This document shows positions 1 through 64,000 of a stretch of 64,000 nt of DNA, piece after piece. This DNA comes from Rhizobium brockwellii (GTDB lineage: Bacteria > Pseudomonadota > Alphaproteobacteria > Rhizobiales > Rhizobiaceae): positions 62,001 to 126,000 of the forward strand of contig NZ_CP053441.1 in the NCBI RefSeq assembly GCF_000769405.2, given 5' to 3'. Each line of letters opens with the position of its first letter. Position 1 is the stretch's first letter. The position numbers and the translations under genes are program-made. A model generated the notes under the pieces. That model saw nothing but the letters and a program-made list of their open reading frames with translations, did no database searches and had not been told where the DNA came from.

Positions 1-959
1 TGTTCGGCGTCGACGTCGATTGTCATCTTCAGCCCGTCGTCGAACTTGCGGAAATCGGAATTGTCGGCGACGTCGCGCTTGTAGCGGCGGGCATCGAAGC
101 GGCCGAGCGGAATGCCGAACCTGTAGCACGCGACCGTGATGCCGAGTTGCAGGAAGATGAAGAGCTTCTGCCACAACCGCCGGCGCGGTGGCGCGGTGGC
201 TTTGGCCTCGCGATTGATGCCATGCAGCGAGAAGGCAAGGTCCGGACCATCGGCCGGTACCGGATGGCTGTTTCGATTCTGCTCGGTGGTGATGGCGACG
301 ATGCCGCTGACGAGCTCTTGAAAATCTCGGCCTGGCCGGCCTTCGCCGGGCACGGCGATAATCGAGACGATCTCGCCGTTTCGGGCATCGATCGGGCTCC
401 AGCGGCAGGAGAGACCGGTAAGATCCGGGCGGGTTCCAGCGGGCGCGCGGGCAATGCCGTAACGGCCGAGCTTCATCTGTCTTTCGGCCCAGCTGGTGCC
501 GCCGCCCCAGAACATCGCATAGGTGACATAAGGGCTTGCGGAATAACGCGCGACGCGGACGTCGAGGCCCTCGGCGCGGGTGTCGGCGACCGGCACGATG
601 GCGATGCGCAGCACCAGGTTCAGATCTTCCTCGACCCAGACCTGCGCGGCGGCAAGGGCGTCGCGTGCCGCCGCCTCCAGCGAACCCGGAAGCGCGATCA
701 GCGCGCCGTCGCCGCCGAAGACGAAGGGATAGTCGCCCTTGCCGACGGCATTCAACACCGCTGAAATGACGCTGGCGCCCGCCATGTTGACGTCCTTGTA
801 ACGGCCGGCGCCGATCGCCTGCGTCGAGCCGACGATATCGGCGAGCGCCAGCACCCATCCATCCGGCAGCGGCCGGTAGTTGGCAGCGTCGGTCACGCCC
901 TCGAATTCGCTGAAGAGCGGCACTTCGGCAAAGAAATCTTCGTCGGTCACGGTTTTCAT
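1..959 (-). CDS. DUF3095 family protein (adenylate-cyclase-like), 3' end outside window
   Basis: The reading frame starts at ATG 959 (MKTVTDEDFF) and stays open for 319 codons to the window edge, so the C-terminus is missing. Residues 37-46 (LALADIVGST) and the GGDG at 82-85 resemble the metal-binding strands of class III nucleotide cyclases, and the overall pattern fits DUF3095, a family annotated as cyclase-related. Family proteins are somewhat longer than what is visible, so roughly the last 60 residues are probably cut off. Enzymatic activity is unproven; the family assignment is by eye. The upstream region to 1184 contains only a dispersed repeat. Confidence 0.75.
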   Translation of the reverse strand, partial: MKTVTDEDFFAEVPLFSEFEGVTDAANYRPLPDGWVLALADIVGSTQAIGAGRYKDVNMAGASVISAVLNAVGKGDYPFVFGGDGALIALPGSLEAAARDALAAAQVWVEEDLNLVLRIAIVPVADTRAEGLDVRVARYSASPYVTYAMFWGGGTSWAERQMKLGRYGIARAPAGTRPDLTGLSCRWSPIDARNGEIVSIIAVPGEGRPGRDFQELVSGIVAITTEQNRNSHPVPADGPDLAFSLHGINREAKATAPPRRRLWQKLFIFLQLGITVACYRFGIPLGRFDARRYKRDVADNSDFRKFDDGLKMTIDVDAE

Positions 960-1051
960 GTCATCGAGCTTAGCACAGACCCATGTTGCCACTGCAACGC
1001 CAATTCCCATTTACGGCAATCGACTTGGCAAGGTTTCATGTGTTAGAGCCT

Positions 1052-1148
1052 TTCTTCGTTTCCGGGACGCACGGAAACGCCCTATCTTTTTGTTTTTATG
1101 CAATTCCGAACGCAAAACCGCTCCCGCACTTTTTGCTGGAATTGCTCC
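1052..1148 (-). repeat. Dispersed palindromic repeat, family A, copy 1, with adjoining hairpin
   Basis: On the minus strand 1082-1148 reads as a palindromic unit with outer arms at 1101-1107 and 1138-1144 (caattcc / ggaattg) and a tail of the type aaaaacaaaaagatag. A second copy lies at 41113-41177 on the plus strand with the same order of words. A separate 8-bp hairpin (1057-1064 with 1072-1079) adjoins it. It is non-coding and fills the gap between divergent genes. Confidence 0.75.
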
Positions 1149-1184
1149 AGGACCGCTAACGACTTCATGACGGATACGGATTAG

Positions 1185-1664
1185 ATGAGCCGCCTCGACA
1201 GCTTCATTCGCCGGTTGACGGCTCAACGCGACATTCTGAACTCGATCATCGATCTGGTGGGGGAAATTCAAGGCCCGGTGCTGGAATTCGGCCTCGGCAA
1301 TGGCCGCACTTATGATCATCTCCGCGAGAATTTTCCCGGCCGGCGCATTGTCGCTTTCGACTGGGAAGTGCGTTCCTATTCGGCCTCAACACCAGCGGCA
1401 CAAGATATGGTGACCGGCAATATCCGCGAGTCCGGCCAGACCTTCGTCGGCATCGGCGCAGCACTTGCCCATGCCGACATCGGCACCGGCCATGACGAGA
1501 TCGACGCGGTGACCCTGACCTGGCTGCCGCAGCTGATGGCCGGCGTGCTCGCCCATAACGGCATCGCCGTCAGCGGGCTGCCGCTGGAGCATCCCGAGCT
1601 GGTGGCGCTGCCACTGCCTGACGGCATCAAGGAAGGCCGTTATTTCCTTTATCGGAGGAGATAG
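1185..1664 (+). CDS. Small class I SAM-dependent methyltransferase
   Basis: This 159-residue protein has a Rossmann-type motif I near residues 32-40 (LEFGLGNGR) followed by an acidic strand end (VAFDWEV), as expected for SAM binding. It is short for a methyltransferase and has no obvious substrate domain, so the substrate is unknown. The start ATG has only a weak ribosome-binding site. A decayed copy of its C-terminal 39 residues lies at 3875-3991, beyond the ABC exporter. A stem-loop repeat follows directly and may also terminate transcription. Confidence 0.7.
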   Translation: MSRLDSFIRRLTAQRDILNSIIDLVGEIQGPVLEFGLGNGRTYDHLRENFPGRRIVAFDWEVRSYSASTPAAQDMVTGNIRESGQTFVGIGAALAHADIGTGHDEIDAVTLTWLPQLMAGVLAHNGIAVSGLPLEHPELVALPLPDGIKEGRYFLYRRR

Positions 1665-1673
1665 CATCAGCAA

Positions 1674-1720
1674 TTGAAAGTGCTACAGCGCCGCGCGTCT
1701 GAAAAGAGGCGCGGCGCTGT
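1674..1720 (+). repeat. Dispersed palindromic repeat, family C, copy 1 (possible terminator)
   Basis: A strong stem pairs 1686-1695 (cagcgccgcg) with 1710-1719 (cgcggcgctg). The same unit, including the preceding word ttgaaagtg, recurs inverted at 56711-56757. The hairpin sits between the convergent ends of the methyltransferase and the ABC exporter, so it could act as a bidirectional terminator, although no long T-run follows. Confidence 0.7.
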
Positions 1721-1730
1721 CGTGTTTCGG

Positions 1731-3521
1731 TTACGCCACCAGGCCCTTGGTCAGTTCCAGCGCCTGGCGCTCGAACAGCCGGCGATAGATACCGTTGTTA
1801 AGCCTGATCAGCGCCTGGTGGTCACCTTCTTCAACAATCTTTCCCTTGTCGAAGACCAGCAGCCGGTCCAGCGCTCGCACTGTGGACAGCCGGTGCGCGA
1901 TGACAAGTGTCGTGCGGCCGTTCATCAGGCGTTCCATGGCCTGCTGGATCTGCACTTCGCTCTCGCTGTCGAGGCTCGATGTCGCTTCGTCCAGAATCAG
2001 CACCGGCGCGTCCGCCAGGAAGGCACGGGCAATGGCGACACGCTGCCGCTCGCCGCCCGACAGCTTGACGCCGCGTTCCCCCACCATCGTCTCATAGCCC
2101 TTGGGAAGGTCCATGATGAAGTCGTGGGCGCTGGCCTGTTTTGCCGCCTGCTCGATCTCGCGCCGCGAGGCGTTCGGCCTGGAATAGGCGATGTTTTCCG
2201 CCAGCGTACGGTGGAACAGGATGGGCTCCTGCTGCACGATGGCGATCTGGCCGCGCAGGCTGGATTGCTTGACTGCTGCGATATCCTGTCCGTCGATGCG
2301 GATTTGGCCCGAGTTGACGTCATAGAGGCGCTGGATGAGCTTGACGAAGGTCGTCTTGCCAGAACCCGAATGTCCTACCAGGCCGACGCGCTCACCCGGC
2401 TTGATGATGACCGAAAAGTCTTCATAAAGCGGAGTGGGATGAGCGCCATACTGGAAGGTGATGCGATCGAAGACGATCTCTCCCTCGCCAATCTTGATCG
2501 GCTTGGCGTTCGGCTTGTCCTCGATGCCGAGCGGCATCTTGTCGAGCAGCACCAGTTCTTCCATGTCGTTGACGGCACGCTGCAGATTGCGGATGTCCTG
2601 GCCGACATTGCGCAGATAGCCTTGCAGAACGAAGAACATTGCCAGCACGAAGGTGATGTCGCCAGGCGTCGCCAGCCCCTGCCGCCACATCACCAGGCCA
2701 GTTCCCAGAATGCCTGCCTGCATCGAAACCATCAGGAAGCCCTGGATCGTGCCGCTCAATGTGCCGCGCTTCCATGTCCGTCGCGTGCGGCTGTCCCATC
2801 TGGCGAGCACCTGGCCCAGTCGCGTCTCTTCGCGTCTCTCGGCCCCGAAGGCCTTGACCACCGAATTGCAGCTGATGGCATCCGCCAGTGCGCCACCAAG
2901 CTTGGTGTCCCAGGCATTGGCAAGCCTTGCCGCCGGCGACACGAAGCCCATGGATAGTGCCACGGTCACGCCGATATAGATCAGCGATCCCGCAGCCACG
3001 ATCAGGCCCATGATCGGCCAGTAGCTGCCGAGCACGATGCTGGCGCCAACCAGCATGACGATGGACGGCAGCAGGGCTACCAGCGGCAAGTCGTTGAGCG
3101 CGTCGAGCGCCCACATGCCGCGGGTGATCTTGCGCACCGTCGAACCGGCAAAGCTGTTGGCGTGCCAGTCGGTCGAGAACCGTTGCACCTTGTGGAAACC
3201 GTTATTCGTCACATCCGCCATGGTGCGCAGCGTCAGCCGGATGATGCCGTTGAAGATGAACCAGCGCAGTGCCACGCTGGTCAGGCCCAGAGCCACGACG
3301 ATGACGAAGGCGCGGAGCGCCCGGTCAGCCGCATTGCTGCCGGCAATGGCATCGACGATCTGGCCGGAAAACACCGGCACCATGACTTCGGCCAGCGTGC
3401 TGGCAATGACCAGCACAATAATAACGCCCACCAATACAGGTCGATGGCGCCAATGATGGAAAACAAAGCCGAGCACATGGCGATAGGCATCGGCGCGGAA
3501 ATCGAGCTTCTTGCGAGTCAT
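1731..3521 (-). CDS. ABC exporter, fused permease and ATPase
   Basis: A 596-residue half-transporter of the MsbA/multidrug type: six hydrophobic segments within residues 28-310, then a nucleotide-binding domain. Visible motifs are Walker A (GHSGSGKTT, about 383-391), the ABC signature LSGGE at 487-491 and Walker B (VLILDEATSS, about 507-516). It would act as a homodimer exporting a lipid or hydrophobic compound; the substrate cannot be told. I chose ATG 3521 (MTRKKLDF). An in-frame ATG at 3608 adds 29 residues but lacks a ribosome-binding site. Confidence 0.9.
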   Translation of the reverse strand: MTRKKLDFRADAYRHVLGFVFHHWRHRPVLVGVIIVLVIASTLAEVMVPVFSGQIVDAIAGSNAADRALRAFVIVVALGLTSVALRWFIFNGIIRLTLRTMADVTNNGFHKVQRFSTDWHANSFAGSTVRKITRGMWALDALNDLPLVALLPSIVMLVGASIVLGSYWPIMGLIVAAGSLIYIGVTVALSMGFVSPAARLANAWDTKLGGALADAISCNSVVKAFGAERREETRLGQVLARWDSRTRRTWKRGTLSGTIQGFLMVSMQAGILGTGLVMWRQGLATPGDITFVLAMFFVLQGYLRNVGQDIRNLQRAVNDMEELVLLDKMPLGIEDKPNAKPIKIGEGEIVFDRITFQYGAHPTPLYEDFSVIIKPGERVGLVGHSGSGKTTFVKLIQRLYDVNSGQIRIDGQDIAAVKQSSLRGQIAIVQQEPILFHRTLAENIAYSRPNASRREIEQAAKQASAHDFIMDLPKGYETMVGERGVKLSGGERQRVAIARAFLADAPVLILDEATSSLDSESEVQIQQAMERLMNGRTTLVIAHRLSTVRALDRLLVFDKGKIVEEGDHQALIRLNNGIYRRLFERQALELTKGLVA

Positions 3522-3874
3522 TTTAATCGCTCGGCGCCATGTCGGCTGCCGGTCCTCAAAATCGAGAGTTGGATGGCACAGCCCAAGCGGGAGACGAAAT
3601 GATCCCATCAGATCAATCGGGCTATGAATTAAGGGAAAACCGCATGTCGGGCGCGCTTGAGGCGGGCCGCGAATGGAAATGACCTAGTGTCGGGACATTC
3701 CGCACGGGAAGGTTTCGATGATTGCTGGCATGCAACGCCTCCCTTATGTTTGAACTAAAGCGGTGAGCGTTTTGTACCGAAGCAATTCGCCATTGCCAAG
3801 CGGATATTTGCAACCTTACAGAAAGTGATGCGGAAACGACACACCTTGTGCGCTTGCGAGGAGACAGGTCGACC

Positions 3875-3991
3875 GGCGTGCTCGCCGATAACGGCATCGC
3901 CGTCAGTTGTCTACCGCTGGAGCACCCCGAGCTTCTGCCTCTGCCTGCCGACGTCAAGGAGGGCCGCTATTTCCTCTACCGCAGGACGTAA
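3875..3991 (+). pseudogene. C-terminal remnant of the methyltransferase at 1185-1664
   Basis: Reading from 3875, the frame gives GVLADNGIAVS, then LPLEHPEL, then KEGRYFLYRR and a TAA at 3989-3991. This is nearly identical to the last 39 residues of the intact protein ending at 1664. No start codon or SAM-binding region is present upstream, so it is a truncated duplicate. The ABC exporter lies between the two copies. The stretch 3522-3874 shows no other recognisable gene. Confidence 0.8.
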
Positions 3992-3998
3992 TCCCCGC

Positions 3999-4454
3999 TC
4001 AGGAGGCGCAGGAATAGGATGTCGCCGGGAGCGCGGTCAGTTTTGCCTCGAAGTCGGCGGCGATTTTGTCCAGCGTCACGCTGTCCAACCGTTGCAGGAG
4101 CAGGGCCTGGGCTTCCTTCATCGCGTCGCCAAGGGCGACATTCACCGCCTGCTCCACACGACACTGCGGCTGATCGTCGGCTGGGCCGATGGCGAAGAGA
4201 TGCGGCTCGCCGATGGCGCGGTAGACGTCGAGAAGGGTAATCTCAGACAACGGGCGCACCAGCGTCCAGCCACCGCCATGGCCTTTTTCGGAGCGGACGT
4301 AGCCCTGTTCGCGAAGGCCGGCCATGGTGCGGCGGACGACAACCGGATTGGTGTTCAGCATTTTCGCAATCATGTCGGAGGTCGCCGAATGCTGGTGTTT
4401 ATCCATGTGGATCAGCACGTGCAGCATGCGTGAAAGGCGGCTGTCATTGCGCAT
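3999..4454 (-). CDS. Rrf2-family transcriptional regulator
   Basis: A 151-residue protein starting at ATG 4454 (MRNDSRLSRMLHVLIHMD), preceded by aggaagaga as ribosome-binding site. The N-terminal winged helix-turn-helix (about residues 10-65) and the following GHGGGWTL loop are typical of Rrf2/YwnA-like repressors. The three-cysteine cluster of IscR-type members is absent; only one Cys is seen in the expected region, so an Fe-S cofactor is unlikely. It is divergent from the flavoprotein at 4586, which it probably regulates. Confidence 0.88.
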   Translation of the reverse strand: MRNDSRLSRMLHVLIHMDKHQHSATSDMIAKMLNTNPVVVRRTMAGLREQGYVRSEKGHGGGWTLVRPLSEITLLDVYRAIGEPHLFAIGPADDQPQCRVEQAVNVALGDAMKEAQALLLQRLDSVTLDKIAADFEAKLTALPATSYSCAS

Positions 4455-4509
4455 GATTCTCTTCCTGTCGATCGGGAGGGTCATTATCGCAAGCCGATCG
4501 TAACAAGAC

Positions 4510-4548
4510 AAGTAACATGATGCTTGACGGCGCCAGTTCATGTAACTT
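4510..4548. promoter_or_regulatory. Candidate operator in the Rrf2/flavoprotein divergent promoter
   Basis: The words aagtaacatg (4510-4519) and catgtaactt (4539-4548) form an imperfect inverted repeat in the 131-bp gap between the two divergent genes. Placement and dyad symmetry suggest the regulator's binding site. No consensus is known to me for this particular subfamily, so this is inference. Confidence 0.35.
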
Positions 4549-4585
4549 ATGTTGAGTCATGAGTTCAATATCAAGGGAGAGCCCC

Positions 4586-5491
4586 ATGCCGTTCGAAGCC
4601 ATTATCATCGGCGGAAACTTCGCCGGCCTTTCGGCCGCCATGCAGCTGGCCCGGGCGCGGCGGCGGGTTCTGCTTATTGACGCCGGAGCGCCGCGCAATC
4701 GGTTTTCTGAAGCGTCGCATGGGTTCTTGGGCCAGGACGGCCAGACGCCGGCAGCGATCATGCGGGAGGGAAAACGGCAGCTTTCGCTCTATCCGAGCAT
4801 CACCATCCGCGAGGGGAAAGTCGTCCGGGCGCAGAGCGATGGTGACGCGTTCATCGTCAGCACCGAAGACGGCGGCGAAGAACGAGCCGCGCGCATCCTA
4901 CTTGCAACCGGCGTCAGCGACACGCTGCCCAAAATCCCCGGCCTGCAGGAGCGATGGGGCCGCTCCGCGCTGCACTGTCCCTATTGCCACGGTTTTGAGG
5001 TCAGCGGCGGCAAGCTCGGCGTTCTCGCAAACCATCCGCATTCGGCCCATTCGGCCATGATGATCCCGGACTGGGGAGCGACGACCTTTTTCACCCAAGC
5101 GCTGTTCGAGCCTGATGAAGAGCAATTGGTGAAGCTGACCGGCCGAGGCGTCCGGATCGAACGCAGCCCTATCGTGGAATTGTTGGGCGAAAATCCGAAG
5201 CTTGAGGCCGTTCGCCTCGCCGATGGCCGCGTCCTGCCGCTCGATGCCGTCTTCGTCGCGCCGAAAACGGCGATGGCGAGCCCGGTTGCCGAACAGCTCG
5301 GCTGCGCCTTTGACGACGGCCCGTTCGGGCCAATCATTCGGATCGCCGATAACAAGGAAACCACCGTCAAGGGTGTCTTCGCCGCCGGCGATGCGGCAAG
5401 CGCCATGCACAATGCCACGCTCGCCTCCGCCTCAGGCGTGCTCGCCGGCGTGCACTGCCATCAATCGCTTGTCATGCAGTCGGCCGTATAG
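4586..5491 (+). CDS. Thioredoxin-reductase-like NAD(P)/FAD oxidoreductase
   Basis: A 301-residue flavoprotein starting at ATG 4586 (MPFEAIIIGG) after a good aagggaga ribosome-binding site; an upstream in-frame ATG at 4559 lacks one. The N-terminal GGNFAGLSAA is the FAD-binding Rossmann motif, CPYC in HCPYCHGF is the redox-active pair of thioredoxin-reductase-like proteins, and GVFAAGDAA near the C-terminus is the second FAD motif. It would pass electrons from NAD(P)H to an unknown disulfide or small-molecule acceptor. Divergence from an Rrf2 regulator suggests stress-responsive control. Confidence 0.88.
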   Translation: MPFEAIIIGGNFAGLSAAMQLARARRRVLLIDAGAPRNRFSEASHGFLGQDGQTPAAIMREGKRQLSLYPSITIREGKVVRAQSDGDAFIVSTEDGGEERAARILLATGVSDTLPKIPGLQERWGRSALHCPYCHGFEVSGGKLGVLANHPHSAHSAMMIPDWGATTFFTQALFEPDEEQLVKLTGRGVRIERSPIVELLGENPKLEAVRLADGRVLPLDAVFVAPKTAMASPVAEQLGCAFDDGPFGPIIRIADNKETTVKGVFAAGDAASAMHNATLASASGVLAGVHCHQSLVMQSAV

Positions 5492-5494
5492 CCT

Positions 5495-6373
5495 CTAAGG
5501 CAAAAACAGTACGTTGTACTGATCGAAATCGCCCGGCAGCTCACGGACCTTCATTTCCTCTTCGCGATCCTCGAAGATGACGAGGCAATTCTCGTAGAAG
5601 CCGGAAAGCATTGATATGAAGGCCTTCGTTCCCTCCGGGCCGTAAAAAAGCGGCGTGAACTCCATGTAGAGCGGCACGCGGCGGGCAAGCAGCGGCTGCA
5701 TTGAGCGGCAGGCGACCGGCTCGTAGCCCTCGATATCCATCCAGACAAGGCCGATTGCGGCCGGATCGACCGAAAGTCCGGCAAGGATCTCGGAAACCGG
5801 CTTCACCGGCACACTGATCTTCTTGTCTGTCGGGCTTTGGCGGATGGCGCTGCTCTTGCCGTGATTGTTGAGGTTGAGGAAAAAGTCGATCTCGCCTTCG
5901 TGTTCGCCGGCGGCGCAGTTGACGAGGCGGACCTTCTCCTCCAGCCGGTTCTGGCGGATGTTAAGTTGAAGAAGCGGGAAATTGCGTGGATCGGGCTCGA
6001 TGCTGATGATTTTGATGTAGGTGTCGCTGAGGGCGAAATAGACGGTCTGGGTGCCGATATTGCCGCCGATCTCCAGCAGCGTCGCGTCCTTTCGCAAAAG
6101 GCCGCGCTCGCGCAGGATGACGATCAGCCGGTCGACGGCCTCGCGTTCGAAATGGCCCTTCCGGAAGACCTTGCGGCCGATATAGTCGGCGGGCGAGAAG
6201 GTCATCAGGTGGTCGCCGGCATCGACCGTCATCGAGACGACGCGCGGGCCGATATTCTCGATCAGCAGGCGGCGGCCGAAGCGGGTGTCGAAGAAGCGCG
6301 AAGCGGCGGCATTGCGCGCCTTGCGCAAGCGGCGGCTCCAGTATTTGGCGGTCAGCCAGGGCTTGCCGGGCAT
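5495..6373 (-). CDS. FkbM-family methyltransferase
   Basis: A 292-residue protein with the SAM-binding motif LLEIGGNIGTQT (about residues 98-109), an acidic strand (IISIEPDP) and the WMDIEGYE segment typical of FkbM enzymes, which O-methylate sugars or polyketides. Its ATG at 6373 overlaps the TGA of the upstream cyclase gene by one base (TGATG), so the two are translationally coupled. The substrate is unknown; nearby glycosyltransferase and deacetylase genes make a cell-surface glycan plausible. Confidence 0.85.
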   Translation of the reverse strand: MPGKPWLTAKYWSRRLRKARNAAASRFFDTRFGRRLLIENIGPRVVSMTVDAGDHLMTFSPADYIGRKVFRKGHFEREAVDRLIVILRERGLLRKDATLLEIGGNIGTQTVYFALSDTYIKIISIEPDPRNFPLLQLNIRQNRLEEKVRLVNCAAGEHEGEIDFFLNLNNHGKSSAIRQSPTDKKISVPVKPVSEILAGLSVDPAAIGLVWMDIEGYEPVACRSMQPLLARRVPLYMEFTPLFYGPEGTKAFISMLSGFYENCLVIFEDREEEMKVRELPGDFDQYNVLFLP

Positions 6374-8091
6374 CAGGCTTTTCCTTCGAGCGGCTCTGCC
6401 GCTTTCTCTCTCGGAATGACGTAGACTTTCAAGGGCAGGGCCCGGCCGCGCACACTGATTTCACGGCTTTCGATGCCGGCGAGATCAGCACCCGAAAGGG
6501 TCGCTACCGGCTCGGAGATGACGATCGCCGCCTCAAACTCCTTGGCAGCGGTCTCGAGCCGGCTCGCAACATTGACGGTATCGCCGATCGCCGTCATGCT
6601 GCGCACCCGGCCGTATCCCATCGTGCCGACGACGGCCGGGCCGGTGTGAATGCCGATCGCGATGCGCAGCGGCAGCGCCAGTTCGTCGGCCAGCTCGGCG
6701 GCGAGTTTCTCGATCTCGGCGACGATCGCTGCTGCAGCGGCGAGCGCCTGGCGGCAGGCTTCCTCCGGCGTGGAGTTGAGCCCGAAGAGCGCCATGGCGC
6801 CGTCGCCGATGAACTTGTCGAGCCGCCCGCCCGACTGCTCCACCGCCTTGCCGATGATGGCGAAATAGCGGTTCAGCAGGAAGACGACATCGAAGGGCAG
6901 GCGGGTTTCCGTCAGCGTGGTGAAATGGCGGATATCGACGAAGAGCACGGCGATCTCGCGCTCGCGGCCGGGGCTCGTCTCCTGGCTGTTGGCGGGAAGG
7001 GCCGCCTCGATCGCCGGCACGAGAAGTGGCGCGACGGCAACGTCGCGGTTCGGGCGAAGCTGGCAGGCGAGCCGGACATCCGGGCCGGCATTGATGCGCC
7101 TCAATGTCGTCTGTTCCATCTTGTCGGGGGCCGGCAGGCTGTCATAATCGCCAAGGATCTGCACGCGGCAGGTGGAGCACTGGCCCTTGCCGCCGCAGAC
7201 GGCATAGTGCGGTAGGCCGCCGAGCCGGCTTGCTTCCAGCACCGAGAAGCCGCGCGGCACACGGATCACCTCGCCGCCCGGATAATGCACGGCGACCTGG
7301 TCAAGTCGCTCCTTCAGCTTGCGCCGGGCGCGGGCGAAGACGACGATGAGGAGAGAGGCGGAGAAGGCGCCGTAGAGCCCGGCACGGATCATGGCGACCT
7401 GCCGGTGAACTTCCGGGTTCGAGGCGTAACGGGTGTTGACGCCCTCCTTGTAGGCGCTGATCGTCATTGCCTCCTGGTAGGAGGGATCGGCAAGCGTCCG
7501 GCCCATTTCGACGAAGCCGAGCAGCGAGAGCACCGGCACAAGGATCGCAAGCGCCAGCAGCAGCGGCGCAAAGTCCGGATACCAGGGCCGATAGCGCAGC
7601 CAGAAATGGATGCCGATGCAGCCGTGGATCCAGACGGCGACGACACCGAACACCTGCCGCACGCCGTTTGTCGGGTTCCTGATCCAGAGCGTACTGATGA
7701 CCGTCTCGTAGTCATCGATGTAGCCGTAGAACTCGTGGGCGATGCGCGTGCCGATGACATGATCCATGAGCAGCAGCGGGATCATCAGGCCGAGCACGAT
7801 CTGCGCCATTTCCCCCTTCGGCATGACGAGGCTGCGGCGCATGTAGATGGCGCGCAGCACCAGTGCGATATGGATGAGCACCGACGAATAGAAGATTGCG
7901 GTACCCAGAGGATTGCGCCAGATCGCCAGAAAGAGGTGGGCAGCCTTATCGGCAGCGGTGACTGAAATCAGGCCAATCGCATGGTTCGACAAATGCAGCA
8001 GAACGAAGATGAAAATGACGAGGCCGGAACCGAGCCTCGCCCTTCTGATCGCACGTTCCGAAAAAATCCCTGTGGCCGAGACCGTCGTCAT
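6373..8091 (-). CDS. cyaC: Membrane adenylate cyclase with heme-type anchor and 2Fe-2S domain
   Basis: A 572-residue fusion in three parts. Residues 18-255 hold about six membrane helices with His pairs (H33/H37, H74, H111/H119, H156/H162) like the diheme anchors of succinate dehydrogenase. Residues 260-360 are a plant-type ferredoxin domain with C299, C305, C308 and C343. Residues 378-560 are a class III cyclase with metal Asp386 and Asp430 and the IGDTVNVASRLE segment. Known: Sinorhizobium CyaC has this kind of anchor and is thought to sense the quinone redox state. It probably makes cAMP in response to respiration. It is first gene of a two-gene operon with the FkbM methyltransferase. Confidence 0.88.
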   Translation of the reverse strand: MTTVSATGIFSERAIRRARLGSGLVIFIFVLLHLSNHAIGLISVTAADKAAHLFLAIWRNPLGTAIFYSSVLIHIALVLRAIYMRRSLVMPKGEMAQIVLGLMIPLLLMDHVIGTRIAHEFYGYIDDYETVISTLWIRNPTNGVRQVFGVVAVWIHGCIGIHFWLRYRPWYPDFAPLLLALAILVPVLSLLGFVEMGRTLADPSYQEAMTISAYKEGVNTRYASNPEVHRQVAMIRAGLYGAFSASLLIVVFARARRKLKERLDQVAVHYPGGEVIRVPRGFSVLEASRLGGLPHYAVCGGKGQCSTCRVQILGDYDSLPAPDKMEQTTLRRINAGPDVRLACQLRPNRDVAVAPLLVPAIEAALPANSQETSPGREREIAVLFVDIRHFTTLTETRLPFDVVFLLNRYFAIIGKAVEQSGGRLDKFIGDGAMALFGLNSTPEEACRQALAAAAAIVAEIEKLAAELADELALPLRIAIGIHTGPAVVGTMGYGRVRSMTAIGDTVNVASRLETAAKEFEAAIVISEPVATLSGADLAGIESREISVRGRALPLKVYVIPREKAAEPLEGKA

Positions 8092-8150
8092 TCATTCCCG
8101 TTCTTGTCGATGTAACTGCAGGCCCATAGAGATTGAGAAAGAGGCGGAAT

Positions 8151-8172
8151 TGCTTCGATCGCGATCACATTT
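8151..8172. promoter_or_regulatory. CRP-like half-dyad upstream of the cyclase gene
   Basis: On the minus strand the segment reads aaatgtgatcgcgatcgaag, with a strong left half (aaatgtgatc) matching the E. coli CRP consensus and a weaker right half. It lies about 70 bp upstream of the adenylate cyclase start. Feedback by a cAMP-binding regulator is possible but unproven; the right half is poor. Confidence 0.3.
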
Positions 8173-8270
8173 CATATGCTTATGCGCAAGTTTTCGGCAA
8201 AGGGACAATAGCGGAATTTTCCCGACAGGCGCGAAAGTTGTAAACAGTGTGTCTTACCTGAGGTGTTCCA

Positions 8271-9359
8271 ATGCGGGTGGCTTTCTACGCGCCGATGAAA
8301 TCGCCGAACCATCCGGTGCCGTCCGGCGACCGGCTGATGGCGCGGCTGTTGATCCAGGCGCTGGAGCTCGCCGGGCACGAGGTCGACGTCGTCTCCGAAT
8401 TCCGCACCTATGCCTCGACGCCGGAGGCGGCAGCCGCGCTCGAACCCGCTATCCGCGCGGAGCTGGAGCGACTGCGGCTGACATGGAAATCCGAGCTGCG
8501 ACCGGAACTCTGGTTCTGCTATCACCCCTATTACAAATCGCCCGATCCCTTCGGGCCGGCGATATCTGCCGAATTCGCCATTCCCTATGTCACCGCCGAA
8601 GCCTCCTATGCGGCAAAACGTGACCGAACCGGCTGGGCAGCATCACAGAAGCGCGTGGGCGAGGCGATCATGCAGGCGGCGGTCAATATCAGCTTCACCG
8701 AACGTGACCAGGCCGGGCTTTCAGCCACCTTTCCGCAGGCGAGGCTTGCCGGGCTGACACCTTTCATCGAGACGGCGCTGTTCGAGAAGGTGTCGCCGGC
8801 GTCCGATCCGCACCGGCTGATGACCGTCGCGATGATGCGGGCCGGCGATAAGATGGACAGTTACGCGATGCTTGCAAAAGCGTTGCGGCTGATCGAAGAC
8901 CAGCCTTGGACGCTGGCCGTCATCGGCGATGGTCCGATGCGGCAGGAGGTGCAGGCGCTCTTTGCCGACTTTCCCGGCCGAATCGAATGGCTGGGCGAGC
9001 GGAATGCCGGCGAGATCGCCGAACTGCTCGGGCGCGGCGGCGTCTATGTCTGGCCCGGCTGCGGCGAGGCCTATGGCCTTGCCTATCTGGAGGCCCAGGC
9101 CGCCGGCCTGCCCGTCGTCGCGCAGGAAACGGCAGGCGTGCCAGCGGTGGTCGAGGCTGGCGTGACCGGGCTGCTGACGCCGGATGGCGATGTCGCCGCC
9201 TATGCCGACGCCGTGGCTGCCCTGCTTGACGACAGGCAAAGGCGCGACGCCATGGGGCAGGCGGCGCGGCGCTTCGTGCTCGGCGAGCGCTCGCTTGCGA
9301 TGGCGGCGCAGCTATTGAACGGAATTTTGCGCGACAGCGCAGCAACAGGAGTGACGTGA
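8271..9359 (+). CDS. GT-B glycosyltransferase (group 1 / family 4)
   Basis: A 362-residue cytosolic glycosyltransferase. The C-terminal half carries the usual donor-site pattern: AVIGDGPMR, then WLGERNAGEIAELL, the acidic GCGEAYGLAYLEAQAAGLPVV-type E-x7-E region near residue 265, and GVTGLLTPDG. The acceptor half begins MRVAFYAPMKSPNHPVPSGD. A gaggtg ribosome-binding site precedes ATG 8271. Its stop overlaps the start of the deacetylase gene, so the two probably modify the same glycan. The sugar transferred is not evident. Confidence 0.87.
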   Translation: MRVAFYAPMKSPNHPVPSGDRLMARLLIQALELAGHEVDVVSEFRTYASTPEAAAALEPAIRAELERLRLTWKSELRPELWFCYHPYYKSPDPFGPAISAEFAIPYVTAEASYAAKRDRTGWAASQKRVGEAIMQAAVNISFTERDQAGLSATFPQARLAGLTPFIETALFEKVSPASDPHRLMTVAMMRAGDKMDSYAMLAKALRLIEDQPWTLAVIGDGPMRQEVQALFADFPGRIEWLGERNAGEIAELLGRGGVYVWPGCGEAYGLAYLEAQAAGLPVVAQETAGVPAVVEAGVTGLLTPDGDVAAYADAVAALLDDRQRRDAMGQAARRFVLGERSLAMAAQLLNGILRDSAATGVT

Positions 9360-10111
9360 TGACCGACGGAATAGCCTGGGACCCCCTGCGCCGCGAGCTT
9401 GACCGCTGGCAGGCCGCCGGCCGCGTGGCGCGGTTCTGGCTGCGGGATGACGACGCCATCGAGCCGACGCAGGCGCTGGAGACGCTGATGGCGCTGGCGG
9501 GCGAAAGCGGGGTTCCGCTGATGCTCGCGGTCATTCCCGGCCTGACCGGCGAGGCCTTGGCCGCGCGCCTAGTGGAGGAAACAGTCATCACTGTTGCGGT
9601 GCATGGCTGGTCTCATACGAACCATGCGGGGCCGGAGGCGAAGAAGCAGGAACTCGGCGGTGAGCGGCCGGCGGAGGTCGTGCTCGGCGAGTTGCGTGAA
9701 GGGTTCCGGCTGCTAAAGCGGCTGCATCCGGCCCGCTTCCTGCCGATGCTGGTGCCGCCGTGGAATCGGATCGACGCGGCCCTCATCCCGGCGTTGCCCG
9801 GGCTCGGATTTGCAGCCCTTTCGGTCTACGGGCGGGCAAAGCAGGAGGGTCCGGTGCCGCTGCTCAACACCCATGTCGACATCATCGACTGGCACGGTAC
9901 GCGCGGCGGACGGGGCGAGGCGGAATTGGTGGTCGAACTGGTGGCCGAGCTTCGCGACCGGTTTGCCGGCAGCGAGGAACCTATCGGTGTCCTAACCCAC
10001 CATCTGGTGCATGATGCGGCAGCCTGGGATTTCCTGTCGGCCTTGTTTGCGATCACTGCCCGGCATCCCGCCGTCGGTTGGTCGGCGGCGTCGGAACTGC
10101 TAGGGCCTTAG
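9359..10111 (+). CDS. Polysaccharide-deacetylase-like protein
   Basis: A 250-residue protein whose ATG at 9359 overlaps the glycosyltransferase TGA (TGATG). It has the NodB-fold pattern of two acidic residues early (WLRDDDA, about 26-32), a HGWSHTNH metal-binding motif near residue 81 and LVPPWNR further on. Known members hydrolyse N- or O-acetyl groups of polysaccharides. No signal peptide is visible, so it may act in the cytosol on a precursor made with the upstream glycosyltransferase. Confidence 0.78.
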   Translation: MTDGIAWDPLRRELDRWQAAGRVARFWLRDDDAIEPTQALETLMALAGESGVPLMLAVIPGLTGEALAARLVEETVITVAVHGWSHTNHAGPEAKKQELGGERPAEVVLGELREGFRLLKRLHPARFLPMLVPPWNRIDAALIPALPGLGFAALSVYGRAKQEGPVPLLNTHVDIIDWHGTRGGRGEAELVVELVAELRDRFAGSEEPIGVLTHHLVHDAAAWDFLSALFAITARHPAVGWSAASELLGP

Positions 10112-10121
10112 ACATTGCCGA

Positions 10122-10361
10122 TCAGGCGGCGTGAACGCGTCCGACAAACTCTCGCATGAGTACGATGGCATCGAGATGCGTCTCGAGCAGCCAGTGGCCG
10201 CTGCCGAGCAGATGCAGTTCGGCATCCGCCAGATCGCGCAGATTGGCCCGCGCCGTTTTTTCCGGCATGAAGTGGTCGTTCGGACCCCAGACGATCAAGG
10301 TCGGAGGCCGGTATTCGCTGAGGTATTTGCAGTGTTCCGGACACCAGGCCCGGTTCTCCTT
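10122..10361 (-). pseudogene. Alpha/beta-hydrolase C-terminal remnant
   Basis: On the minus strand one frame ending at the TGA 10122-10124 reads YRPPTLIVWGPNDHFMP, then LLGSGHWLLETHLDAI and REFVGRV. This is the acid/His end of an alpha/beta hydrolase of the haloalkane dehalogenase / epoxide hydrolase type, with the catalytic His in SGHWLLET. The nucleophile-Ser half is absent and there is no start codon, so the gene is truncated, probably at about 10360 next to the GFA gene. Confidence 0.72.
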
Positions 10362-10396
10362 CGGTGAAGCTCCTCAGAACCGTTCTTCGTTTCTCT

Positions 10397-10771
10397 TCAG
10401 CTTCGGTCTTCCTCATACTGCTCGGCGCCTTCCACCGGTCGCAGCCACGGCTCACGGCGTTTGATCCAGAGTTCGTAGCTCGGCACAAGAGGTGTCGGGG
10501 CCTCGGACAGAATGCCAAGCTTGATTTCCGCCTCCTGGTCGTCGGCGGAAAACAGCCGCGAACCGCAGCCGGTGCAGAAATGCCGACCTTGGAACGCGGC
10601 GGTTTGCCCTGAATGTTCGAATTGGCCAGCTGGCCAGATCCCGTAGAAGGTAAAGGCCGAACCGCTTTCTTGCCTGCAGTCCGTGCAATGACAGATTCCA
10701 ACGCGCAAGGGTTCGCCCCGGACAGAAATATGCACCTGCCCGCAGAGACACTTTCCGGAAAGCACGGTCAT
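10397..10771 (-). CDS. GFA-family (glutathione-dependent formaldehyde-activating-like) zinc protein
   Basis: A 124-residue protein with the metal-binding pattern of the GFA fold: GKCLCGQVH near the N-terminus, CHCTDCR about residues 28-34, and FCTGCGSRLF about 66-75. Most members are of unknown function; only a few act on S-hydroxymethylglutathione. It is monocistronic on the minus strand, followed by a hydrolase remnant. No specific role can be assigned. Confidence 0.85.
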   Translation of the reverse strand: MTVLSGKCLCGQVHISVRGEPLRVGICHCTDCRQESGSAFTFYGIWPAGQFEHSGQTAAFQGRHFCTGCGSRLFSADDQEAEIKLGILSEAPTPLVPSYELWIKRREPWLRPVEGAEQYEEDRS

Positions 10772-10925
10772 GACTGATGCCTGTTTCGTTGATTTGCGCT
10801 GCCGGTAAAACGGTCCGGCCCGGCATCTGTTCCGTCGTGACGTCGCAGGACTGCTCAGTTCGACGGATAGGTTCTCTGTCGAAGAGCGTCAGACTGGACA
10901 AGATGAAGGCGGCTTCAGCGGCCTG

Positions 10926-11756
10926 CTAGATCACCACGACCTGATTGTCGCGCGCGGCAAAGGATTCGGGAAAGGCTGCCTGCGCCTGCATTTCCATCTG
11001 CGCCAGTTGTTCGTCGGTGCGGGAGGGAGCGTGGTGGAACAGGGCAAAGCGCTTGGCGCCTGCCATCTTCGCGAGCTCGGTGCCGTGCTGCCAGGTCGAA
11101 TGGCCGAAGCCCTTGAAACGCTGCATCTCGTCTTCATTGTAGGTGCAGTCGTAGACGACGAGATCGGCGTCCTGCATCATCTCGAGCGAGACCGGATCGT
11201 AGCTGCCGGGAATATGCTCGATATCGTAGATGAGAGCGACCGAACGGCCCTGCCATTCGATGCGGTAACCAATGGCACCGCCTGGATGGTTCAGCATGAA
11301 GGTCTTGATCTTGACGCCCGGCCGCGGGTTCAGCACCTGACCGGCATGAAAATCGCTGAAATTCATCGTCGCCTGACAGATGTCGGTCTTGACGGGAAAC
11401 CAGGGCGGGCTGATGAACTGCTCGACCATTTCCCGCGTGCTCATCTTGCCATCGAGATGGCCGGACCAGATGTTGACGTTGATCGAGGGATAATAGATCG
11501 CCTTGAAGAACGGCAGGCCGATGATGTGGTCGTAATGGCAGTGGCTGAAGAACAGGTCGACGTCGCTGACGCTGTCGGCGAGCAACGACAACCCCGCCTC
11601 GCGCAGGCCGGAGCCTGCGTCGAAGATCATCCGATGTTCTCCGCAGCGAATTTCGATGCAGGAAGTGTTACCGCCGTAGCGATCGAACTCGGGGCCAGAC
11701 ACGGGGATACTGCCGCGGACGCCCCAAAATTTTACCTGAAACAGTTCTGTCGTCAT
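10926..11756 (-). CDS. MBL-fold metallo-hydrolase
   Basis: A 276-residue metallo-beta-lactamase-fold protein. The metal site is visible as SHCHYDHIIGLP (about residues 71-82), the conserved early FWGVRGSIP and GGNTSC segments, and later YDIEHIPG and FGHSTWQHG, with FHHAPSRTD near the end. This arrangement is that of PhnP/RNase-Z-like phosphodiesterases and rhizobial cyclase-linked hydrolases. It has no signal peptide. The substrate is unknown, but a cyclic phosphodiester is plausible. Confidence 0.83.
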   Translation of the reverse strand: MTTELFQVKFWGVRGSIPVSGPEFDRYGGNTSCIEIRCGEHRMIFDAGSGLREAGLSLLADSVSDVDLFFSHCHYDHIIGLPFFKAIYYPSINVNIWSGHLDGKMSTREMVEQFISPPWFPVKTDICQATMNFSDFHAGQVLNPRPGVKIKTFMLNHPGGAIGYRIEWQGRSVALIYDIEHIPGSYDPVSLEMMQDADLVVYDCTYNEDEMQRFKGFGHSTWQHGTELAKMAGAKRFALFHHAPSRTDEQLAQMEMQAQAAFPESFAARDNQVVVI

Positions 11757-12230
11757 CTTTCTTCAAACCGGCCTTCCCGCATCGCCATCGTAGTCATAGT
11801 TCATCTCGATGCGAAGCAGCAGAATTCCACGGGTTTGTCTGTTCCCCTTTGTATTCTCCTAACCGCTAACGGAAGAAGAAGTAGATTTTCCTAAGCAATC
11901 GGCTTTCGGTTCGGAAAGCAAGCCAGTATGGTTGGTTTTCGGTAAACGCGCTGCCGAGGGCGGGGAACATTTTCCCGTAAGTCATGCCTATTAGATGGTT
12001 GCGCGCGATTGAAAAAGCAATTGCCGCCATGTTGAGGCGGAAATCCAGGTTTTAAGAGCAGCAGGAAAGCCGCGCCGAAGGGCCTGGTCCAACAGGCTTG
12101 GGGCGGCCTATTTGGGCCGGTCCTGTCCGACCCGGTGGCTTCCGCCTTGTCCGGGAAAACCAGCATCATATGAGAAAATTGGGCTTCCTATTGTGCGAAT
12201 GTTTCCTTGATTGCAATTGCGAAAAAGCGA
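11757..12230. other. Gap without a recognisable gene
   Basis: This 474-bp stretch between the MBL gene and the GntR genes holds only short frames without family features. A long frame on the minus strand (12108-12467) runs antisense into the GntR gene and has no start signal. Promoters for both flanking genes must lie here, but I see no clear consensus apart from the palindrome at its right edge. Confidence 0.6.
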
Positions 12231-12246
12231 TATATCCGAGGATATA
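12231..12246. promoter_or_regulatory. Palindromic operator in front of the first GntR gene
   Basis: The sequence tatatccgaggatata is a 7-bp perfect inverted repeat with a 2-bp spacer, 20 bp before the start codon at 12267. Position and symmetry fit an autoregulatory GntR/FCD binding site. I do not see a second copy before the tandem paralogue or in the quiC/transporter intergenic region. Confidence 0.5.
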
Positions 12247-12266
12247 GGAAATATAAGAGACTCGCC

Positions 12267-12935
12267 ATGTTGCAGCCGGTTATCAACGAGACCATTGCCG
12301 AGAGCAGCTACAGGCGCATTCGGGCCGACATCATTTTTGGCCGGCTGACTCCCGGGCAAAAATTGAAGCTGGAAAGCCTGAAGGAGTCCTACGAGACCAG
12401 CATCAGCACACTTCGCGAAGTGCTGAACCGGCTGTCCTCCGAGGGGCTTGTCGTCGCCGAGGGGCAAAAAGGTTTCGAAGTGTCTCCGGTGTCGGTTTCA
12501 GACCTCAAGGAGACGGCGGCGCTGAGGCTTCTCCTGGAAACACATGCGCTGGAGCAGTCGTTCGTGCATGGCGACGTGGAGTGGGAAGCTCCGCTGGTAT
12601 CCGCACATTACAAATTGGCGCGGATGGAACAGGTGATGGCATCCGGTGACACCAGCAGGGCCGAGGACTGGAAGCGCTACGACTGGGAGTTCCACCAAGC
12701 CTTGATATCCGCCTGCGGGTCGAAACTGCTGATGGAGACGCATTCGGTGATCTTTGACAGATATCTCAGATATCAGATGGTTGCCTTGTCTTATCGAGGC
12801 GATGTCGCGGCCAATGAACACCAACAGCTTTTGGATGCGGCATTGCGACGTGACGCGGAGACGGCGAAGCGGGTTCTTGTGATGCATATTCAAGGCGGCG
12901 TCGAACATGCGCTGGCGAGAGGGACGCTGAGATAG
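12267..12935 (+). CDS. GntR-family regulator, FCD subfamily (first of a tandem pair)
   Basis: A 222-residue protein with an N-terminal winged helix (about 10-70; SISTLREVLNRLSSEGLV is the recognition region) and a C-terminal FCD ligand domain with the expected RYDWEFHQALISACG motif and later His (MHIQGGVEH). FCD regulators bind small carboxylic acids. I chose ATG 12267 (MLQPVINE); a longer frame to 12207 lacks a start signal. Together with its paralogue at 13010 it is a likely controller of the adjacent quinate/shikimate genes. Confidence 0.88.
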   Translation: MLQPVINETIAESSYRRIRADIIFGRLTPGQKLKLESLKESYETSISTLREVLNRLSSEGLVVAEGQKGFEVSPVSVSDLKETAALRLLLETHALEQSFVHGDVEWEAPLVSAHYKLARMEQVMASGDTSRAEDWKRYDWEFHQALISACGSKLLMETHSVIFDRYLRYQMVALSYRGDVAANEHQQLLDAALRRDAETAKRVLVMHIQGGVEHALARGTLR

Positions 12936-13009
12936 AAATGGTTCGGACGTTTCTCTTCGAACTTTAGGTCCACCACGTAAATTGTGTTTCGGCGAAACCA
13001 GGAAAAGCC

Positions 13010-13684
13010 ATGCTCAAGCAAATCCACGACCCGGCTGAAACAGTAAGCGATGTCGTCTTCCGGCAGATCCGCGAGGATATCATATCCGGGACATTGCCGC
13101 CGGGAGCCAAGATCAAGCTGGAACAGGCAAAGGAGCGTTACTCCATCGGCATTTCATCGCTGCGCGAAATTCTGAGCCGCCTGACCACGGAAAACCTCGT
13201 TGTCGCCGAAGGGCAGCGTGGTTTTGAAGTCAGCCCCGCTTCGCGCCGCGAACTCCTCGAACTCGCCGACCTCAGGATCGTTCTTGAAACACATGCGATC
13301 GGCCTTGCCTTCGCTGCGGGAAATCTTGAATGGGAGGGGCGTATCGTCGCCGCCCACCACCGGCTGGCTGCCGCCGAACGCAAGCTCCTTGCGGGCGACG
13401 TCTCGCGGACAGTCGACTGGGTCCGATACGACTGGGAGTTCCATCAGGCCATTGTCTCGGCCTGCAATTCAGCGACGCTGATGGCGACATTGTCATCGGT
13501 CTTCGACCGCTTTCTCCGCTACCATATGCTGGCCGAAAGTTTTCGCGGAAAGCCTGTTGTCGATGACCACAGGCTTCTGTTTGAACTTTCCATTCAGCGC
13601 GACGTCGCCGGCGCGACCGACGTCGTCAGACGGCACGTTCAAAGCGGCGTGGAGCATGTGCTCAAGAGCGGGCGGATTGCCTAA
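13010..13684 (+). CDS. GntR-family regulator, FCD subfamily (second of a tandem pair)
   Basis: A 224-residue paralogue of the preceding gene, sharing LVVAEGQ-GFEVSP, RYDWEFHQA and the FCD metal/ligand pattern, so a tandem duplication. ATG 13010 follows an aggaaaa ribosome-binding site. It converges on the quiC-type gene, with only 8 bp between stop codons. Two similar repressors may respond to different pathway intermediates; that is inference. Confidence 0.88.
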   Translation: MLKQIHDPAETVSDVVFRQIREDIISGTLPPGAKIKLEQAKERYSIGISSLREILSRLTTENLVVAEGQRGFEVSPASRRELLELADLRIVLETHAIGLAFAAGNLEWEGRIVAAHHRLAAAERKLLAGDVSRTVDWVRYDWEFHQAIVSACNSATLMATLSSVFDRFLRYHMLAESFRGKPVVDDHRLLFELSIQRDVAGATDVVRRHVQSGVEHVLKSGRIA

Positions 13685-13692
13685 ACCATAGC

Positions 13693-15588
13693 TCAATAGG
13701 CGTCTTTCGGAATTCCTTCCGGACGCATCTGTTTCTTCAGAGCGGCGATCCGGAAAATAGCGTTCGGCGCGCCATAGCCGCGGTAGCCGCGGCGCTCGAC
13801 GATCTCGAAAAAGAAACCCTCTCCATAGGTTCCGCTATAGAGCTGGAAATATTCGCCATGCTCGTCGCGGTCATAGAGGATGTTTTCCGCCTTCAGCCGC
13901 TCGGTCAATGCAGGATCGAGGCCGAAGCGGGCTTCGACGTCGTCGTAGTAGTTCGGCGAGATGTGCAGCGATCTGAAACCGCAAACACGAAGGCTTTCCG
14001 CGGTCACAAAGATATCGTCCGTCAAGAACGCCAGGTGCTGTATGCCGGCCCCGAATTTTTCGGCGATGAAATGTCCCGCCAGAGTGCGGCGATTCTCGGC
14101 ACCGTTCATGGTGATGCGCAGCGCCCCGGTGTCGTTCTCGACGACTTGGCTGCGCACCACCCCGGCCGGATCGATGATATCGACCATCGGGGTCTTCCGC
14201 GTCTCGAAAATCGACGTGTAGAACAAAAGCCAGGTGAGCATTTCATCGTAACCGACCGTCTGGGCGACGTGATCAATGCGCAAAAGCCCCGCGGACGGCG
14301 CGTCGGTATCGTCCGTGACCGGTTGAAAGTCGATTTCGGAGAAGCGACCCAATGCGCTCTTGTCGTCGATGAGATAGACGATCCCACCCCCTACGCCCCG
14401 AATGGCAGGCAGCTCGAGTTCACCGTCTGCGACAGGCTGGGTGAATGGCTCGGCATCCAAGGCGAGCGCGCGCTCATAGGCCTTTGCGGCATCGTCGACG
14501 ACCAGGGCCATGGCATAGGCAAAAGTGCCGTGAACGGCATAAGCCGCGTTGGCGAATCCTGCCTGATCGACATTGACGAGGATCCGGATCTCGCCCTGCT
14601 CGAAAAGAGAGACTTTCTTCGTGCGGTGGATTGCCGTCTTTTTGAAACCGAGGGTGCGCAGCAATGCAACCAGCTCGACTTCGTCTTCCTCGTCCGTGGC
14701 GAACTCGACGAAACCGACGCCCTTGACGGAGGGCCTTTCCGGCATCGCCGCTCCGGTCATGCTGCCGATGCCGAGATGGCGTCGGACCTGATCGCCAAGA
14801 TAGATCAGCGAGCGGTGGCCATCGGCGGCAATCGCCCGTGACAAACCGCCTCGAAACTGGTCGTTGAAGATCTCCAGGGAGAAATACCCGTCATAACCTG
14901 TCGCCGCGACGGCTTCGGTAAACGCCGTGACGGGAAGATCGCCTTCCCCCGGCATGTTTCGGAAGTGGCGGCTCCAATAGAGCAGGTCCATGTCGATCAA
15001 CGGGGCATCGGCAAGCTGGACGATGAAGATCTTCTCCTTGGGAATCGAACGGATGGAATTGACGTCGATCTTGCGCGACAAGGTGTGGAAGCTGTCGAGG
15101 ATAAGACCGACATTCGGATGATCGGCGCGACGGACGATCTCCCAGGCGTCGCGGTGGTCGCTGATATGGCGGCCCCAGGCAAGCGCCTCGTAGCCAACCC
15201 TCAGTCCACGCCGGGCGGCACGCTCGCCGAGTTCATGAAAGTCCGCCGCCGCCCGGTCGATGCCGCCGATGGCTGCCGGCGAGACGTTCGAGCAGACGAG
15301 CACCAGCTCCGTTCCGAGCTGCTGCATGACGTCGAACTTCCGTTCCGCGCGGTCAAACGTGCGGCTTCGCAGCGGCTCCGGCATGCCTTCGAAATCACGG
15401 AACGGCTGAAACAGGGTGATCTCCAGGCCATGATCGCGGACGAGTTTTCCGACATCGGCCGGGCTTCCGTCGAAGGCGAGGAAATCATTTTCGAAGATCT
15501 CGACGCCGTCGAAGCCCGCTCGGGCGATCGCCTCGAGCTTTTCCGGAAGTTCGCCGCTGATCGTGACAGTCGCAATCGAGGTCCTCAT
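13693..15588 (-). CDS. quiC: 3-dehydroshikimate dehydratase fused to an HPPD-like domain
   Basis: A 631-residue two-domain protein. Residues 1-270 are a xylose-isomerase/AP-endonuclease-2-type TIM barrel (ILDSFHTLSR and YFSLEIFND carry metal ligands). Residues 285-615 are two VOC repeats like 4-hydroxyphenylpyruvate dioxygenase (RIDHVAQTV, GIQHLAFLT, QLYSGTYGEGFFFEIVERR). Known fusions of this kind (QuiC1 type) dehydrate 3-dehydroshikimate to protocatechuate. I chose ATG 15588 (MRTSIATV) after ggaaggg; a 16-residue longer start is less likely. It is divergent from the ABC operon and supplies substrate to the pca genes. Confidence 0.87.
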   Translation of the reverse strand: MRTSIATVTISGELPEKLEAIARAGFDGVEIFENDFLAFDGSPADVGKLVRDHGLEITLFQPFRDFEGMPEPLRSRTFDRAERKFDVMQQLGTELVLVCSNVSPAAIGGIDRAAADFHELGERAARRGLRVGYEALAWGRHISDHRDAWEIVRRADHPNVGLILDSFHTLSRKIDVNSIRSIPKEKIFIVQLADAPLIDMDLLYWSRHFRNMPGEGDLPVTAFTEAVAATGYDGYFSLEIFNDQFRGGLSRAIAADGHRSLIYLGDQVRRHLGIGSMTGAAMPERPSVKGVGFVEFATDEEDEVELVALLRTLGFKKTAIHRTKKVSLFEQGEIRILVNVDQAGFANAAYAVHGTFAYAMALVVDDAAKAYERALALDAEPFTQPVADGELELPAIRGVGGGIVYLIDDKSALGRFSEIDFQPVTDDTDAPSAGLLRIDHVAQTVGYDEMLTWLLFYTSIFETRKTPMVDIIDPAGVVRSQVVENDTGALRITMNGAENRRTLAGHFIAEKFGAGIQHLAFLTDDIFVTAESLRVCGFRSLHISPNYYDDVEARFGLDPALTERLKAENILYDRDEHGEYFQLYSGTYGEGFFFEIVERRGYRGYGAPNAIFRIAALKKQMRPEGIPKDAY

Positions 15589-15836
15589 GTCAAAGCCCTT
15601 CCGATATCGGTGCGAGATAAACCGAGCGTCAAACACGACGATGCGTCCCAGAAACCGCTCGCTACTATTATGGCAAATGTCGTGAGGAATTCAAATAGCG
15701 TGTCTTATTATAAATTCTCATATGATTTTGAAAAACTCTGTTGATTTGAGTGCTCGTCTCTGGCAATCATTCCTCTCACAGTCAAAAGGTGAGGTGGCTG
15801 TCCGGTCCATGGACCGTTCCAAGGAGGAGAAATTAC
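15589..15836. promoter_or_regulatory. Divergent promoter region, quiC / transporter operon
   Basis: A 248-bp AT-richer gap from which quiC reads left and the binding-protein operon reads right. It must contain both promoters and the binding sites of the GntR pair or another regulator. No copy of the palindrome at 12231 is present, and no other site is clear to me. Confidence 0.45.
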
Positions 15837-16667
15837 ATGTTCAAGTCTATGCTAACGCGTCGAAACGCGATGCTCGGAGCCGCCGCCCTCGTGGCAGCCG
15901 TCACCCTGGCGCAGCCGGCCGCCGCCGTCACGCCCGATGAGATCAAGGCTCGCGGCAAGATCATCGTCGGAATTCAGGGTGACAACCCGCCCTGGGGCTT
16001 CGTGACCAGCGGCGGCAAGCAGGACGGCCTCGACGCCGACATCGCAACGCTGTTTGCCAAGGAACTCGGCGTTTCCGTCGAGTTCGTGCCGCTTGAAGTC
16101 AACAACCGCATTCCCGCTCTGACGGCCGGCCGCGTCGACGTTCTGTTCGCGACGATGGCGATGCTGCCGGATCGCGCAAAGGCCGTGCAGTTCAGCAAGC
16201 CCTATGTCGCCAATGCCATCGTCCTGATCGGTCCGAAAAAGGCTGAGATCAAAACGAATGCCGACATGGCCAAGTTCACGGTCGGCGTCGCCAAGGGAGC
16301 TGCTCAGGACACGCAGGTCACCAAGAACGCGCCGCCGAGCACCACGATCCGGCGCTATGACGGAGACGCGGCAAGCGTCCAGGCGCTGGTGTCCGGCCAG
16401 GTCGAGACGCTTGGCGGCAACATCTTCTACATGGATCGGCTGGAGAAGGCCCGTCCGGGCGAATTCGAAAACAAGCTTGAATTCCAGAAGCTCTACAACG
16501 GTGCTTGCACGCGTCTCGGCGAAAAGGAAATCAATGCGGCGCTGAACACCTTCATCGACAAGATCAAGGCCAACGGCGAACTCAAGGCCGTCTACGACAA
16601 GTGGATGAAGGTTCCGGTCCCGGAATTCCCGGAAACGCTGGAAGGCATTCCGTTCGCGGCGAACTGA
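15837..16667 (+). CDS. ABC transporter substrate-binding protein (family 3), probable quinate/shikimate binder
   Basis: A 276-residue periplasmic protein with a twin-Arg-free signal peptide (residues 1-30, ending QPAAA) and the family 3 fold (GDNPPWGF, DADIATLFAKELG). The start ATG 15837 follows an excellent aaggaggag site. Arg113, the usual ligand-carboxylate residue, is kept, but by my alignment the Asp that binds an amino acid's alpha-amine is replaced by Asn195 (LGGNIFY). The histidine-locus homologue at 42913 keeps Asp there. This favours a non-amino-acid carboxylate, and the operon suggests quinate or shikimate. Confidence 0.85.
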   Translation: MFKSMLTRRNAMLGAAALVAAVTLAQPAAAVTPDEIKARGKIIVGIQGDNPPWGFVTSGGKQDGLDADIATLFAKELGVSVEFVPLEVNNRIPALTAGRVDVLFATMAMLPDRAKAVQFSKPYVANAIVLIGPKKAEIKTNADMAKFTVGVAKGAAQDTQVTKNAPPSTTIRRYDGDAASVQALVSGQVETLGGNIFYMDRLEKARPGEFENKLEFQKLYNGACTRLGEKEINAALNTFIDKIKANGELKAVYDKWMKVPVPEFPETLEGIPFAAN

Positions 16668-16687
16668 GCCAACGGTAAAGGATGGCT

Positions 16688-16826
16688 GCCCCTCACCCTA
16701 ACCCTCTCCCCGTAAAAACGGGGAGAGGGGACGTGCCCTGCGAGGGGTGCGCGAGGGACGGAGAGGTCGCAGCTTGTCCCTTCTCCCCGCCTGCGGGGAG
16801 AAGGTGGCGGCAGCCGGATGAGGGGC
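16688..16826. repeat. RIME-like mosaic of two large hairpins
   Basis: Hairpin one is ccctctccccgt/acggggagaggg at about 16702-16729. Hairpin two pairs 16779-16790 with 16793-16804 (ccttctccccgc). They are followed by gtggcggcagccggatgagg. The same words occur inverted at 23481-23528. This matches the style of Rhizobium-specific intergenic mosaic elements. It sits inside the transporter operon, between the binding-protein and aroQ genes, and may attenuate read-through. Confidence 0.75.
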
Positions 16827-16951
16827 AGGCGGCGATCGCCTTGGGGCGGGGATTTTGACGTCCAGACGAAGCCCTTCCCAATGAAGGCGGGCAGCCATGC
16901 CCGTCAACGCAACCGCCATGCCTATGGCCAGGCCCGTTTGAGGTGCGCGAC

Positions 16952-17395
16952 ATGACCAGAACCATTTTTGTGCTCAACGGGCCGAATCTCAATCTTCTCG
17001 GTCAGCGCGAGCCGGCAATCTACGGGACCACGACGCTTGCCGACATCAAGAAACGATGCGTTGCCAAGGCAAAGTCTTTGGGGTTCGACGTCGAGTTTCG
17101 GCAGACCAATTTCGAGGGCGAACTGGTCGAGAGCGTGCACCAGGCCCGGACCGATGCTTGTGGCATCATCATCAATCCCGCCGGTTATACCTTCACATCG
17201 ATCGCTCTTCTCGATGCCTTGAAAATGTTCGACCCGCCGAAGATCGAACTGCATATCTCCAATGTCCATGCGCGCGAGAGCATCTACCATAATTCGCTGA
17301 TCTCGCGCGTTGCCACGGCGATCATGATCGGCTTTGGAGCCGATGGCTACGAACTGGCTATCCAGGCGATGGCAGGAATGGTCAAGAGGGACTGA
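16952..17395 (+). CDS. aroQ: Type II 3-dehydroquinate dehydratase
   Basis: A 147-residue enzyme with all type II hallmarks: FVLNGPNLNLLGQRE, the catalytic Tyr in IYG, NFEGELVE, IINPAGYTFTS and the HISNVHARE segment. It interconverts 3-dehydroquinate and 3-dehydroshikimate. The position between transporter genes argues for a catabolic copy serving quinate breakdown rather than aromatic amino acid synthesis. ATG 16952 is preferred; a GTG three codons upstream is possible. Confidence 0.93.
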   Translation: MTRTIFVLNGPNLNLLGQREPAIYGTTTLADIKKRCVAKAKSLGFDVEFRQTNFEGELVESVHQARTDACGIIINPAGYTFTSIALLDALKMFDPPKIELHISNVHARESIYHNSLISRVATAIMIGFGADGYELAIQAMAGMVKRD

Positions 17396-17426
17396 ATTTT
17401 CAGGAAGACGGACCGGAAGGATCGCC

Positions 17427-18095
17427 ATGAATTATAAGTTGGATTTCACCCCGGTCATAGATGGCCTGCCGAACCTTCTGCTCGGCTGCCTCGGGACATT
17501 CTTGCTTGCCATTTGTGGGATGCTGCTGGCGATCATCATCGGAATTGGCGGCGTTGCGCTGCGCGATTCCGCTCTGAAGCCAGCACGATGGCTGGTCATC
17601 GCCTTCGTCGAATTGATCCGCAACACGCCGTTTCTGGTGCAGATCTTCTTCATCTACTTCGCACTTCCGCTGACAGGCATCAGACTGGATCCGACGCCGA
17701 CGGCGATTATCGCGCTCGGCATCAACGGCGGCGCCTACGCCATCGAGATCATTCGCGGCGGCGTTCAGTCGATCCCGAAGGGACAGATGGAAGCGGGGCT
17801 GGCCCTTGGTCTGCACAAGGCTCAGGTCTTCCGGCTGATCATTCTCAAGCCGGCACTGCGGGCGATCTATCCGTCTTTGACCAGCCAGTTCGTCCTCCTG
17901 ACGCTGACCACCAGCATTGCATCGGCGATTTCGGCCTACGAGCTGACCTCCGTATCGCAGCGCATCGAGTCGGAGAGTTTTCGGAGCTTCGAGGTCTACT
18001 TCACGGTCACGGTTTTCTATTTCGTGATCTCCTGGCTGATGATGCGCATCTTCGCGCTGTTTTCGGCGCGCTACTTCAAATATCCGGTCAAGTAG
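17427..18095 (+). CDS. PAAT-type ABC transporter permease 1
   Basis: A 222-residue inner-membrane protein with about five helices and the EAA loop that contacts the ATPase (GQMEAGLALGLHKAQVFRLII, about residues 117-137). It belongs to the HisM/GlnP polar amino acid family (VELIRNTPFLVQIFFIYF). ATG 17427 follows a ggaagga site. It pairs with the next permease, the ATPase at 18801 and the binding protein at 15837. Confidence 0.9.
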   Translation: MNYKLDFTPVIDGLPNLLLGCLGTFLLAICGMLLAIIIGIGGVALRDSALKPARWLVIAFVELIRNTPFLVQIFFIYFALPLTGIRLDPTPTAIIALGINGGAYAIEIIRGGVQSIPKGQMEAGLALGLHKAQVFRLIILKPALRAIYPSLTSQFVLLTLTTSIASAISAYELTSVSQRIESESFRSFEVYFTVTVFYFVISWLMMRIFALFSARYFKYPVK

Positions 18096-18105
18096 GAGGA
18101 ATTCC

Positions 18106-18747
18106 ATGGGTCACGAAGAATTCGTCTTCCTCCTGATCGGCTTGAAATGGACCGTGGTCCTGTCGGCCGTCGGCTTCGTCTGCGGCGGCATTGCAGGGCT
18201 CGGCGTCGCCCTTGCGCGCGCCTCGGGCATACCGCTGCTGGAACGCCTGACGGCCGGCTATATCGCCGTCTTCCAGGGAACACCGCTGCTGATGCAGCTT
18301 TTCGTCGTCTATTACGGCCTGGCGCTGGTGGGGCTGATGCTCGACGCCTGGGTGGCCGTTGCCATCGGCCTGACCCTGCATGCCAGCGCCTATCTGGGCG
18401 AGATCTGGCGCGGATCGATCGAAGCGGTTCCGCGCGGCCAGACGGAAGCGGCAAAGGCTCTCAGCCTCAGATACATCTCCCGCATGAAGGATGTCATCCT
18501 GCCGCAGGCGCTGCGCATCTCGCTGCCTGCCACGGTCGGCTTCCTCGTGCAGCTGATCAAGGGCACCTCGCTTGCATCGATCGTCGGCTTCACCGAGCTG
18601 ACGCGGGCCGGCAACATCATCTCCAACCAGATCTTCCAACCGCTGACGGTCTTCGGCGTCGTCGGCATTCTCTATTTTCTGATGTGTTGCCCACTGACGA
18701 TTCTTGGCGCGCGCCTCGAACGAAAGTTTGCCGCCTCTGCGCGCTGA
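18106..18747 (+). CDS. PAAT-type ABC transporter permease 2
   Basis: A 213-residue membrane permease of the same family, with [16 protein letters not shown] and the EAA loop [13 protein letters not shown]. It starts 10 bp after permease 1 with an aggagg site just before. It should form the heterodimeric channel with permease 1. The specificity must be read from the binding protein and operon context. Confidence 0.9.
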
Positions 18748-18800
18748 TCCGCATCCCTCGTCTTCGATGCGGTCCAGCCCGCCAATATGGAGTTCTACTG

Positions 18801-19565
18801 ATGACCAGTCCCAGTCCTGCTCAAGGCGCAGAAACCATGATTACCATGGAGCGGGTGGAGAAGTGGTATGGCGCTTTTCAAGCCCTGCACGACATCAACA
18901 TATCGGTTCGCAGCGGCGAGAGGATCGTCTTGTGCGGGCCCTCCGGCAGCGGCAAGTCGACGCTCATTCGCTGCATCAACCACCTCGAGACCTACGAAAA
19001 AGGTGAAATCCGCGTCGGCGGGATTCTCCTAGGCAATCAGGCCAAGACCATCGATGCGATCCGTCGTGAGGTCGGCATGGTCTTCCAGCAGTTCAATCTG
19101 TTTCCGCATCTGACCGTGCTGCAGAACTGCATGCTGGCGCCGATGAAGGCTGCCGGCGTCGGCAAGGCGGAGGCTGAGGAAAGGGCACGCGGGCTGCTCG
19201 AGCGGGTCAAGATCCTGGAGCAGGCCGACAAATATCCGGTGCAGCTTTCGGGTGGCCAGCAGCAGCGCGTCGCCATTGCCCGCGCGCTGTGCATGCGGCC
19301 GAAGGTGATGCTGTTCGATGAGCCGACGTCGGCGCTTGATCCGGAGATGGTCAAGGAGGTTCTGGATACGATGATCGCGCTGGCCGATGAGGGCATGACG
19401 ATGATCTGCGTCACGCACGAAATGGGCTTTGCCCGCCAGGTCGCCGATCGCGTGATCTTCATGGCAAGCGGCGCGATCGTCGAGGAAGCCCCGCCAGCCG
19501 AGTTTTTCACAAGTCCGCAGCATGAGCGAACCAGGAAATTCCTCGGAGAAATCCTGCGGAAGTAA
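18801..19565 (+). CDS. PAAT-type ABC transporter ATP-binding protein
   Basis: A 254-residue ATPase with Walker [10 protein letters not shown] (about residues 46-54), Q-loop QQFNLFPH, signature LSGGQQQR and Walker [15 protein letters not shown], all as in GlnQ/HisP. It powers import through the two upstream permeases. ATG 18801 has a short ggag site; a second in-frame ATG at 18837 (MITMERVEK) is an alternative start. A long open frame continues upstream of the ATG but is antiphase to permease 2. Confidence 0.9.
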
Positions 19566-19618
19566 GTGGTTTCAAGATCGATATGTCGTCGAAATCTGGC
19601 AAATTCCGGGAGCTGACA

Positions 19619-20686
19619 ATGAAGCCGTTAAAGATTGCAGTCATGGGAGTCGGCCTCATTGGCAGACGCCACGCCGAGCGAATTATATCCGAGCCCGGGA
19701 CCATTCTTTCGGCGGTGGTCGATCCTTCTCCGGCTGGTCGCGACTTTGCCGAGAATGTCGGCGCCCGATGGTACCGGAGCTTCTCGGACATCCGCGTCGA
19801 GGACAGGCCTCACGGCGTCATCGTGGCAACGCCGAACCAGCTCCACGTTGAGAACGGAATGGAGATCGTCGCTGCCGGCATCCCTGTCCTGATCGAGAAA
19901 CCGATCGCCGACGATGTCGATGCTGCAGCGGCACTGGTTGCCGCCGGCGAGAAGGCAGGCATACCGCTGCTGGTCGGCCATCACAGGCGCCACAATCCGA
20001 TGATCCAGGCGGTCAAACAGATCGTCGACGGCGGAAGGCTTGGCCGGATCATCGCGGTGCACGGCACGTTCTGGGTCGCCAAGCCCGACGACTATTTCGA
20101 TATACCCTGGCGGCGCGAAGCGGGCGCCGGCCCGGTCTTCGTCAACCTGATCCACGATGTCGATCTCTTCCGATATCTCTTCGGTGAGGTCGAAGCCGTC
20201 CATGCGATGGAATCGCAGGCCGTGCGGAACCATGCCGTCGAGGATACGGCTGTCGTGACGCTGCGTTTCGCAAATGGGGTGCTTGCCACTCTCAACGGCA
20301 GTGATGCCGTGGCTGCGCCCTGGAGCTGGGAGATGACCACCGGGGAGAACCCCGCTTTCCCCCGCTACGATCAATTCTGCTACCAGATCGGCGGCGCCAA
20401 GGGTTCGCTCGGAATTCCCGATCTGACGCTGTGGACGAGCCCTTCGAGGCCCGATTGGCTGGAGCAGCTTGCCCAGGAACGCGTGCCTTACACAGCAGCC
20501 GATCCCCTTTGCGTTCAGCTCAGACATTTTTGCGACGTCATTCGTGGCGATGCCACGCCTCTGGTGAGTGGCCGGGAGGGCCTCGCTACGCTCAGGGTCA
20601 TCGAAGCGATCAAGAGATCGGCGCGCTCGGGACAGATGATCCACCTCTCCAACGCGAGCGCCTCTTCCGATCCCCAGAAAGTCTGA
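19619..20686 (+). CDS. Gfo/Idh/MocA-family dehydrogenase, possibly quinate or cyclitol oxidising
   Basis: A 355-residue NAD(P)-dependent oxidoreductase with the Rossmann motif MGVGLIGRRH (about residues 9-18) and the family's catalytic EKPIADD (Lys about residue 95), plus NLIHDVDLFRYLFG with the second catalytic His/Asp. Known members oxidise inositols and sugars. In this operon quinate, itself a cyclitol acid, is a reasonable substrate, giving 3-dehydroquinate for AroQ; that is inference. ATG 19619 follows gggagc. The next gene starts four bases after its stop. Confidence 0.85.
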   Translation: MKPLKIAVMGVGLIGRRHAERIISEPGTILSAVVDPSPAGRDFAENVGARWYRSFSDIRVEDRPHGVIVATPNQLHVENGMEIVAAGIPVLIEKPIADDVDAAAALVAAGEKAGIPLLVGHHRRHNPMIQAVKQIVDGGRLGRIIAVHGTFWVAKPDDYFDIPWRREAGAGPVFVNLIHDVDLFRYLFGEVEAVHAMESQAVRNHAVEDTAVVTLRFANGVLATLNGSDAVAAPWSWEMTTGENPAFPRYDQFCYQIGGAKGSLGIPDLTLWTSPSRPDWLEQLAQERVPYTAADPLCVQLRHFCDVIRGDATPLVSGREGLATLRVIEAIKRSARSGQMIHLSNASASSDPQKV

Positions 20687-20690
20687 CCAC

Positions 20691-21521
20691 ATGATCACCG
20701 GGACGACCAAACTCATCGCGCACCTCGGCTATCCCACGGAGTCCTTCAAGGCCCCGCTGATCTACAATCCGTACTTCGAGAAGAACGGAATTGATGCCGT
20801 CGTCGTGCCGATGGGCTGCAGGCCGGAGGACTATCCGGCGTTTCTGAAGCTTCTGTTCCGGCTATCCAATATCCACGGTGCTCTGATCACGATGCCGCAT
20901 AAGATTTCGACGATGGCGCTGCTCGACGAAACGTCGACCAACGCGAAAGTCGCCGGCTCGTGCAATGCAGTGCGTCTCGGTTCGGACGGCAGGCTGATCG
21001 GTGACATGTTCGATGGCGAGGGCTTCGTTCGGGGCGTGTTGCGCAAGGGTAAAAAGGTTGAAGGAGCACATGCGCTCATCGCGGGTGCCGGCGGCGTCGG
21101 CTCGGCGATCGCGGCGTCGTTGGCGCAGGCGGGCGTGAAGCATCTGGCGATCTTCGACGCCAACGAGACGACCGCGACCGCGCTGCTGGACAGGCTGAAG
21201 AAATACTATCCGCAGCTTGAAGTGACGGTGGGCTCTGCCGATCCGGCAGGTTTCGACATTGTCGTCAATGCGACACCTCTCGGAATGCGACGGGGTGACC
21301 CGCTGCCAATCGATATCGACCGCATTTCGCCTTCGACCTTCGTCGGCGAAGTCGTGCTGACGAAGGAGATAACCCCTTTTCTCGAGGCCGTGCGGGCGCG
21401 CGGCTGTGCATTTCAGGTGGGGACGGACATGTTGTTCGAACAGATCCCCGCCTATCTCGAATTCTTCGAATTCCCGACGACGACGGCCGACAATCTGCGT
21501 GCCATCGCCAAACTCGGATGA
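20691..21521 (+). CDS. Shikimate/quinate dehydrogenase-like protein
   Basis: A 276-residue AroE-family protein: catalytic Lys in ITMPHK (about residue 69), the acidic partner in GDMFDGEGF (canonical NTDxxG changed to MFDGEG), nucleotide-binding GAGGVGSAIA and NATPLGM. The usual N-terminal SLSP substrate motif is replaced by TESFKAP, so specificity may differ from biosynthetic AroE. It is last in the operon. Oxidation of shikimate to 3-dehydroshikimate would feed QuiC directly. Confidence 0.87.
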   Translation: MITGTTKLIAHLGYPTESFKAPLIYNPYFEKNGIDAVVVPMGCRPEDYPAFLKLLFRLSNIHGALITMPHKISTMALLDETSTNAKVAGSCNAVRLGSDGRLIGDMFDGEGFVRGVLRKGKKVEGAHALIAGAGGVGSAIAASLAQAGVKHLAIFDANETTATALLDRLKKYYPQLEVTVGSADPAGFDIVVNATPLGMRRGDPLPIDIDRISPSTFVGEVVLTKEITPFLEAVRARGCAFQVGTDMLFEQIPAYLEFFEFPTTTADNLRAIAKLG

Positions 21522-21530
21522 TGCGAATTT

Positions 21531-21563
21531 AGAGCATGACGCCGAAGTGTAGGCGGTTTTCGG
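21531..21563 (+). repeat. Dispersed palindromic repeat, family B, partial copy
   Basis: The segment agagcatgacgccgaagtgt and the following gcggttttcgg match the left part of the complete element at 43877-43926. Here the closing arm is missing, so the copy is truncated. It lies between the convergent shikimate-dehydrogenase-like and SDR genes. Confidence 0.6.
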
Positions 21564-21575
21564 AGACAGCCTGTT

Positions 21576-22343
21576 CTACAGCGAGGCGGTGATGCCGCCA
21601 TCCACCGTGAGCATGTGGCCGTTGACGAAGGAGGAGGCATCCGAGGCCAGGAAGACGGCGGCGCCGACAAGCTCCTTGACCTCGCCCCAGCGGCCGGCTG
21701 GCGTGCGGGTTTCCAGCCAGCCGGAAAACTTGGGATCGTCGACGAGCGCCTGGTTAAGCGGAGTGCGGAAATAGCCCGGCGCGATCGCATTGACCTGCAG
21801 GCCGTATTTCGCCCAGTCGGTCGCCATGCCGCGCGTCAGGTTCTTCACTGCGCCCTTGGTGGCGGTATAGGGCGCGATGCCGGGACGGGCGAGTTCGGCC
21901 TGGACGGAGGCGATGTTGATGATCTTGCCGCGGCCGCGCGATATCATCGCCTGGGCGACCGGCTGGCTCACATAGAACAGGCTGGAGACGTTGGTCTTGA
22001 AGATCTCGTCCCATTTGTCGACCGGGAAGTTCTCCAGCGGTGCGCGGAACTGCATACCGGCATTGTTGACGAGGATGTCGATCGGGCCGATCTCCGCCTC
22101 GATATAGGCGATGGCGGTGCGGCTCGCCTCCGCATCGGTGACGTCGAAGGCGGCGCTGACGGCATGGCGATGGCTGCGACGGATATCCTCGGCGGCGGCC
22201 TCCGCCTTCTGCGCGTTGCGGCCGTTGATGATGATCGAGGCACCATGCTCGGCAAGCCCGACCGCCAACGCGCGGCCGATTCCCTGGCTGGAGCCGGTGA
22301 CGAGGGCGCGGCGGCCTGAGAGGTCGAAGAGGGGAAAGGTCAC
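21576..22343 (-). CDS. SDR-family dehydrogenase (gluconate 5-dehydrogenase-like)
   Basis: A 255-residue classical short-chain dehydrogenase: cofactor motif TGSSQGIGRALA (about residues 16-27), NNAG, catalytic Ser in NIASVQ, and YTATK with Tyr/Lys. The Arg in INGRNAQK suggests NADP or mixed preference. Sequence style is closest to gluconate 5-dehydrogenase / 3-oxoacyl reductase-like SDRs. It is convergent with the quinate operon and precedes nothing obviously linked; its substrate is uncertain. Confidence 0.85.
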   Translation of the reverse strand: MTFPLFDLSGRRALVTGSSQGIGRALAVGLAEHGASIIINGRNAQKAEAAAEDIRRSHRHAVSAAFDVTDAEASRTAIAYIEAEIGPIDILVNNAGMQFRAPLENFPVDKWDEIFKTNVSSLFYVSQPVAQAMISRGRGKIINIASVQAELARPGIAPYTATKGAVKNLTRGMATDWAKYGLQVNAIAPGYFRTPLNQALVDDPKFSGWLETRTPAGRWGEVKELVGAAVFLASDASSFVNGHMLTVDGGITASL

Positions 22344-22410
22344 GAGACTGCTCCTGATTTCATTGCACTCTGCATAGCCGGTTTACGGCATGAGATGCAA
22401 AAGCGCTGAA

Positions 22411-23457
22411 TCACGTCGTTCCAAGCCGCCGGATATTCCCCGTCAGCTCCTTCGCCAGTCGCAGGCTAGCGGCGGTTGCCATCGTTATTTGCGGCAGCAG
22501 CAGCCATTCGAGCGTCCAGGCAGCTCCGGAACGTTCCTGTTCGTGGACGAGGGACTGGTGGATGCCCGATAGAACAGTGGCGTTGAAGCGCGCGAGCGAG
22601 ATGAGGACTTCGGCGGAAACGGGGTTCTGCTTGTGTGCCATCGCCGACGAGGTGCCACCGCCCGAGATTTCGATTTCATCGCCGGCCTGGGCAAGCAGCG
22701 CGATATCCTGCCCCATCTTGCCGAGACTGCCCGATATCGATGAGAACAGGCCGGCGATATCGGCGATCGGCAGACGCCCGCTCTGCCATTGCGGTGCATC
22801 GGTGAGGCCGAGTTCCTGGGCGAGCGAGGCGCGGATGGCAGCGGCCTGCGACCCGAGCTTGTCGAGCGTGCCGGCCGCGCCCCCGAACTGGACGGGAAAA
22901 CCCTGCTCGGTCAGGCGGTCGCGATAGGTCGCCAGTGGTGCACGCCACGCATTGAGGCGATCGGCGACGGTGATCGAGATCGCCGCCTGCATGCGGGTAT
23001 GACCCATCAGCTGGTTCCGGCCGAACTGGCGGTCGAGCCCATCGAGCCCTGCGGCAATGGTGGAAAGCCGGCCGGCAAACAGGAAGACGACGGCTTTCAG
23101 GCGGATCATCAGGCTGGTATCGATGACATCTTGGCTGGTCGCGCCTAGATGCAGGCTTTTTGCCGCCTCCTCGCCGGCGTCAGCGCGCAGTTGCTTGACG
23201 AGGTCGGGAACGACCACGCCGTCCCTTGCCGTTGCCGATCGGAGACTGGGCATATCGGGTGAGAAGGCGGCGCAGGTATCAGCGATGCGCCTTGCGGCTT
23301 CGGCAGGGATCAGGCCATGAGCGGCTTCAGCCTTTGCGAGTGCGGCCTCGAAGGAGAGCATGGCCCGTATATCCGCCTCGGCGGAGAAATAGGGGGCGAT
23401 TTCATCGTCGCCGAGCAGGCCGGAAAGGAAGGGGTGGTCGAAGGGCGATACGGTCAT
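22411..23457 (-). CDS. pcaB: 3-carboxy-cis,cis-muconate cycloisomerase
   Basis: A 348-residue member of the fumarase/aspartase superfamily, with the signature GTSSAMAHKQNPVSAE near residue 255 and HLGATSQDVIDTS near 110. It lactonises 3-carboxy-cis,cis-muconate in the protocatechuate branch of the beta-ketoadipate pathway. The length is typical for alphaproteobacteria and shorter than the pseudomonad enzyme. I chose ATG 23457 (MTVSPFDHP). It is the last pca gene, separated from pcaG by a 206-bp spacer containing a RIME-like element. Confidence 0.93.
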   Translation of the reverse strand: MTVSPFDHPFLSGLLGDDEIAPYFSAEADIRAMLSFEAALAKAEAAHGLIPAEAARRIADTCAAFSPDMPSLRSATARDGVVVPDLVKQLRADAGEEAAKSLHLGATSQDVIDTSLMIRLKAVVFLFAGRLSTIAAGLDGLDRQFGRNQLMGHTRMQAAISITVADRLNAWRAPLATYRDRLTEQGFPVQFGGAAGTLDKLGSQAAAIRASLAQELGLTDAPQWQSGRLPIADIAGLFSSISGSLGKMGQDIALLAQAGDEIEISGGGTSSAMAHKQNPVSAEVLISLARFNATVLSGIHQSLVHEQERSGAAWTLEWLLLPQITMATAASLRLAKELTGNIRRLGTT

Positions 23458-23480
23458 GATCGTCTCGGTTTGTGGTGGTG

Positions 23481-23616
23481 GCCCCCTCATCCGGCTGCCG
23501 CCACCTTCCCCCCGCTGGGGAGAAGGGACTCGGGGCGGCGCCGGCGCCTTCTGGGCAAGTCATCTCGTGTGCCATGTCCCCCTCGCCCCTCGGGGAGAGG
23601 GTAGGGCGAGGGGGAC
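23481..23616. repeat. RIME-like mosaic inside the pca operon
   Basis: The first half (23481-23528, gccccctcatccggctgccg and onward) is the inverse of the element at 16793-16826. The second half is a 13-bp hairpin pairing 23576-23588 with 23604-23616. It separates pcaG from pcaB and may tune pcaB expression or protect mRNA ends. Confidence 0.75.
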
Positions 23617-23663
23617 GCTACTTGCGCGGCGCCCCGTGGACAAGCGACTTGCGCGGCTCGTTC

Positions 23664-24275
23664 TCAGATATCCAGAAACACCGTTTCCTTCGGACCCTGC
23701 AGATAGATGTCGAAATGACAGGTCGCGTCGTCGCGGGTGGCGATCATCGTTGCGACGCGCTCGCGATGTTCGATGCGGGAAAGCAGCGGGTCGGCGGCAT
23801 TGGCCTCCGTCTCCTCCGGAAAATACATGCGTGTATGCAGGCCGATATTGATGCCGCGGGCGACGATCCAGAATGTGATGTGCGGGGCTTGTCTGCGGCC
23901 GTCCTTGAAGGGGACGCGGCCGGGCTTGACGGTCTCGAAGCTGTAGACGCCGTCTTCAGCGCGGGTCGGGCAGCGGCCCCAGCCGGTGAAATTGGGATCG
24001 GCGGCGCCGCGCATTTCCGAGGGGCTGCTATAGAGGCCGGCGCTGTCGGCCTGCCAGATCTCGATGACCGCATCGCGCACCAGCGCGCCGGCGCCGTCGA
24101 AGATCCGGCCGGTGACGGTGATACGCTCGCCGAGCGTCTTGTCGTTGACCATCTCGATGCCGAGATCGGTGTCGTAGACGCCCGAGATGTCGCAGAAATT
24201 CGGCGTCAGGCCGATATGGACATAGGGCCCGGCCGTTTGCGACGGGGTTTCCTTGAGATAGCCGAGCTGCTGCAT
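23664..24275 (-). CDS. pcaG: Protocatechuate 3,4-dioxygenase, alpha subunit
   Basis: A 203-residue intradiol dioxygenase alpha chain (TPSQTAGPYVHIGL near the start, WQADSAGLY, FTGWGRCP, PHITFWIVARG). The alpha subunit lacks the full set of iron ligands and pairs with PcaH, whose gene ends 2 bp upstream. Together they cleave protocatechuate to 3-carboxy-cis,cis-muconate. Length and motifs are normal. Confidence 0.95.
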   Translation of the reverse strand: MQQLGYLKETPSQTAGPYVHIGLTPNFCDISGVYDTDLGIEMVNDKTLGERITVTGRIFDGAGALVRDAVIEIWQADSAGLYSSPSEMRGAADPNFTGWGRCPTRAEDGVYSFETVKPGRVPFKDGRRQAPHITFWIVARGINIGLHTRMYFPEETEANAADPLLSRIEHRERVATMIATRDDATCHFDIYLQGPKETVFLDI

Positions 24276-24277
24276 GG

Positions 24278-25027
24278 TCAGTTGCCCTCCGGTCTGCTTT
24301 CGAACATCGTCGAGCGGCGGCCACGCAGCACGATATCGAATTTATAGGCACGTGAATCCATCGGAATGGTGTTGCCCCAGTCGAGCGGCGCGATCAGCTG
24401 CTCGATCGCCGCTTTGTCGGGGATCGTGCCGACGATCGGACATTTCCAGATCATCGGATCGCCTTCGAAATACATCTGGGTGATCAGGCGCTGGGCAAAG
24501 CCGTGTCCGAAGATCGAAAAATGGATATGGGCGGGACGCCAATCGTTGATGCCGTTCGGCCAGGGATAGGCGCCGGGGCGGATGGTGCGGAAATGGTAGC
24601 GGCCGTCCTCGTCGGTGATGGCGCGGCCGCAGCCGCCGAAATTCGGGTCGATCGCCGCCAGGTAGGTTTCCTTCTTGTGGCGATAGCGGCCGCCGGCATT
24701 GGCCTGCCAGAACTCGACCAAGGCGCCAGCAACCGGCCTGGCGCGCTCGTCGAGCACGCGGCCATGGACGATGATGCGTTCGCCGATGGCACTTTCGCCG
24801 GGCTGCGCGTAGTTCAGGATCAGGTCGTTGTCGAGTTCGCCGATCATCGAATGGCCGAAGACCGGACCGGTGGTTTCGGAAATCGTGCCGTCGAGCGAGA
24901 GCAGCGCGCGCTGCGGCGCGCGCAGCACGGAGGTCTTGTAGCCGGGGGTCAGCGCTGGCGCATGCCAGGCGCGGTCGCGGGCGAAGAAGCCGCCGGTCTC
25001 GGGCTTGCGGTTCGGTCGTTCGGACAT
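24278..25027 (-). CDS. pcaH: Protocatechuate 3,4-dioxygenase, beta subunit
   Basis: A 249-residue catalytic subunit starting at ATG 25027 (MSERPNRK). The non-heme Fe(III) ligands are visible as the Tyr in GGRYRHKK, the Tyr in PGAYPWPN and the His pair in RPAHIHFS. It forms the active site with PcaG. A longer frame upstream overlaps pcaC out of phase and is not used. Position within pcaDCHGB is as in other rhizobia. Confidence 0.95.
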
Positions 25028-25037
25028 GTTCCCCCTC

Positions 25038-25442
25038 TCAGGCCGCCTTTTCGGCGTCCATCTGTTCAAAAGCCTGTTTTGCGATCTTGATCGCGTGATT
25101 GGCGGCGGGAACGCCGGCATAGATTGCAACATGCAGCAGCGCCTCGCAAATATCCTCGCGGGTCGCGCCCGTATTGGCGGTGGCGCGCACATGCATGGCG
25201 ACCTCGTCGTCCTGGCCGAGGGCCGCAAGCAGAGCGATCGTGACGATCGAGCGCTCGCGCTTCGTCAGCGCCGGGCGTGACCAGACATGGCCCCAGGCCG
25301 CTTCGGTGATCAGTTCCTGGAAGGGGCGGTCGAACTCCGTCGCAGCAGTGGCGGCGCGGTCGACATGGGCGTCGCCAAGTACGGCGCGGCGGGTCGCCAT
25401 GCCCTGGCGATAGCGCTCGGAGGAGGATGCGGTCTCATTCAT
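25038..25442 (-). CDS. pcaC: 4-carboxymuconolactone decarboxylase
   Basis: A 134-residue AhpD/CMD-fold protein ([16 protein letters not shown], then [15 protein letters not shown] and [14 protein letters not shown]). It decarboxylates 4-carboxymuconolactone to 3-oxoadipate enol-lactone. The ATG at 25442 overlaps the pcaD stop codon by four bases (ATGA), showing translational coupling. It is a stand-alone PcaC, not the PcaL fusion. Confidence 0.95.
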
Positions 25443-26248
25443 GGGCTGACTTCTCCAGGCGGAATGGATGTGAGGAAGGCGCGGATGATCGCCGTCAGCG
25501 CCTCCGGCTGCTCGACACAGGGAATGTGCGCGCAATTGCGGATCACTTCGTAGCGAGCGCCTGATATCAGCTTCGCGGTCGAAAGCACGAGATCGGGCGG
25601 CGTCGAGCCGTCCTGGTCGCCGACGATGCAGATCGTCGGGACAGCGATCGTCTTTGCGATTTCGGTGAAATCGGCATCGCGGATCGCAGCGCAGGCGGCG
25701 ATATAACCCTCGACGGGCTGGCGCGTCAGCATGTTGCAATAGCCGGCATAGGCAGTGTTCTCGGGCCGGCGGAAGGCGGGTGTGAACCAGCGTTCCATGA
25801 TGGCGTCGACAATGCTGCCGATGCCGTCTTGCTCGACGGCGGCGATGCGGGCGTTCCAGCTCTCCGCCGTGCCGATCTTGTGGGCGGTGTCGCAGAGGAT
25901 GAGCGCGCGGACCAGGTCCGGCCGGCGGTGATAGAGCGACTGGGCGATGAGGCCGCCGACGGAGAGGCCGCAGATGACGGCATCCTTGACCGACAGCAGA
26001 TCGAGCAGGCCGGCGAGATCCGTCGCGTGGTCCTCGATCGATGAAGGGAGCTGGCCGACATCGGAGAGGCCGTGGCCGCGCTGGTCGTAAAGCACGATGG
26101 CGAATTCGCCGGCAAGCCGTACCACGACATCACGCCAGATGCGGAAATCCGTTCCCAGTGAATTGGTAAAGACGATCACCGGCCTGTCGGCGGGGGCACC
26201 AATGATCTGATAATGGATCGTCACGTCGTTTATGCTGGCAAATTGCAC
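25439..26248 (-). CDS. pcaD: 3-oxoadipate enol-lactonase
   Basis: A 269-residue alpha/beta hydrolase with oxyanion-hole NSLGTD, nucleophile Ser in GLSVGG (about residue 95), catalytic Asp in GDQDGSTPP and His in NCAHIPCVEQP. It hydrolyses the enol-lactone to 3-oxoadipate. The start codon is GTG 26248 after a strong ggaggaga site. First gene of the pcaDCHGB operon, divergent from pcaQ. The thiolase and CoA-transferase steps (pcaIJF) are not in this window. Confidence 0.93.
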   Translation of the reverse strand: MQFASINDVTIHYQIIGAPADRPVIVFTNSLGTDFRIWRDVVVRLAGEFAIVLYDQRGHGLSDVGQLPSSIEDHATDLAGLLDLLSVKDAVICGLSVGGLIAQSLYHRRPDLVRALILCDTAHKIGTAESWNARIAAVEQDGIGSIVDAIMERWFTPAFRRPENTAYAGYCNMLTRQPVEGYIAACAAIRDADFTEIAKTIAVPTICIVGDQDGSTPPDLVLSTAKLISGARYEVIRNCAHIPCVEQPEALTAIIRAFLTSIPPGEVSP

Positions 26249-26319
26249 GTCACTCTCCTCCCGAATGTGAAACTGACTGGTTGATCCGGTTAAGTAAAAT
26301 GATATTTATTGGCGTTTCG

Positions 26320-26335
26320 ATAACCCTGGAGTTAT
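26320..26335. promoter_or_regulatory. PcaQ-box-like dyad between pcaD and pcaQ
   Basis: ataaccctggagttat is a dyad of the form ATAACC-N4-AGTTAT, close to the PcaQ site reported for Agrobacterium and Sinorhizobium (ATAACC-N4-GGTTAA, from memory). It lies about 75 bp upstream of pcaD and overlaps the ribosome-binding region of pcaQ, so binding could activate pcaD while repressing pcaQ. Confidence 0.6.
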
Positions 26336-26342
26336 GCGACCA

Positions 26343-27263
26343 ATGATCGACAGCCGGGTCAAGTTCCGCCATCTGCAAACCTTTGTCGAGGTGGCGCGGC
26401 AGAAGAGCGTCATGAAGGCCGCCGAATTGCTGCATGTCAGTCAGCCGGCGGTCACCAAGACGATCCGCGAACTGGAACAGGTGCTGGGTGTCGATGTTTT
26501 CGAGCGCGATGGTCGCGGCATCAAGATCACCCGCTACGGCGAGGTCTTCCTGCGGCACGCCGGCGCGGCGCTGACGGCGCTGCGCCAGGGTCTCGATTCC
26601 GTCTCGCAGGAGCAGTTCGCCGATGCGCCGCCGATCCGGATCGGCGCGCTGCCGACGGTGTCATCGCGCATCATGCCGCGGGCGATGGAACTCTTCCTCA
26701 AGGAAAAGACCTGGAGCCGGGTGAAGATCGTCACCGGCGAGAACGCGGTACTGCTGGAACAGCTTCGCGTAGGAGATCTCGATATCGTTGTCGGACGTCT
26801 GGCCGGCGCCGAGAATATGGCGGGCTTTTCCTTCGAACATCTTTATTCCGAGCAGGTGGTGTTTGCCGTGCGCGCCGGCCATCCGCTGCTCGACGGCCGG
26901 CAATCGCCGTTTGCCGGCTTCGGCGACTATACGGTGCTGATGCCGACGCGGGGTTCGATCATCCGGCCGGTGGTCGAAAATTTCCTCATCGCCAACGGCG
27001 TCTCCAGCCTGCCGAACCAGATCGAGACGGTGTCGGATTCCTTCGGCCGCGCGTTCCTCAGGGCAAGTGACGCGATCTGGATCATTTCCAACGGCGTGGT
27101 GGCCGGCGATGTCGCCGACGGGCGGCTGGCGCTTCTGCCTGTTGATACCGGCGAGACCAAGGGGCCGGTCGGGTTGACGATGCGCGCCGATGCCGTGCCG
27201 TCCCTGCCGCAATCGATCCTGATGCAGACGATCCGCGAGGCCGCAGGAGAGGCGGCCCTTTAA
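26343..27263 (+). CDS. pcaQ: LysR-type regulator of the pca operon
   Basis: A 306-residue LysR-type regulator: N-terminal helix-turn-helix (KFRHLQTFVEVARQKSV, AAELLHVSQPAVTKTI) and a C-terminal effector domain. Sequence and position divergent from pcaD identify PcaQ, which in related species activates pcaDCHGB with beta-carboxymuconate-type intermediates. I chose ATG 26343, which has a ggag site at proper distance; the ATG at 26334 lies too close to it. Confidence 0.92.
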   Translation: MIDSRVKFRHLQTFVEVARQKSVMKAAELLHVSQPAVTKTIRELEQVLGVDVFERDGRGIKITRYGEVFLRHAGAALTALRQGLDSVSQEQFADAPPIRIGALPTVSSRIMPRAMELFLKEKTWSRVKIVTGENAVLLEQLRVGDLDIVVGRLAGAENMAGFSFEHLYSEQVVFAVRAGHPLLDGRQSPFAGFGDYTVLMPTRGSIIRPVVENFLIANGVSSLPNQIETVSDSFGRAFLRASDAIWIISNGVVAGDVADGRLALLPVDTGETKGPVGLTMRADAVPSLPQSILMQTIREAAGEAAL

Positions 27264-27320
27264 ATTCGCTTGATGAATGCCCAGATTTGGACTAAGTCTA
27301 ATTCAAGACAGGAGGCTTTC

Positions 27321-27842
27321 ATGCAGCATGCGCGACGGGAGCAACGGGAAGACCAGGGGCCACAGCGGCTGGACATGGAGCGGTTTGCTCCCGCCAACCG
27401 CAAGAGGCTGAGCGCCCCGGCCCTGCGAACCTTTCTGGCGATCGCCGATCTCTGGGGGCTGACGGAAGAGCAGCGTCTGCTCATGCTCGGTTATCCATCC
27501 CGGTCGACCTACCACAATTGGGCCAAACAGGCGCGCGAGCACGGCGCTTTCACGCTCGATGTCGATACGCTGACCCGAATCTCAGCCGTGCTCGGTATCC
27601 ATCAGGCACTCGGCGTGCTTTTTTCCGATGAACGCGCCGGCGTCGCCTGGCTGCGCACACCGCACCAGGCGCTCGTTTTCAGCGGGCATCCGCCGCTTGA
27701 TGTCGTGACGAACGGGACCCAGGACGGGTTGATGACCGTCCGCCGGTTTCTCGATGGCGCCCGCGGTGGTCTCTACATGCAGCCAAATATACTCGACGAA
27801 GCGTTCACGCCCTACGAAGATACGGACATCGTCTTCCGGTGA
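27321..27842 (+). CDS. Xre/MbcA/ParS-type antitoxin of a RES-Xre module
   Basis: A 173-residue protein starting at ATG 27321 after caggagg. The middle region (LRTFLAIADLWGLTEEQRLLMLG, then a short helix pair around STYHNWAKQAR) is the Xre-like DNA-binding part, and the C-terminus (GVAWLRTPHQALVFSGHPPLDVV) is the DUF2384/ParS toxin-binding domain. Its stop overlaps the toxin's GTG start. It should neutralise the downstream RES protein and autorepress the operon. Confidence 0.87.
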   Translation: MQHARREQREDQGPQRLDMERFAPANRKRLSAPALRTFLAIADLWGLTEEQRLLMLGYPSRSTYHNWAKQAREHGAFTLDVDTLTRISAVLGIHQALGVLFSDERAGVAWLRTPHQALVFSGHPPLDVVTNGTQDGLMTVRRFLDGARGGLYMQPNILDEAFTPYEDTDIVFR

Positions 27843-28510
27843 GGGATCGTTTTGCCCAGGCGCCGCGTCCGTCGTACCGGCTGATCCCGTCGCAATTTCC
27901 ACCGATCGGGCTTTTTGAGACGGTGACGCGGGCGGCCGATCTCGAAGCCGTGATGGAGCTCGTCGGCTGGACCAACGACCGGCTCGTCGCCGACCGCATC
28001 CAACGGCTTCCCGAGGACCAATGGGTTTATGGCGTTGCCAATGCCAGCATCGTCATGGCGGCGTTCCTGCATGTTGCGCCGGGAGGAATGCGCTTCAACG
28101 GCCCTGATCTCGGCGCCTGGTATGCCGCCGACGATCTCAAGACGGCCGCCGCGGAGGTTGGCCATCATCTCAGGCGCGAAGCCGTCGCGCGCGGGGTGGC
28201 GACGATGGCGCGCACCTATCGAAGCTATTCGGCCGCTCTGATTGGTGATTACCTCGACATTCGCGGAGAGCAAATGCTGCGGCCCGATGTCTATGACGGC
28301 ACCAGCTATGCGGCGTCGCAGGTGTTGGGAGAAGCGGTGCGCTCGAGCGGCGGCGCCGGTATCCTCTATGATAGTGTCCGGCTGAGAGGCGGAGTGGCGA
28401 TCGTCGCGCACCGGCCGCGCAATATTCAGGGCGTGGTGCAGGCCGATCACTTCGAAATCACCATTTCCGCCACCGACCGACGCATCGATGTCAGGAAGCT
28501 CGCGGCCTGA
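27839..28510 (+). CDS. RES-domain toxin (NAD+-degrading family)
   Basis: A 223-residue RES-family protein starting at GTG 27839, overlapping the antitoxin stop (GTGA). Recognisable parts are YRLIPSQFPPIGLFETV, MRFNGPDLGAWYAADDL, and the late YAASQVLGEAVRSSGGAGILYDSVR, which contribute to the NAD-binding fold. Known RES toxins (Mbt/ParT types) phosphorolyse or otherwise consume NAD+, or ADP-ribosylate. Together with the upstream gene it forms a complete type II toxin-antitoxin pair. Confidence 0.87.
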   Translation: MRDRFAQAPRPSYRLIPSQFPPIGLFETVTRAADLEAVMELVGWTNDRLVADRIQRLPEDQWVYGVANASIVMAAFLHVAPGGMRFNGPDLGAWYAADDLKTAAAEVGHHLRREAVARGVATMARTYRSYSAALIGDYLDIRGEQMLRPDVYDGTSYAASQVLGEAVRSSGGAGILYDSVRLRGGVAIVAHRPRNIQGVVQADHFEITISATDRRIDVRKLAA

Positions 28511-28553
28511 CGGCGGCACCGACAGGCCGCCGAAACCGGAGATATGGTGATGC

Positions 28554-29195
28554 TCAAGCTGGCAGTCGTTCGGCCCATGCCATCGCCGCCTCCGCCATCG
28601 TGGCCAGGTGGTCGGCACTGGAGAAACCGGAAATCGTCTTGCGCGGCTTGAGGTCGTGATCGCCGTCCTCGAGCCAGAGGATCTCGATCCTGTCGGACAC
28701 ATCATAGCCCGGCACCTCGTCCCGCGTGCCAAATTCGTCGCGTGTTCCCTGGCAGATCAGCGCCGGCGTCGTCAGCCCCGTGAGATGGCCGGTGCGCAGC
28801 TTCTCCGGCTGGCCGGGCGGATGGAAGGGATAGCCAAGGCAGAGCAGACCGACGATCTTTCCCCGACGATGACGATCATCGGCGATCATGCTGGCAACCC
28901 GGCCGCCCATCGACTTGCCGCCGATGATAAGCGGACCGCTGGCGCCGAGCTCGGCAATGGCCGCCTCGTATTCGGGATTGAGCGTTTCGGCGCGCGGCGG
29001 CGGCTTGCGGCCTTCTAAGGTGCGGCGGGCGGCCATATAGGCGAATTCGAAACGGGCCACACGGAAGCCAACGCCGGCGAGTGCATTTGCCGCTGCTGTC
29101 ATCGATGCCGAATCCATCGGTGCGCCGGCGCCATGTGCCAGAAGGATGGTGAAGCGCGCATCCTGAGGCCCCTGCAGCAGAAACCGGTCAAGCAT
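28554..29195 (-). CDS. Alpha/beta hydrolase (KANL3/Tex30-like, dienelactone-hydrolase related)
   Basis: A 213-residue protein with the nucleophile elbow GGKSMGGRVA (Ser near residue 96), LLAHGAGAPMDS near the start and the catalytic His in EDGDHDLKPRK. This pattern is typical of the short bacterial hydrolases related to Tex30/KANL3, whose substrates are mostly unknown. It converges on the toxin gene with 43 bp between. Confidence 0.83.
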   Translation of the reverse strand: MLDRFLLQGPQDARFTILLAHGAGAPMDSASMTAAANALAGVGFRVARFEFAYMAARRTLEGRKPPPRAETLNPEYEAAIAELGASGPLIIGGKSMGGRVASMIADDRHRRGKIVGLLCLGYPFHPPGQPEKLRTGHLTGLTTPALICQGTRDEFGTRDEVPGYDVSDRIEILWLEDGDHDLKPRKTISGFSSADHLATMAEAAMAWAERLPA

Positions 29196-29265
29196 CGGTA
29201 ATCCTCCATGCCATCGTCGGAACCATGTCGACGGCCGTGACTTCTTCCTGGAAAGGAGACTGAGA

Positions 29266-29448
29266 ATGTCGACGAATGATCAAAACGTAAAGCCCGAACA
29301 GCGGCGCCCCAAAGATGTCGGCGCCGTTCCTGAAAAGCCGGAGCCCGCAGACTCTGAATCAATGGCGCCGCCGGCGGTGCAGCCGGCTGGGGTCAGGGAC
29401 AAAAGCGAACGACCCGTGATCAATCCGATCACCGGGGTCGCCTCCTGA
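29266..29448 (+). CDS. Small Pro-rich hypothetical protein
   Basis: A 60-residue frame with a good ggaaaggaga ribosome-binding site before ATG 29266. The protein is polar, Pro/Glu/Lys-rich and probably disordered, with no cysteine or membrane segment. I do not recognise a family. The ribosome-binding site and codon use support it being real. Confidence 0.6.
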   Translation: MSTNDQNVKPEQRRPKDVGAVPEKPEPADSESMAPPAVQPAGVRDKSERPVINPITGVAS

Positions 29449-29588
29449 TTGGCTACGGTCAATTATCGTGTAGAACCGCAGAACCGCCTCTTGAAACCCC
29501 GGTTGGAAGGGTCCATATACCCGTCCTGCCTGAAAAATGGATGCGCGCGGTATCGACGTCGTCGAACTGTTCGTTGTCCGACAGGATA

Positions 29589-29622
29589 AGGGCGCTCCCC
29601 GCAAGGGTCGAGCGCCCTTTTT
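29589..29622 (+). terminator. Rho-independent terminator
   Basis: An 8-bp stem agggcgct / agcgccct (29589-29596 with 29611-29618) is followed by ttttt. It lies 140 bp beyond the small Pro-rich gene, which it may end. The interval 29449-29588 shows no gene, so a short untranslated RNA ending here is also possible. Confidence 0.65.
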
Positions 29623-29769
29623 GCTTTCCAGCCCTTGCGCATATCATCGCTTTCGTCTTGTCGTGTGATGGCGGAAGGGGTTCCGCCGGCGCAGAAGCGA
29701 GGCTCCTCCAGAGACTGCATCATAAGGGGACTGGTCGTGAGCCAGCGGATTTTATCAGCCCGCTTTCTC

Positions 29770-29910
29770 GATCTTTCATGTCGGCTTCAACGCTCTTCTT
29801 GAGAACATCCATGATGTTGATGACGTTCGAAAAACTTTCGCGGCGTCGTCCTTTTTGATCCTGGCCGCCTTGGACGATTTGGACGGCTTGAGAGCCTTCT
29901 TCTTGGTAGC
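29770..29910 (-). pseudogene. Possible remnant of a Ku C-terminal tail, frameshifted
   Basis: On the minus strand one frame reads TKKKALKPSKSSKAARIKK (29910 to about 29850), and the next frame continues NVINIMDVLKKSVEAD (about 29833 to 29785). A Lys-rich stretch followed by NVI-IMD-LKKS is how many rhizobial Ku end-joining proteins finish. No Ku core is present and the two parts are in different frames. The similarity is short, so this is tentative. Confidence 0.35.
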
Positions 29911-30041
29911 TAACGTCGAGCTGGGTGTAGAATAGACGGATCACCATGTAGCCGTACGCCGCGATCGAGGAAAGGGGATAGTCTCCGATGGATTGACGGG
30001 CCGCCCGGCGTTAGACAAAACGCGTCAGCAGGAGTTTATCG

Positions 30042-30356
30042 ATGCGTGTTGCCGCCATCCTCTTCATAGCCGTCTGCCTATTCTTGGCGGGAGCGACCGC
30101 TTCCCGCGCATATGTGAGCAACTCTAACCTTTGGCTGCTCGCCACCGCGCTGGTCCTCTACACATTAGGCAATCTTTCGATGATCGCTCTCATGCGGACA
30201 AGTGGGCTTTCCCTTGCCATTTCGTTGTCTTCGGTCGCGCAGCTCATCGCCATCAACGCGATCGCCGTTTTGGTTTTCGACGAGCGGCTCGGCTGGCATC
30301 AGGCGGTTGGCGTACTCCTCGGGATAGCATCGGTTACGCTCATGGTGATCGGATGA
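30042..30356 (+). CDS. Small four-helix DMT/SMR-like membrane protein
   Basis: A 104-residue protein with four hydrophobic helices, the size and layout of small multidrug resistance proteins. The SMR helix-1 Glu needed for drug/proton exchange is not seen (helix 1 reads AILFIAVCLFLAGATAS), while the end (DERLGWHQAVGVLLGIASV) is typical of DMT/EamA-like proteins. A caggag site precedes the ATG. The substrate is unknown. Confidence 0.72.
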   Translation: MRVAAILFIAVCLFLAGATASRAYVSNSNLWLLATALVLYTLGNLSMIALMRTSGLSLAISLSSVAQLIAINAIAVLVFDERLGWHQAVGVLLGIASVTLMVIG

Positions 30357-30446
30357 ATGGCTCTCAATTGCGTTTCCTTGACTACGGCGAATGGCAGTCG
30401 TGGGGCGGACTCTCCTGGACGCGCAACGGCGTGCGGCGAGTTGACG

Positions 30447-30491
30447 GCGGTATTGGACGAGAGGCTCGGCCGGACTCAGGCTTGGGTGCTA
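30447..30491 (+). pseudogene. Fragment of a second SMR/DMT-like gene
   Basis: The frame reads AVLDERLGRTQAWVL, closely matching AVLVFDERLGWHQAVGVLL near the end of the adjacent membrane protein. It is short, lacks start and flanking helices, and therefore looks like a leftover of a tandem duplicate. It lies just before the TauE/SafE gene. Confidence 0.5.
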
Positions 30492-30504
30492 AGGCGATCT
30501 GAAC

Positions 30505-31254
30505 ATGTACGATATCATTCTTCTTTTCCTTGCTGGCTTGTTAGCAGGCAGCATGAATGCGTTGGCGGGCGGCGGGTCGTTCGTCTCCCTGCCTGCGCTG
30601 ATATCGGTCGGAGTGCCGTCGGTAGCGGCAAACGCGACAAGCACCCTAGCCTTGTTTCCCGGCGGTATGGCGAGCTCGTGGGTCTATCGTGACGGGGTTA
30701 GGAGTGTGTGCGGCGTCAATGTCGTGCCCATTGCCATCGTGACGGTCACGGGTGGCGTGGCCGGAAGTATTCTATTGCTGCTAACCCCATCCAGGATTTT
30801 CGATGGTCTCCTGCCATGGCTTTTGCTGGTGGCGACATTGATGCTGACTGCAGGTCCGAGGCTCAGCGCCCGGCTCCAGACGCAGGCACGTCCGAGTGTT
30901 CTGGCGTTCGCAACGGTTCAGTTCTTTCTCGGTCTTTATGGCGGTTATTTTGGCGGCGCGGTGGGTCTCATGATGCTTGCGGCATGGAGCGTGCTCGGGG
31001 GCGGGGACATCAAGAGCCTGAACCCGACAAGAATGGTGATGGTCACTGCCGCCAACGCGGTCGCCGTCGTCGTCTTCGTACTTGCCGGGGCGATCGTATG
31101 GCAGGAGTGCATTCCCATGACGATTGGAGCCGTTATCGGCGGGTGGATCGGAGCGCATATCGGACGAAGGCTCCCATCATCGGTCGTCCGGTTGCTAACC
31201 CTCACGGTCGCCTTTTTAACGACCGCGGTGTTCTTTTCGCGAGCTTACCTTTGA
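30505..31254 (+). CDS. TauE/SafE-family membrane permease
   Basis: A 249-residue inner-membrane protein with about seven to eight helices and the family repeats: AGLLAGSMNALAGGGSFVSLPAL at the N-terminus and its second copy GLYGGYFGGAVGLMMLA around residue 150. Members export sulfite, sulfoacetate or other organosulfur anions. There is no linked sulfur gene, so the substrate is open. The start ATG 30505 has a weak ribosome-binding site. Confidence 0.87.
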   Translation: MYDIILLFLAGLLAGSMNALAGGGSFVSLPALISVGVPSVAANATSTLALFPGGMASSWVYRDGVRSVCGVNVVPIAIVTVTGGVAGSILLLLTPSRIFDGLLPWLLLVATLMLTAGPRLSARLQTQARPSVLAFATVQFFLGLYGGYFGGAVGLMMLAAWSVLGGGDIKSLNPTRMVMVTAANAVAVVVFVLAGAIVWQECIPMTIGAVIGGWIGAHIGRRLPSSVVRLLTLTVAFLTTAVFFSRAYL

Positions 31255-31611
31255 GCAGAGGTCCGGCACCCCTCAGGCTCTCAGTCAATAACTCTCTTGT
31301 TTTATAGGTATTGAGCTTCCTGCGATTGTGCGCCGCCTCCCTTGGAGCCAGCCGGCCGAAGGCAGAGCTGATCGATCTTTCGGCGGCGGCCTTATCGGTT
31401 TCAGCATGGCGGGTTAATGAGGCTGGCGAGCGTTTCCCTGTCAACAGGTGCCCATGCTGACGCTGGCGATGCTGAGGCGACTAAAGCGCCTTTAAGAAAT
31501 GGTCTCCTTTTCATTATGCGGCCTGGGAAACCAGCTTCGGCATGCCAGCGGAGATCGCGGAACGGTTCTTGCACGGTTACTAATATGTTTATTGTGGGGA
31601 GACCTAATGTC
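31255..31611. other. Gap without a recognisable gene
   Basis: This 357-bp stretch between the TauE/SafE gene and the DUF982 gene has short frames on both strands, none with family features or a convincing start. It may contain the DUF982 promoter. I see no strong hairpin or repeat. Confidence 0.55.
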
Positions 31612-31872
31612 ATGAACTGGCACACATCTGCAGAGTTTGCCCCTCTGATGCTCCTTGTGAGTGGGTCGGAAAAATACAAGCTTGTGGCGACCCTTTTCCA
31701 GGCTGCCGAGATGCTGACAGCTGGCTGGCCGATCGACGATGGAGAAGAATATCTCATAGCGATTAGGGCGTGTCGGAATGCAATTCATGGGGAAATTCCA
31801 GCTCAGGACGCGCGGGCAGCGCTTATCCGCGCCGCCGACGAAGCTGGCATTCCGGTGATCACCGTTCACTGA
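31612..31872 (+). CDS. DUF982 protein
   Basis: An 86-residue protein (MNWHTSAEFAPLMLLV start, AAEMLTAGWPIDDGEEYLIAIRAC, then DARAALIRAADEAGI). This is the DUF982 pattern, a family almost confined to rhizobia and often present in many copies per genome. Function is unknown. ATG 31612 has a ggggag site 10-11 bp upstream; an in-frame ATG at 31585 is a possible alternative. Confidence 0.8.
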   Translation: MNWHTSAEFAPLMLLVSGSEKYKLVATLFQAAEMLTAGWPIDDGEEYLIAIRACRNAIHGEIPAQDARAALIRAADEAGIPVITVH

Positions 31873-32186
31873 GTTTCACGGCGCTCTTCGGCCTTATCTG
31901 CCCGACTTCCATGGTCATGTTCTGAGGAATTGGAATCGCACCACGTGGTGCAGCTAGATCAAGCCGTCTCGTCCACATCGCCGTCTTCGTCGAGGTTGTG
32001 CACCGGCAGCTTGGCTTTGGCGATCCGGGCGCCGAGCCGGCCAAAGCGGGGGGCAAATATTTTCCGTCGGCTCTGTCGATTTTCGCATCAGCCGATCGTC
32101 CTTGTCATGATGTGCTGGCATCGCGGTCGTGTTCAGCACGTCCTTTGCGCGTCTGAGACGCGCGGCAATAGAAGGAGGATATCGTC
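31873..32186. other. Gap without a clear gene; possible short remnant
   Basis: Between the DUF982 and DUF899 genes, one minus-strand frame (about 32060-31965) reads APRFGRLGARIAKAKLPVHN and ends EDGDVDETA before a stop. It looks protein-like, but it has no start codon and I recognise no family. Otherwise nothing stands out except the ribosome-binding site agaaggaggat of the next gene. Confidence 0.4.
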
Positions 32187-32888
32187 ATGGATAATCGGAA
32201 TCTGGTCCCCGCCGCCGTGCTTGCGGTCAAGAACGGTGTACGTTTCCCCAATGAGAGCGAAGCGTATCGCAGCGCCCGCGACGAGCTGCTGGCCGAAGAG
32301 ATCGAATTGCGCCGGCACATCGAGCGCGTGGCGGTACAGCGCCGGGCGCTGCCGCCGGGCGGTGAGGTCACGAAAGACTACCGCTTCGAAGGCAGCGGCG
32401 GGCCGATCTCCTTCAGCGAGCTCTTCGCCGACAAGGACACGCTGATCGTCTACAGTTACATGTTCGGCCCGCAACGCGAGCGCCCGTGCCCGATGTGCAC
32501 TTCGCTGCTCTCGGCCTGGGACGGCGAAGTGCCTGACATTCAGCAGCGCGCAGCCCTTGCGGTGATCGCCCGCTCGCCGATTGAAAGGCTGCTCGCCTTC
32601 AAGAAGGAGCGTGGCTGGCATCACCTGCCGCTTTATTCTGACATGACGGACGATTACAGCCGCGACTATCACGCGATCGGCGGTGATGGCGGCGATGACG
32701 CCGCCTTCAACGTGTTCACGCGGCGCGACGGCACCATCCGCCATTTCTGGAGCCAGGAGATGGGCGGGGTGACGGCCGATCCCGGTGAGGATCCGCGCGG
32801 CGCGCCCGACCTGATGCCGCTCTGGACCGTCATCGATTCGACGCCCGAAGGCCGGCCGGCGGACTGGTATCCGAAGCTGTCCTACTAA
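32187..32888 (+). CDS. DUF899 thioredoxin-like protein
   Basis: A 233-residue protein with the DUF899 layout: EELLAEEIELRR-type N-terminal helix, YRFEGSGGPISFSELF, then the CPMC pair in RPCPMCTSLLSAWDG (about residues 96-110), and GTIRHFWSQEMG. The family is thioredoxin-like and of unknown function. A strong aggaggat ribosome-binding site precedes ATG 32187. It converges with the DnaJ-domain gene. Confidence 0.87.
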   Translation: MDNRNLVPAAVLAVKNGVRFPNESEAYRSARDELLAEEIELRRHIERVAVQRRALPPGGEVTKDYRFEGSGGPISFSELFADKDTLIVYSYMFGPQRERPCPMCTSLLSAWDGEVPDIQQRAALAVIARSPIERLLAFKKERGWHHLPLYSDMTDDYSRDYHAIGGDGGDDAAFNVFTRRDGTIRHFWSQEMGGVTADPGEDPRGAPDLMPLWTVIDSTPEGRPADWYPKLSY

Positions 32889-32908
32889 GAAGATGGCGTC
32901 GTCCGGCG

Positions 32909-33538
32909 TCAGCCGGTGGAGCGGTTTCTGGACGCCTCGACCCATTCGATGCTGGTGACCGCGGCATCCGGCAGCGGCGGCGGATCGATGTCGTAGACAT
33001 AGCCGGAGAGCATGTCGGCGGCGCGTTCCGTCGCCTTGATCTTCGCCTCGGTTTCGGCGACCGCCTTGGAGATCGCTTCGATGCGGGCGCGGAACATGTG
33101 GGCGAGCACATCGCGGCCTGACTGCTTTTCGAGCCGTTCCAGATGCAGGCCGACGCGCGAGGCGTGGCGCTCCAGCTCACTCTTGCTGAAACGCGCCTTG
33201 CGCAGTTCTTCGGAAAGACTGTCCTGCATGACGGCGACGGGATCGAAACTTCCGGGTGCGCGCTCGTCGAGCACTGCGTCGGTGACGAGCTTCTCGATCA
33301 TCACGAGCGCCTGCAATTCGGCGGCATCGGCGAATTCGACGTCGTAGCCGGTATCGTCGTAGACCTTGCGCCGGACCGGATCGAGAAGCAGCCCATAGGC
33401 TTTCTGGAGATTGGCAAAGGCTTCCGAATCACCACCCGAATCGGGGTGGGCAACTTTCGCCAGGCGCCGATAGGCGGCCTTCAGTTGCGCCTCGTCCGCA
33501 TCGCGTTCAACGCCGAGAATATCGTATGGATCCGTCAC
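32909..33538 (-). CDS. DnaJ-domain protein
   Basis: A 209-residue protein with an N-terminal J domain (DPYDILGVERDADEAQLKAAYRRLAK, HPD in AHPDSGGD about residues 30-36) and a helical C-terminal half with no zinc-finger or peptide-binding region. It is therefore a type III J protein that could stimulate DnaK for a special client. The preferred start is GTG 33538 (MTDPYDIL), with an aagggag site five bases upstream; the GTG at 33562 would add eight residues. Confidence 0.85.
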   Translation of the reverse strand: MTDPYDILGVERDADEAQLKAAYRRLAKVAHPDSGGDSEAFANLQKAYGLLLDPVRRKVYDDTGYDVEFADAAELQALVMIEKLVTDAVLDERAPGSFDPVAVMQDSLSEELRKARFSKSELERHASRVGLHLERLEKQSGRDVLAHMFRARIEAISKAVAETEAKIKATERAADMLSGYVYDIDPPPLPDAAVTSIEWVEASRNRSTG

Positions 33539-33713
33539 GCCTGCTCCCTTGCTCCCCGGCACGTTGCGGGCAGTCTAGGTCTTCTTCTGCATCAGAAGGG
33601 CGAAGTTTAGACCGAAACGAGGAATGACGTCCATGGCCCGAGATGGCGATGGTTTATGCGGATGCTTCGCCAAATCCTCGATTGTTTAATGTTTTCAATT
33701 CGTTGTTCTAAGA

Positions 33714-34289
33714 TCAGCCCGTGGTGATCGAAGCGAGATAACATCTGGCTTCGCCATCGATTTCGAGCACGGTTGCGGCCGCGTCCTCGATCAGCAGTGC
33801 ATCGCCGGCCGCAAGCGCGCCGGTCTCGCCGTCCCGCCGGAATGATAGTGTGCCGCGATGGCAGAGGAACAGGCATGTCGAGGGTGGCAGCGGCACGGTC
33901 TTGCTGCCGTCGACATCGATCCGGATCAGCGTGTGAGTGAGCCCGTCACGGCGCGTCATGACGTTGAGATCGGTGATCTCTCCGTCCTCGAGCCTGGCTG
34001 CGACGGGGATATCCGCCGGGAAGGCCAGGGGATCGCTTGCCATTGTCAGCAGCACCGGCGTGCTGCCTGCGACATCGAGCACCATGCCTTTGCCATCAAG
34101 GATCGCCAGCGTGCGGTCGATGCCTGGAAAGATCGAAAACGGGCCGTCCTCTGCGACCGTCGCCATGCTGATGCGCCAATCGAAGTCGTTGATCGATGCG
34201 TCAGGCGGACAGACGGCGATCTCCACCGTCTGTCCCTTGCCGTTTTTCCAGGGCATGCGTTTGTGATCGCCGGCGCGCAAGACCCTCAT
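33714..34289 (-). CDS. hutD: HutD-family protein
   Basis: A 191-residue cupin-type protein (MPWKNGKGQTVEIA, DFDWRISMATVAEDGPFSIFPG, DPLAFPADIPV). HutD accompanies histidine-utilisation genes in many bacteria; in Pseudomonas it is proposed to limit hut expression, but its molecular role is not settled. It is the last gene of hutIHGUD here, 6 bp after hutU. Confidence 0.93.
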   Translation of the reverse strand: MRVLRAGDHKRMPWKNGKGQTVEIAVCPPDASINDFDWRISMATVAEDGPFSIFPGIDRTLAILDGKGMVLDVAGSTPVLLTMASDPLAFPADIPVAARLEDGEITDLNVMTRRDGLTHTLIRIDVDGSKTVPLPPSTCLFLCHRGTLSFRRDGETGALAAGDALLIEDAAATVLEIDGEARCYLASITTG

Positions 34290-34295
34290 GAGAGC

Positions 34296-35969
34296 TCAGT
34301 TCCCGAGAATGCCGGGCAGGCGCAGGCCCTTTTCCTTGGCGCAGTCGATGGCGATCTCGTAGCCGGCATCGGCGTGGCGCATGACGCCGGTCGCCGGATC
34401 GTTCCAGAGCACGCGCTCGAGGCGTCTTGCGGCATCGTCCGTGCCATCGGCGCAAATGACCATGCCGGAGTGCTGCGAGAAGCCCATGCCGACACCGCCG
34501 CCGTGATGCAGCGACACCCAGGTGGCGCCCGACGCCGTGTTGAGCAGGGCGTTGAGCAGCGGCCAGTCGGAAACGGCGTCGGAACCGTCCTTCATCGCTT
34601 CGGTCTCGCGGTTCGGCGAGGCGACGGAGCCGGAGTCCAGATGGTCGCGGCCGATGACGATCGGGGCGGAGAGTTCGCCTGTTCTCACCATCTCGTTGAA
34701 GGCGAGGCCAAGCTTGTGGCGGTCGCCCAAGCCCACCCAGCAGATGCGGGCCGGCAGACCCTGGAAGGCGATGCGCTCCCTGGCCATGTCGAGCCAGTTG
34801 TGCAGGTGCTTGTTGTCAGGCAGCAGCTCCTTCACCTTGGCATCGGTCTTGTAGATATCCTCCGGATCGCCGGAAAGGGCCGCCCAGCGGAAGGGGCCGA
34901 TGCCGCGGCAAAACAGCGGGCGGATATAGGCCGGTACGAAGCCTGGGAAGGCGAAGGCGTTTTCGAGGCCTTCGTCCTTGGCGACCTGGCGGATATTGTT
35001 GCCATAATCGAGTGTCGGCACGTCGGCATTCCAGAAGGCGATCATCGCTTCGACATGCTCGCGCATCGAGGCGCGGGCCGCTTTTTCCACGGCCTTCGGA
35101 TCGCTTTCGCGCTTCGCCTTCCATTCGCCCATCGTCCAGCCCTTCGGCAGATAGCCGTTGATCGGGTCGTGCGCCGAGGTCTGGTCGGTGACGATATCGG
35201 GGCGGATGCCGCGGCGGACCATCTCCGGCAGGATTTCGGCAGCATTGCCGAGCAGGCCGACGGACTTCGCCTCGCCGGCCTTGGTCCAGCGGTCGATCAT
35301 CTCAAGCGCTTCATCGAGCGTCTCGGCCTTGGCGTCGACATAGCGGGTGCGCAGGCGGAAATCGATCGAGTCGGGATTGCATTCGACGGCCAGGCAGCAG
35401 GCGCCGGCCATGACGGCGGCGAGCGGCTGGGCGCCGCCCATGCCGCCGAGGCCGCCGGTCAGGATCCATTTGCCCTTGAGATTGCCGCCGTAATGCTGGC
35501 GGCCGGCCTCGACGAAGGTCTCATAGGTGCCCTGCACGATGCCCTGCGTGCCGATATAGATCCACGAGCCGGCCGTCATCTGGCCGTACATGGCAAGGCC
35601 CTTCTTATCCAACTCGTTGAAATGATCCCAGGTCGCCCAATGCGGCACGAGGTTGGAATTGGCGATCAGCACCCGCGGCGCATCCTTGTGGGTGCGGAAC
35701 ACGCCGACCGGCTTGCCGGACTGTACCACCAGGGTTTCTTCTTCCGTCAGCGTCTTCAGCGTCGCGACGATGCGGTCGAAATCCTCCCAGGTGCGGGCGG
35801 CGCGGCCGATGCCGCCATAAACGACGAGCTCGTTCGGATTTTCGGCGACGTCGGGATCGAGATTGTTCATCAGCATGCGCAGCGGCGCTTCGGTCATCCA
35901 GCTCTTGGCATTGAGATCGTTGCCGCGGGGCGCGCGGATTTCGCGGATATTGTGGCGTGGATTGTTCAT
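34296..35969 (-). CDS. hutU: Urocanate hydratase
   Basis: A 557-residue enzyme of normal length with urocanase landmarks: [26 protein letters not shown] and the NAD-binding and active-site stretch [19 protein letters not shown] near the C-terminus. It converts urocanate to imidazolone propionate using tightly bound NAD+. It lies between hutG and hutD in the hut operon. A 710-codon open frame on the opposite strand is only its antisense shadow. Confidence 0.97.
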
Positions 35970-35993
35970 GGCGGTTCCCCTGTCGAGTGATCG

Positions 35994-36812
35994 TTATCGT
36001 TTCAGGCCTGGCGCAATCTGTTCGATGCGCACCAGAATGTTCTTGAGATGGACGCGAAGTCTGTCTGCCTTGGCGCCATCGCAGGCAAAGGGCGCCGCCT
36101 CGGTTTGGAGATGCGTCGATTGCGCGAGCTCCATCTGGATCGCGTGCACACCGGTATCGGGCCGACCATAGTGGCGTGTCGTCCAGCCGCCCTTGAAGCG
36201 ACCGTTCAGCACACTGTCGTAACCTTCGGCGGCTTCGACGACGGTGAGCGTCGCCTGCTCGATCGCGCTGTCGCACGTCTTGCCCATGTCGGTGCCGATA
36301 TTGAAATCCGGCAACTTGCCTTCGAAGAGGAAGGGAATGTGGGAGCGGATCGAGTGGCAGTCGTAGAGAATTGCGACGCCATGGATTGCTCTCACGCGCT
36401 CGATCTCGGCGGCAAGTGCGGCATGATAGGGCGCATGGAAGTCCCGCAGCCGCGCCGCGACGTCGGCTTCGTCAGGCGCCTGCCCATCCTTCCAGATCGC
36501 CTTGCCGTCGAAATCCGTTTCAGGAACAAGGCCGGTGGTATTCTGGCCGGGATAGAGGCTGACGCCCGCCGGATCGCGGTTGGCGTCGATCACATAGCGG
36601 TGGAAGGTGGCACGCACCACCGTGACATCGTCGAGCAGGCCGTCATAGAGCTCATGGATGTGCCAGTCGGTGTCGGCCAGCATCCTGCCGTTGCCGTTGA
36701 GGCGGTCGGCAATCTCAGCCGGCACGTCGGTCCCGGTATGGGGGAAACCGAGGATGACGGGCGAGGTGCCTTGGCGAATTTCGCATGGAGAGGAGACTTT
36801 TTCCGTCGCCAT
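35994..36812 (-). CDS. hutG: N-formylglutamate deformylase
   Basis: A 272-residue member of the FGase family (GFPHTGTDVPAEIADRLN, DTDWHIHELYDG, ATFHRYVIDANRDPAG, ILYDCHSIRS). It splits N-formylglutamate into formate and glutamate, the last step of the five-step hut route that begins with HutF. Its ATG lies four bases after the hutH stop, so the genes are tightly coupled. Confidence 0.95.
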   Translation of the reverse strand: MATEKVSSPCEIRQGTSPVILGFPHTGTDVPAEIADRLNGNGRMLADTDWHIHELYDGLLDDVTVVRATFHRYVIDANRDPAGVSLYPGQNTTGLVPETDFDGKAIWKDGQAPDEADVAARLRDFHAPYHAALAAEIERVRAIHGVAILYDCHSIRSHIPFLFEGKLPDFNIGTDMGKTCDSAIEQATLTVVEAAEGYDSVLNGRFKGGWTTRHYGRPDTGVHAIQMELAQSTHLQTEAAPFACDGAKADRLRVHLKNILVRIEQIAPGLKR

Positions 36813-36816
36813 CGTC

Positions 36817-38352
36817 TCAACCCTCCAATACCGGCAATATGCCAGATGAAACCGAGGCGTTCAGCGCGCCCGTCGCCACCAGTTCGGCGGCGGCGGCGAG
36901 GTCGTTTGCCATGTAGCGATCGACGTCGAGGCTCGGAACCTTGGTGCGGATCGCGGTGATCGCCTTGCCAAGTTCCGGGCTTGTCGATAGCGGCGCGCGC
37001 AGTTCAACGCCTTGGGCGGCGGTCAGCGCCTCGATGCCGATGATGCCGAACAGGTTCTCGGTCATGGCGAGCAGGCGGCGGGCGCCATGGCAGGCCATCG
37101 AGACATGGTCTTCCTGGTTGGCCGACGTCGGCGTCGAATCGACCGAGGCCGGGTGCGACATCTGCTTGTTCTCGGACATCAGCGCCGCAGACGTCACCTC
37201 GGCGATCATCAGGCCGGAGTTCAAGCCCGGCTTCTTGGCGAGGAAGGCCGGTAGGCCGTAGGAAAGGGTTGGATCGACCAGCAGCGCGATGCGGCGCTGC
37301 GAAATCGCGCCGATCTCGCAGACGGCAAGCGCGATCTGGTCGGCGGCGAAGGCGACGGGTTCGGCGTGGAAATTGCCGCCGGAGACGACGGAATTGTCCG
37401 ACAGCACCAGCGGATTGTCGGTGACCGCATTGGCTTCGATCTCAAGGGTGCGGGCAACCGAGCGCAGCAGATCGAGGCAGGCGCCGTCGACCTGCGGCTG
37501 GCAGCGGATGCAATAGGGATCCTGGACGCGCTCGTCGCCCTCGATGTGGCTCTGGCGGATGATGGAGTTTTCGAGGAGCGCGCGAAGCGCGGCTGCCGTG
37601 TCGATCTGGCCCTTATGGCCACGCAATGTGTGAATGTCCGGATGGAAGGGCGCCGAAGAACCCATGGCGGCATCGGTGGACATGGCGCCGGTGATGAGAG
37701 CTGCCTGTGCGGCACGATGGGCGCGGAAGAGGCCGGCAAGCGCCAGCGCCGTCGAGGTCTGGGTGCCGTTGATCAGCGCCAGGCCCTCCTTGGCGGCGAG
37801 CACGACCGGTTTGAGGCCGGCCCTTTCGAGGGCTTGCGCGCCCGGGAGCCGTTCGCCGGCGAAGAAGGCTTCAGCCTCGCCCATCATCACCGCCGCCATA
37901 TGGGCAAGGGGCGCAAGATCGCCGGAGGCGCCGACCGAGCCTTTTTCCGGGATCAGCGGAATGACGCCCTTTTCCAGCATGCCTTCGATCAGCCGGACCA
38001 GCTCCAGCCGCACGCCGGAGGCGCCGCGCCCGAGCGAGACCAGCTTCAGCGCCATGATCAGCCGCACGATATTCTCAGGCAGTGGCGCGCCGACGCCGCA
38101 GCAATGCGACAGGATGAGATTGCGCTGCAAGGTGGTCACGTCGGCGCTGTCGATCTTGATCGAGGCGAGTTTGCCGAAGCCGGTATTGATGCCGTAGACC
38201 GGCGCATTGCCGGCGGCGATCTCGGCGATGCGGGCAGCGGCCTTGGCGATCCCGGCATCGAAGGCGGGATCGAGCCTTGCCGGCACACCGGTCCAGTAGA
38301 TGGTTTCCAGGTCCTTGAGCGAGACGGAGCCCGGGTGGAGTGTGATGGTCAT
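36817..38352 (-). CDS. hutH: Histidine ammonia-lyase
   Basis: A 511-residue enzyme with the intact MIO-forming triad Ala142-Ser143-Gly144 in [15 protein letters not shown], catalytic Tyr53 in VYGINTGFG, and the later [14 protein letters not shown] motif. It deaminates histidine to urocanate. Its start overlaps the hutI stop by four bases (ATGA). It serves as the in-window reference for the MIO-less paralogue at 46211. Confidence 0.97.
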
Positions 38353-39611
38353 CGACCGTTCCTTTCGCCCTTGAAGACGCGTGCGTGAAGCGGATTGAAG
38401 CCGATGCGGTAGACGAGCTCGGCGAGGCTTTCGATATTCCAGATGGCGAGATCGGCGGATTTGCCGGCTTCGAGCGTTCCTGTCTTGTCGAGCAGACCGA
38501 GGGCGCGGGCGCCTTCACGGGTGGCGCCGGCGATGCATTCCTCGACGGTGAGGCCGAAGAGCGTCGCCGACATGTTCATGGTGAGCAGCATCGAGGTGAG
38601 CGGCGAGGTGCCGGGATTGCAATCGGTGGCGATCGCAATCGGCACGCCTGCCCGCCGCAACGCCTCTACCGGCGGCTTCTGCTTTTCATGGATGGCGTAG
38701 AAGGCGCCGGGCAGCAGCACGGCGACGGTGCCGGCTGCGGCCATCGCCGCAACGCCATCTTCGTCGAGATATTCGAGGTGATCGGCTGACAGTGCGCCAT
38801 AGGACGCGGCGAGCTTGGCGCCGCCAAGATTGGAGAGCTGCTCGGCATGCAGCTTTACCGGCAGGCCAAGCGCCTTCGCCTTGTCGAAGACGCGGGCGAT
38901 CTCGGCCGTGGAAAAAGCAATGCCCTCGCAGAAGCCATCGACAGCATCGGCAAGACCGAGGCCATGCATGTCGTCGAGACCGGGCAGGACGACATCATCG
39001 AGATAATCGCCGTTGCGATTCTTGTAGTCCACAGGCGTCGCATGGGCGCCGAGATAGCTGGTGGCGACGCGGACCGGGCGGATATGGCCGAGCAGGCGGG
39101 CGCTCTGCAGCATCTTCACTTCGCCGCTCCGGTTCAGTCCGTAGCCGGACTTGACCTCGATCGTCGTGACACCTTCGGCAAGCAGCGTGTCGAGCCGCGG
39201 CAGAGCCTGCGCGACAAGCTCCTCGACCGACAGCGCATTGGTCGCTTTCACCGAGGAGACGATGCCGCCTCCGGCACGCGCGACCTCCTCATAGGTGGCG
39301 CCTGCAAGGCGCATTTCGAACTCACGGGCTCGGTTGCCGCCATGGACGATATGGGTGTGGCAGTCGACGAGGCCGGGCGTCACCCAGCGGCCTTCGAGAT
39401 CGACGATTTCGGAGTGTTCGATGGCCGATGCTGGGAGCTCGCTTTCGGCGCCGGCAAAGGCGATGCGGCCGTTTTCGACAAGCAAAACGCCCTTTTCGAC
39501 GATGCCGAGACCCTCTTTATCAGGCGCAAGCGTGGCGAGCCGCGCATTGCGCCACAGCACTGGGCGGGTGTCGGCAGATGGGGCTTTCTCTGAAAAATTG
39601 TTCCCGGTCAT
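38349..39611 (-). CDS. hutI: Imidazolonepropionase
   Basis: A 420-residue amidohydrolase with the metal motif [20 protein letters not shown] (near residue 70), [19 protein letters not shown] and [11 protein letters not shown]. It opens imidazolone propionate to formiminoglutamate. ATG 39611 (MTGNNFSEK) follows ggaaagg; a longer frame starting at 39668 would run through the operator and is rejected. First gene of the hutIHGUD operon, divergent from hutF. Confidence 0.95.
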
Positions 39612-39640
39612 CAGCTTTGCGCCTTTCCTTATGTCAAAAC

Positions 39641-39652
39641 ATGTATATACAT
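39641..39652. promoter_or_regulatory. HutC-type operator between hutI and hutF
   Basis: atgtatatacat is a perfect 12-bp palindrome in the 122-bp gap between the divergent hutI and hutF starts. HutC sites in Pseudomonas centre on TGTATATACA, which is contained here exactly. It would let one repressor dimer control both directions. Urocanate is the known inducer of HutC. Confidence 0.75.
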
Positions 39653-39733
39653 AATCGACAGGTGACAAGAGAAATTTTGTGCGCTTTTCTGGAAAAGAAA
39701 GATCGGCGGCACGGCAAGAGGAGAGGGAAGGTC

Positions 39734-41080
39734 ATGACCACACTTCACGCAGGCACGGCGCTGACGCCGCAGGGCTGGCAGAAGGACGTGCGGCTGACGC
39801 TTAAGGCCGGGCGCATCGCGCGGGTCGAAATCGGCACTGCTCCCGAGCCCGGCGACGAACGCCACGCTCTCCTTGTTCCTGCCATGGGGAACCTGCACAG
39901 CCATGCCTTCCAGCGGGCGATGGCCGGCCTTGCCGAAGTGCGCGGCCCAGCCAATGACAGCTTCTGGAGCTGGCGCACTGTCATGTACAAATTTGCCCTG
40001 GCGATGACGCCTGATCATGTCGAGGCGGTGGCGGCCAAGCTTTATGCGGAAATGCTGGAGGCCGGGTTTTCCCGCGTCGGCGAGTTCCACTATCTCCACC
40101 ACGACAGGGATGGCGGCACTTACGCCAATATCGCCGAGCTTGCCGAACGCATCGGCGCGGCAAGCGAAGAGACCGGTATTGGCCTGACGCTGCTGCCGGT
40201 CTTCTATGCCCATTCCGGCTTCGGCGGAGCTGCCCCGATCGACGGCCAGCGGCGTTTCATCAATTCGCTCGAAAGCTTCGAAATGCTGATGGAAGGATGC
40301 CGGACGATGACCGGCCGGCTCGATGGCGCCGAGCTCGGGCTGGCGCCGCACAGCCTGCGCGCTGCGACGCCGGACGAGCTTACAAGGCTCGTGCCGATGG
40401 CGGGCGACGGTCCCATCCATATCCATGTCGCCGAGCAGGTGAAGGAGGTCGAGGACTGCATCGCCTGGTCCGGCGCGCGGCCTGTGGAATGGCTGCTCGA
40501 TCATGCGCCTGTCGATGAGCGCTGGTGCCTGATCCATGCGACGCACATGACCGAGGACGAAACGCGGCGGATGGCGAAAAGCGGCGCGATTGCCGGCCTC
40601 TGCCCGATCACCGAAGCCAATCTCGGCGACGGCGCCTTTGCCGCGCCGCTCTTCCTCGAAGAGGGCGGGCGTTATGGCATCGGCTCGGATTCCAACGTGC
40701 TGATTTCCGTGCCGGAGGAACTGCGCCAGCTCGAATATTCGCAGCGTCTGGCGCTTCGCGCCCGCAACGTCGTCGCGGCACCCGGCGGTTCGACTGCGCT
40801 TTCACTGTTCACACATGCACTTGCCGGCGGCGGTGCCGCGCTGAAGGCGCCGGCCGGCCTCGTTGAGGGCCATTCCGCCGATATCGTCTCACTCGACACC
40901 AAAGCCGTTCCTTATCTCACAGGCGACCAGATCCTCGATCACTGGCTGTTTGCAGGCGGCATTTCCATCGATTGCGTTTGGGCACGCGGCCGCAAGCAGG
41001 TGGAGGGCGGCCGCCATCTCAGGCGTGATGCCATCGACGGGCGATTCCTCGCTGCGATGGGCGAATTGCTGGCTGCCTGA
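39734..41080 (+). CDS. hutF: Formimidoylglutamate deiminase
   Basis: A 448-residue amidohydrolase with GNLHSHAFQRAMAGL (metal His pair, about residues 55-69), HIHVAEQVKEVEDC, LIHATHMTEDE and GIGSDSNV. It deiminates formiminoglutamate to formylglutamate, which HutG hydrolyses; having both proves the five-step route. ATG 39734 follows agaggagaggga. Transcribed alone or with the GntR gene at 41202 downstream. Confidence 0.94.
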   Translation: MTTLHAGTALTPQGWQKDVRLTLKAGRIARVEIGTAPEPGDERHALLVPAMGNLHSHAFQRAMAGLAEVRGPANDSFWSWRTVMYKFALAMTPDHVEAVAAKLYAEMLEAGFSRVGEFHYLHHDRDGGTYANIAELAERIGAASEETGIGLTLLPVFYAHSGFGGAAPIDGQRRFINSLESFEMLMEGCRTMTGRLDGAELGLAPHSLRAATPDELTRLVPMAGDGPIHIHVAEQVKEVEDCIAWSGARPVEWLLDHAPVDERWCLIHATHMTEDETRRMAKSGAIAGLCPITEANLGDGAFAAPLFLEEGGRYGIGSDSNVLISVPEELRQLEYSQRLALRARNVVAAPGGSTALSLFTHALAGGGAALKAPAGLVEGHSADIVSLDTKAVPYLTGDQILDHWLFAGGISIDCVWARGRKQVEGGRHLRRDAIDGRFLAAMGELLAA

Positions 41081-41112
41081 AAAAGAGCTTTTCCTGTCCA
41101 GGCATTCGAATT

Positions 41113-41177
41113 AGAGCAATTCCAGCAAAAATGTGTAGTGGTTTTTCGTCCCGAATTGCGTAAAAACAAAGAGATAG
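41113..41177 (+). repeat. Dispersed palindromic repeat, family A, copy 2
   Basis: agagcaattccagcaaaaat starts a unit with closing arm gaattgcgtaaaaacaaaga and an inner gtggtttttcg. It matches copy 1 (1082-1148) on the opposite strand word by word. It fills the hutF / GntR gap. Confidence 0.75.
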
Positions 41178-41201
41178 CGGGAGACCAATCGGAACGTGGC
41201 G

Positions 41202-41924
41202 ATGAACCAAAGCAGGGATCCCACCTTGCATCAGCGCATCCTCAGCGACATCGAGGGCCGTATCGTCTCGGGCGATTGGCCGCCGGGGCACCGTATTCCC
41301 TTCGAGGTCGATCTCGCCACGCAATATGACTGCTCGCGCATGACGATGAACAAGGTGCTGACCCAGCTCGCCAAGGCCGGCCTTATCGAGCGCCGCAAGA
41401 AGTCCGGCAGCTTCGTCACCCAGCCGCAGGCGCAATCGGCGGTTCTCGAAATCCACGATATCAAGGCCGAGGTGCAGTCGCTGAACCTGCCCTATTCCTA
41501 TGCGGTATCGAAGAAGACGAGCCGCAAGGCCAAGGCGGAAGACAGTCGAAGGCTGGAACTGCCTGTGGCATCCTCGGTCGTCGAGGTCGTCTGCATCCAC
41601 AATGCCGGTGCGCGGCCCTTCTGCCTGGAGGAGCGGCTGATCAGTCTTGCGACGGTGCCAGAGGCCGCCAATGCCGATTTCCTGACGATGGCGCCGGGGC
41701 CGTGGCTGCTCAACCAGGTGCCTTGGAGCACGGCCGAACACCGGATCCACGCCGTCTCGGCCAGTGCCGAAGTCGCCGCCGTCCTCGACATAGCGCGCAA
41801 TACCGCCTGCCTCGTGGTCGAACGCCGGACCTGGAGCGGCGCCGGCCCGGTGACGCATGTGCGCTTCACCTATCCGGGCGATCGCCACGCGCTGGTGGCG
41901 CGTTTCACGCCGGCATCACAATAA
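41202..41924 (+). CDS. GntR/UTRA regulator, HutC-like paralogue
   Basis: A 240-residue protein with N-terminal winged helix (HQRILSDIEGRIVSGDWPPG, CSRMTMNKVLTQLAKAGLIE) and a C-terminal UTRA ligand domain. It is HutC-like but less close to Pseudomonas HutC than the gene at 41961. ATG 41202 is chosen; GTG 41196 is an alternative. Position downstream of hutF suggests a role in hut control, perhaps with another effector. Confidence 0.88.
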   Translation: MNQSRDPTLHQRILSDIEGRIVSGDWPPGHRIPFEVDLATQYDCSRMTMNKVLTQLAKAGLIERRKKSGSFVTQPQAQSAVLEIHDIKAEVQSLNLPYSYAVSKKTSRKAKAEDSRRLELPVASSVVEVVCIHNAGARPFCLEERLISLATVPEAANADFLTMAPGPWLLNQVPWSTAEHRIHAVSASAEVAAVLDIARNTACLVVERRTWSGAGPVTHVRFTYPGDRHALVARFTPASQ

Positions 41925-41931
41925 GTCTGCT

Positions 41932-41949
41932 ATGTTCCATATACAACAT
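41932..41949. promoter_or_regulatory. Operator-like dyad between two converging GntR genes
   Basis: atgttccatatacaacat has 5-bp arms and a core (ccatatacaac) also present in the hutC/binding-protein promoter at 42789. It sits between two converging stop codons, an odd place for an operator; it could act as an auxiliary site or looping partner. Confidence 0.35.
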
Positions 41950-41960
41950 GGGCAGTGTTT

Positions 41961-42716
41961 TCATTCCTCGAACATCTTGCCGCTGCGCGCTTCCAGCCGG
42001 TAGCGGTGGCCGGGATAGACGAGGCGGGCGGTCGAGACCACCTGCTTTGCCGACCATGTGCGCCGGCGGATCGTCAGGCACGGTTCGGTCTTCATGATGG
42101 TCAAGAGCTTGCATTCCCAGGCCTGCGGCATCGCCGCCTCGACAACGTGCTCGGAGCCGCTGAGCGGGGCCGCAGCCGTCAGATAAGCGTTCGGCGTCAG
42201 CGTCGCGAAATCCTGAGCGAGATATTCGGGGGCGGCTTCCGGATGGACGAAACGGTCCTCGATCTGCACCGGAACGCCGTTTTCGCTGTGGACGATCAGC
42301 GAATGGAAAACCGCAGCACCGATCGGCAGTTCAAGCGCGTCGGCGACCTCGGGAGACGCGGTTTCCTGGGCGAGAACGACGACGGAGGCCTCGTGCACAT
42401 GCCCGCGTTCGGCGATTTCCTCGGCAATGTTGCGGACCTCGAACAGCGCCGAATAGCCCTTGCGCTCGGCAACGAAGGAGCCGACGCCCTGGATGCGGAC
42501 AAGTTCGCCCTCATTGGCAAGTTCGCGCAGCGCCCGGTTGGCGGTCATCTTGCTGACGCCAAGTTCGACGACCAGTTCGTTTTCCGACGGCACGCGATAT
42601 TTCGGCGGCCACTCGCCGCTCTGGATGCGGTCGAGGATCACTTGCTTGACGCCGGCATAGAGCGGGGTGCTATCATTCTCCGCCAGTTCGCGCTTCATCT
42701 CGCCGGGACGCTTCAT
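41961..42716 (-). CDS. hutC: Histidine-utilisation repressor HutC (GntR/UTRA)
   Basis: A 251-residue regulator with close HutC resemblance by memory: PLYAGVKQVILDRIQSGEWPP, SKMTANRALRELANEGELVR, GVGSFVAE, SALFEVRNIAEEIAERGH, FHSLIVHSENGVPVQIEDRF, LLTIMKTEPCLTIRRRTWS. It should bind the palindromes at 39641 and 42789 and release them on urocanate. It is divergent from the ABC operon starting at 42913, which it likely controls too. Confidence 0.9.
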   Translation of the reverse strand: MKRPGEMKRELAENDSTPLYAGVKQVILDRIQSGEWPPKYRVPSENELVVELGVSKMTANRALRELANEGELVRIQGVGSFVAERKGYSALFEVRNIAEEIAERGHVHEASVVVLAQETASPEVADALELPIGAAVFHSLIVHSENGVPVQIEDRFVHPEAAPEYLAQDFATLTPNAYLTAAAPLSGSEHVVEAAMPQAWECKLLTIMKTEPCLTIRRRTWSAKQVVSTARLVYPGHRYRLEARSGKMFEE

Positions 42717-42788
42717 TGCCTATTCCTTTTGCACGCAGGGAATTCGCTACATAATTCTACTTTCCTCTTGCATATCATAAAATATTTC

Positions 42789-42808
42789 ATATGGTACCAT
42801 ATACAACC
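42789..42808. promoter_or_regulatory. Palindromic operator between hutC and the ABC operon
   Basis: atatggtaccatat (42789-42802) is a perfect 14-bp palindrome continuing into acaacc. The core atatacaac is shared with the dyad at 41932, and ATATACA with the hutI/hutF site. It lies 73 bp upstream of hutC and 111 bp upstream of the binding-protein gene. Confidence 0.55.
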
Positions 42809-42912
42809 TCCCAATTGGTCCTAGAAATTGAAATAGGACAGGAAAGGGCAAGCCGGCGAAGATCGGCCGTGGTGACGCAAGGTCTGTTTCAATTCCAGAG
42901 GAGAATTCACAA

Positions 42913-43752
42913 ATGAAATTCAGCGCAATCCTGCTTTGTGGCGTGGCGGCTTTTTCCGCCTTCGCCGCGCCTGCCTTTTCCAAAGACTGGACGAAGGCGA
43001 CCATTACACTCGAAGGCGCCTATGCGCCCTGGAACCTCACCAATGCCGACGGCACGCTCGGCGGCTTCGAACCGGAACTCGCCAAGGTGCTGTGCGAGCG
43101 CGCCAAGATCGAATGCACGCTGGTCGCCTCCGATTGGGACGGCATGATCCCGGCGCTCAACGCCGGCAAGTTCGACGTCATCATGGATGCGCTGTCGATC
43201 ACCGAGGAGCGCAAGCAGGTCATCGACTTTACCATTCCCTATGCCGCCACGCCTGCCGCCTTTGCCACCGCCAAAGATAGCCCGCTGGCAAAGGCCGCCG
43301 GCACCGGCGCCACGATCAAGATGACACCCGGCCAGACCGGCGTGAAGGAAATCGACGCGCTGAAGGCCGCCTTCAAGGGCAAGACGATCGGCATCCAGGC
43401 CGCCACCGTCTACGCCAAGTTCGTCTATGACAATTTCGGCGATATTGCCGAGATCCGCGAATATAAGACCGGTGCCGACCGCGACCTCGACTTGCAGAAC
43501 GGCCGCATCGACCTCGGCTTCGACGACGCCGTCTATTTCGCCAATGCCTTCGCGTCCGCCAACGGCGCGCTCGACTTCACCGGCCCCGAGATCATCGGTC
43601 CGATCTGGGGCGAGGGCGAAGGTCTGGGTGTCCGCAAGGCCGATACGGACCTGCGTGACAAGTTCAGCGAGGCGATCAAGTCCGCGCTTGCCGACGGCAC
43701 CGTCAAGAACCTCTCGATGAAGTGGTTCAAGGTCGACGTCAGCCCGCAATAA
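42913..43752 (+). CDS. ABC transporter substrate-binding protein, histidine-type
   Basis: A 279-residue family 3 periplasmic protein with signal peptide (residues 1-23, cleavage near AFS-KD). It keeps the amino acid ligand set: Arg100 for the carboxylate (ITEERKQVIDF) and an Asp pair (D204/D205) after GRIDLGF for the alpha-amine. It resembles HisJ/LAO proteins. With hutC divergent and an ammonia-lyase-like gene at the operon's end, histidine, urocanate or a histidine derivative is the likely ligand. Confidence 0.88.
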   Translation: MKFSAILLCGVAAFSAFAAPAFSKDWTKATITLEGAYAPWNLTNADGTLGGFEPELAKVLCERAKIECTLVASDWDGMIPALNAGKFDVIMDALSITEERKQVIDFTIPYAATPAAFATAKDSPLAKAAGTGATIKMTPGQTGVKEIDALKAAFKGKTIGIQAATVYAKFVYDNFGDIAEIREYKTGADRDLDLQNGRIDLGFDDAVYFANAFASANGALDFTGPEIIGPIWGEGEGLGVRKADTDLRDKFSEAIKSALADGTVKNLSMKWFKVDVSPQ

Positions 43753-43780
43753 GCGTTTCGGCCTTTCGGCCGCAAACACC

Positions 43781-43926
43781 GGTCTCCGGCTTCATCGCCG
43801 GAGACCGCATGCTCGAACAGGATGATTTTAGGCCGGGTCGGCCTAAAATCTGAATCCTGTTCTCAATTAAAGAGTTAGAGCATGATGTCGTCCGAAAACC
43901 GCTTACACTTTTCGGCATCATGCTCT
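43781..43926. repeat. Three consecutive hairpins including complete family B repeat
   Basis: Hairpin 1 pairs 43781-43790 with 43797-43806 (ggtctccggc). Hairpin 2 has outer arms 43816-43823/43854-43861 and inner arms 43824-43834/43840-43850. The third, family B, pairs 43877-43887 (agagcatgatg) with 43916-43926, inner ccgaaaa/ttttcgg. They separate the binding-protein gene from its permeases and may stabilise the abundant binding-protein transcript. Confidence 0.8.
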
Positions 43927-43970
43927 GGTGTCAATCCGCAAAACACTGCCACGGACGGGGAACGGACGAT

Positions 43971-44696
43971 ATGGCAAGCTTGGAACTTCTCGGCTTCGGC
44001 TCGACGGGATGGGGCGCGCTGCTTATTGCCGCCGCCTTGATGACGCTGGCTGTCACGGCGACGGCGCTGGCGATCGGCGCGGTGCTGGGCGCGATCGTCG
44101 CGGCCGCGAAACTCTCCGGCAATTTTGTCCTTGTCACGCTCGGTAACGTCTACACGACCGTGTTTCGCGGCGTGCCCGAACTGCTGATCATCTATCTCAT
44201 CTATTTCGGCGGCTCGTCGGCCGTCACCTCGATCGGCCAGGCGATGGGTTACGAGGGTTTCCTCGGCTTGCCCTCCTTTGTCGCCGGCGCGCTTGCCGTC
44301 GGCATCATCTCCGGCGCCTACCAGGCGGAGGTCTTCCGCGGCTCTTTTCTCGCCATCTCCAAGGGCGAGCTCGAGGCCGCCTCGGCGATCGGCATGCATC
44401 GCGGCATGCGCCTTCGCCGCATCATCATGCCGCAGGTGTTTCGCCTCGCCATTCCCGGCCTCGGTAACGTCTGGCAGCTCAGTCTCAAGGATTCGGCGCT
44501 GATCTCCGTCACCGGTCTTGCCGAGCTGATGCGCACCAGCCAGGTGGCGGCGGGCTCGACCCGGCAATATTTTCTGTTCTTCATCGCCGGCGGCTGCCTC
44601 TATCTGCTCCTGACCAGCCTTTCGGACCGCATCTTCAACGGGGCGGAGCGCCGCGCCAATCGCAGCATGCCGGCATCCGCCATGGGCCAGGCGTAA
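43971..44696 (+). CDS. PAAT-type ABC permease (HisQ-like)
   Basis: A 241-residue membrane protein with about five helices, VFRGVPELLIIYLIYFG and the EAA loop KGELEAASAIGMHRGMRLRRI. The long TVFRGVPEL signature and GGSSAVT insertion are HisQ/ArtQ-like. ATG 43971 is chosen; the in-frame ATG at 43920 lies inside the repeat. It pairs with the next permease, 9 bp downstream. Confidence 0.9.
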   Translation: MASLELLGFGSTGWGALLIAAALMTLAVTATALAIGAVLGAIVAAAKLSGNFVLVTLGNVYTTVFRGVPELLIIYLIYFGGSSAVTSIGQAMGYEGFLGLPSFVAGALAVGIISGAYQAEVFRGSFLAISKGELEAASAIGMHRGMRLRRIIMPQVFRLAIPGLGNVWQLSLKDSALISVTGLAELMRTSQVAAGSTRQYFLFFIAGGCLYLLLTSLSDRIFNGAERRANRSMPASAMGQA

Positions 44697-44705
44697 GGGG
44701 CGACT

Positions 44706-45410
44706 ATGGATTTCACCTTCATCGCCTCGACCTTGGTCACCCTGCTCAAGGCCGTACCGACGACGCTCATCCTGTTTTCCCTGTCGATCGTCTCTGGCGG
44801 CCTGCTGGCGCTCGTCATCGTCTGGATGCGGACCAGCGGCAACAAGGTACTTTCGGGCTTCGCCAAGGGTTACATCTTCATCTTCCGCGGCTCGCCGCTG
44901 CTGATCCAGATGTTCCTGGTATTCTACGGCCTCGGCCAGTTCGGCTTCATCCGCTATTCCTTCCTCTGGCCGTTCCTGCGTGAGCCGATGGTCTGCGCGG
45001 TGCTGTCACTGGCGCTCTGCACCGCCGGCTACACGGCGGAGATCTTTCGTGGCGGCATTCGTGCCGTCTCGCCGAAGGAGATCGAAGCGGCACGCTCGAT
45101 CGGCATGTCCGGCTTCCTGCTGGTGCGCCGTATCCTGGCGCCGATCGCCTTCCGCCACGCGCTGCCGGCCTATTCCACCGAGATCGTGCTGATGATGAAG
45201 TCGACGGCGCTCGCAAGCCTCGTCACCGTCTGGGAAGTCACCGGCGTCGCCCAGCGGCTGATCTCGCAGACCTACCGCACAATGGAAGTCTTTCTCTGTG
45301 CGGCGATCATCTACCTCGTACTCAACTTCATCATCCTGCAGGGCATGGCTCTGCTCGAATATTCGCTCTCCCGACACCGCCGCGCAGCCCCGCACGCGCT
45401 GAAGGCGTAA
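44706..45410 (+). CDS. PAAT-type ABC permease (HisM-like)
   Basis: A 234-residue permease with FIFRGSPLLIQMFLVFYGLGQF and EAA loop PKEIEAARSIGMSGFLLVRRI, as in HisM/ArtM. A short gggcgact spacer separates it from the upstream permease. Forms the second half of the channel powered by the ATPase at 45438. Confidence 0.9.
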   Translation: MDFTFIASTLVTLLKAVPTTLILFSLSIVSGGLLALVIVWMRTSGNKVLSGFAKGYIFIFRGSPLLIQMFLVFYGLGQFGFIRYSFLWPFLREPMVCAVLSLALCTAGYTAEIFRGGIRAVSPKEIEAARSIGMSGFLLVRRILAPIAFRHALPAYSTEIVLMMKSTALASLVTVWEVTGVAQRLISQTYRTMEVFLCAAIIYLVLNFIILQGMALLEYSLSRHRRAAPHALKA

Positions 45411-45437
45411 GCAGTTTTTGATCCGATTGGAGCACCC

Positions 45438-46214
45438 ATGCCAGGCGTAACCCGACTATCGGTCCGCAATATCCGCAAGAGCTTCGGTACGCACGAGGTG
45501 CTGCGCGGCATTTCCCTCGATGCGGAAGACGGCGACGTGATTTCGCTGCTCGGCGCCTCCGGCTCCGGCAAATCGACCTTTCTGCGCTGCATCAACATGC
45601 TCGAAACCGCCAGCGACGGTGAGATCTGGGTCGACGGCGAGGAGATCCGCATGGTGCACAAGAACGGGCGGAGCAAGCCGGCCAGCCAGAAGCAGGTGGA
45701 CCATATCCGCTCCGAGCTTGGCATGGTGTTCCAGTCCTTCAATCTCTGGTCCCATATGACGATCCTGCAGAACGTCATCGAAGGGCCGATCCACGTGCTG
45801 AAGCGACCGCGCGCCGACTGCATCGCCGAGGCCGAAGCGCTGCTCGAAAAGGTCGGCATCGCCGATAAGCGCCACGCCTATCCCGCCCATCTCTCCGGTG
45901 GCCAGCAGCAGCGCGCCGCAATCGCCCGGGCGCTGGCGATGAAGCCGAAGGTGATGCTGTTCGACGAACCGACCTCGGCGCTTGATCCGGAACTTGTCGG
46001 CGAGGTGCTGCGCGTCATGCGCGCGCTGGCCGAGGAAGGCATGACCATGCTCGTCGTCACCCATGAGATGAGCTTTGCCCGCAACGTCTCGAACCGCGTC
46101 GTCTTCATGCGCGAAGGGTTGATCGAGAGCAGTGGCAAGCCCGACGAGATGTTTACCGGCGGCGCGACACCCGCGTTTCGCCAGTTCATCGGCCATTTCG
46201 GAAGCGGTCAATGA
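45438..46214 (+). CDS. PAAT-type ABC ATP-binding protein (HisP-like)
   Basis: A 258-residue ATPase with GASGSGKST (about 38-46), [24 protein letters not shown] and [14 protein letters not shown]. The insertion [15 protein letters not shown] after the first third is typical of HisP-type proteins. Its stop overlaps the start of the ammonia-lyase-like gene by four bases, which ties that enzyme to this transporter. Confidence 0.92.
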
Positions 46215-47698
46215 CGATCACCATCGACGCCGTGCTTACCTGGCGCGATGTCGCGCGCGTCGGGGCAGGGGAAGCGCTTGCGCTGTCGCCCGCCGCTTGG
46301 GCGCGCATAGAGCAGGCAAGCCGCATCGTCGCGCGCATCGTCGAGACCGGCGTGCGCGCTTATGGCGTCAATACCGGCGTCGGGGCACTGGCGGATACGG
46401 TGGTCGATCGTGCCTCGCAGAGCCTGTTGTCGCGCAGTATCGTGCTCAGCCATGCCTGCGGCGTCGGGCCATTGCTGGCTGCCCGCGAGGTGCGTGCCAT
46501 CATCGCCGCTGAGATCGCCAATTTCGCTCATGGCCATTCCGGCGTGCGGCGCGAGCTCGTCGAGCATCTCACAGCCCTGCTGGAACATGATTGCATTCCC
46601 GACGTGCCGTCCAAGGGCTCTGCCGGTTACCTCGTCCACAACGCCCATATTGCGCTTGTTCTGATCGGCGAAGGCAGCGCTCACCTGGACGGCCGGCGCA
46701 TGAGCGGTCGCGAAGCGCTTGCCGCGATCGGCCTCGAGCCCTTAGTGCTTGGCGCCAAGGAGGGCTTGAGCCTTGTCAACGGCACCGCCTGCGCCACCGG
46801 CCTGACCACTGTCGCGCTTTCGCGCGCCGAACGGCTGCTCGACTGGGCCGATGCGATCGCAGCATTGACGCTGGAAGCGGCGGGCTGCCAGATCGCCGCC
46901 TTCGACGCGGCCGTGCTGGCGCTGCGCCCATCGGCGGGAATAGAGAAAGTGGGAGCGACGCTGCGCGCGCGGCTTCAGGGCAGCGGCCTTGTCGCCGCCG
47001 CCTTCGGCCGCCGCACGCAGGATGCGCTCAGCCTTCGTTCGGTGCCGCATGCGCATGGCGCTGCCCGCGATATCTTCGACAATTCCGCCCGCGTCGCCGA
47101 TCAGGAGCTTGCTTCGGTGACGGACAATCCGGCTGTTTCAGGCACGCCGGAACAGCCGATCGTCTCCTCCGAGGCGCATGCGGTTGCCCCGGCGCTGGGT
47201 CAGGCGGCCGATAGCCTGGCCATTGCGCTGGCGCAGATCGGCGCGATCAGCGAGCGGCGCATGGACCGGCTCGTCAATCCGCTGGTGAGCGGTCTGCCGG
47301 CTTTCCTCGCCAGCGATGCCGGCAGCCATTCCGGCTTAATGATCGCCCAATATACTGCCGCGGCCCTTAGCAACGAGAACCGCCGCCTTGCCGCACCCGC
47401 GGCCATGGACGGCGGGCTGACCTCGGGCCTACAGGAGGATTTCCTCGCACACCCGACGGCTGCCGCCGGCAAGCTGCTCGCCGTCATCGACAACGCCGAG
47501 TATATCCTGGCGATCGAGCTGATGGCGGCGGCACAGGCGCATGATTTTCTGGCAGCGACGGCGTCGCGGGCGGCAGGCACGGACCTGGTTTACAAGGCTG
47601 TGCGGGAGCATGTTTCGCATTATGGTGACGAACGGCCGCTCAACGGCGATATCGAAGCCGTGTGCAGCCTGATCCGCGAGACTGCGCCGCCGGTATAA
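46211..47698 (+). CDS. Ammonia-lyase-family protein lacking the MIO triad
   Basis: A 495-residue homologue of histidine/phenylalanine ammonia-lyases. Tyr51 (YGVNTGVG), [26 protein letters not shown] and GLQEDF are kept in family order. The MIO-forming Ala-Ser-Gly is not: where hutH has [16 protein letters not shown], this protein reads [16 protein letters not shown] (residues 135-150), about three residues shorter. It cannot form the classical cofactor. It may use another elimination chemistry, or have lost activity. Translationally coupled to the ABC ATPase (ATGA overlap). Confidence 0.88.
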
Positions 47699-47704
47699 TC
47701 GGCC

Positions 47705-48247
47705 TCAGAACGGCTGGGTTTCGGAGTTCTGCTTTGACTTTTCGCCGGACTCGAGACGTTTGAGGCACTGGACGAAGGTGGGGTAGAGCTGATCCACCCG
47801 CGAGAGCGGCAGCGTCCAGTCGCCTTCGTCACCGGCAAAGGTGATCTGCACGTCAGGCATTCCGGCAAAGGAATTCTTGATGATCTTCTTCAGACCGGCG
47901 CTCCCCTTGCTGGCCGGGCCCCAGAGGCGAAGCGTATTCTTGTCGAAGAAATCGGCAGCGATTACCTTCGTCGCCATTCGGTCCGTCAGCGTCACCTCGG
48001 TTTTGGTCCCGGCCGGAATGTCCCATGTGGTCTTTGCGACCAGCCAGAAGGTCTCGGTTGCGCTCTGGCGGAATTCCATGGTCTTGCCGATCTCGCTGTC
48101 CCACAGCAGGCGGCAATAGGGATGCGGGCTCTCATTCGCAAAGCCAACTGACCATTGTCTCGCGCCGCCCATCCATTCGGTCTCGCCGAAGGCGCAGACC
48201 GGCTGCAGGAGGGCTGCCATCAGAACCATCACTGTCGGAATTTTCAT
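47705..48247 (-). CDS. Secreted protein of unknown function
   Basis: A 180-residue protein with a clear signal peptide (residues 1-21, MKIPTVMVLMAALLQPVCAFG). The mature part has two cysteines far apart (PHPYCRLLW and VQCLKRL) that could form a disulfide, and beta-rich sequence. I do not recognise the family. It converges on the ammonia-lyase-like gene, 6 bp apart. The next 250 bp upstream hold no clear gene. Confidence 0.72.
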   Translation of the reverse strand: MKIPTVMVLMAALLQPVCAFGETEWMGGARQWSVGFANESPHPYCRLLWDSEIGKTMEFRQSATETFWLVAKTTWDIPAGTKTEVTLTDRMATKVIAADFFDKNTLRLWGPASKGSAGLKKIIKNSFAGMPDVQITFAGDEGDWTLPLSRVDQLYPTFVQCLKRLESGEKSKQNSETQPF

Positions 48248-48497
48248 CGCCGAACCATCTCCAACGCAATCGGCTCCAGCAATAGCAAAAGAAGGTTGAG
48301 CTTTTGCTACTAAAGCGCCGCGCGACTTTTCATGTGCATGGACGCTATAGCAGTCTGAACTGCTGTTCCCGCTTGCCGCCTCTGGCTGTGAGTTCGGCTA
48401 AGATTCGGCTGGACGCTGCGGCGAACTGAACTGAGCTGACTATGATGTCTTGGTCATGGGCGAATGTTTCTACCTGCCCTTCAGTGGATCGCGCTGC

Positions 48498-49493
48498 TCA
48501 CGCCGCCAACCCCGCGATCCGCGAAACCAGCCACAGCATCGCGGCGGTCCCGATTATGTAGGCGCCGAACTGACGCGCCGGTGCGGGCTGTATCGTGCTC
48601 AGCGCGCCTGCTGCCCGAAGCACGACCAGCGCCGCGGCGACGAAGATCAGCTGTCCTGCCTCGACACCCAGGTTGAATGTCAAAAGGCTCAGTGGCACAT
48701 CGGATTGCGGCAAGCCGATTTCCATCAAGGCACCGGCGAAACCGAAGCCGTGCAGCAGCCCGAACGCGAAGGCAACGACCCAGGGGTAGCTCTCGGAGAG
48801 CCGCCTTTCGCCCGGCTTCATCTTGATCAGTTCGCTTGCGACGAATGCGATACTGAGGGCGATCGTCGCTTCCACCGGTTTCTGCGGCAAACTGAAATAT
48901 CCGAGCGACGCTCCAGCCAGCGTGATGCTGTGTGCGATCGTAAAGGCCGTGATCGTCTTGACCAGCATCCAGCGGTCTCGAATGAGTAGCATGATCGCAA
49001 GCACGAAGAGCAGGTGATCGAGACCCGAGAGTATATGGTCGACGCCCAGCAGAAAATAGGTCTGGGCGAACTCGAGGCTGGTCTGCGCGCCGGCTGCGGT
49101 GAAGGAGGGCGCGTCCGGCATGAGGCGCACGACCTCCGTGTCGCCGTTCTCGTATTCGATGCGGACGAGCGCTTCGGTCATGGTCGACTTGAGGCCGTTG
49201 ATGCCGATCTCGCCGCCCCTCAATCCCCCCGCACAGGCGACGGTCCTTCGCTCCAGATAAGCTCCGTCCACGATCGACATCGCCGGTTCGGCTTTCTCGA
49301 TGCACCGCTTCGGCAGTCTTGCATAAAGCCCGAGACGCATGTCGCCTTGCGCCGGAACCTTCCAAACGACGGCGAACTCATCGCTCGCCGTTTCGCGCAT
49401 GTCGAGATAGGCCGGCCGAATCTCATGAGGGTACCCCGGTGTGGCCAGCAACACCGGCATCAGCACGGCCAGCAGCGCCGCAAGCCGCGTCAT
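48498..49493 (-). CDS. HupE/UreJ-like membrane protein
   Basis: A 331-residue protein with signal peptide, an extracytoplasmic domain (about 25-140) and six to seven helices with His/Asp-rich motifs GVDHILSGLDHLLFVLA (about 149-165), FTIAHSITL and GLLHGFGFAG. These are features of HupE/UreJ_2 proteins, some of which are nickel or cobalt permeases. The N-terminal domain is unlike classical HupE. Overlaps the upstream PPIase gene stop (ATGA). Part of a cassette with DUF3604. Confidence 0.83.
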   Translation of the reverse strand: MTRLAALLAVLMPVLLATPGYPHEIRPAYLDMRETASDEFAVVWKVPAQGDMRLGLYARLPKRCIEKAEPAMSIVDGAYLERRTVACAGGLRGGEIGINGLKSTMTEALVRIEYENGDTEVVRLMPDAPSFTAAGAQTSLEFAQTYFLLGVDHILSGLDHLLFVLAIMLLIRDRWMLVKTITAFTIAHSITLAGASLGYFSLPQKPVEATIALSIAFVASELIKMKPGERRLSESYPWVVAFAFGLLHGFGFAGALMEIGLPQSDVPLSLLTFNLGVEAGQLIFVAAALVVLRAAGALSTIQPAPARQFGAYIIGTAAMLWLVSRIAGLAA

Positions 49494-50419
49494 GGGTCGG
49501 TTCCCGCGCCGGCCGGGCTTTCGACGCTCACCACATAGCGCTTAAGGAGTTCGGCGAAGCGCTGGTTCTCGAGTTCTTTACGTCTAGCGTTCGTCCACTC
49601 CCGCGCAACGCCGTCGCGAACCTCGTCGAGCGTCGGCACTCGGCCGGGCACGCGCTCCGTCACGCGGATCAGGTGCAGCCCGAAGCTGGAATTGACGGGA
49701 CCCGTCCACTGGCCCGCAGGGATCTTGTCGAGTTCTTCCGCGAAATCGGCGCCGAAGGTCTGTCCGATCGATGTCTTGCTCGAAAGCGGCAGGTCGGGCG
49801 GGAGCAGCGTGGGGTCGCCAAATAGGGTGCGATCCGTGGCCGAATCGGTCAGCAGCGCTTCGAGAACGGAAGCTGCGTCCTGTGCGGTCGTGTCGCCGCG
49901 CCGCTGAGGGTTGAAGTACACCTGCTGGAAGGCCAGCATCGAACCGATCTGGAACATGGCTGCATTGGCTTTCAGATAGGCGTCCAACTCCGCATCGGTC
50001 GGTGCCAGCGCTTCGGCGTCGGCGACGTTCAGGAATTCCATCTTCTGGCGCAGGCGGCGACGAACCACCGTGTCGTCCCTGTCGAGCCCGAGCCCCAGCG
50101 CCTGGCGTACCAGAATTTCCTCCTTCACATAGTCGTCGATCAGGGCTTTTAGTTCCTCGGCTGTTGGCGGACGTTGCCAGGTCCCCGCGAACACGGCGGC
50201 CATTTGCTCGATCTTTGGCGCCGTAATGACGATGCTGTCCGTCTTGTCGTCCGCATCGGCGCCAAAGAGCCCATAAGCCGCAAAGACAAGCAGCGCGAGC
50301 AGCAGGAAGTGGACCAGCGGCTCCCTCAACACAGGTTTCAACAGGATCGTCCACACTTTGCCGTATGCTGGGGCGGTCGACGATCCGGCGGCCGGTTCAG
50401 CCGCCGGCATCGCGGTCAC
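49490..50419 (-). CDS. Membrane-anchored peptidyl-prolyl isomerase (PpiC/SurA-like)
   Basis: A 309-residue protein with a single N-terminal membrane helix (FLLLALLVFAAYGLFG, about residues 39-54) and a periplasmic chain containing a SurA-N-like helical region and a parvulin-like end (LDKIPAGQWTGPVNSSFGLHLIRVTERVPG). The GTG at 50419 overlaps the DUF3604 stop codon (GTGA); ATG 50410 is an alternative start. It probably folds the exported partners encoded next to it. Confidence 0.8.
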   Translation of the reverse strand: MTAMPAAEPAAGSSTAPAYGKVWTILLKPVLREPLVHFLLLALLVFAAYGLFGADADDKTDSIVITAPKIEQMAAVFAGTWQRPPTAEELKALIDDYVKEEILVRQALGLGLDRDDTVVRRRLRQKMEFLNVADAEALAPTDAELDAYLKANAAMFQIGSMLAFQQVYFNPQRRGDTTAQDAASVLEALLTDSATDRTLFGDPTLLPPDLPLSSKTSIGQTFGADFAEELDKIPAGQWTGPVNSSFGLHLIRVTERVPGRVPTLDEVRDGVAREWTNARRKELENQRFAELLKRYVVSVESPAGAGTDP

Positions 50420-52356
50420 GGCGTGTACCAAATCGGCGAGGTATAGGCGCGTTCGGTGATCGTCATCCGCGTACCCTCAAGCGGCTTCGTTCCAAAGCGT
50501 TTGGCATCATAGGCGGTCCACCGCGGCGTCGGTATCTCGATGACGCGTCCATAGTAGAAGGCTTTCTGCTTCGGATCGAAGCTGGGGTCCTTCCACACAG
50601 CGATCAGTTCCGGCGCACCGATGGAGTTGGTCCAGGTCGCGTTCTCGATGTCGACGGTGCTGCCGACCGATGGCACCTTGCCGTCGGCGCCCGGTTTGCG
50701 ATCCCCGCCCCAAGCGACGTCGTATATCTGCTCATGTGTCTCGCCCTTGTCGTCGAGCCAGCCCTTGATAATCTGATAGCGGTCGAGATTGGCTCCGATC
50801 GGGTCTCGCAGCGCGGCGACGAGAAACGCCGGTGCCTTGCCTTCCGGCGCGGCTGTCAGGTCGCCACCCATGGGAACGCCCTTGCCGTAGCCGATCGCGC
50901 CGGGGTTGCGGCTCTCGGCATCGGCTGGCGAGAAATCCCACCCGCCGAAGAAGCGCACGGCCATGCGCGATCCGGTTGTCGCGTAGGTTTCCTTGCGCTG
51001 CATGGCGTCCCAGATCGACTCGCGCGTGTTTTCCGCCGCCCAGACCGCCGCGTAGCCCGACGCGCCAACCTCCCAGTCCATCACCGTGATACCAGTCTTG
51101 GCATCCTTGACGAATGTTGCCGTCAGGCGTTCCGGGCTGGGCTCCTGCGGCGTGGTCTTTCCGAAGAAGTTTTCCTCTTCCATGGCTGCAAGGCCCGTAT
51201 GCGCGTCGGAGCTGCCGACCAGCCCGACCTTATAGGGGTTCGTGCCAAGCTCGGCTTCGAGCTTGAGGCCGTTCTTCAGCGCGGACCGTGTATATTCGAA
51301 CTCCAGCATATCGGGCGTCTTAGGCACGCTGGCGTCGAGATTGCCGAAGTCCCAGATCTCGAAGTCGGCGAACTCGTCATTGGGCGAGAGCGTCGGATGC
51401 GCCTCGCCGGTGCCTTTCGTCTGCGTCGTCTCGTAGAGGCGTTCCCACCTGGAGCGCTGCTCGACATATTCCTTGTCGACCGGCTTGCCGGTGAAGGATT
51501 CAATCAACGGGAACATGCGGCCGTTGGACAGATTGCCGTTGTGCGCAATCGCCAGCACGTTGCCGCCGGTCTTGTCCTCATAGGCCTGCATCCACTTCCA
51601 TAGATCGCGCGGATTGTCGCTACCCAAGGGCTTAAGCGTCGTATAGGGCACGACCTGGTCGGCCTTGTCGGCATTGTCGCGGAAGATGACATTGCGATGC
51701 AGATTGTTGCCTCCCGTGTTCGAGGTCCACTCATAGCCGATGAAGGCGGTGAAGCGGCCCGGATCATTGTATTCCTCGGCGGCCTTTATCGTGTCCTGCC
51801 ACGCGTTCTTGTAGGGACGTGTCTCCGGCCCGTAGATCATGCTCTTGGGAAGCGTTCCCTTGCCGAAGCTGAAGATGATCTCGAGTGCGGCCTTGCCTCC
51901 TTGTCCCGCCTTGATCTCCTCGTACCAGGTCTTGGCCTGCGGATCGGAAATGACTTCCGGCTTGCCGGCGAAGAGGTCGGGGAACATGCCCATGTTGTCC
52001 GAGTGGTCGGCCACCACCAGAAAGTCGAGCGGCCGTGACAACTTAGCGGGCTGGCCGCTCGACGCCGTAATCTCCTCGCCGCGAGCGAAGCGGTAGGCGT
52101 CGCGAGGCGTCAACCGTGCGCCGAATGCGCCGGCATCGAACGAAGCTCCGGTGTGGAGATGCGTGTCGCCGAAGAGCGGCCGGGTCGGAAAATTGCGCCC
52201 CGCATAGGGCGAGTAGACAGGTTTGCTGGAAAACGCCTTTCCAGCCTTCGCGCTGTCCAGACTACCTATGTCGGTGGTCTCCTGGGCCGCAGCCGGCAAG
52301 GCAGAGCCCAGGCCTACGAGCCCCGCCACTATCAACTTCGCAGATATCTTGTTCAT
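50416..52356 (-). CDS. Exported DUF3604 protein
   Basis: A 646-residue protein with signal peptide (residues 1-24, ending PAAAQ). It contains metal-ligand-like motifs reminiscent of PHP/amidohydrolase folds: FGDTHLHTGASFD (about 62-74), VVADHSDNMG, IAHNGNLSNG and VGSSDAHTGL. DUF3604 has no established function that I know. It is first of three overlapping genes with the tethered PPIase and the HupE-like protein, a neighbourhood I recall from other proteobacteria. Possibly a periplasmic hydrolase. Confidence 0.85.
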   Translation of the reverse strand: MNKISAKLIVAGLVGLGSALPAAAQETTDIGSLDSAKAGKAFSSKPVYSPYAGRNFPTRPLFGDTHLHTGASFDAGAFGARLTPRDAYRFARGEEITASSGQPAKLSRPLDFLVVADHSDNMGMFPDLFAGKPEVISDPQAKTWYEEIKAGQGGKAALEIIFSFGKGTLPKSMIYGPETRPYKNAWQDTIKAAEEYNDPGRFTAFIGYEWTSNTGGNNLHRNVIFRDNADKADQVVPYTTLKPLGSDNPRDLWKWMQAYEDKTGGNVLAIAHNGNLSNGRMFPLIESFTGKPVDKEYVEQRSRWERLYETTQTKGTGEAHPTLSPNDEFADFEIWDFGNLDASVPKTPDMLEFEYTRSALKNGLKLEAELGTNPYKVGLVGSSDAHTGLAAMEEENFFGKTTPQEPSPERLTATFVKDAKTGITVMDWEVGASGYAAVWAAENTRESIWDAMQRKETYATTGSRMAVRFFGGWDFSPADAESRNPGAIGYGKGVPMGGDLTAAPEGKAPAFLVAALRDPIGANLDRYQIIKGWLDDKGETHEQIYDVAWGGDRKPGADGKVPSVGSTVDIENATWTNSIGAPELIAVWKDPSFDPKQKAFYYGRVIEIPTPRWTAYDAKRFGTKPLEGTRMTITERAYTSPIWYTP

Positions 52357-52694
52357 CGCTTCCCCCTTTTGCAGAAGTTATCCTTGAACTGTCTGAGCTG
52401 ACTCTTTGTTGATTTGCACCTATGACAGGAAACCTCGTCTCCCCTTGGTCCGAAGCGATTTCTTCATCAATCCCTCCATCATCCGATTGAACCCAGCCCG
52501 CCAAGCACGCTACCTCCGGAGTGAAACGATATCGCTCGGATCGATCCGTGTTTGATACCGAACTGCGAACCACCGTTCTTGCCAAGGCGGCTCTCTGCTT
52601 CCTGGGGGCGTTGTTCCGGCTCCTGGGCCAGGCCTTCAAAAGGCGAGCATGTTGGGAGGACAATCGCTCGCGGACGAAGTTCGCCAGTCCGGCG
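52357..52694. other. Gap without a recognisable gene
   Basis: This 338-bp spacer separates the outer-membrane protein gene from the DUF3604 gene on the same strand. It probably holds the promoter of the cassette. Minus-strand open frames through it are out of phase with both genes and lack starts. No strong hairpin seen. Confidence 0.5.
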
Positions 52695-53483
52695 TTAGAA
52701 CCGTATGGCGACCCCGAAAATCGGCCCCTGCTGGACGACGTCGAAGACGAAGCCGTCATTCTCGTAATTGACGCCCAGTGCGCGATATCCGGCGATCGCC
52801 GAGATGCTGTCGTTAAACTTGTAGCCGAGCCCCAATGCCAAGTCCCAGTCGAGATCGGCGCCGCCGGCGCCCACCAGACCCCATCCCGTGAGATAGATCT
52901 CCGGCGTGAAGAAGTAGTTGCCCCTGACGCCGGCGACGGCATCGACCCATGTGGCGCTGTCCTCGACATCCACTCCCGCCAGAATGCCGCCATTAAAGGA
53001 GATTTCGGTTTCGACCGACCAGACCTTCATGCCGCCGACCACGTCGAGATGGCCATTTTGGTCTTCGAGTATGGCGTAACCGATGCCAAGAAATCCCGCG
53101 AAGGTCTTCGATGTCACATCGACGCTGTCGGCAAGGATACCGGCCGGCGTGTCGGCATCCGCACCCAGCTTGGTGTAGATCACGTCTCCGACGATGCTGA
53201 AGCGATCGTATCTTGCTTCCCCTGCCGCCATGAACGCGAAGTCGAGATTTTCGAGAATATCGCTGAAGTTGGAGTCGAGATGGACTTCCGGAAGCCCGAA
53301 CTGCGCCGTGTCGCCGGAGATGCCGGCCGCCCAGAAATATGGAGCGAATGTGAATTCCCAGCCGCTCGGGCTCTCGATTGACTTCGCCTCTGGCGCTAGC
53401 GGCGTGATATCGGCGGCGTTGCCGCCCGCCGCCCAGCAGATGCTCGCCAATAAAAGCACGGCACGCAGGTATATGGCTTTCAT
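52695..53483 (-). CDS. Outer-membrane beta-barrel protein
   Basis: A 262-residue exported protein from ATG 53483 (MKAIYLRAVLLLASI) with signal peptide ending about residue 24. Alternating aromatic strands (FTFAPYFWAAGISGD, YTKLGAD, GVRGNYFFTPEIYLTGWGL, DLALGLGYKFNDSISAIAGYRALGVNY) and a terminal Phe (GVAIRF) are typical of outer-membrane barrels. It precedes DUF3604 on the same strand and could belong to the same envelope system. Confidence 0.82.
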   Translation of the reverse strand: MKAIYLRAVLLLASICWAAGGNAADITPLAPEAKSIESPSGWEFTFAPYFWAAGISGDTAQFGLPEVHLDSNFSDILENLDFAFMAAGEARYDRFSIVGDVIYTKLGADADTPAGILADSVDVTSKTFAGFLGIGYAILEDQNGHLDVVGGMKVWSVETEISFNGGILAGVDVEDSATWVDAVAGVRGNYFFTPEIYLTGWGLVGAGGADLDWDLALGLGYKFNDSISAIAGYRALGVNYENDGFVFDVVQQGPIFGVAIRF

Positions 53484-53725
53484 GAGAATCCCCCCGATCT
53501 CGTTGGCCGCCTCGGCACTGCTGTCCCCAGTCAGCACTGTGCAGCGAGAAGTACATTTGAACAAGCTAAAATACCTATTTTCCGCTGATCGCCTGCTTCA
53601 ACTGCCCGATGAGGTCCGAAATCTCCCGGTCCCCACGCCTCGTCGCGCCAGAACTTCCGCGTGTTTCAACGCCACCGGCCGCCGTCGAAGCTTGAGACTG
53701 TATTGGAGTGCGAGGCCCATGATGT

Positions 53726-53896
53726 CGGCAACGCAGGCTGAAGGCCGAGGGGACAGCTCTTCCGGTGATTTTCATCACAGCGCTGGAAGCCGGCTCCGTG
53801 GAGGCGGAGGCGGAAAGGGTGGGATGCGTTGCTTCTCTGCGGAAGCAATTTTCCGGAGCCACGCTCATTGCGGCCACTAAGGCATTGGATCGTGAG
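53726..53896 (+). pseudogene. Response-regulator receiver-domain remnant
   Basis: The frame reads RRLKAEGTALPVIFITALEA, then VEAEAERVGCVASLRKQFSGATLIAATKALDRE. This is the back half of a FixJ/NarL-type receiver domain (PVIFITA with the conserved Thr; the Lys-Pro of LRKPF changed to LRKQF). The phosphoacceptor Asp half and any output domain are missing, and an upstream stop closes the frame. The flanks 53484-53725 and 53897-54166 show no other gene. Confidence 0.7.
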
Positions 53897-54166
53897 TGGA
53901 TCGGGGCGGTAGACATTGCGCTTCGAAGGACGACGGTCGGCGTTCGATTGCCGCTTGACGGAGTGCGGCAGTAACACATTTTTGCCGACCCGGCTGCGGC
54001 AGTCCTTTATCAGGACGCAACCGAGTCAATGCCTTTCCCCATCTTGCGGTGGGTGTCCGATGAACCATGGATGGCGGCCAAAGAATGCCGCTGGACCTTG
54101 AATCCCGGGGTTGCATTGCCGATTTGGCGAAGACCGACATGGTGTAAAGGGAGCACGACGGCAGGC

Positions 54167-54904
54167 ATGACCGAGGTTCAACGACGAGGTTTTCTGACAA
54201 GGCTTACCGCCTATGAACCGCTGACGCTGATTACGGTCGCGTCGATCGCGGGCGGACTGTTCGTGCTACAGCGGCTGACGAGCGAAGTCCTAGAGGGTGA
54301 GACATTTCGCTTCGACGAGGCAATCCTGCTGGCGTTGCGACGGCCGGGTGAACTTGCCGTGCCGATCGGTCCTGGCTGGCTGACGCATGCCGTCGACGAT
54401 ATCACCAGCCTCGGCGGTATCACCGTTCTCTCGCTGATGACGGTTCTCGTCACCGTCTATCTTCTGCTCGACCGGCGCTGGCCGATCGCGATCTTCGTCT
54501 TTTCCTCGGTACTAACAGGCTGGCTGGCGAGCACGCTCTTAAAGATCCTCGTCGCGCGGCCGCGTCCTGATATCGTGCCGCATCTGGTCGAGGTGAGCGA
54601 TCTCAGCTTTCCCTCCGGGCATGCGATGGTCTCGGCGGTGACCTATCTGACGCTTGGGGCGCTGCTGGCCCGGACACAGCGTTACCGGTCGACGCGGATC
54701 TTCGTCATAGGCACCGGCGTCTTCCTTGCGGTGATCATCGGCTTGAGCCGGATTTATCTCGGTGTCCATTATCCCACGGATGTCTTCGCCGGGTGGTGCG
54801 CCGGCGCCCTCTGGGCGCTAGGCTGCTGGCTGATCTCGAAGCGGTTCGTTCCGAGCCGCGCGCCGGATGATGCCGCCGACGCTGGAAGCGGCGACATCAG
54901 ATAG
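54167..54904 (+). CDS. PAP2-family phosphatase
   Basis: A 245-residue membrane phosphatase with about six helices and all three PAP2 motifs: KILVARPRP (about 122-130), FPSGHAM and SRIYLGVHYPTD. It probably dephosphorylates a lipid phosphate such as undecaprenyl pyrophosphate, phosphatidic acid or a lipid A phosphate. ATG 54167 follows aagggag; a longer frame upstream has no site. It converges with the MscS gene. Confidence 0.9.
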   Translation: MTEVQRRGFLTRLTAYEPLTLITVASIAGGLFVLQRLTSEVLEGETFRFDEAILLALRRPGELAVPIGPGWLTHAVDDITSLGGITVLSLMTVLVTVYLLLDRRWPIAIFVFSSVLTGWLASTLLKILVARPRPDIVPHLVEVSDLSFPSGHAMVSAVTYLTLGALLARTQRYRSTRIFVIGTGVFLAVIIGLSRIYLGVHYPTDVFAGWCAGALWALGCWLISKRFVPSRAPDDAADAGSGDIR

Positions 54905-54912
54905 CGCGGAGC

Positions 54913-56433
54913 CTATTGCGGCACCTTGAACAGGTGGCGGATACGCGTCACCAGCGAGCCAACCGAACCACCGTTCAGCGCGGCGCCTTCGGTCGCGAAG
55001 GAATGCTGGCCGGTCTCGATGCGGTGCGACAAAGTGGCGGCAAGCTCTTCGGCGATGCCGGGCCGGTCGTGCAGCAGCGGCGTCAGGCTTGCCTGGGCAA
55101 TCTCGTAGACGACGACGAAGGTCAGCGCCCGCAGGCTGGCGGCCTCGCCGACGCCGATCAGCAGCCCGCTTTCGCCGAAATAATCGCCCGGCGCCAGCCG
55201 GCCGAGTTCGATTTCCTTATGGCCTTCCTGGCGCGTGGCGACGAGGGCGCCGCTGCGCACGATCATCAGCGATGCGACCGTATCGCCCTGCTCGATGAGA
55301 ATGGAGTCCTTCTTGTAGGTCCGCCGCGTCATGGAGGCTGCCAGCGTTTCCTTCTCGTCCTCGGTCAGCGAGAAAAACAGCGGGATGGCGTCGAGAAGCT
55401 TGAGCGGCGTCGGCCGGTGCGGCTTTATCACCTCTTCCGACTGCAACTGGTCGGGCGGTGGACCGGCGGCGTCGAGCGGTCGGGCCAAGGTGAGGCCTGC
55501 GGCCTTGATATGGCGGTAGAGGAGATCGAATATCTCGTTCTTTGCCGGTCCCGCCTGGCCGATATCCCTGACGCGGAAGGAGAGTTCCAGTTCCACTGCA
55601 TCCGATGTCAGCGATTTGATCTGCACACCGGGTTTCGGCTCGGTCAGGATCGAGTCGCTGCTCAAAAGCACGGCGCGCATGACCTCGATGATCGCCGACG
55701 GCCCGATCGTCGGCACCACCCGGACCGTCAGTGAGGCGCCATGACTGCGGTCGGGGCTGCTGAGATTGGTCAGCCCGATCTTGGCCAGAAAGCTGTTGGG
55801 CAGGACGACAAGGTCGTTCGAGCCGTTCAGCAGATGGGTGGAACGCCAGTTGGTTTCGACGACACGGCCTTCGATACCGTCATTCAGCACGATCCAGTCG
55901 CCGATCGCGTAGGGCCGGCCGAGATTGAGCGCGATGCCCGAAAAGACGTCGCTCAGGGTGCTCTGCATCGCCAAGCCGAGGATGATGGCAAAGACACCCG
56001 ACGTGGCGATCAGCGTGCCGACGGGAAAGCTGAAGACATAGGCGACCACCGAGAGGATTGCGCCGAGATAGATCAGGCCGATGACCAGATCCTGAACGAG
56101 GCGACCTTCTCTCGGCTGGCGTTCGAAGATCAGGAAGACGCGGACGAAGGCGATCAGTGCCCAGGCGGCATTGATCCACCAGACCACCTTGGCAAGGGCG
56201 ATGAAGACGCGTTCGAAGGTCGAAGCCGGCGCCGGCCCGACTTCGTAGGGCACGATGTCATGATAGAGCAGCAGGACGGTGAGCGCCGCGAAGAAAAACA
56301 CCTGGCCGGCGAGCTTCCAGCTCGGGAAGGGCCGAAGCGCTATGCGCGTGACGATCGCACCGACCACAGCCAACGTCCCTGCCTGGACGACAGGATCGGC
56401 AAGCACTCCGGACCATGTGGGATTATCAAGCAT
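54913..56433 (-). CDS. MscS-type mechanosensitive channel with cyclic-nucleotide-binding domain
   Basis: A 506-residue protein. Helices occupy residues 15-155. The MscS pore and beta domain follow (VGTLIATSGVFAIILGLAMQ, then GDWIVLNDGIEGRVVETNWRST about 190-211, VLPNSFLAK). Residues 345-460 are a cNMP-binding domain (IPLFFSLTEDEKETLA, GDYFGESGLLIG). Gating would thus respond to both tension and cyclic nucleotides, as proposed for related bacterial channels. A cAMP source, the CyaC-like cyclase, is encoded 47 kb away. Confidence 0.9.
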   Translation of the reverse strand: MLDNPTWSGVLADPVVQAGTLAVVGAIVTRIALRPFPSWKLAGQVFFFAALTVLLLYHDIVPYEVGPAPASTFERVFIALAKVVWWINAAWALIAFVRVFLIFERQPREGRLVQDLVIGLIYLGAILSVVAYVFSFPVGTLIATSGVFAIILGLAMQSTLSDVFSGIALNLGRPYAIGDWIVLNDGIEGRVVETNWRSTHLLNGSNDLVVLPNSFLAKIGLTNLSSPDRSHGASLTVRVVPTIGPSAIIEVMRAVLLSSDSILTEPKPGVQIKSLTSDAVELELSFRVRDIGQAGPAKNEIFDLLYRHIKAAGLTLARPLDAAGPPPDQLQSEEVIKPHRPTPLKLLDAIPLFFSLTEDEKETLAASMTRRTYKKDSILIEQGDTVASLMIVRSGALVATRQEGHKEIELGRLAPGDYFGESGLLIGVGEAASLRALTFVVVYEIAQASLTPLLHDRPGIAEELAATLSHRIETGQHSFATEGAALNGGSVGSLVTRIRHLFKVPQ

Positions 56434-56449
56434 CGACTGTCCACTCGCC

Positions 56450-56486
56450 AGAGCATGATGCCGAAAAGTGTGAGCGGTTGTCGGTC
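56450..56486 (+). repeat. Dispersed palindromic repeat, family B, partial copy
   Basis: agagcatgatgccgaaaagt followed by gtgagcggttgtcgg matches the element at 43877-43926 read from its right end. The closing arm is lost. It lies directly upstream of the MscS gene. Confidence 0.65.
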
Positions 56487-56546
56487 AAAATCCCTCGCTA
56501 TTGAATTCCAATGATGACGTCGCGCATCCTGACTTCCAATCCGACT

Positions 56547-56573
56547 GCGAGGCAACCGTAAAATAGCGCCAGC
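56547..56573. repeat. 27-nt segment repeated on the far side of the DMGDH-like gene
   Basis: gcgaggcaaccgtaaaatag plus cgccagc recurs at 59613-59639 in the same orientation with four transition differences. The two copies bracket the FAD/GcvT-family gene. On the minus strand both encode a similar piece (ALFYGCLA versus ALFCGCLA), so they may be remnants of the same small gene. Confidence 0.5.
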
Positions 56574-56710
56574 ATCCAGAGCGTCGGAAGCGGACAGGTG
56601 ACGGATCCGGTCACCAGCGACCATCCGAGCCGCAGTTCAGAGTGGCGCTGACAATCAACCTCATGTCTGTGGCGCCCCGTCCTTGCGGCGTCACAAGTTC
56701 TGGAACGCAT

Positions 56711-56757
56711 ACAGCGCCGCGCGTCTTTTAAGACACGCGGCGCTGTAACACTTTCAA
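56711..56757 (-). repeat. Dispersed palindromic repeat, family C, copy 2
   Basis: A stem pairs 56711-56721 (acagcgccgcg) with 56736-56746, extended by cgtct/agacg-type inner pairing. On the minus strand it is preceded by ttgaaagtg as in copy 1 (1674-1720). It lies 60 bp beyond the stop of the DMGDH-like gene and may serve as its terminator. Confidence 0.7.
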
Positions 56758-56808
56758 TCCTCGCACGTGCTTTCCGAAAATCGATTCCGATTTGCGGGGC
56801 TGATGCGC

Positions 56809-59370
56809 TTAGGTGCGCGGCTTCAGATTTTCTGGGTCGTAGATCGGCTTGTACCCGACGCTGACGACCTCCACCGGATAGCTCTCGGAAAAATACTCGA
56901 CATTCAGCCGGCGTCCAACCTGGCAATGCGACCAGGGCAGGTAGGCCAAGGCAATGTTCTTGCCGACCGTTGGGCCGTAGGCGACCGAGGTCGTGTAGGA
57001 TCGACGGCCAAGCTCGTCGACCAGAACCTCGCCCGTGGCGGGATCGACAACCGGCATGTTGCCGACGGGATAACGCTTCACGCCTGATTTGTCGGTATTC
57101 TCGGTCATCACAAGGGTGCAGAGCATGGCCGGCTGGTGCTCACGCGCTTTGTATTCCAGATGTTTTGCCTTGCCGCGGAAGTCGGCTTCCTTGACCTTCG
57201 GACGGGCGAGATCGGCTTCGATCAGGTTGTACTGGGTCAAGAGGTCGGCGTTCTGCAGGCGCAGGCTCTTTTCCATGCGGCGCGAATTCGCATAGGTCTC
57301 CACGCCGAAGGCCATCACGCCGGTCGAGCGCAGCGCATCCCAGACGGCGAGGCCGTCTTCGTACTTCATGTGCAGTTCCCAGCCCTGCTCGCCGACATAG
57401 GAAATGCGGAAGGCGGTGACAGGCTTACCGGCGATTTCGATCGGCTTGATCGCCGCAAAGGCGAAGTTTTCCTGATCGAGCCCGGCCGGATCGGCGACAG
57501 CCTTCTTCAGCGTGTCGCGCGCGTTCGGACCCCAGATGCCGATCGTTACGAATTTTTCCGAGACGTCGGTGATGATCACGTCAAGGCCACGGTCTTCGGC
57601 GACGCGCTTCATATAGTGCAGGTCGCGCGGTCCGGCATCGGCGCCGTTGACGAGACGGCACCGATCGGCCATGCGGAAGACGGTGAAGTCAGCGCGGACC
57701 ATGCCTTCGTCGTCGAGGAAGTGGGTGTAAACGCCCTTGCCGATGTTTGCATCGCCGCCGATCTTGGCGGCGCACAGCCATTCCATCAGTTCGACATGGT
57801 CAGGTCCCTCGATATCGACCATGTGGAAGTGGCTAAGATTGACGATGCCGCAATCCTCGCTCATCGCCAGATGCTCGGCATTCGACACGCGCCAGAAATG
57901 GCGGCTGTCCCATTCGTTCTCGCGAACCGGGACGCGGTCGGCGTATTTCTCCAGAAGGTGCTCGTTGGCGGCGTAGCCGTGCGCACGCTCCCAGCCGCCA
58001 AGTTCCATGAAGTAGCCGCCAAGCTCCTTTTCGCGCTCGTAGAAGGGCGAGCGTTTGGCATTGCGGCCGGATGCATAGGGTTCGCGGGTGTGAACAGCCG
58101 GGAAATAGATCTTCTGGGCGGCTTCGTAGCAGCGGCCCTCGATGAACTCTTCCGTCAACTGATGCGGATAGAAGCGGGCATAGTCGATGCTGTTGTGATC
58201 GATTTCAGTACGGCCATCGGTCATCCAGTCGGCGATCAGCTTGCCATAGCCCGGGCCGTCCTTGACCCAGATGGCAACGCAATACCAGAGACCGCGCACC
58301 TTCTGGCTCTCGCCGCAGGATGCGCCGCCGCCGGCGGAAACTTGCAACAGGCCGTTGAAGGAGTGACCTTCGTTATAGCCGAGTTCGCCGAGGATCGGCG
58401 TCAGTTCCATGGCGCGCTCGAGCGGCTCGATGATCTGTTCCATCTCGAGGTCGCGCTGCGAGGGCGAGAGGCGCGCTTCGTGTTTTTCGAGAATGTCGCG
58501 CGGATGGCACATGCGCGGATTGGTGGTCTCGTAATAGCCCCACTCGATCTGGCCGCCCTCCGTCGTCGCCGGGTCGCCGGTATCGCGCATATAGGCGGAG
58601 TTGCCCTGGTCGCGCAGCAGCGGGAAGCCAATTTCCTTGCCGGTGCCTTCAAACTCGTTATACGGACCGAAGAAGGTGAGCGGGTGGTCGACCGGCATGA
58701 CCGGCAGGTCTTCGCCGACCATCTCCGCGATCAGGCGCCCCCAGAGGCCGGCACAGACGATGACGTGGTCGGCCATGATCGTGCCGCGATGGGTGACGAC
58801 GCCCTTGATGCGACCGCCTTCGACGATCAGCGACTTCGCCGGCGTGTTGCCGAACACCTGCAGCTTGCCGGCCTTTTCGGCGGCATCGACCAGCTTGCCG
58901 GCAACGGTCTGCGAGCGCGGAATGACGAGGCCGGCATCCGGATCGTAAAGGCCGCCCATCACCTGATCTTCCTCGATCAGCGGGAACTTCTCCTTGATCT
59001 CGGAAGGGCTGACATAGTGAGCGCGCGTGCCGAAAGCGCGTGCCGAGGAAAGCTTGCGCTTGATTTCCTCCATCCAGGCATCGTCGCCGGTGCGCGCCAC
59101 TTCGAGGCCGCCGATGCGGGCGTAATGGCCCATCTTCTCGTAGAAATCGATCGAATATTGCGTGGTCCAGACCGACAGATAGTCATGGCTGGTGGTGTAA
59201 CAGAAGTCCGAGGCATGGGCTGTCGAGCCGATATCGGTCGGTATGCCCGACTTATCGATGCCGACAATATCGTCCCATCCCCGCTCGACGAGATGATGCG
59301 CGATGGAGGCGCCGACGATACCGCCGAGCCCGATGATGACGACCTTTGCCTTTTCCGGAAATGCTGCCAC
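56809..59370 (-). CDS. GcvT/DMGDH-family FAD-dependent demethylating oxidoreductase
   Basis: An 853-residue two-part enzyme. Residues 1-400 are a DAO-type FAD domain (KVVIIGLGGIVGASIAHHL). Residues 430-853 are a GcvT-like tetrahydrofolate domain (GIVNLSHFHMVDIEGPDH, ISYVGEQGWELHM, AFGVETYANSRRMEKSLR). Known relatives oxidise dimethylglycine, sarcosine or other N-methyl compounds and transfer the carbon to tetrahydrofolate. Length is normal for the family. A folD remnant just upstream hints at a former C1 operon. Exact substrate uncertain. Confidence 0.88.
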   Translation of the reverse strand: MAAFPEKAKVVIIGLGGIVGASIAHHLVERGWDDIVGIDKSGIPTDIGSTAHASDFCYTTSHDYLSVWTTQYSIDFYEKMGHYARIGGLEVARTGDDAWMEEIKRKLSSARAFGTRAHYVSPSEIKEKFPLIEEDQVMGGLYDPDAGLVIPRSQTVAGKLVDAAEKAGKLQVFGNTPAKSLIVEGGRIKGVVTHRGTIMADHVIVCAGLWGRLIAEMVGEDLPVMPVDHPLTFFGPYNEFEGTGKEIGFPLLRDQGNSAYMRDTGDPATTEGGQIEWGYYETTNPRMCHPRDILEKHEARLSPSQRDLEMEQIIEPLERAMELTPILGELGYNEGHSFNGLLQVSAGGGASCGESQKVRGLWYCVAIWVKDGPGYGKLIADWMTDGRTEIDHNSIDYARFYPHQLTEEFIEGRCYEAAQKIYFPAVHTREPYASGRNAKRSPFYEREKELGGYFMELGGWERAHGYAANEHLLEKYADRVPVRENEWDSRHFWRVSNAEHLAMSEDCGIVNLSHFHMVDIEGPDHVELMEWLCAAKIGGDANIGKGVYTHFLDDEGMVRADFTVFRMADRCRLVNGADAGPRDLHYMKRVAEDRGLDVIITDVSEKFVTIGIWGPNARDTLKKAVADPAGLDQENFAFAAIKPIEIAGKPVTAFRISYVGEQGWELHMKYEDGLAVWDALRSTGVMAFGVETYANSRRMEKSLRLQNADLLTQYNLIEADLARPKVKEADFRGKAKHLEYKAREHQPAMLCTLVMTENTDKSGVKRYPVGNMPVVDPATGEVLVDELGRRSYTTSVAYGPTVGKNIALAYLPWSHCQVGRRLNVEYFSESYPVEVVSVGYKPIYDPENLKPRT

Positions 59371-59473
59371 GTGCTGTTCCTTCTATTTATCGCACGAATT
59401 AAAATGACCTAGCCGCGCTTGACGTACGCTTCGCGCGTGAGATGCAGGAGCCATGCCAGCCTCGTAAGGGGTG

Positions 59474-59596
59474 TCACATTTGCCGAAACAGCGGAACCCC
59501 CAGACCGCTCCGCATGGAAGCTGCGATGAGGGTATTATGCATAAGGCGCGTGATCGTCATTGGTCCTACGCCGCCTAGTAACGGCGTAATTGCGCC
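59474..59596 (-). pseudogene. folD: folD C-terminal remnant
   Basis: The minus-strand frame reads [20 protein letters not shown] and continues [11 protein letters not shown] to a TGA at 59474. The GGVGPMTI motif is diagnostic of FolD, methylenetetrahydrofolate dehydrogenase/cyclohydrolase. Upstream of GAIT the frame no longer resembles FolD, so only about the last 40 residues remain. It stands beside a tetrahydrofolate-dependent demethylase gene. Confidence 0.75.
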
Positions 59597-59649
59597 AGTC
59601 CGGATCGAGGCGGCGAGACAACCGCAAAACAGCGCCGGCGCCGCGACGA

Positions 59650-59889
59650 TCAAGGCGCTGCAATCGCTGCAAGTCGGTCGATGTCCACCAGCACGATGTC
59701 TTCGGAAACAGGCTCGCGATTGTGCAGCCGGAACCATTCGGCTGCTTCGCGCACGCGGTCACCATGCGGCGGCGGATAGGCGCCAAGTCCGAGAACCCAT
59801 TCCCGCACGGTCTCGCGCTCCATCCGCCCGGCCCGGTATCGATCGCAGACGGTCTTCGCCGATGCGACGAGATCATTGATGCTTTTCAC
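59650..59889 (-). CDS. Small hypothetical protein
   Basis: A 79-residue protein from GTG 59889 with a gagga site. The sequence ([43 protein letters not shown]) is mostly helical, with no membrane segment. I recognise no family. Third gene of a tight minus-strand operon with an Xre regulator and another small protein. Confidence 0.65.
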
Positions 59890-59898
59890 AAATATTCC

Positions 59899-60162
59899 TC
59901 AATGCACGGATGGCTCTTCATCTTCGAGAAACGATCGAATGCCGTCGCGCGCGACGACGGCCAGGAATTCGTCGAAGGCATCCCGGTCGGTCGCAAATGG
60001 CTCGTCCCAGCGGATCAGATCTTCCGCCTGCGTGACCACTTCCATCGTCCAGTCTTCATTGCTGCCGAATGTGCGGAAGATATCGACGAGCACGGTGATC
60101 CCGTCGTCGGTGAATTCTCCCGCCAGTTCGGAGTGTTCGAGCTTTTCTTTCTTTGCCATCAT
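59899..60162 (-). CDS. Small acidic hypothetical protein
   Basis: An 87-residue acidic protein (EFTDDGITVLVDIFRTFGSN, DWTMEVVTQAEDLIRWDEPF, DAFDEFLAVVARDGIRSFL). No family recognised. Its ATG at 60162 directly abuts the Xre gene's TGA. Acidic partners of HTH proteins are often antitoxin-like or anti-regulators, but nothing here proves that. Confidence 0.7.
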   Translation of the reverse strand: MMAKKEKLEHSELAGEFTDDGITVLVDIFRTFGSNEDWTMEVVTQAEDLIRWDEPFATDRDAFDEFLAVVARDGIRSFLEDEEPSVH

Positions 60163-60483
60163 TCAGCCACCTGCACCGGGCGGTGCGTCGTTTTTGAGAT
60201 ATTCTTCATATTGAACCGTCTCGGTTTCATTCGTGTCGATCGACGCATGCGCGCGTTTTGCAAGGCGAACACCCGCACCCCCACCATTTTCAGGGATGAA
60301 AATAACGCCGCCGCCTTCCAGGGCGTGCTTCACATCCTGAAGGGTTCGTTCGTAGGGAGAACGCTTCCCCGCCTCGAAATTAGCAATCGTCGCTTTGGCG
60401 ACTTTCGAGGCCGAAGACAGGTCGTCCTGTGACCATGCCAAAAGGGCACGAGCAGCGCGGCATTGAGCGGAGGATAGACACAA
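60163..60483 (-). CDS. Xre-family helix-turn-helix regulator
   Basis: A 106-residue protein with an N-terminal Cro/C1 helix-turn-helix (AQCRAARALLAWSQDDLSSAS, VAKATIANFEAGKRSP) and GVIFIPENGGGAGVRL after it, a pattern common among small rhizobial regulators. The best start appears to be TTG 60483, with no ATG nearby. First gene of a three-gene operon; the AT-rich 270 bp upstream probably hold its promoter. Confidence 0.82.
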   Translation of the reverse strand: MCLSSAQCRAARALLAWSQDDLSSASKVAKATIANFEAGKRSPYERTLQDVKHALEGGGVIFIPENGGGAGVRLAKRAHASIDTNETETVQYEEYLKNDAPPGAGG

Positions 60484-60756
60484 AACAATAACCTTGCATC
60501 AAAAGTGTGATTCTGCCTCGGGAAGATTATATTAAAAACGCAATCTCGATACAAGCGATGATGAGAGCAAACACATGGATTGGGGCCGTGCCGAGAGGCG
60601 GTTGCCGTTCGCTGGAATGGAATCCAGATGTTATCGCGCGACGAGATTCTTTCGACCTTTAATAACTCCGCTCATCCAGTGAAAGGGGAGGTTGATTGAC
60701 TGAATATTATTAAAGCCTAATTTTAAAGCCCCTTATCACGCACCCGGGAGGTTACA

Positions 60757-61818
60757 ATGCGTGAGCCAGATATGCAGAAACTCGATGCGCTCGTCGGTCG
60801 TCTCGTTGGTGACGTCGGCGCCGCCATGTCAGGTGCCTTGGTCGTGCTTGGCGACCAGGTCGGAATCTTCAAAGCGATGGCCGACGGAACGCCGATGAGC
60901 GTCCAGGATCTGGCCGCGAAAACCGGAGTAAAGGAGCGCTATCTCAGGGAATGGCTGAGCGCCCAGGCCGCTGCGGACTATGTTGCGTACGATGAAAAGA
61001 CCGATCGTTTCAGCCTGACGCCGGAACAGGCGATGGTGTTTGCCGAGGAAAACAGCCCGGCCTTCTTCGTCGGAGCCTTCGAGGTCGTCCAATCCATGTG
61101 GATGGACGAGTCAAAGGTCGCCGATGCCTTCCGCACCGGCAAGGGTCTCGGCTGGCATGAGCATAGCACCTGCCTCTTTCGGGGAACGGAGCGGTTCTTT
61201 CGTCCGGGCTATAACAGCCATCTCGTCGCCGAATGGATACCGGCTCTGGCCGGGGTCGAGGCGAAGCTCAAGGCTGGCGCCAGTGTCGCCGACGTCGGCT
61301 GCGGTCATGGGGCATCGACCATCCTGATGGCGCAAGCCTATCCCGCGTCCCGCTTTACCGGCTTCGACTATCATGGCCCGTCGATCGAAAGAGCAAAGGC
61401 CGCCGCGAAGGATGCGGGTGTTGCTGACCGTGTGACCTTCGAGCAGGGCTCGGCGGCGGAATTTCCGGGGCGCGGCTATGATATGGTCGCCATGTTCGAT
61501 TGCCTTCACGATATGGGCGATCCCGTCGGCGCCGGCCGACATGTCAAGGACACGCTTGGGCCGAATGGGACGTGGCTGATCGTCGAGCCTTTTGCCCATG
61601 ACCAACTCAAGGACAATCTCAACCCGGTCGGGCGCGTCTATTATGGAGCGTCGACGATGATCTGCACGCCGGCATCGCTCTCCCAGGAGGTGGGGCTCGG
61701 GCTCGGCGCGCAGGCGGGAGAAATGAAACTTCGCAAGGTCGCGCGCGACGCCGGATTTACGCATTTCCGTCGTGCGACGGAAACGCCGTTTAACATGGTG
61801 TTCGAGGTGCGGGCTTGA
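60757..61818 (+). CDS. Class I methyltransferase with N-terminal winged helix
   Basis: A 353-residue protein. Residues 20-100 form a winged-helix/dimerisation domain (SVQDLAAKTGVKERYLREWL) and residues 165-330 a Rossmann methyltransferase domain (VADVGCGHGASTILMAQAYP, GFDYHGPSIERAK, VAMFDCLHDMGDP). This is the layout of plant-type and mycobacterial Rv2258c-like methyltransferases. A gggaggtt site precedes ATG 60757. Substrate unknown. Confidence 0.87.
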   Translation: MREPDMQKLDALVGRLVGDVGAAMSGALVVLGDQVGIFKAMADGTPMSVQDLAAKTGVKERYLREWLSAQAAADYVAYDEKTDRFSLTPEQAMVFAEENSPAFFVGAFEVVQSMWMDESKVADAFRTGKGLGWHEHSTCLFRGTERFFRPGYNSHLVAEWIPALAGVEAKLKAGASVADVGCGHGASTILMAQAYPASRFTGFDYHGPSIERAKAAAKDAGVADRVTFEQGSAAEFPGRGYDMVAMFDCLHDMGDPVGAGRHVKDTLGPNGTWLIVEPFAHDQLKDNLNPVGRVYYGASTMICTPASLSQEVGLGLGAQAGEMKLRKVARDAGFTHFRRATETPFNMVFEVRA

Positions 61819-61843
61819 AACAACCGGGTTGCCAGGCGGCCGG

Positions 61844-62719
61844 CTATCTCAGCTTGCCGATGCTGGCATACATGCCCGTCGTGCGGAATTCGGTGGGGTT
61901 GGTGCCGTAGACGCGGCGGAAGACCTTGGAGAAATAGTTGGGGTCCTCGAAGCCGCACATGATGGCGACTTCCTTGACCGGCAGGAAGTCGGCCTTGGTC
62001 AGAAGCTTGACGGCGCGCTGCAGGCGTTGCTGCAGCACGAATTCGGCCGGCGGCATGCCCTCGCTCTCGGCGAAGCTGCGCGAGAAATGCGCGCGGCTGA
62101 GGCCGACGATACCGGCGAGTTCGCTCACCGGCAGCGGCTTTTCGAGATTGGCATTGATATGGTCGATCACCGGCTGCATGAGGCTGAGTTCAGCGGCAAA
62201 GGCCGACGAGCCGAAGACATCGTCGTAAAGCGCCATCGCCGCTTCATAGGCGATCGCCGAGGCGGCACCCGGGGACGTTGCGCCCTTGACCAGGCGCAGG
62301 CTGCAATCGGCGAGATGATCGATGGTCGAGGGCTGCAGCTTCAGCACCGGCCCGGCGGTCGACAGCACCATCTGGTGGATGCGCAGCGTTTCCTCGCCAT
62401 TCATCGAGATCCAGAAATATTCCCAGCGGTCGCCCTTCTCCAGCCAGTAGCGATGATTGTGCGGGACGAGCACCAGAAGTGTATCGCCGCCCTGAAGGCG
62501 ATAGTTGCGATTCTGATAGCGCAACTTGCCGCTGCCGCTGATCGTGTGCTGCAACACGGTGAAGGGCGTCTGGCCGCGCCGGCGGCCGTCCCAGTCATAG
62601 CTCTCGTTCTCGCGCACCTCATAGCCGGCGCTGGTCGGCATGGCATGCAATCGCTGGCGGCCGCGGGGCAGAGAAACCGTCCTCATCGACTGTCCGTTGG
62701 CGATCAAATCTTGCAGCAC
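61844..62719 (-). CDS. AraC-family regulator, probably of alpha-galactoside use
   Basis: A 291-residue protein with an N-terminal cupin-like sensor (TVLQHTISGSGKLRY, GDTLLVLVPHNHRYWL) and a C-terminal double helix-turn-helix (LSRAHFSRSFAESEGMPPAEFV, VKEVAIMCGFEDPNYFSKVFRRVYGTNPTEF). GTG 62719 with a ggggg-containing site is preferred; ATG 62686 and longer starts are possible. It is divergent from the GH4 alpha-galactosidase, an arrangement like agpT of Sinorhizobium. Confidence 0.85.
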   Translation of the reverse strand: MLQDLIANGQSMRTVSLPRGRQRLHAMPTSAGYEVRENESYDWDGRRRGQTPFTVLQHTISGSGKLRYQNRNYRLQGGDTLLVLVPHNHRYWLEKGDRWEYFWISMNGEETLRIHQMVLSTAGPVLKLQPSTIDHLADCSLRLVKGATSPGAASAIAYEAAMALYDDVFGSSAFAAELSLMQPVIDHINANLEKPLPVSELAGIVGLSRAHFSRSFAESEGMPPAEFVLQQRLQRAVKLLTKADFLPVKEVAIMCGFEDPNYFSKVFRRVYGTNPTEFRTTGMYASIGKLR

Positions 62720-62929
62720 AAAATTACCCCCGAAAGCATAATCCTTCTCTGGTCGCCCTGCCGATTTCGGGCATAATCCCGGCCGACAAGAGGAAGAGAC
62801 CACGGTCGACAGAGCGGCCGGGAGGAAAAAGGCAGATTTTACGGCGTTTTCAGCCACATGCGTCAGCATGCGGCCTGATCCTCCATGGCCTTCTTTTCCT
62901 TAGCATTCGATTGGGTCGAGGTGAAGATC

Positions 62930-64000
62930 ATGAGTTTCAAAATCGCTATCATCGGTGCGGGCAGCGTCGGTTTCACCAAGAAGCTGTTTACCGATATATT
63001 GTGCGTTCCCGAGTTTCGCGACGTCGAATTCGCGCTGACAGATCTCAGCGAGCATAATCTCGAAATGATCAAGGCAATCCTCGACCGCGTCGTCGAGGCG
63101 AACGGGCTGCCGACGAAGGTGACGGCGACGACCAACCGGCGCCAGGCGCTGGAAGGCGCGCGTTATATCATCAGCTGCGTCCGGGTCGGTGGGCTCGAGG
63201 CCTATGCCGACGATATCCGGATCCCGCTGAAATACGGCATCGACCAGTGTGTCGGCGATACGATCTGCGCGGGCGGCATTCTCTATGGCCAGCGCAACAT
63301 TCCGGTCATCCTCGACTTCTGCAAGGATATCCGCGAGGTCGCCGAGCCCGGCGCGAAATTCCTGAACTATGCCAACCCGATGGCGATGAACACCTGGGCG
63401 GCGATCGAATATGGCAAGGTCGATACCGTCGGTCTCTGCCACGGCGTCCAGCATGGCGCCGAACAGATCGCCGAGGTGCTCGGCGCCAAGTCGCTGAGCG
63501 AGCTCGACTATATCTGCTCCGGCATCAACCATCAGACCTGGTTCATCGACCTGCGCCTCAACGGCCGCAGGATCGGCAAGGACGAGCTGATCTCCGCCTT
63601 CGAGGCGCATCCCGTCTATTCGCAGCAGGAGAAATTGCGCATCGACGTGCTGAAGCGTTTCGGCGTCTATTCCACCGAAAGCAACGGCCATCTCTCGGAA
63701 TACCTGCCCTGGTATCGCAAGCGGCCGGACGAAATCACCCGCTGGATCGACATGTCCGACTGGATCCACGGCGAGACCGGCGGCTATCTCCGCCATTCCA
63801 CCGAAACGCGCAACTGGTTCGAGACGGAATATCCGCAATTCCTGGAATCCGCTGCAAAGCCGATCGATCCCGCCAAGCGCTCGAACGAACATGCAAGCCA
63901 TATCCTCGAGGCGCTGGAGACGAACCGGGTCTATCGCGGCCATTTCAACGTCAAGAACAACGGCGTCATCACCAACCTGCCGTCCGATGCGATCATCGAA
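62930..64000 (+). CDS. melA: GH4 alpha-galactosidase, 3' end outside window
   Basis: The first 357 residues of a family 4 glycosidase. Visible are the NAD-binding GAGSVGFTKKLF, DLSEHNLEM (cofactor Asp), NYANPMAMNTWA, the metal-site Cys/His in GLCHGVQHG and SGINHQTWF. GH4 enzymes use NAD+ and Mn2+ in an unusual redox-elimination mechanism. ATG 62930 follows gaggtga. It is divergent from the AraC gene and would hydrolyse melibiose- or raffinose-type sugars. About 100 residues remain beyond the edge. Confidence 0.9.
   Translation, partial: MSFKIAIIGAGSVGFTKKLFTDILCVPEFRDVEFALTDLSEHNLEMIKAILDRVVEANGLPTKVTATTNRRQALEGARYIISCVRVGGLEAYADDIRIPLKYGIDQCVGDTICAGGILYGQRNIPVILDFCKDIREVAEPGAKFLNYANPMAMNTWAAIEYGKVDTVGLCHGVQHGAEQIAEVLGAKSLSELDYICSGINHQTWFIDLRLNGRRIGKDELISAFEAHPVYSQQEKLRIDVLKRFGVYSTESNGHLSEYLPWYRKRPDEITRWIDMSDWIHGETGGYLRHSTETRNWFETEYPQFLESAAKPIDPAKRSNEHASHILEALETNRVYRGHFNVKNNGVITNLPSDAIIE

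Follow-up and report, generated by a model that had tools for sequence, protein, structure and literature searches.

A HutH-fold lyase without the MIO site, encoded with its own importer and HutC repressor in Rhizobium, is a probable hercynine trimethylamine-lyase

Why would a hut locus that has a canonical histidine ammonia-lyase (HAL) carry a second hutH-like gene from which the residues that form the MIO cofactor are missing? We studied this question in a window of 64,000 nucleotides (the whole stretch of DNA analysed, positions 62,001 to 126,000 of NZ_CP053441.1) from Rhizobium brockwellii, which is part of a Rhizobium leguminosarum complex plasmid in a genome of 7.1 Mb and 7 contigs. Among named records it matches Rhizobium leguminosarum plasmids best, at 98.4% for NZ_CP050099.1, and the same operon is found on pRL11 of R. 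johnstonii 3841 (96% match), where the lyase is annotated hutH. From sequence comparison we propose, with a probability of roughly 0.7, that this lyase is a MIO-independent hercynine trimethylamine-lyase that yields urocanate and is equipped here with its own importer and HutC. The operon runs from the binding protein through two permeases and the ATPase to the lyase, which comes last, with a HutC gene divergent from it and with hutD-U-G-H-I, hutF and a second HutC gene as neighbours (Table 1).

Table 1. Features of the importer-lyase operon and the neighbouring hut genes, in positions of the window.
Feature	Position	Strand	Basis
Probable hercynine trimethylamine-lyase, an aromatic-amino-acid-lyase homologue of the GY clade without MIO	46211..47698	+	profiles, alignment, tree, model
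Clade signature G139-Y140-L141-V142-H143, replacing HutH G-A-S-G-D-L-A-P (MIO site excised)	46625..46639	+	alignment, in-frame translation
ABC importer ATPase; best match HisP, 337 bits, under the cut-off of 466	45438..46214	+	NCBIfam
ABC permease, ArtM/HisM-like	44706..45410	+	NCBIfam
ABC permease, HisQ-like; RefSeq orthologue has a later start (726 bp)	43920..44696	+	NCBIfam, RefSeq orthologue
Periplasmic solute-binding protein, SBP_bac_3	42913..43752	+	Pfam
Palindrome ATATGGTACCATAT, candidate operator in the gap that separates the neighbouring hutC from the importer operon	42789..42802	.	sequence
HutC2, a repressor of the HutC type, transcribed divergently from the importer-lyase operon	41961..42716	-	TIGR02018, 297.9 bits, cut-off 220
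Second HutC-type repressor HutC1, downstream of hutF	41196..41924	+	TIGR02018, 297.2 bits
hutF, formimidoylglutamate deiminase; start from RefSeq orthologue	39734..41080	+	profile match
TGTATATACA, fits HutC operator consensus TGTA-N2-TACA, between hutI and hutF	39642..39651	.	consensus from PMC12977541
hutI, imidazolonepropionase; start from RefSeq orthologue	38349..39611	-	profile match
Canonical hutH, Ala-Ser-Gly intact	36817..38352	-	profile match, alignment
hutG, N-formylglutamate deformylase	35994..36812	-	profile match
hutU, urocanate hydratase, 975 bits; thiourocanate hydratase model 686, cut-off 930	34296..35969	-	profile match

The lyase gene encodes 495 residues, starts with ATG and is free of internal stops. 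As the sequence-only reading had noticed, it overlaps the stop of the ABC ATPase gene, by the 4 bp ATGA at 46211-46214. The PF00221 match spans residues 9-466 (Pfam, 468.9 bits), placing the protein in the aromatic-amino-acid-lyase fold, and its AF2 model (pLDDT 93.2) gave Foldseek TM scores of 0.93 against HAL 1gkj and 0.91 against ergothionase 6s7j. All family motifs quoted earlier, including Tyr51, were found in the translation. The region of the MIO site reads in frame and, aligned to PpHAL, lacks positions 143-145 and has Tyr for A142, so the claim of a lost Ala-Ser-Gly without a frameshift is correct. This confirms that the window protein is a full-length HutH-fold protein from which the MIO-forming Ala-Ser-Gly has been excised. 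A sequencing error or a lone mutant is ruled out: of 570 related genome loci found, the best 80 were compared, and 67 have the same form while 13 are Ser-Gly-type HALs. Here Y51, H81, Tyr140, His143, N190, R276, M377 and E409 are numbered as in the window protein, and Y53, H83, A142 and the other positions as in PpHAL.

Members of this clade carry the motif G-Y-[LI]-x-H at the MIO site (GY type). In 41 of 41 dereplicated GY rows of the alignment Ala-Ser-Gly is excised, Y53, H83, N195, Q277, R283, M382 and E414 are retained, A142Y, P148H and Y280L are found, and Y386 is present; F329 is replaced by Ala in 36 rows, Pro in 4 and Cys in 1. The same retained and substituted residues are invariant in the 241 database rows listed (the window protein with the best 120 of 7680 and the best 120 of 7629 matches of protein searches; another protein search listed the best 120 of 637). 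The sequence-only reading had named absent conservation of catalytic residues as grounds against itself, and both sets show these residues conserved throughout. HAL rows have Ala-Ser-Gly (17 rows) or Ser-Ser-Gly (1 row; n = 18), and the seven ergothionase-type rows have one residue deleted, with Asp145 in 7/7, M382 in 0/7, Lys386 in 6/7 and N195 in 2/7. The two distinct patterns of deletion and residues indicate that there are two MIO-less types in the superfamily. In HutH, H83, M382 and E414 presumably face the imidazole and R283 the carboxylate, and we take Lys386 of ergothionase to matter for catalysis.

The GY lyase thus resembles HutH (P. putida 1gkj/1b8f, T. acidophilum 7tqr) in fold, length, imidazole, carboxylate and base residues and position in a hut locus, but differs in having no Ala-Ser-Gly and no MIO, Leu at Y280, Ala, Pro or Cys at F329, Tyr at A142 and His at P148. 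Profile scores separate the two within the window: the hutH equivalog model, with a cut-off of 539.15, gives 724.9 bits for HutH and 453 for the lyase. The GY lyase of L161 scores 536.3, slightly under that cut-off, and passes a looser subfamily model (550.7, cut-off 524). Members of the MIO-less clade are annotated hutH, histidine ammonia-lyase, in RefSeq plasmid records and in NC_008384.1 (227803-229290).

The relationship between the types was further examined in an unrooted tree of 66 rows, dereplicated from 95, in which some branches are long, including several ergothionase-type ones. Each group occupies one side of a branch, with support of 100/99 for the GY clade (41 rows), 100/100 for the ergothionase-type rows (7) and 91/95 for the HALs (18). 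The GY clade stands apart from both HutH and ergothionase, and the window lyase lies outside the ergothionase clade.

Another MIO-less member of the superfamily is ergothionase (Treponema denticola, 6s7j), for which trimethylamine elimination is proposed and which shares Leu at Y280 and the fold with the GY lyase. It could be supposed that the window lyase is itself an ergothionase that eliminates trimethylamine from ergothioneine or its sulfonate; an Agrobacterium ergothioneine-sulfonate enzyme was reportedly described by Yan et al. in 2022. However, the GY lyase has a three-residue deletion instead of one, no Lys386, a retained M382 and a clade and neighbourhood of its own. Furthermore, the window's genome has a separate ergothioneine-utilisation cluster on contig C1 (L088, G000:C1:4812000-4831500, at 9813-17329), with matches to thiourocanate hydratase (1053 bits, cut-off 930), thiohydantoin desulfurase (599, cut-off 440), ErtD (780, cut-off 600) and ErtE (637, cut-off 520), and with a lyase that in the PDB matches ergothionase best (169.7 bits, against 138.4 for HAL).

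For the neighbourhood counts we used 87 loci, the 67 above and 20 added ones (7 non-own matches of the class sample and the 13 least similar of 30 non-own matches of the family sample; 17 GYLxH and 3 GYIxH); these loci were not dereplicated and the stretches are unequal in length, so the counts are not independent. ertB, C, D or E was found in 0 of the 87. The Salinicola locus (L063, at 13981-15519) is the only one that also has an ergothionase-type lyase, 2.5 kb from the GY lyase, with OpuAC-type importer genes (29-32% matches) further along; the two types can accordingly be neighbours, a point in favour of an ergothionase role. In a survey of 200 genomes of the Paraburkholderia family, which stands in for the HME13 Burkholderia ergothionase, thiourocanate hydratase exceeded its cut-off in 7; five of these loci have a lyase nearest to the T. 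denticola ergothionase, two have none within 20 kb, and none has the GY type. Collectively, these results make an ergothionase very unlikely. The sequence-only reading had offered hercynine or ergothioneine as the histidine betaine: ergothioneine is disfavoured by the genome's own ert cluster, the absence of ertB-E from the GY loci and the position in the tree, and hercynine is, by inference, upheld.

That hercynine is the substrate is suggested, among other things, by the importers. Directly upstream of the lyase we found an SBP_bac_3 ABC importer in 46 of the 87 loci, an OpuAC-type ABC importer in 19, a BCCT carrier in 4 and none of these in 18, as typed by tblastn against reference genes that were identified via Pfam and NCBIfam or, in the case of L055, through similarity to glycine-betaine/proline-binding proteins in the PDB. 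Importers of the OpuAC type and BCCT carriers typically serve fully methylated ammonium compounds, and 23 loci have one or the other. A second sample, from the order of Salinicola (8 loci, leaving out the Salinicola locus already counted), has 7 OpuAC-type importers and 1 BCCT. As a control we searched a canonical hutH locus of each of the 10 examined genomes that have one, and found a single OpuAC-type match (29% identity, about 3.7 kb away) and no BCCT, SBP_bac_3 or oxidase match; one of these loci, L168, has amino-acid-type permease and ATPase genes. The coupling of lyase and importer noted in the sequence-only reading is hence seen both in the window, where the lyase ends the importer operon, and in many relatives, in which betaine-type importers take the importer's place.

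Several observations count against hercynine. Among the 87 loci amino-acid-type importers are the commonest, the window's own included, and in 18 no importer was recognised upstream. The published description of HutXWV as a histidine transporter weighs in the same direction, as do the 13 loci without hutU, I, G, F or C and the departure of the window's importer promoter from the canonical HutC operator (see below). The closest solved relatives of the window's binding protein are octopine- and nopaline-binding proteins, with HisJ ranking lower. We sought a betaine signature in the residues of the SBP_bac_3 binding proteins and found that Asp is retained at D205 in 47 of 47, so that these residues do not discriminate. 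In such proteins D205 presumably binds the alpha-ammonium, and with its retention the window's importer may take up histidine as well. Two apparent lyase-ATPase fusions (P0326 and P0340), considered as a lyase-importer link, were set aside because they look like frameshift or assembly artefacts: P0340 has out-of-frame letters between its parts, and P0326 is a lyase with a cut-off ATPase. In the Mesorhizobium loci L021 and L027 one neighbouring reading frame each had no Pfam match. At L131, where no importer was recognised next to the GY lyase, the lyase gene adjoins one for a PhyH-family dioxygenase (8064-8966).

A sarcosine-oxidase-like gene was found in 20 of the 87 loci, immediately downstream of the lyase in 19 (L004-L008, L010-L015, L020, L022-L025, L035, L056 and L062) and further off in L134. 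The copy at L013, taken to represent it, comes closest to monomeric sarcosine oxidase, followed by N-methyltryptophan oxidase, and the gene is a candidate for an N-methylhistidine oxidase. This neighbour, the window's importer being of another type than the betaine carriers, and an active site that keeps the imidazole and carboxylate residues with a remodelled amine side would also fit a lyase that forms urocanate from another N-substituted histidine (dimethylhistidine, N-acylated or N-hydroxylated) or from a molecule resembling histidine that bears some other good leaving group. The OpuAC-type and BCCT importers of the relatives argue against this alternative, which we consider unlikely. Within the proposed elimination, the leaving amine could still bear other substituents, as in dimethyl-histidine, or be another leaving group.

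Next we examined the link to urocanate. A hutC-like gene is present in 72 of the 87 loci, hutU in 29, and any of hutU, I, G, F or C in 74; in the stretches examined at the other 13 loci none of these five was found. Fourteen of the 29 stretches with hutU lack hutH. Among 12 genomes chosen for diversity, six have their only canonical hutU at the lyase locus, away from hutH. Two of these six, Gluconobacter sp. Dm-62 and Salinicola corii, have no canonical HutH, which is present in the other 10 of the 12. The other lyases of these two genomes without canonical HutH are of the ergothionase type, and Salinicola also has a MIO-type one with Lys382 and Gln414; Gluconobacter sp. Dm-62 has an additional urocanase-like match (51%) near its ergothionase-type lyase. 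The association with hutC and hutU, together with the active site conserved across the clade, backs by inference the earlier suggestion of an acid/base lyase that feeds urocanate into hut.

These observations also bear on the view that the lyase is a paralogue without catalytic activity or with a regulatory role, such as a partner of HutH. The lost cofactor would agree with such a role, but the catalytic residues are invariant in every database row listed, the lyase occurs in the two genomes without canonical HutH, and it is carried with importers and a repressor; we regard this as extremely improbable.

HutC responds to urocanate and binds TGTA-N2-TACA (PMC12977541). One such site lies in the window, in the gap between hutI and hutF. 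The canonical operator is absent from the window's importer promoter, where the best match has 3 mismatches; this promoter instead has a perfect palindrome of 14 bp, unlike the canonical HutC operator. The palindrome is exact in 15 of 25 orthologous gaps, several of which are near-copies of one another. Of the 10 gaps without an exact copy 7 were inspected: five carry the palindrome with a single mismatch, while L026 and L035 have three mismatches each, that of L035 lying outside the gap. Of the two features expected in a HutC regulon, the window's operon has the adjacent HutC gene and lacks the canonical operator.

The gene order of the window can be compared with that of Pseudomonas. The hut operon of P. 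fluorescens SBW25 holds HutH1 and HutXWV; hutH1 is reported to be dispensable for growth on histidine, and HutXWV is described as a histidine transporter (PMC8871633). In L161-L163 the order is hutF, hutC, hutD, hutU, a gap (with a 483-aa reading frame in L161), an OpuAC-type binding protein, permease, ATPase, GY lyase, canonical hutH, hutI and hutG, so that a GY lyase sits at the place described for hutH1. Named Pseudomonas rows (P. protegens, P. chlororaphis, P. brassicacearum and others) are of the GY type among the matches listed. Judged by this gene order and these rows, and not by the SBW25 sequence itself, HutH1 probably belongs to the GY family. Unlike this system, the window's importer is of the SBP_bac_3 type and has its own operon beside its own HutC. 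In S. meliloti an OpuAC-type importer lies directly upstream of the GY lyase (L055). We take this locus to be hutXWV-hutH2, and histidine plus betaine uptake by S. meliloti HutXWV / HutH2 was reportedly described in J. Bacteriol. in 2000.

Could the lyase be simply a MIO-free histidine ammonia-lyase, a spare HutH? The adjoining hut genes and HutC, the RefSeq name hutH and the description of HutXWV as a histidine transporter would suggest so. However, ammonia is known to be expelled by means of MIO, a canonical HutH is encoded in the same locus and in most of the genomes examined, and the betaine importers would be left unexplained. The reported growth on histidine without hutH1 fits a different substrate. 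We therefore consider a spare HutH highly unlikely.

The substrate would need to call for betaine-type carriers in many relatives, give urocanate, present an imidazole and a carboxylate, and offer a leaving group that does not require MIO; hercynine, the betaine of histidine (N-alpha,N-alpha,N-alpha-trimethyl-L-histidine), has all four properties. We propose that the operon's ABC importer takes up the betaine and that the lyase may convert hercynine to urocanate and trimethylamine. R276 and N190 would grip the carboxylate and H81, M377 and E409 the unmodified imidazole, as their HutH counterparts are presumed to do, and Y51 would take the beta proton. Trimethylamine would leave readily enough without the MIO electrophile, and excision of MIO, with Leu in place of Y280 and Ala (or Pro) in place of F329, would open an amine pocket for N(CH3)3+ that the invariant Tyr140 and His143 may line. 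The urocanate would then join the hut pathway and release HutC, and the divergent HutC may in this way control transcription.

Ergothioneine synthesis passes through hercynine, which has been reported in fungi and in Actinomycetales (PMC7653990). egtD gave no match in the window's genome, suggesting that hercynine would come from outside. We found no hercynine lyase among the literature matches listed, nothing on-topic for hercynine with urocanate and no match for histidine betaine with Rhizobium; subscription papers lay largely outside this search, so absence in print is unproven.

More broadly, we hold it moderately probable that the widespread "HutH" family of rhizobia, Paraburkholderia, Halomonadaceae and Pseudomonas, probably with HutH1, is a second, separate MIO-less lineage. 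Its members may be hercynine trimethylamine-lyases that act with HutC and a betaine importer, and in some species also with an N-methyl-histidine oxidase, as a methylated-histidine salvage system and a so far unrecognised source of trimethylamine in soil and on plants. If so, this would account for HutH1, an orphan second histidase, and for the HutXWV importer that goes with it, change the annotation of many genes that now bear the name hutH, supply an enzyme for the breakdown of hercynine as opposed to ergothioneine, and name a trimethylamine source in soil and rhizosphere bacteria. It would also offer a natural comparison of two MIO-less answers to the same elimination chemistry within one superfamily.

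The distribution of the lyase is patchy and accessory. Under a strict E-value limit, a sample of 199 genomes from the window's family had it in 31, one of 289 from its class in 8 (own genome counted in both), and it was found in 9 of 293 genomes of the order of Salinicola (Salinicola counted).

Elsewhere in the window's genome, a further lyase paralogue (L083, G000:C1:4154254-4155732) has an intact Ala-Ser-Gly and Gly at the Met382 position. On the window's own contig a type III glutamine synthetase-like gene (G000:C3:406506-407792) scores above its family cut-off; its product, which we assume may be a gamma-glutamylmethylamide synthetase, could serve methylamine use.
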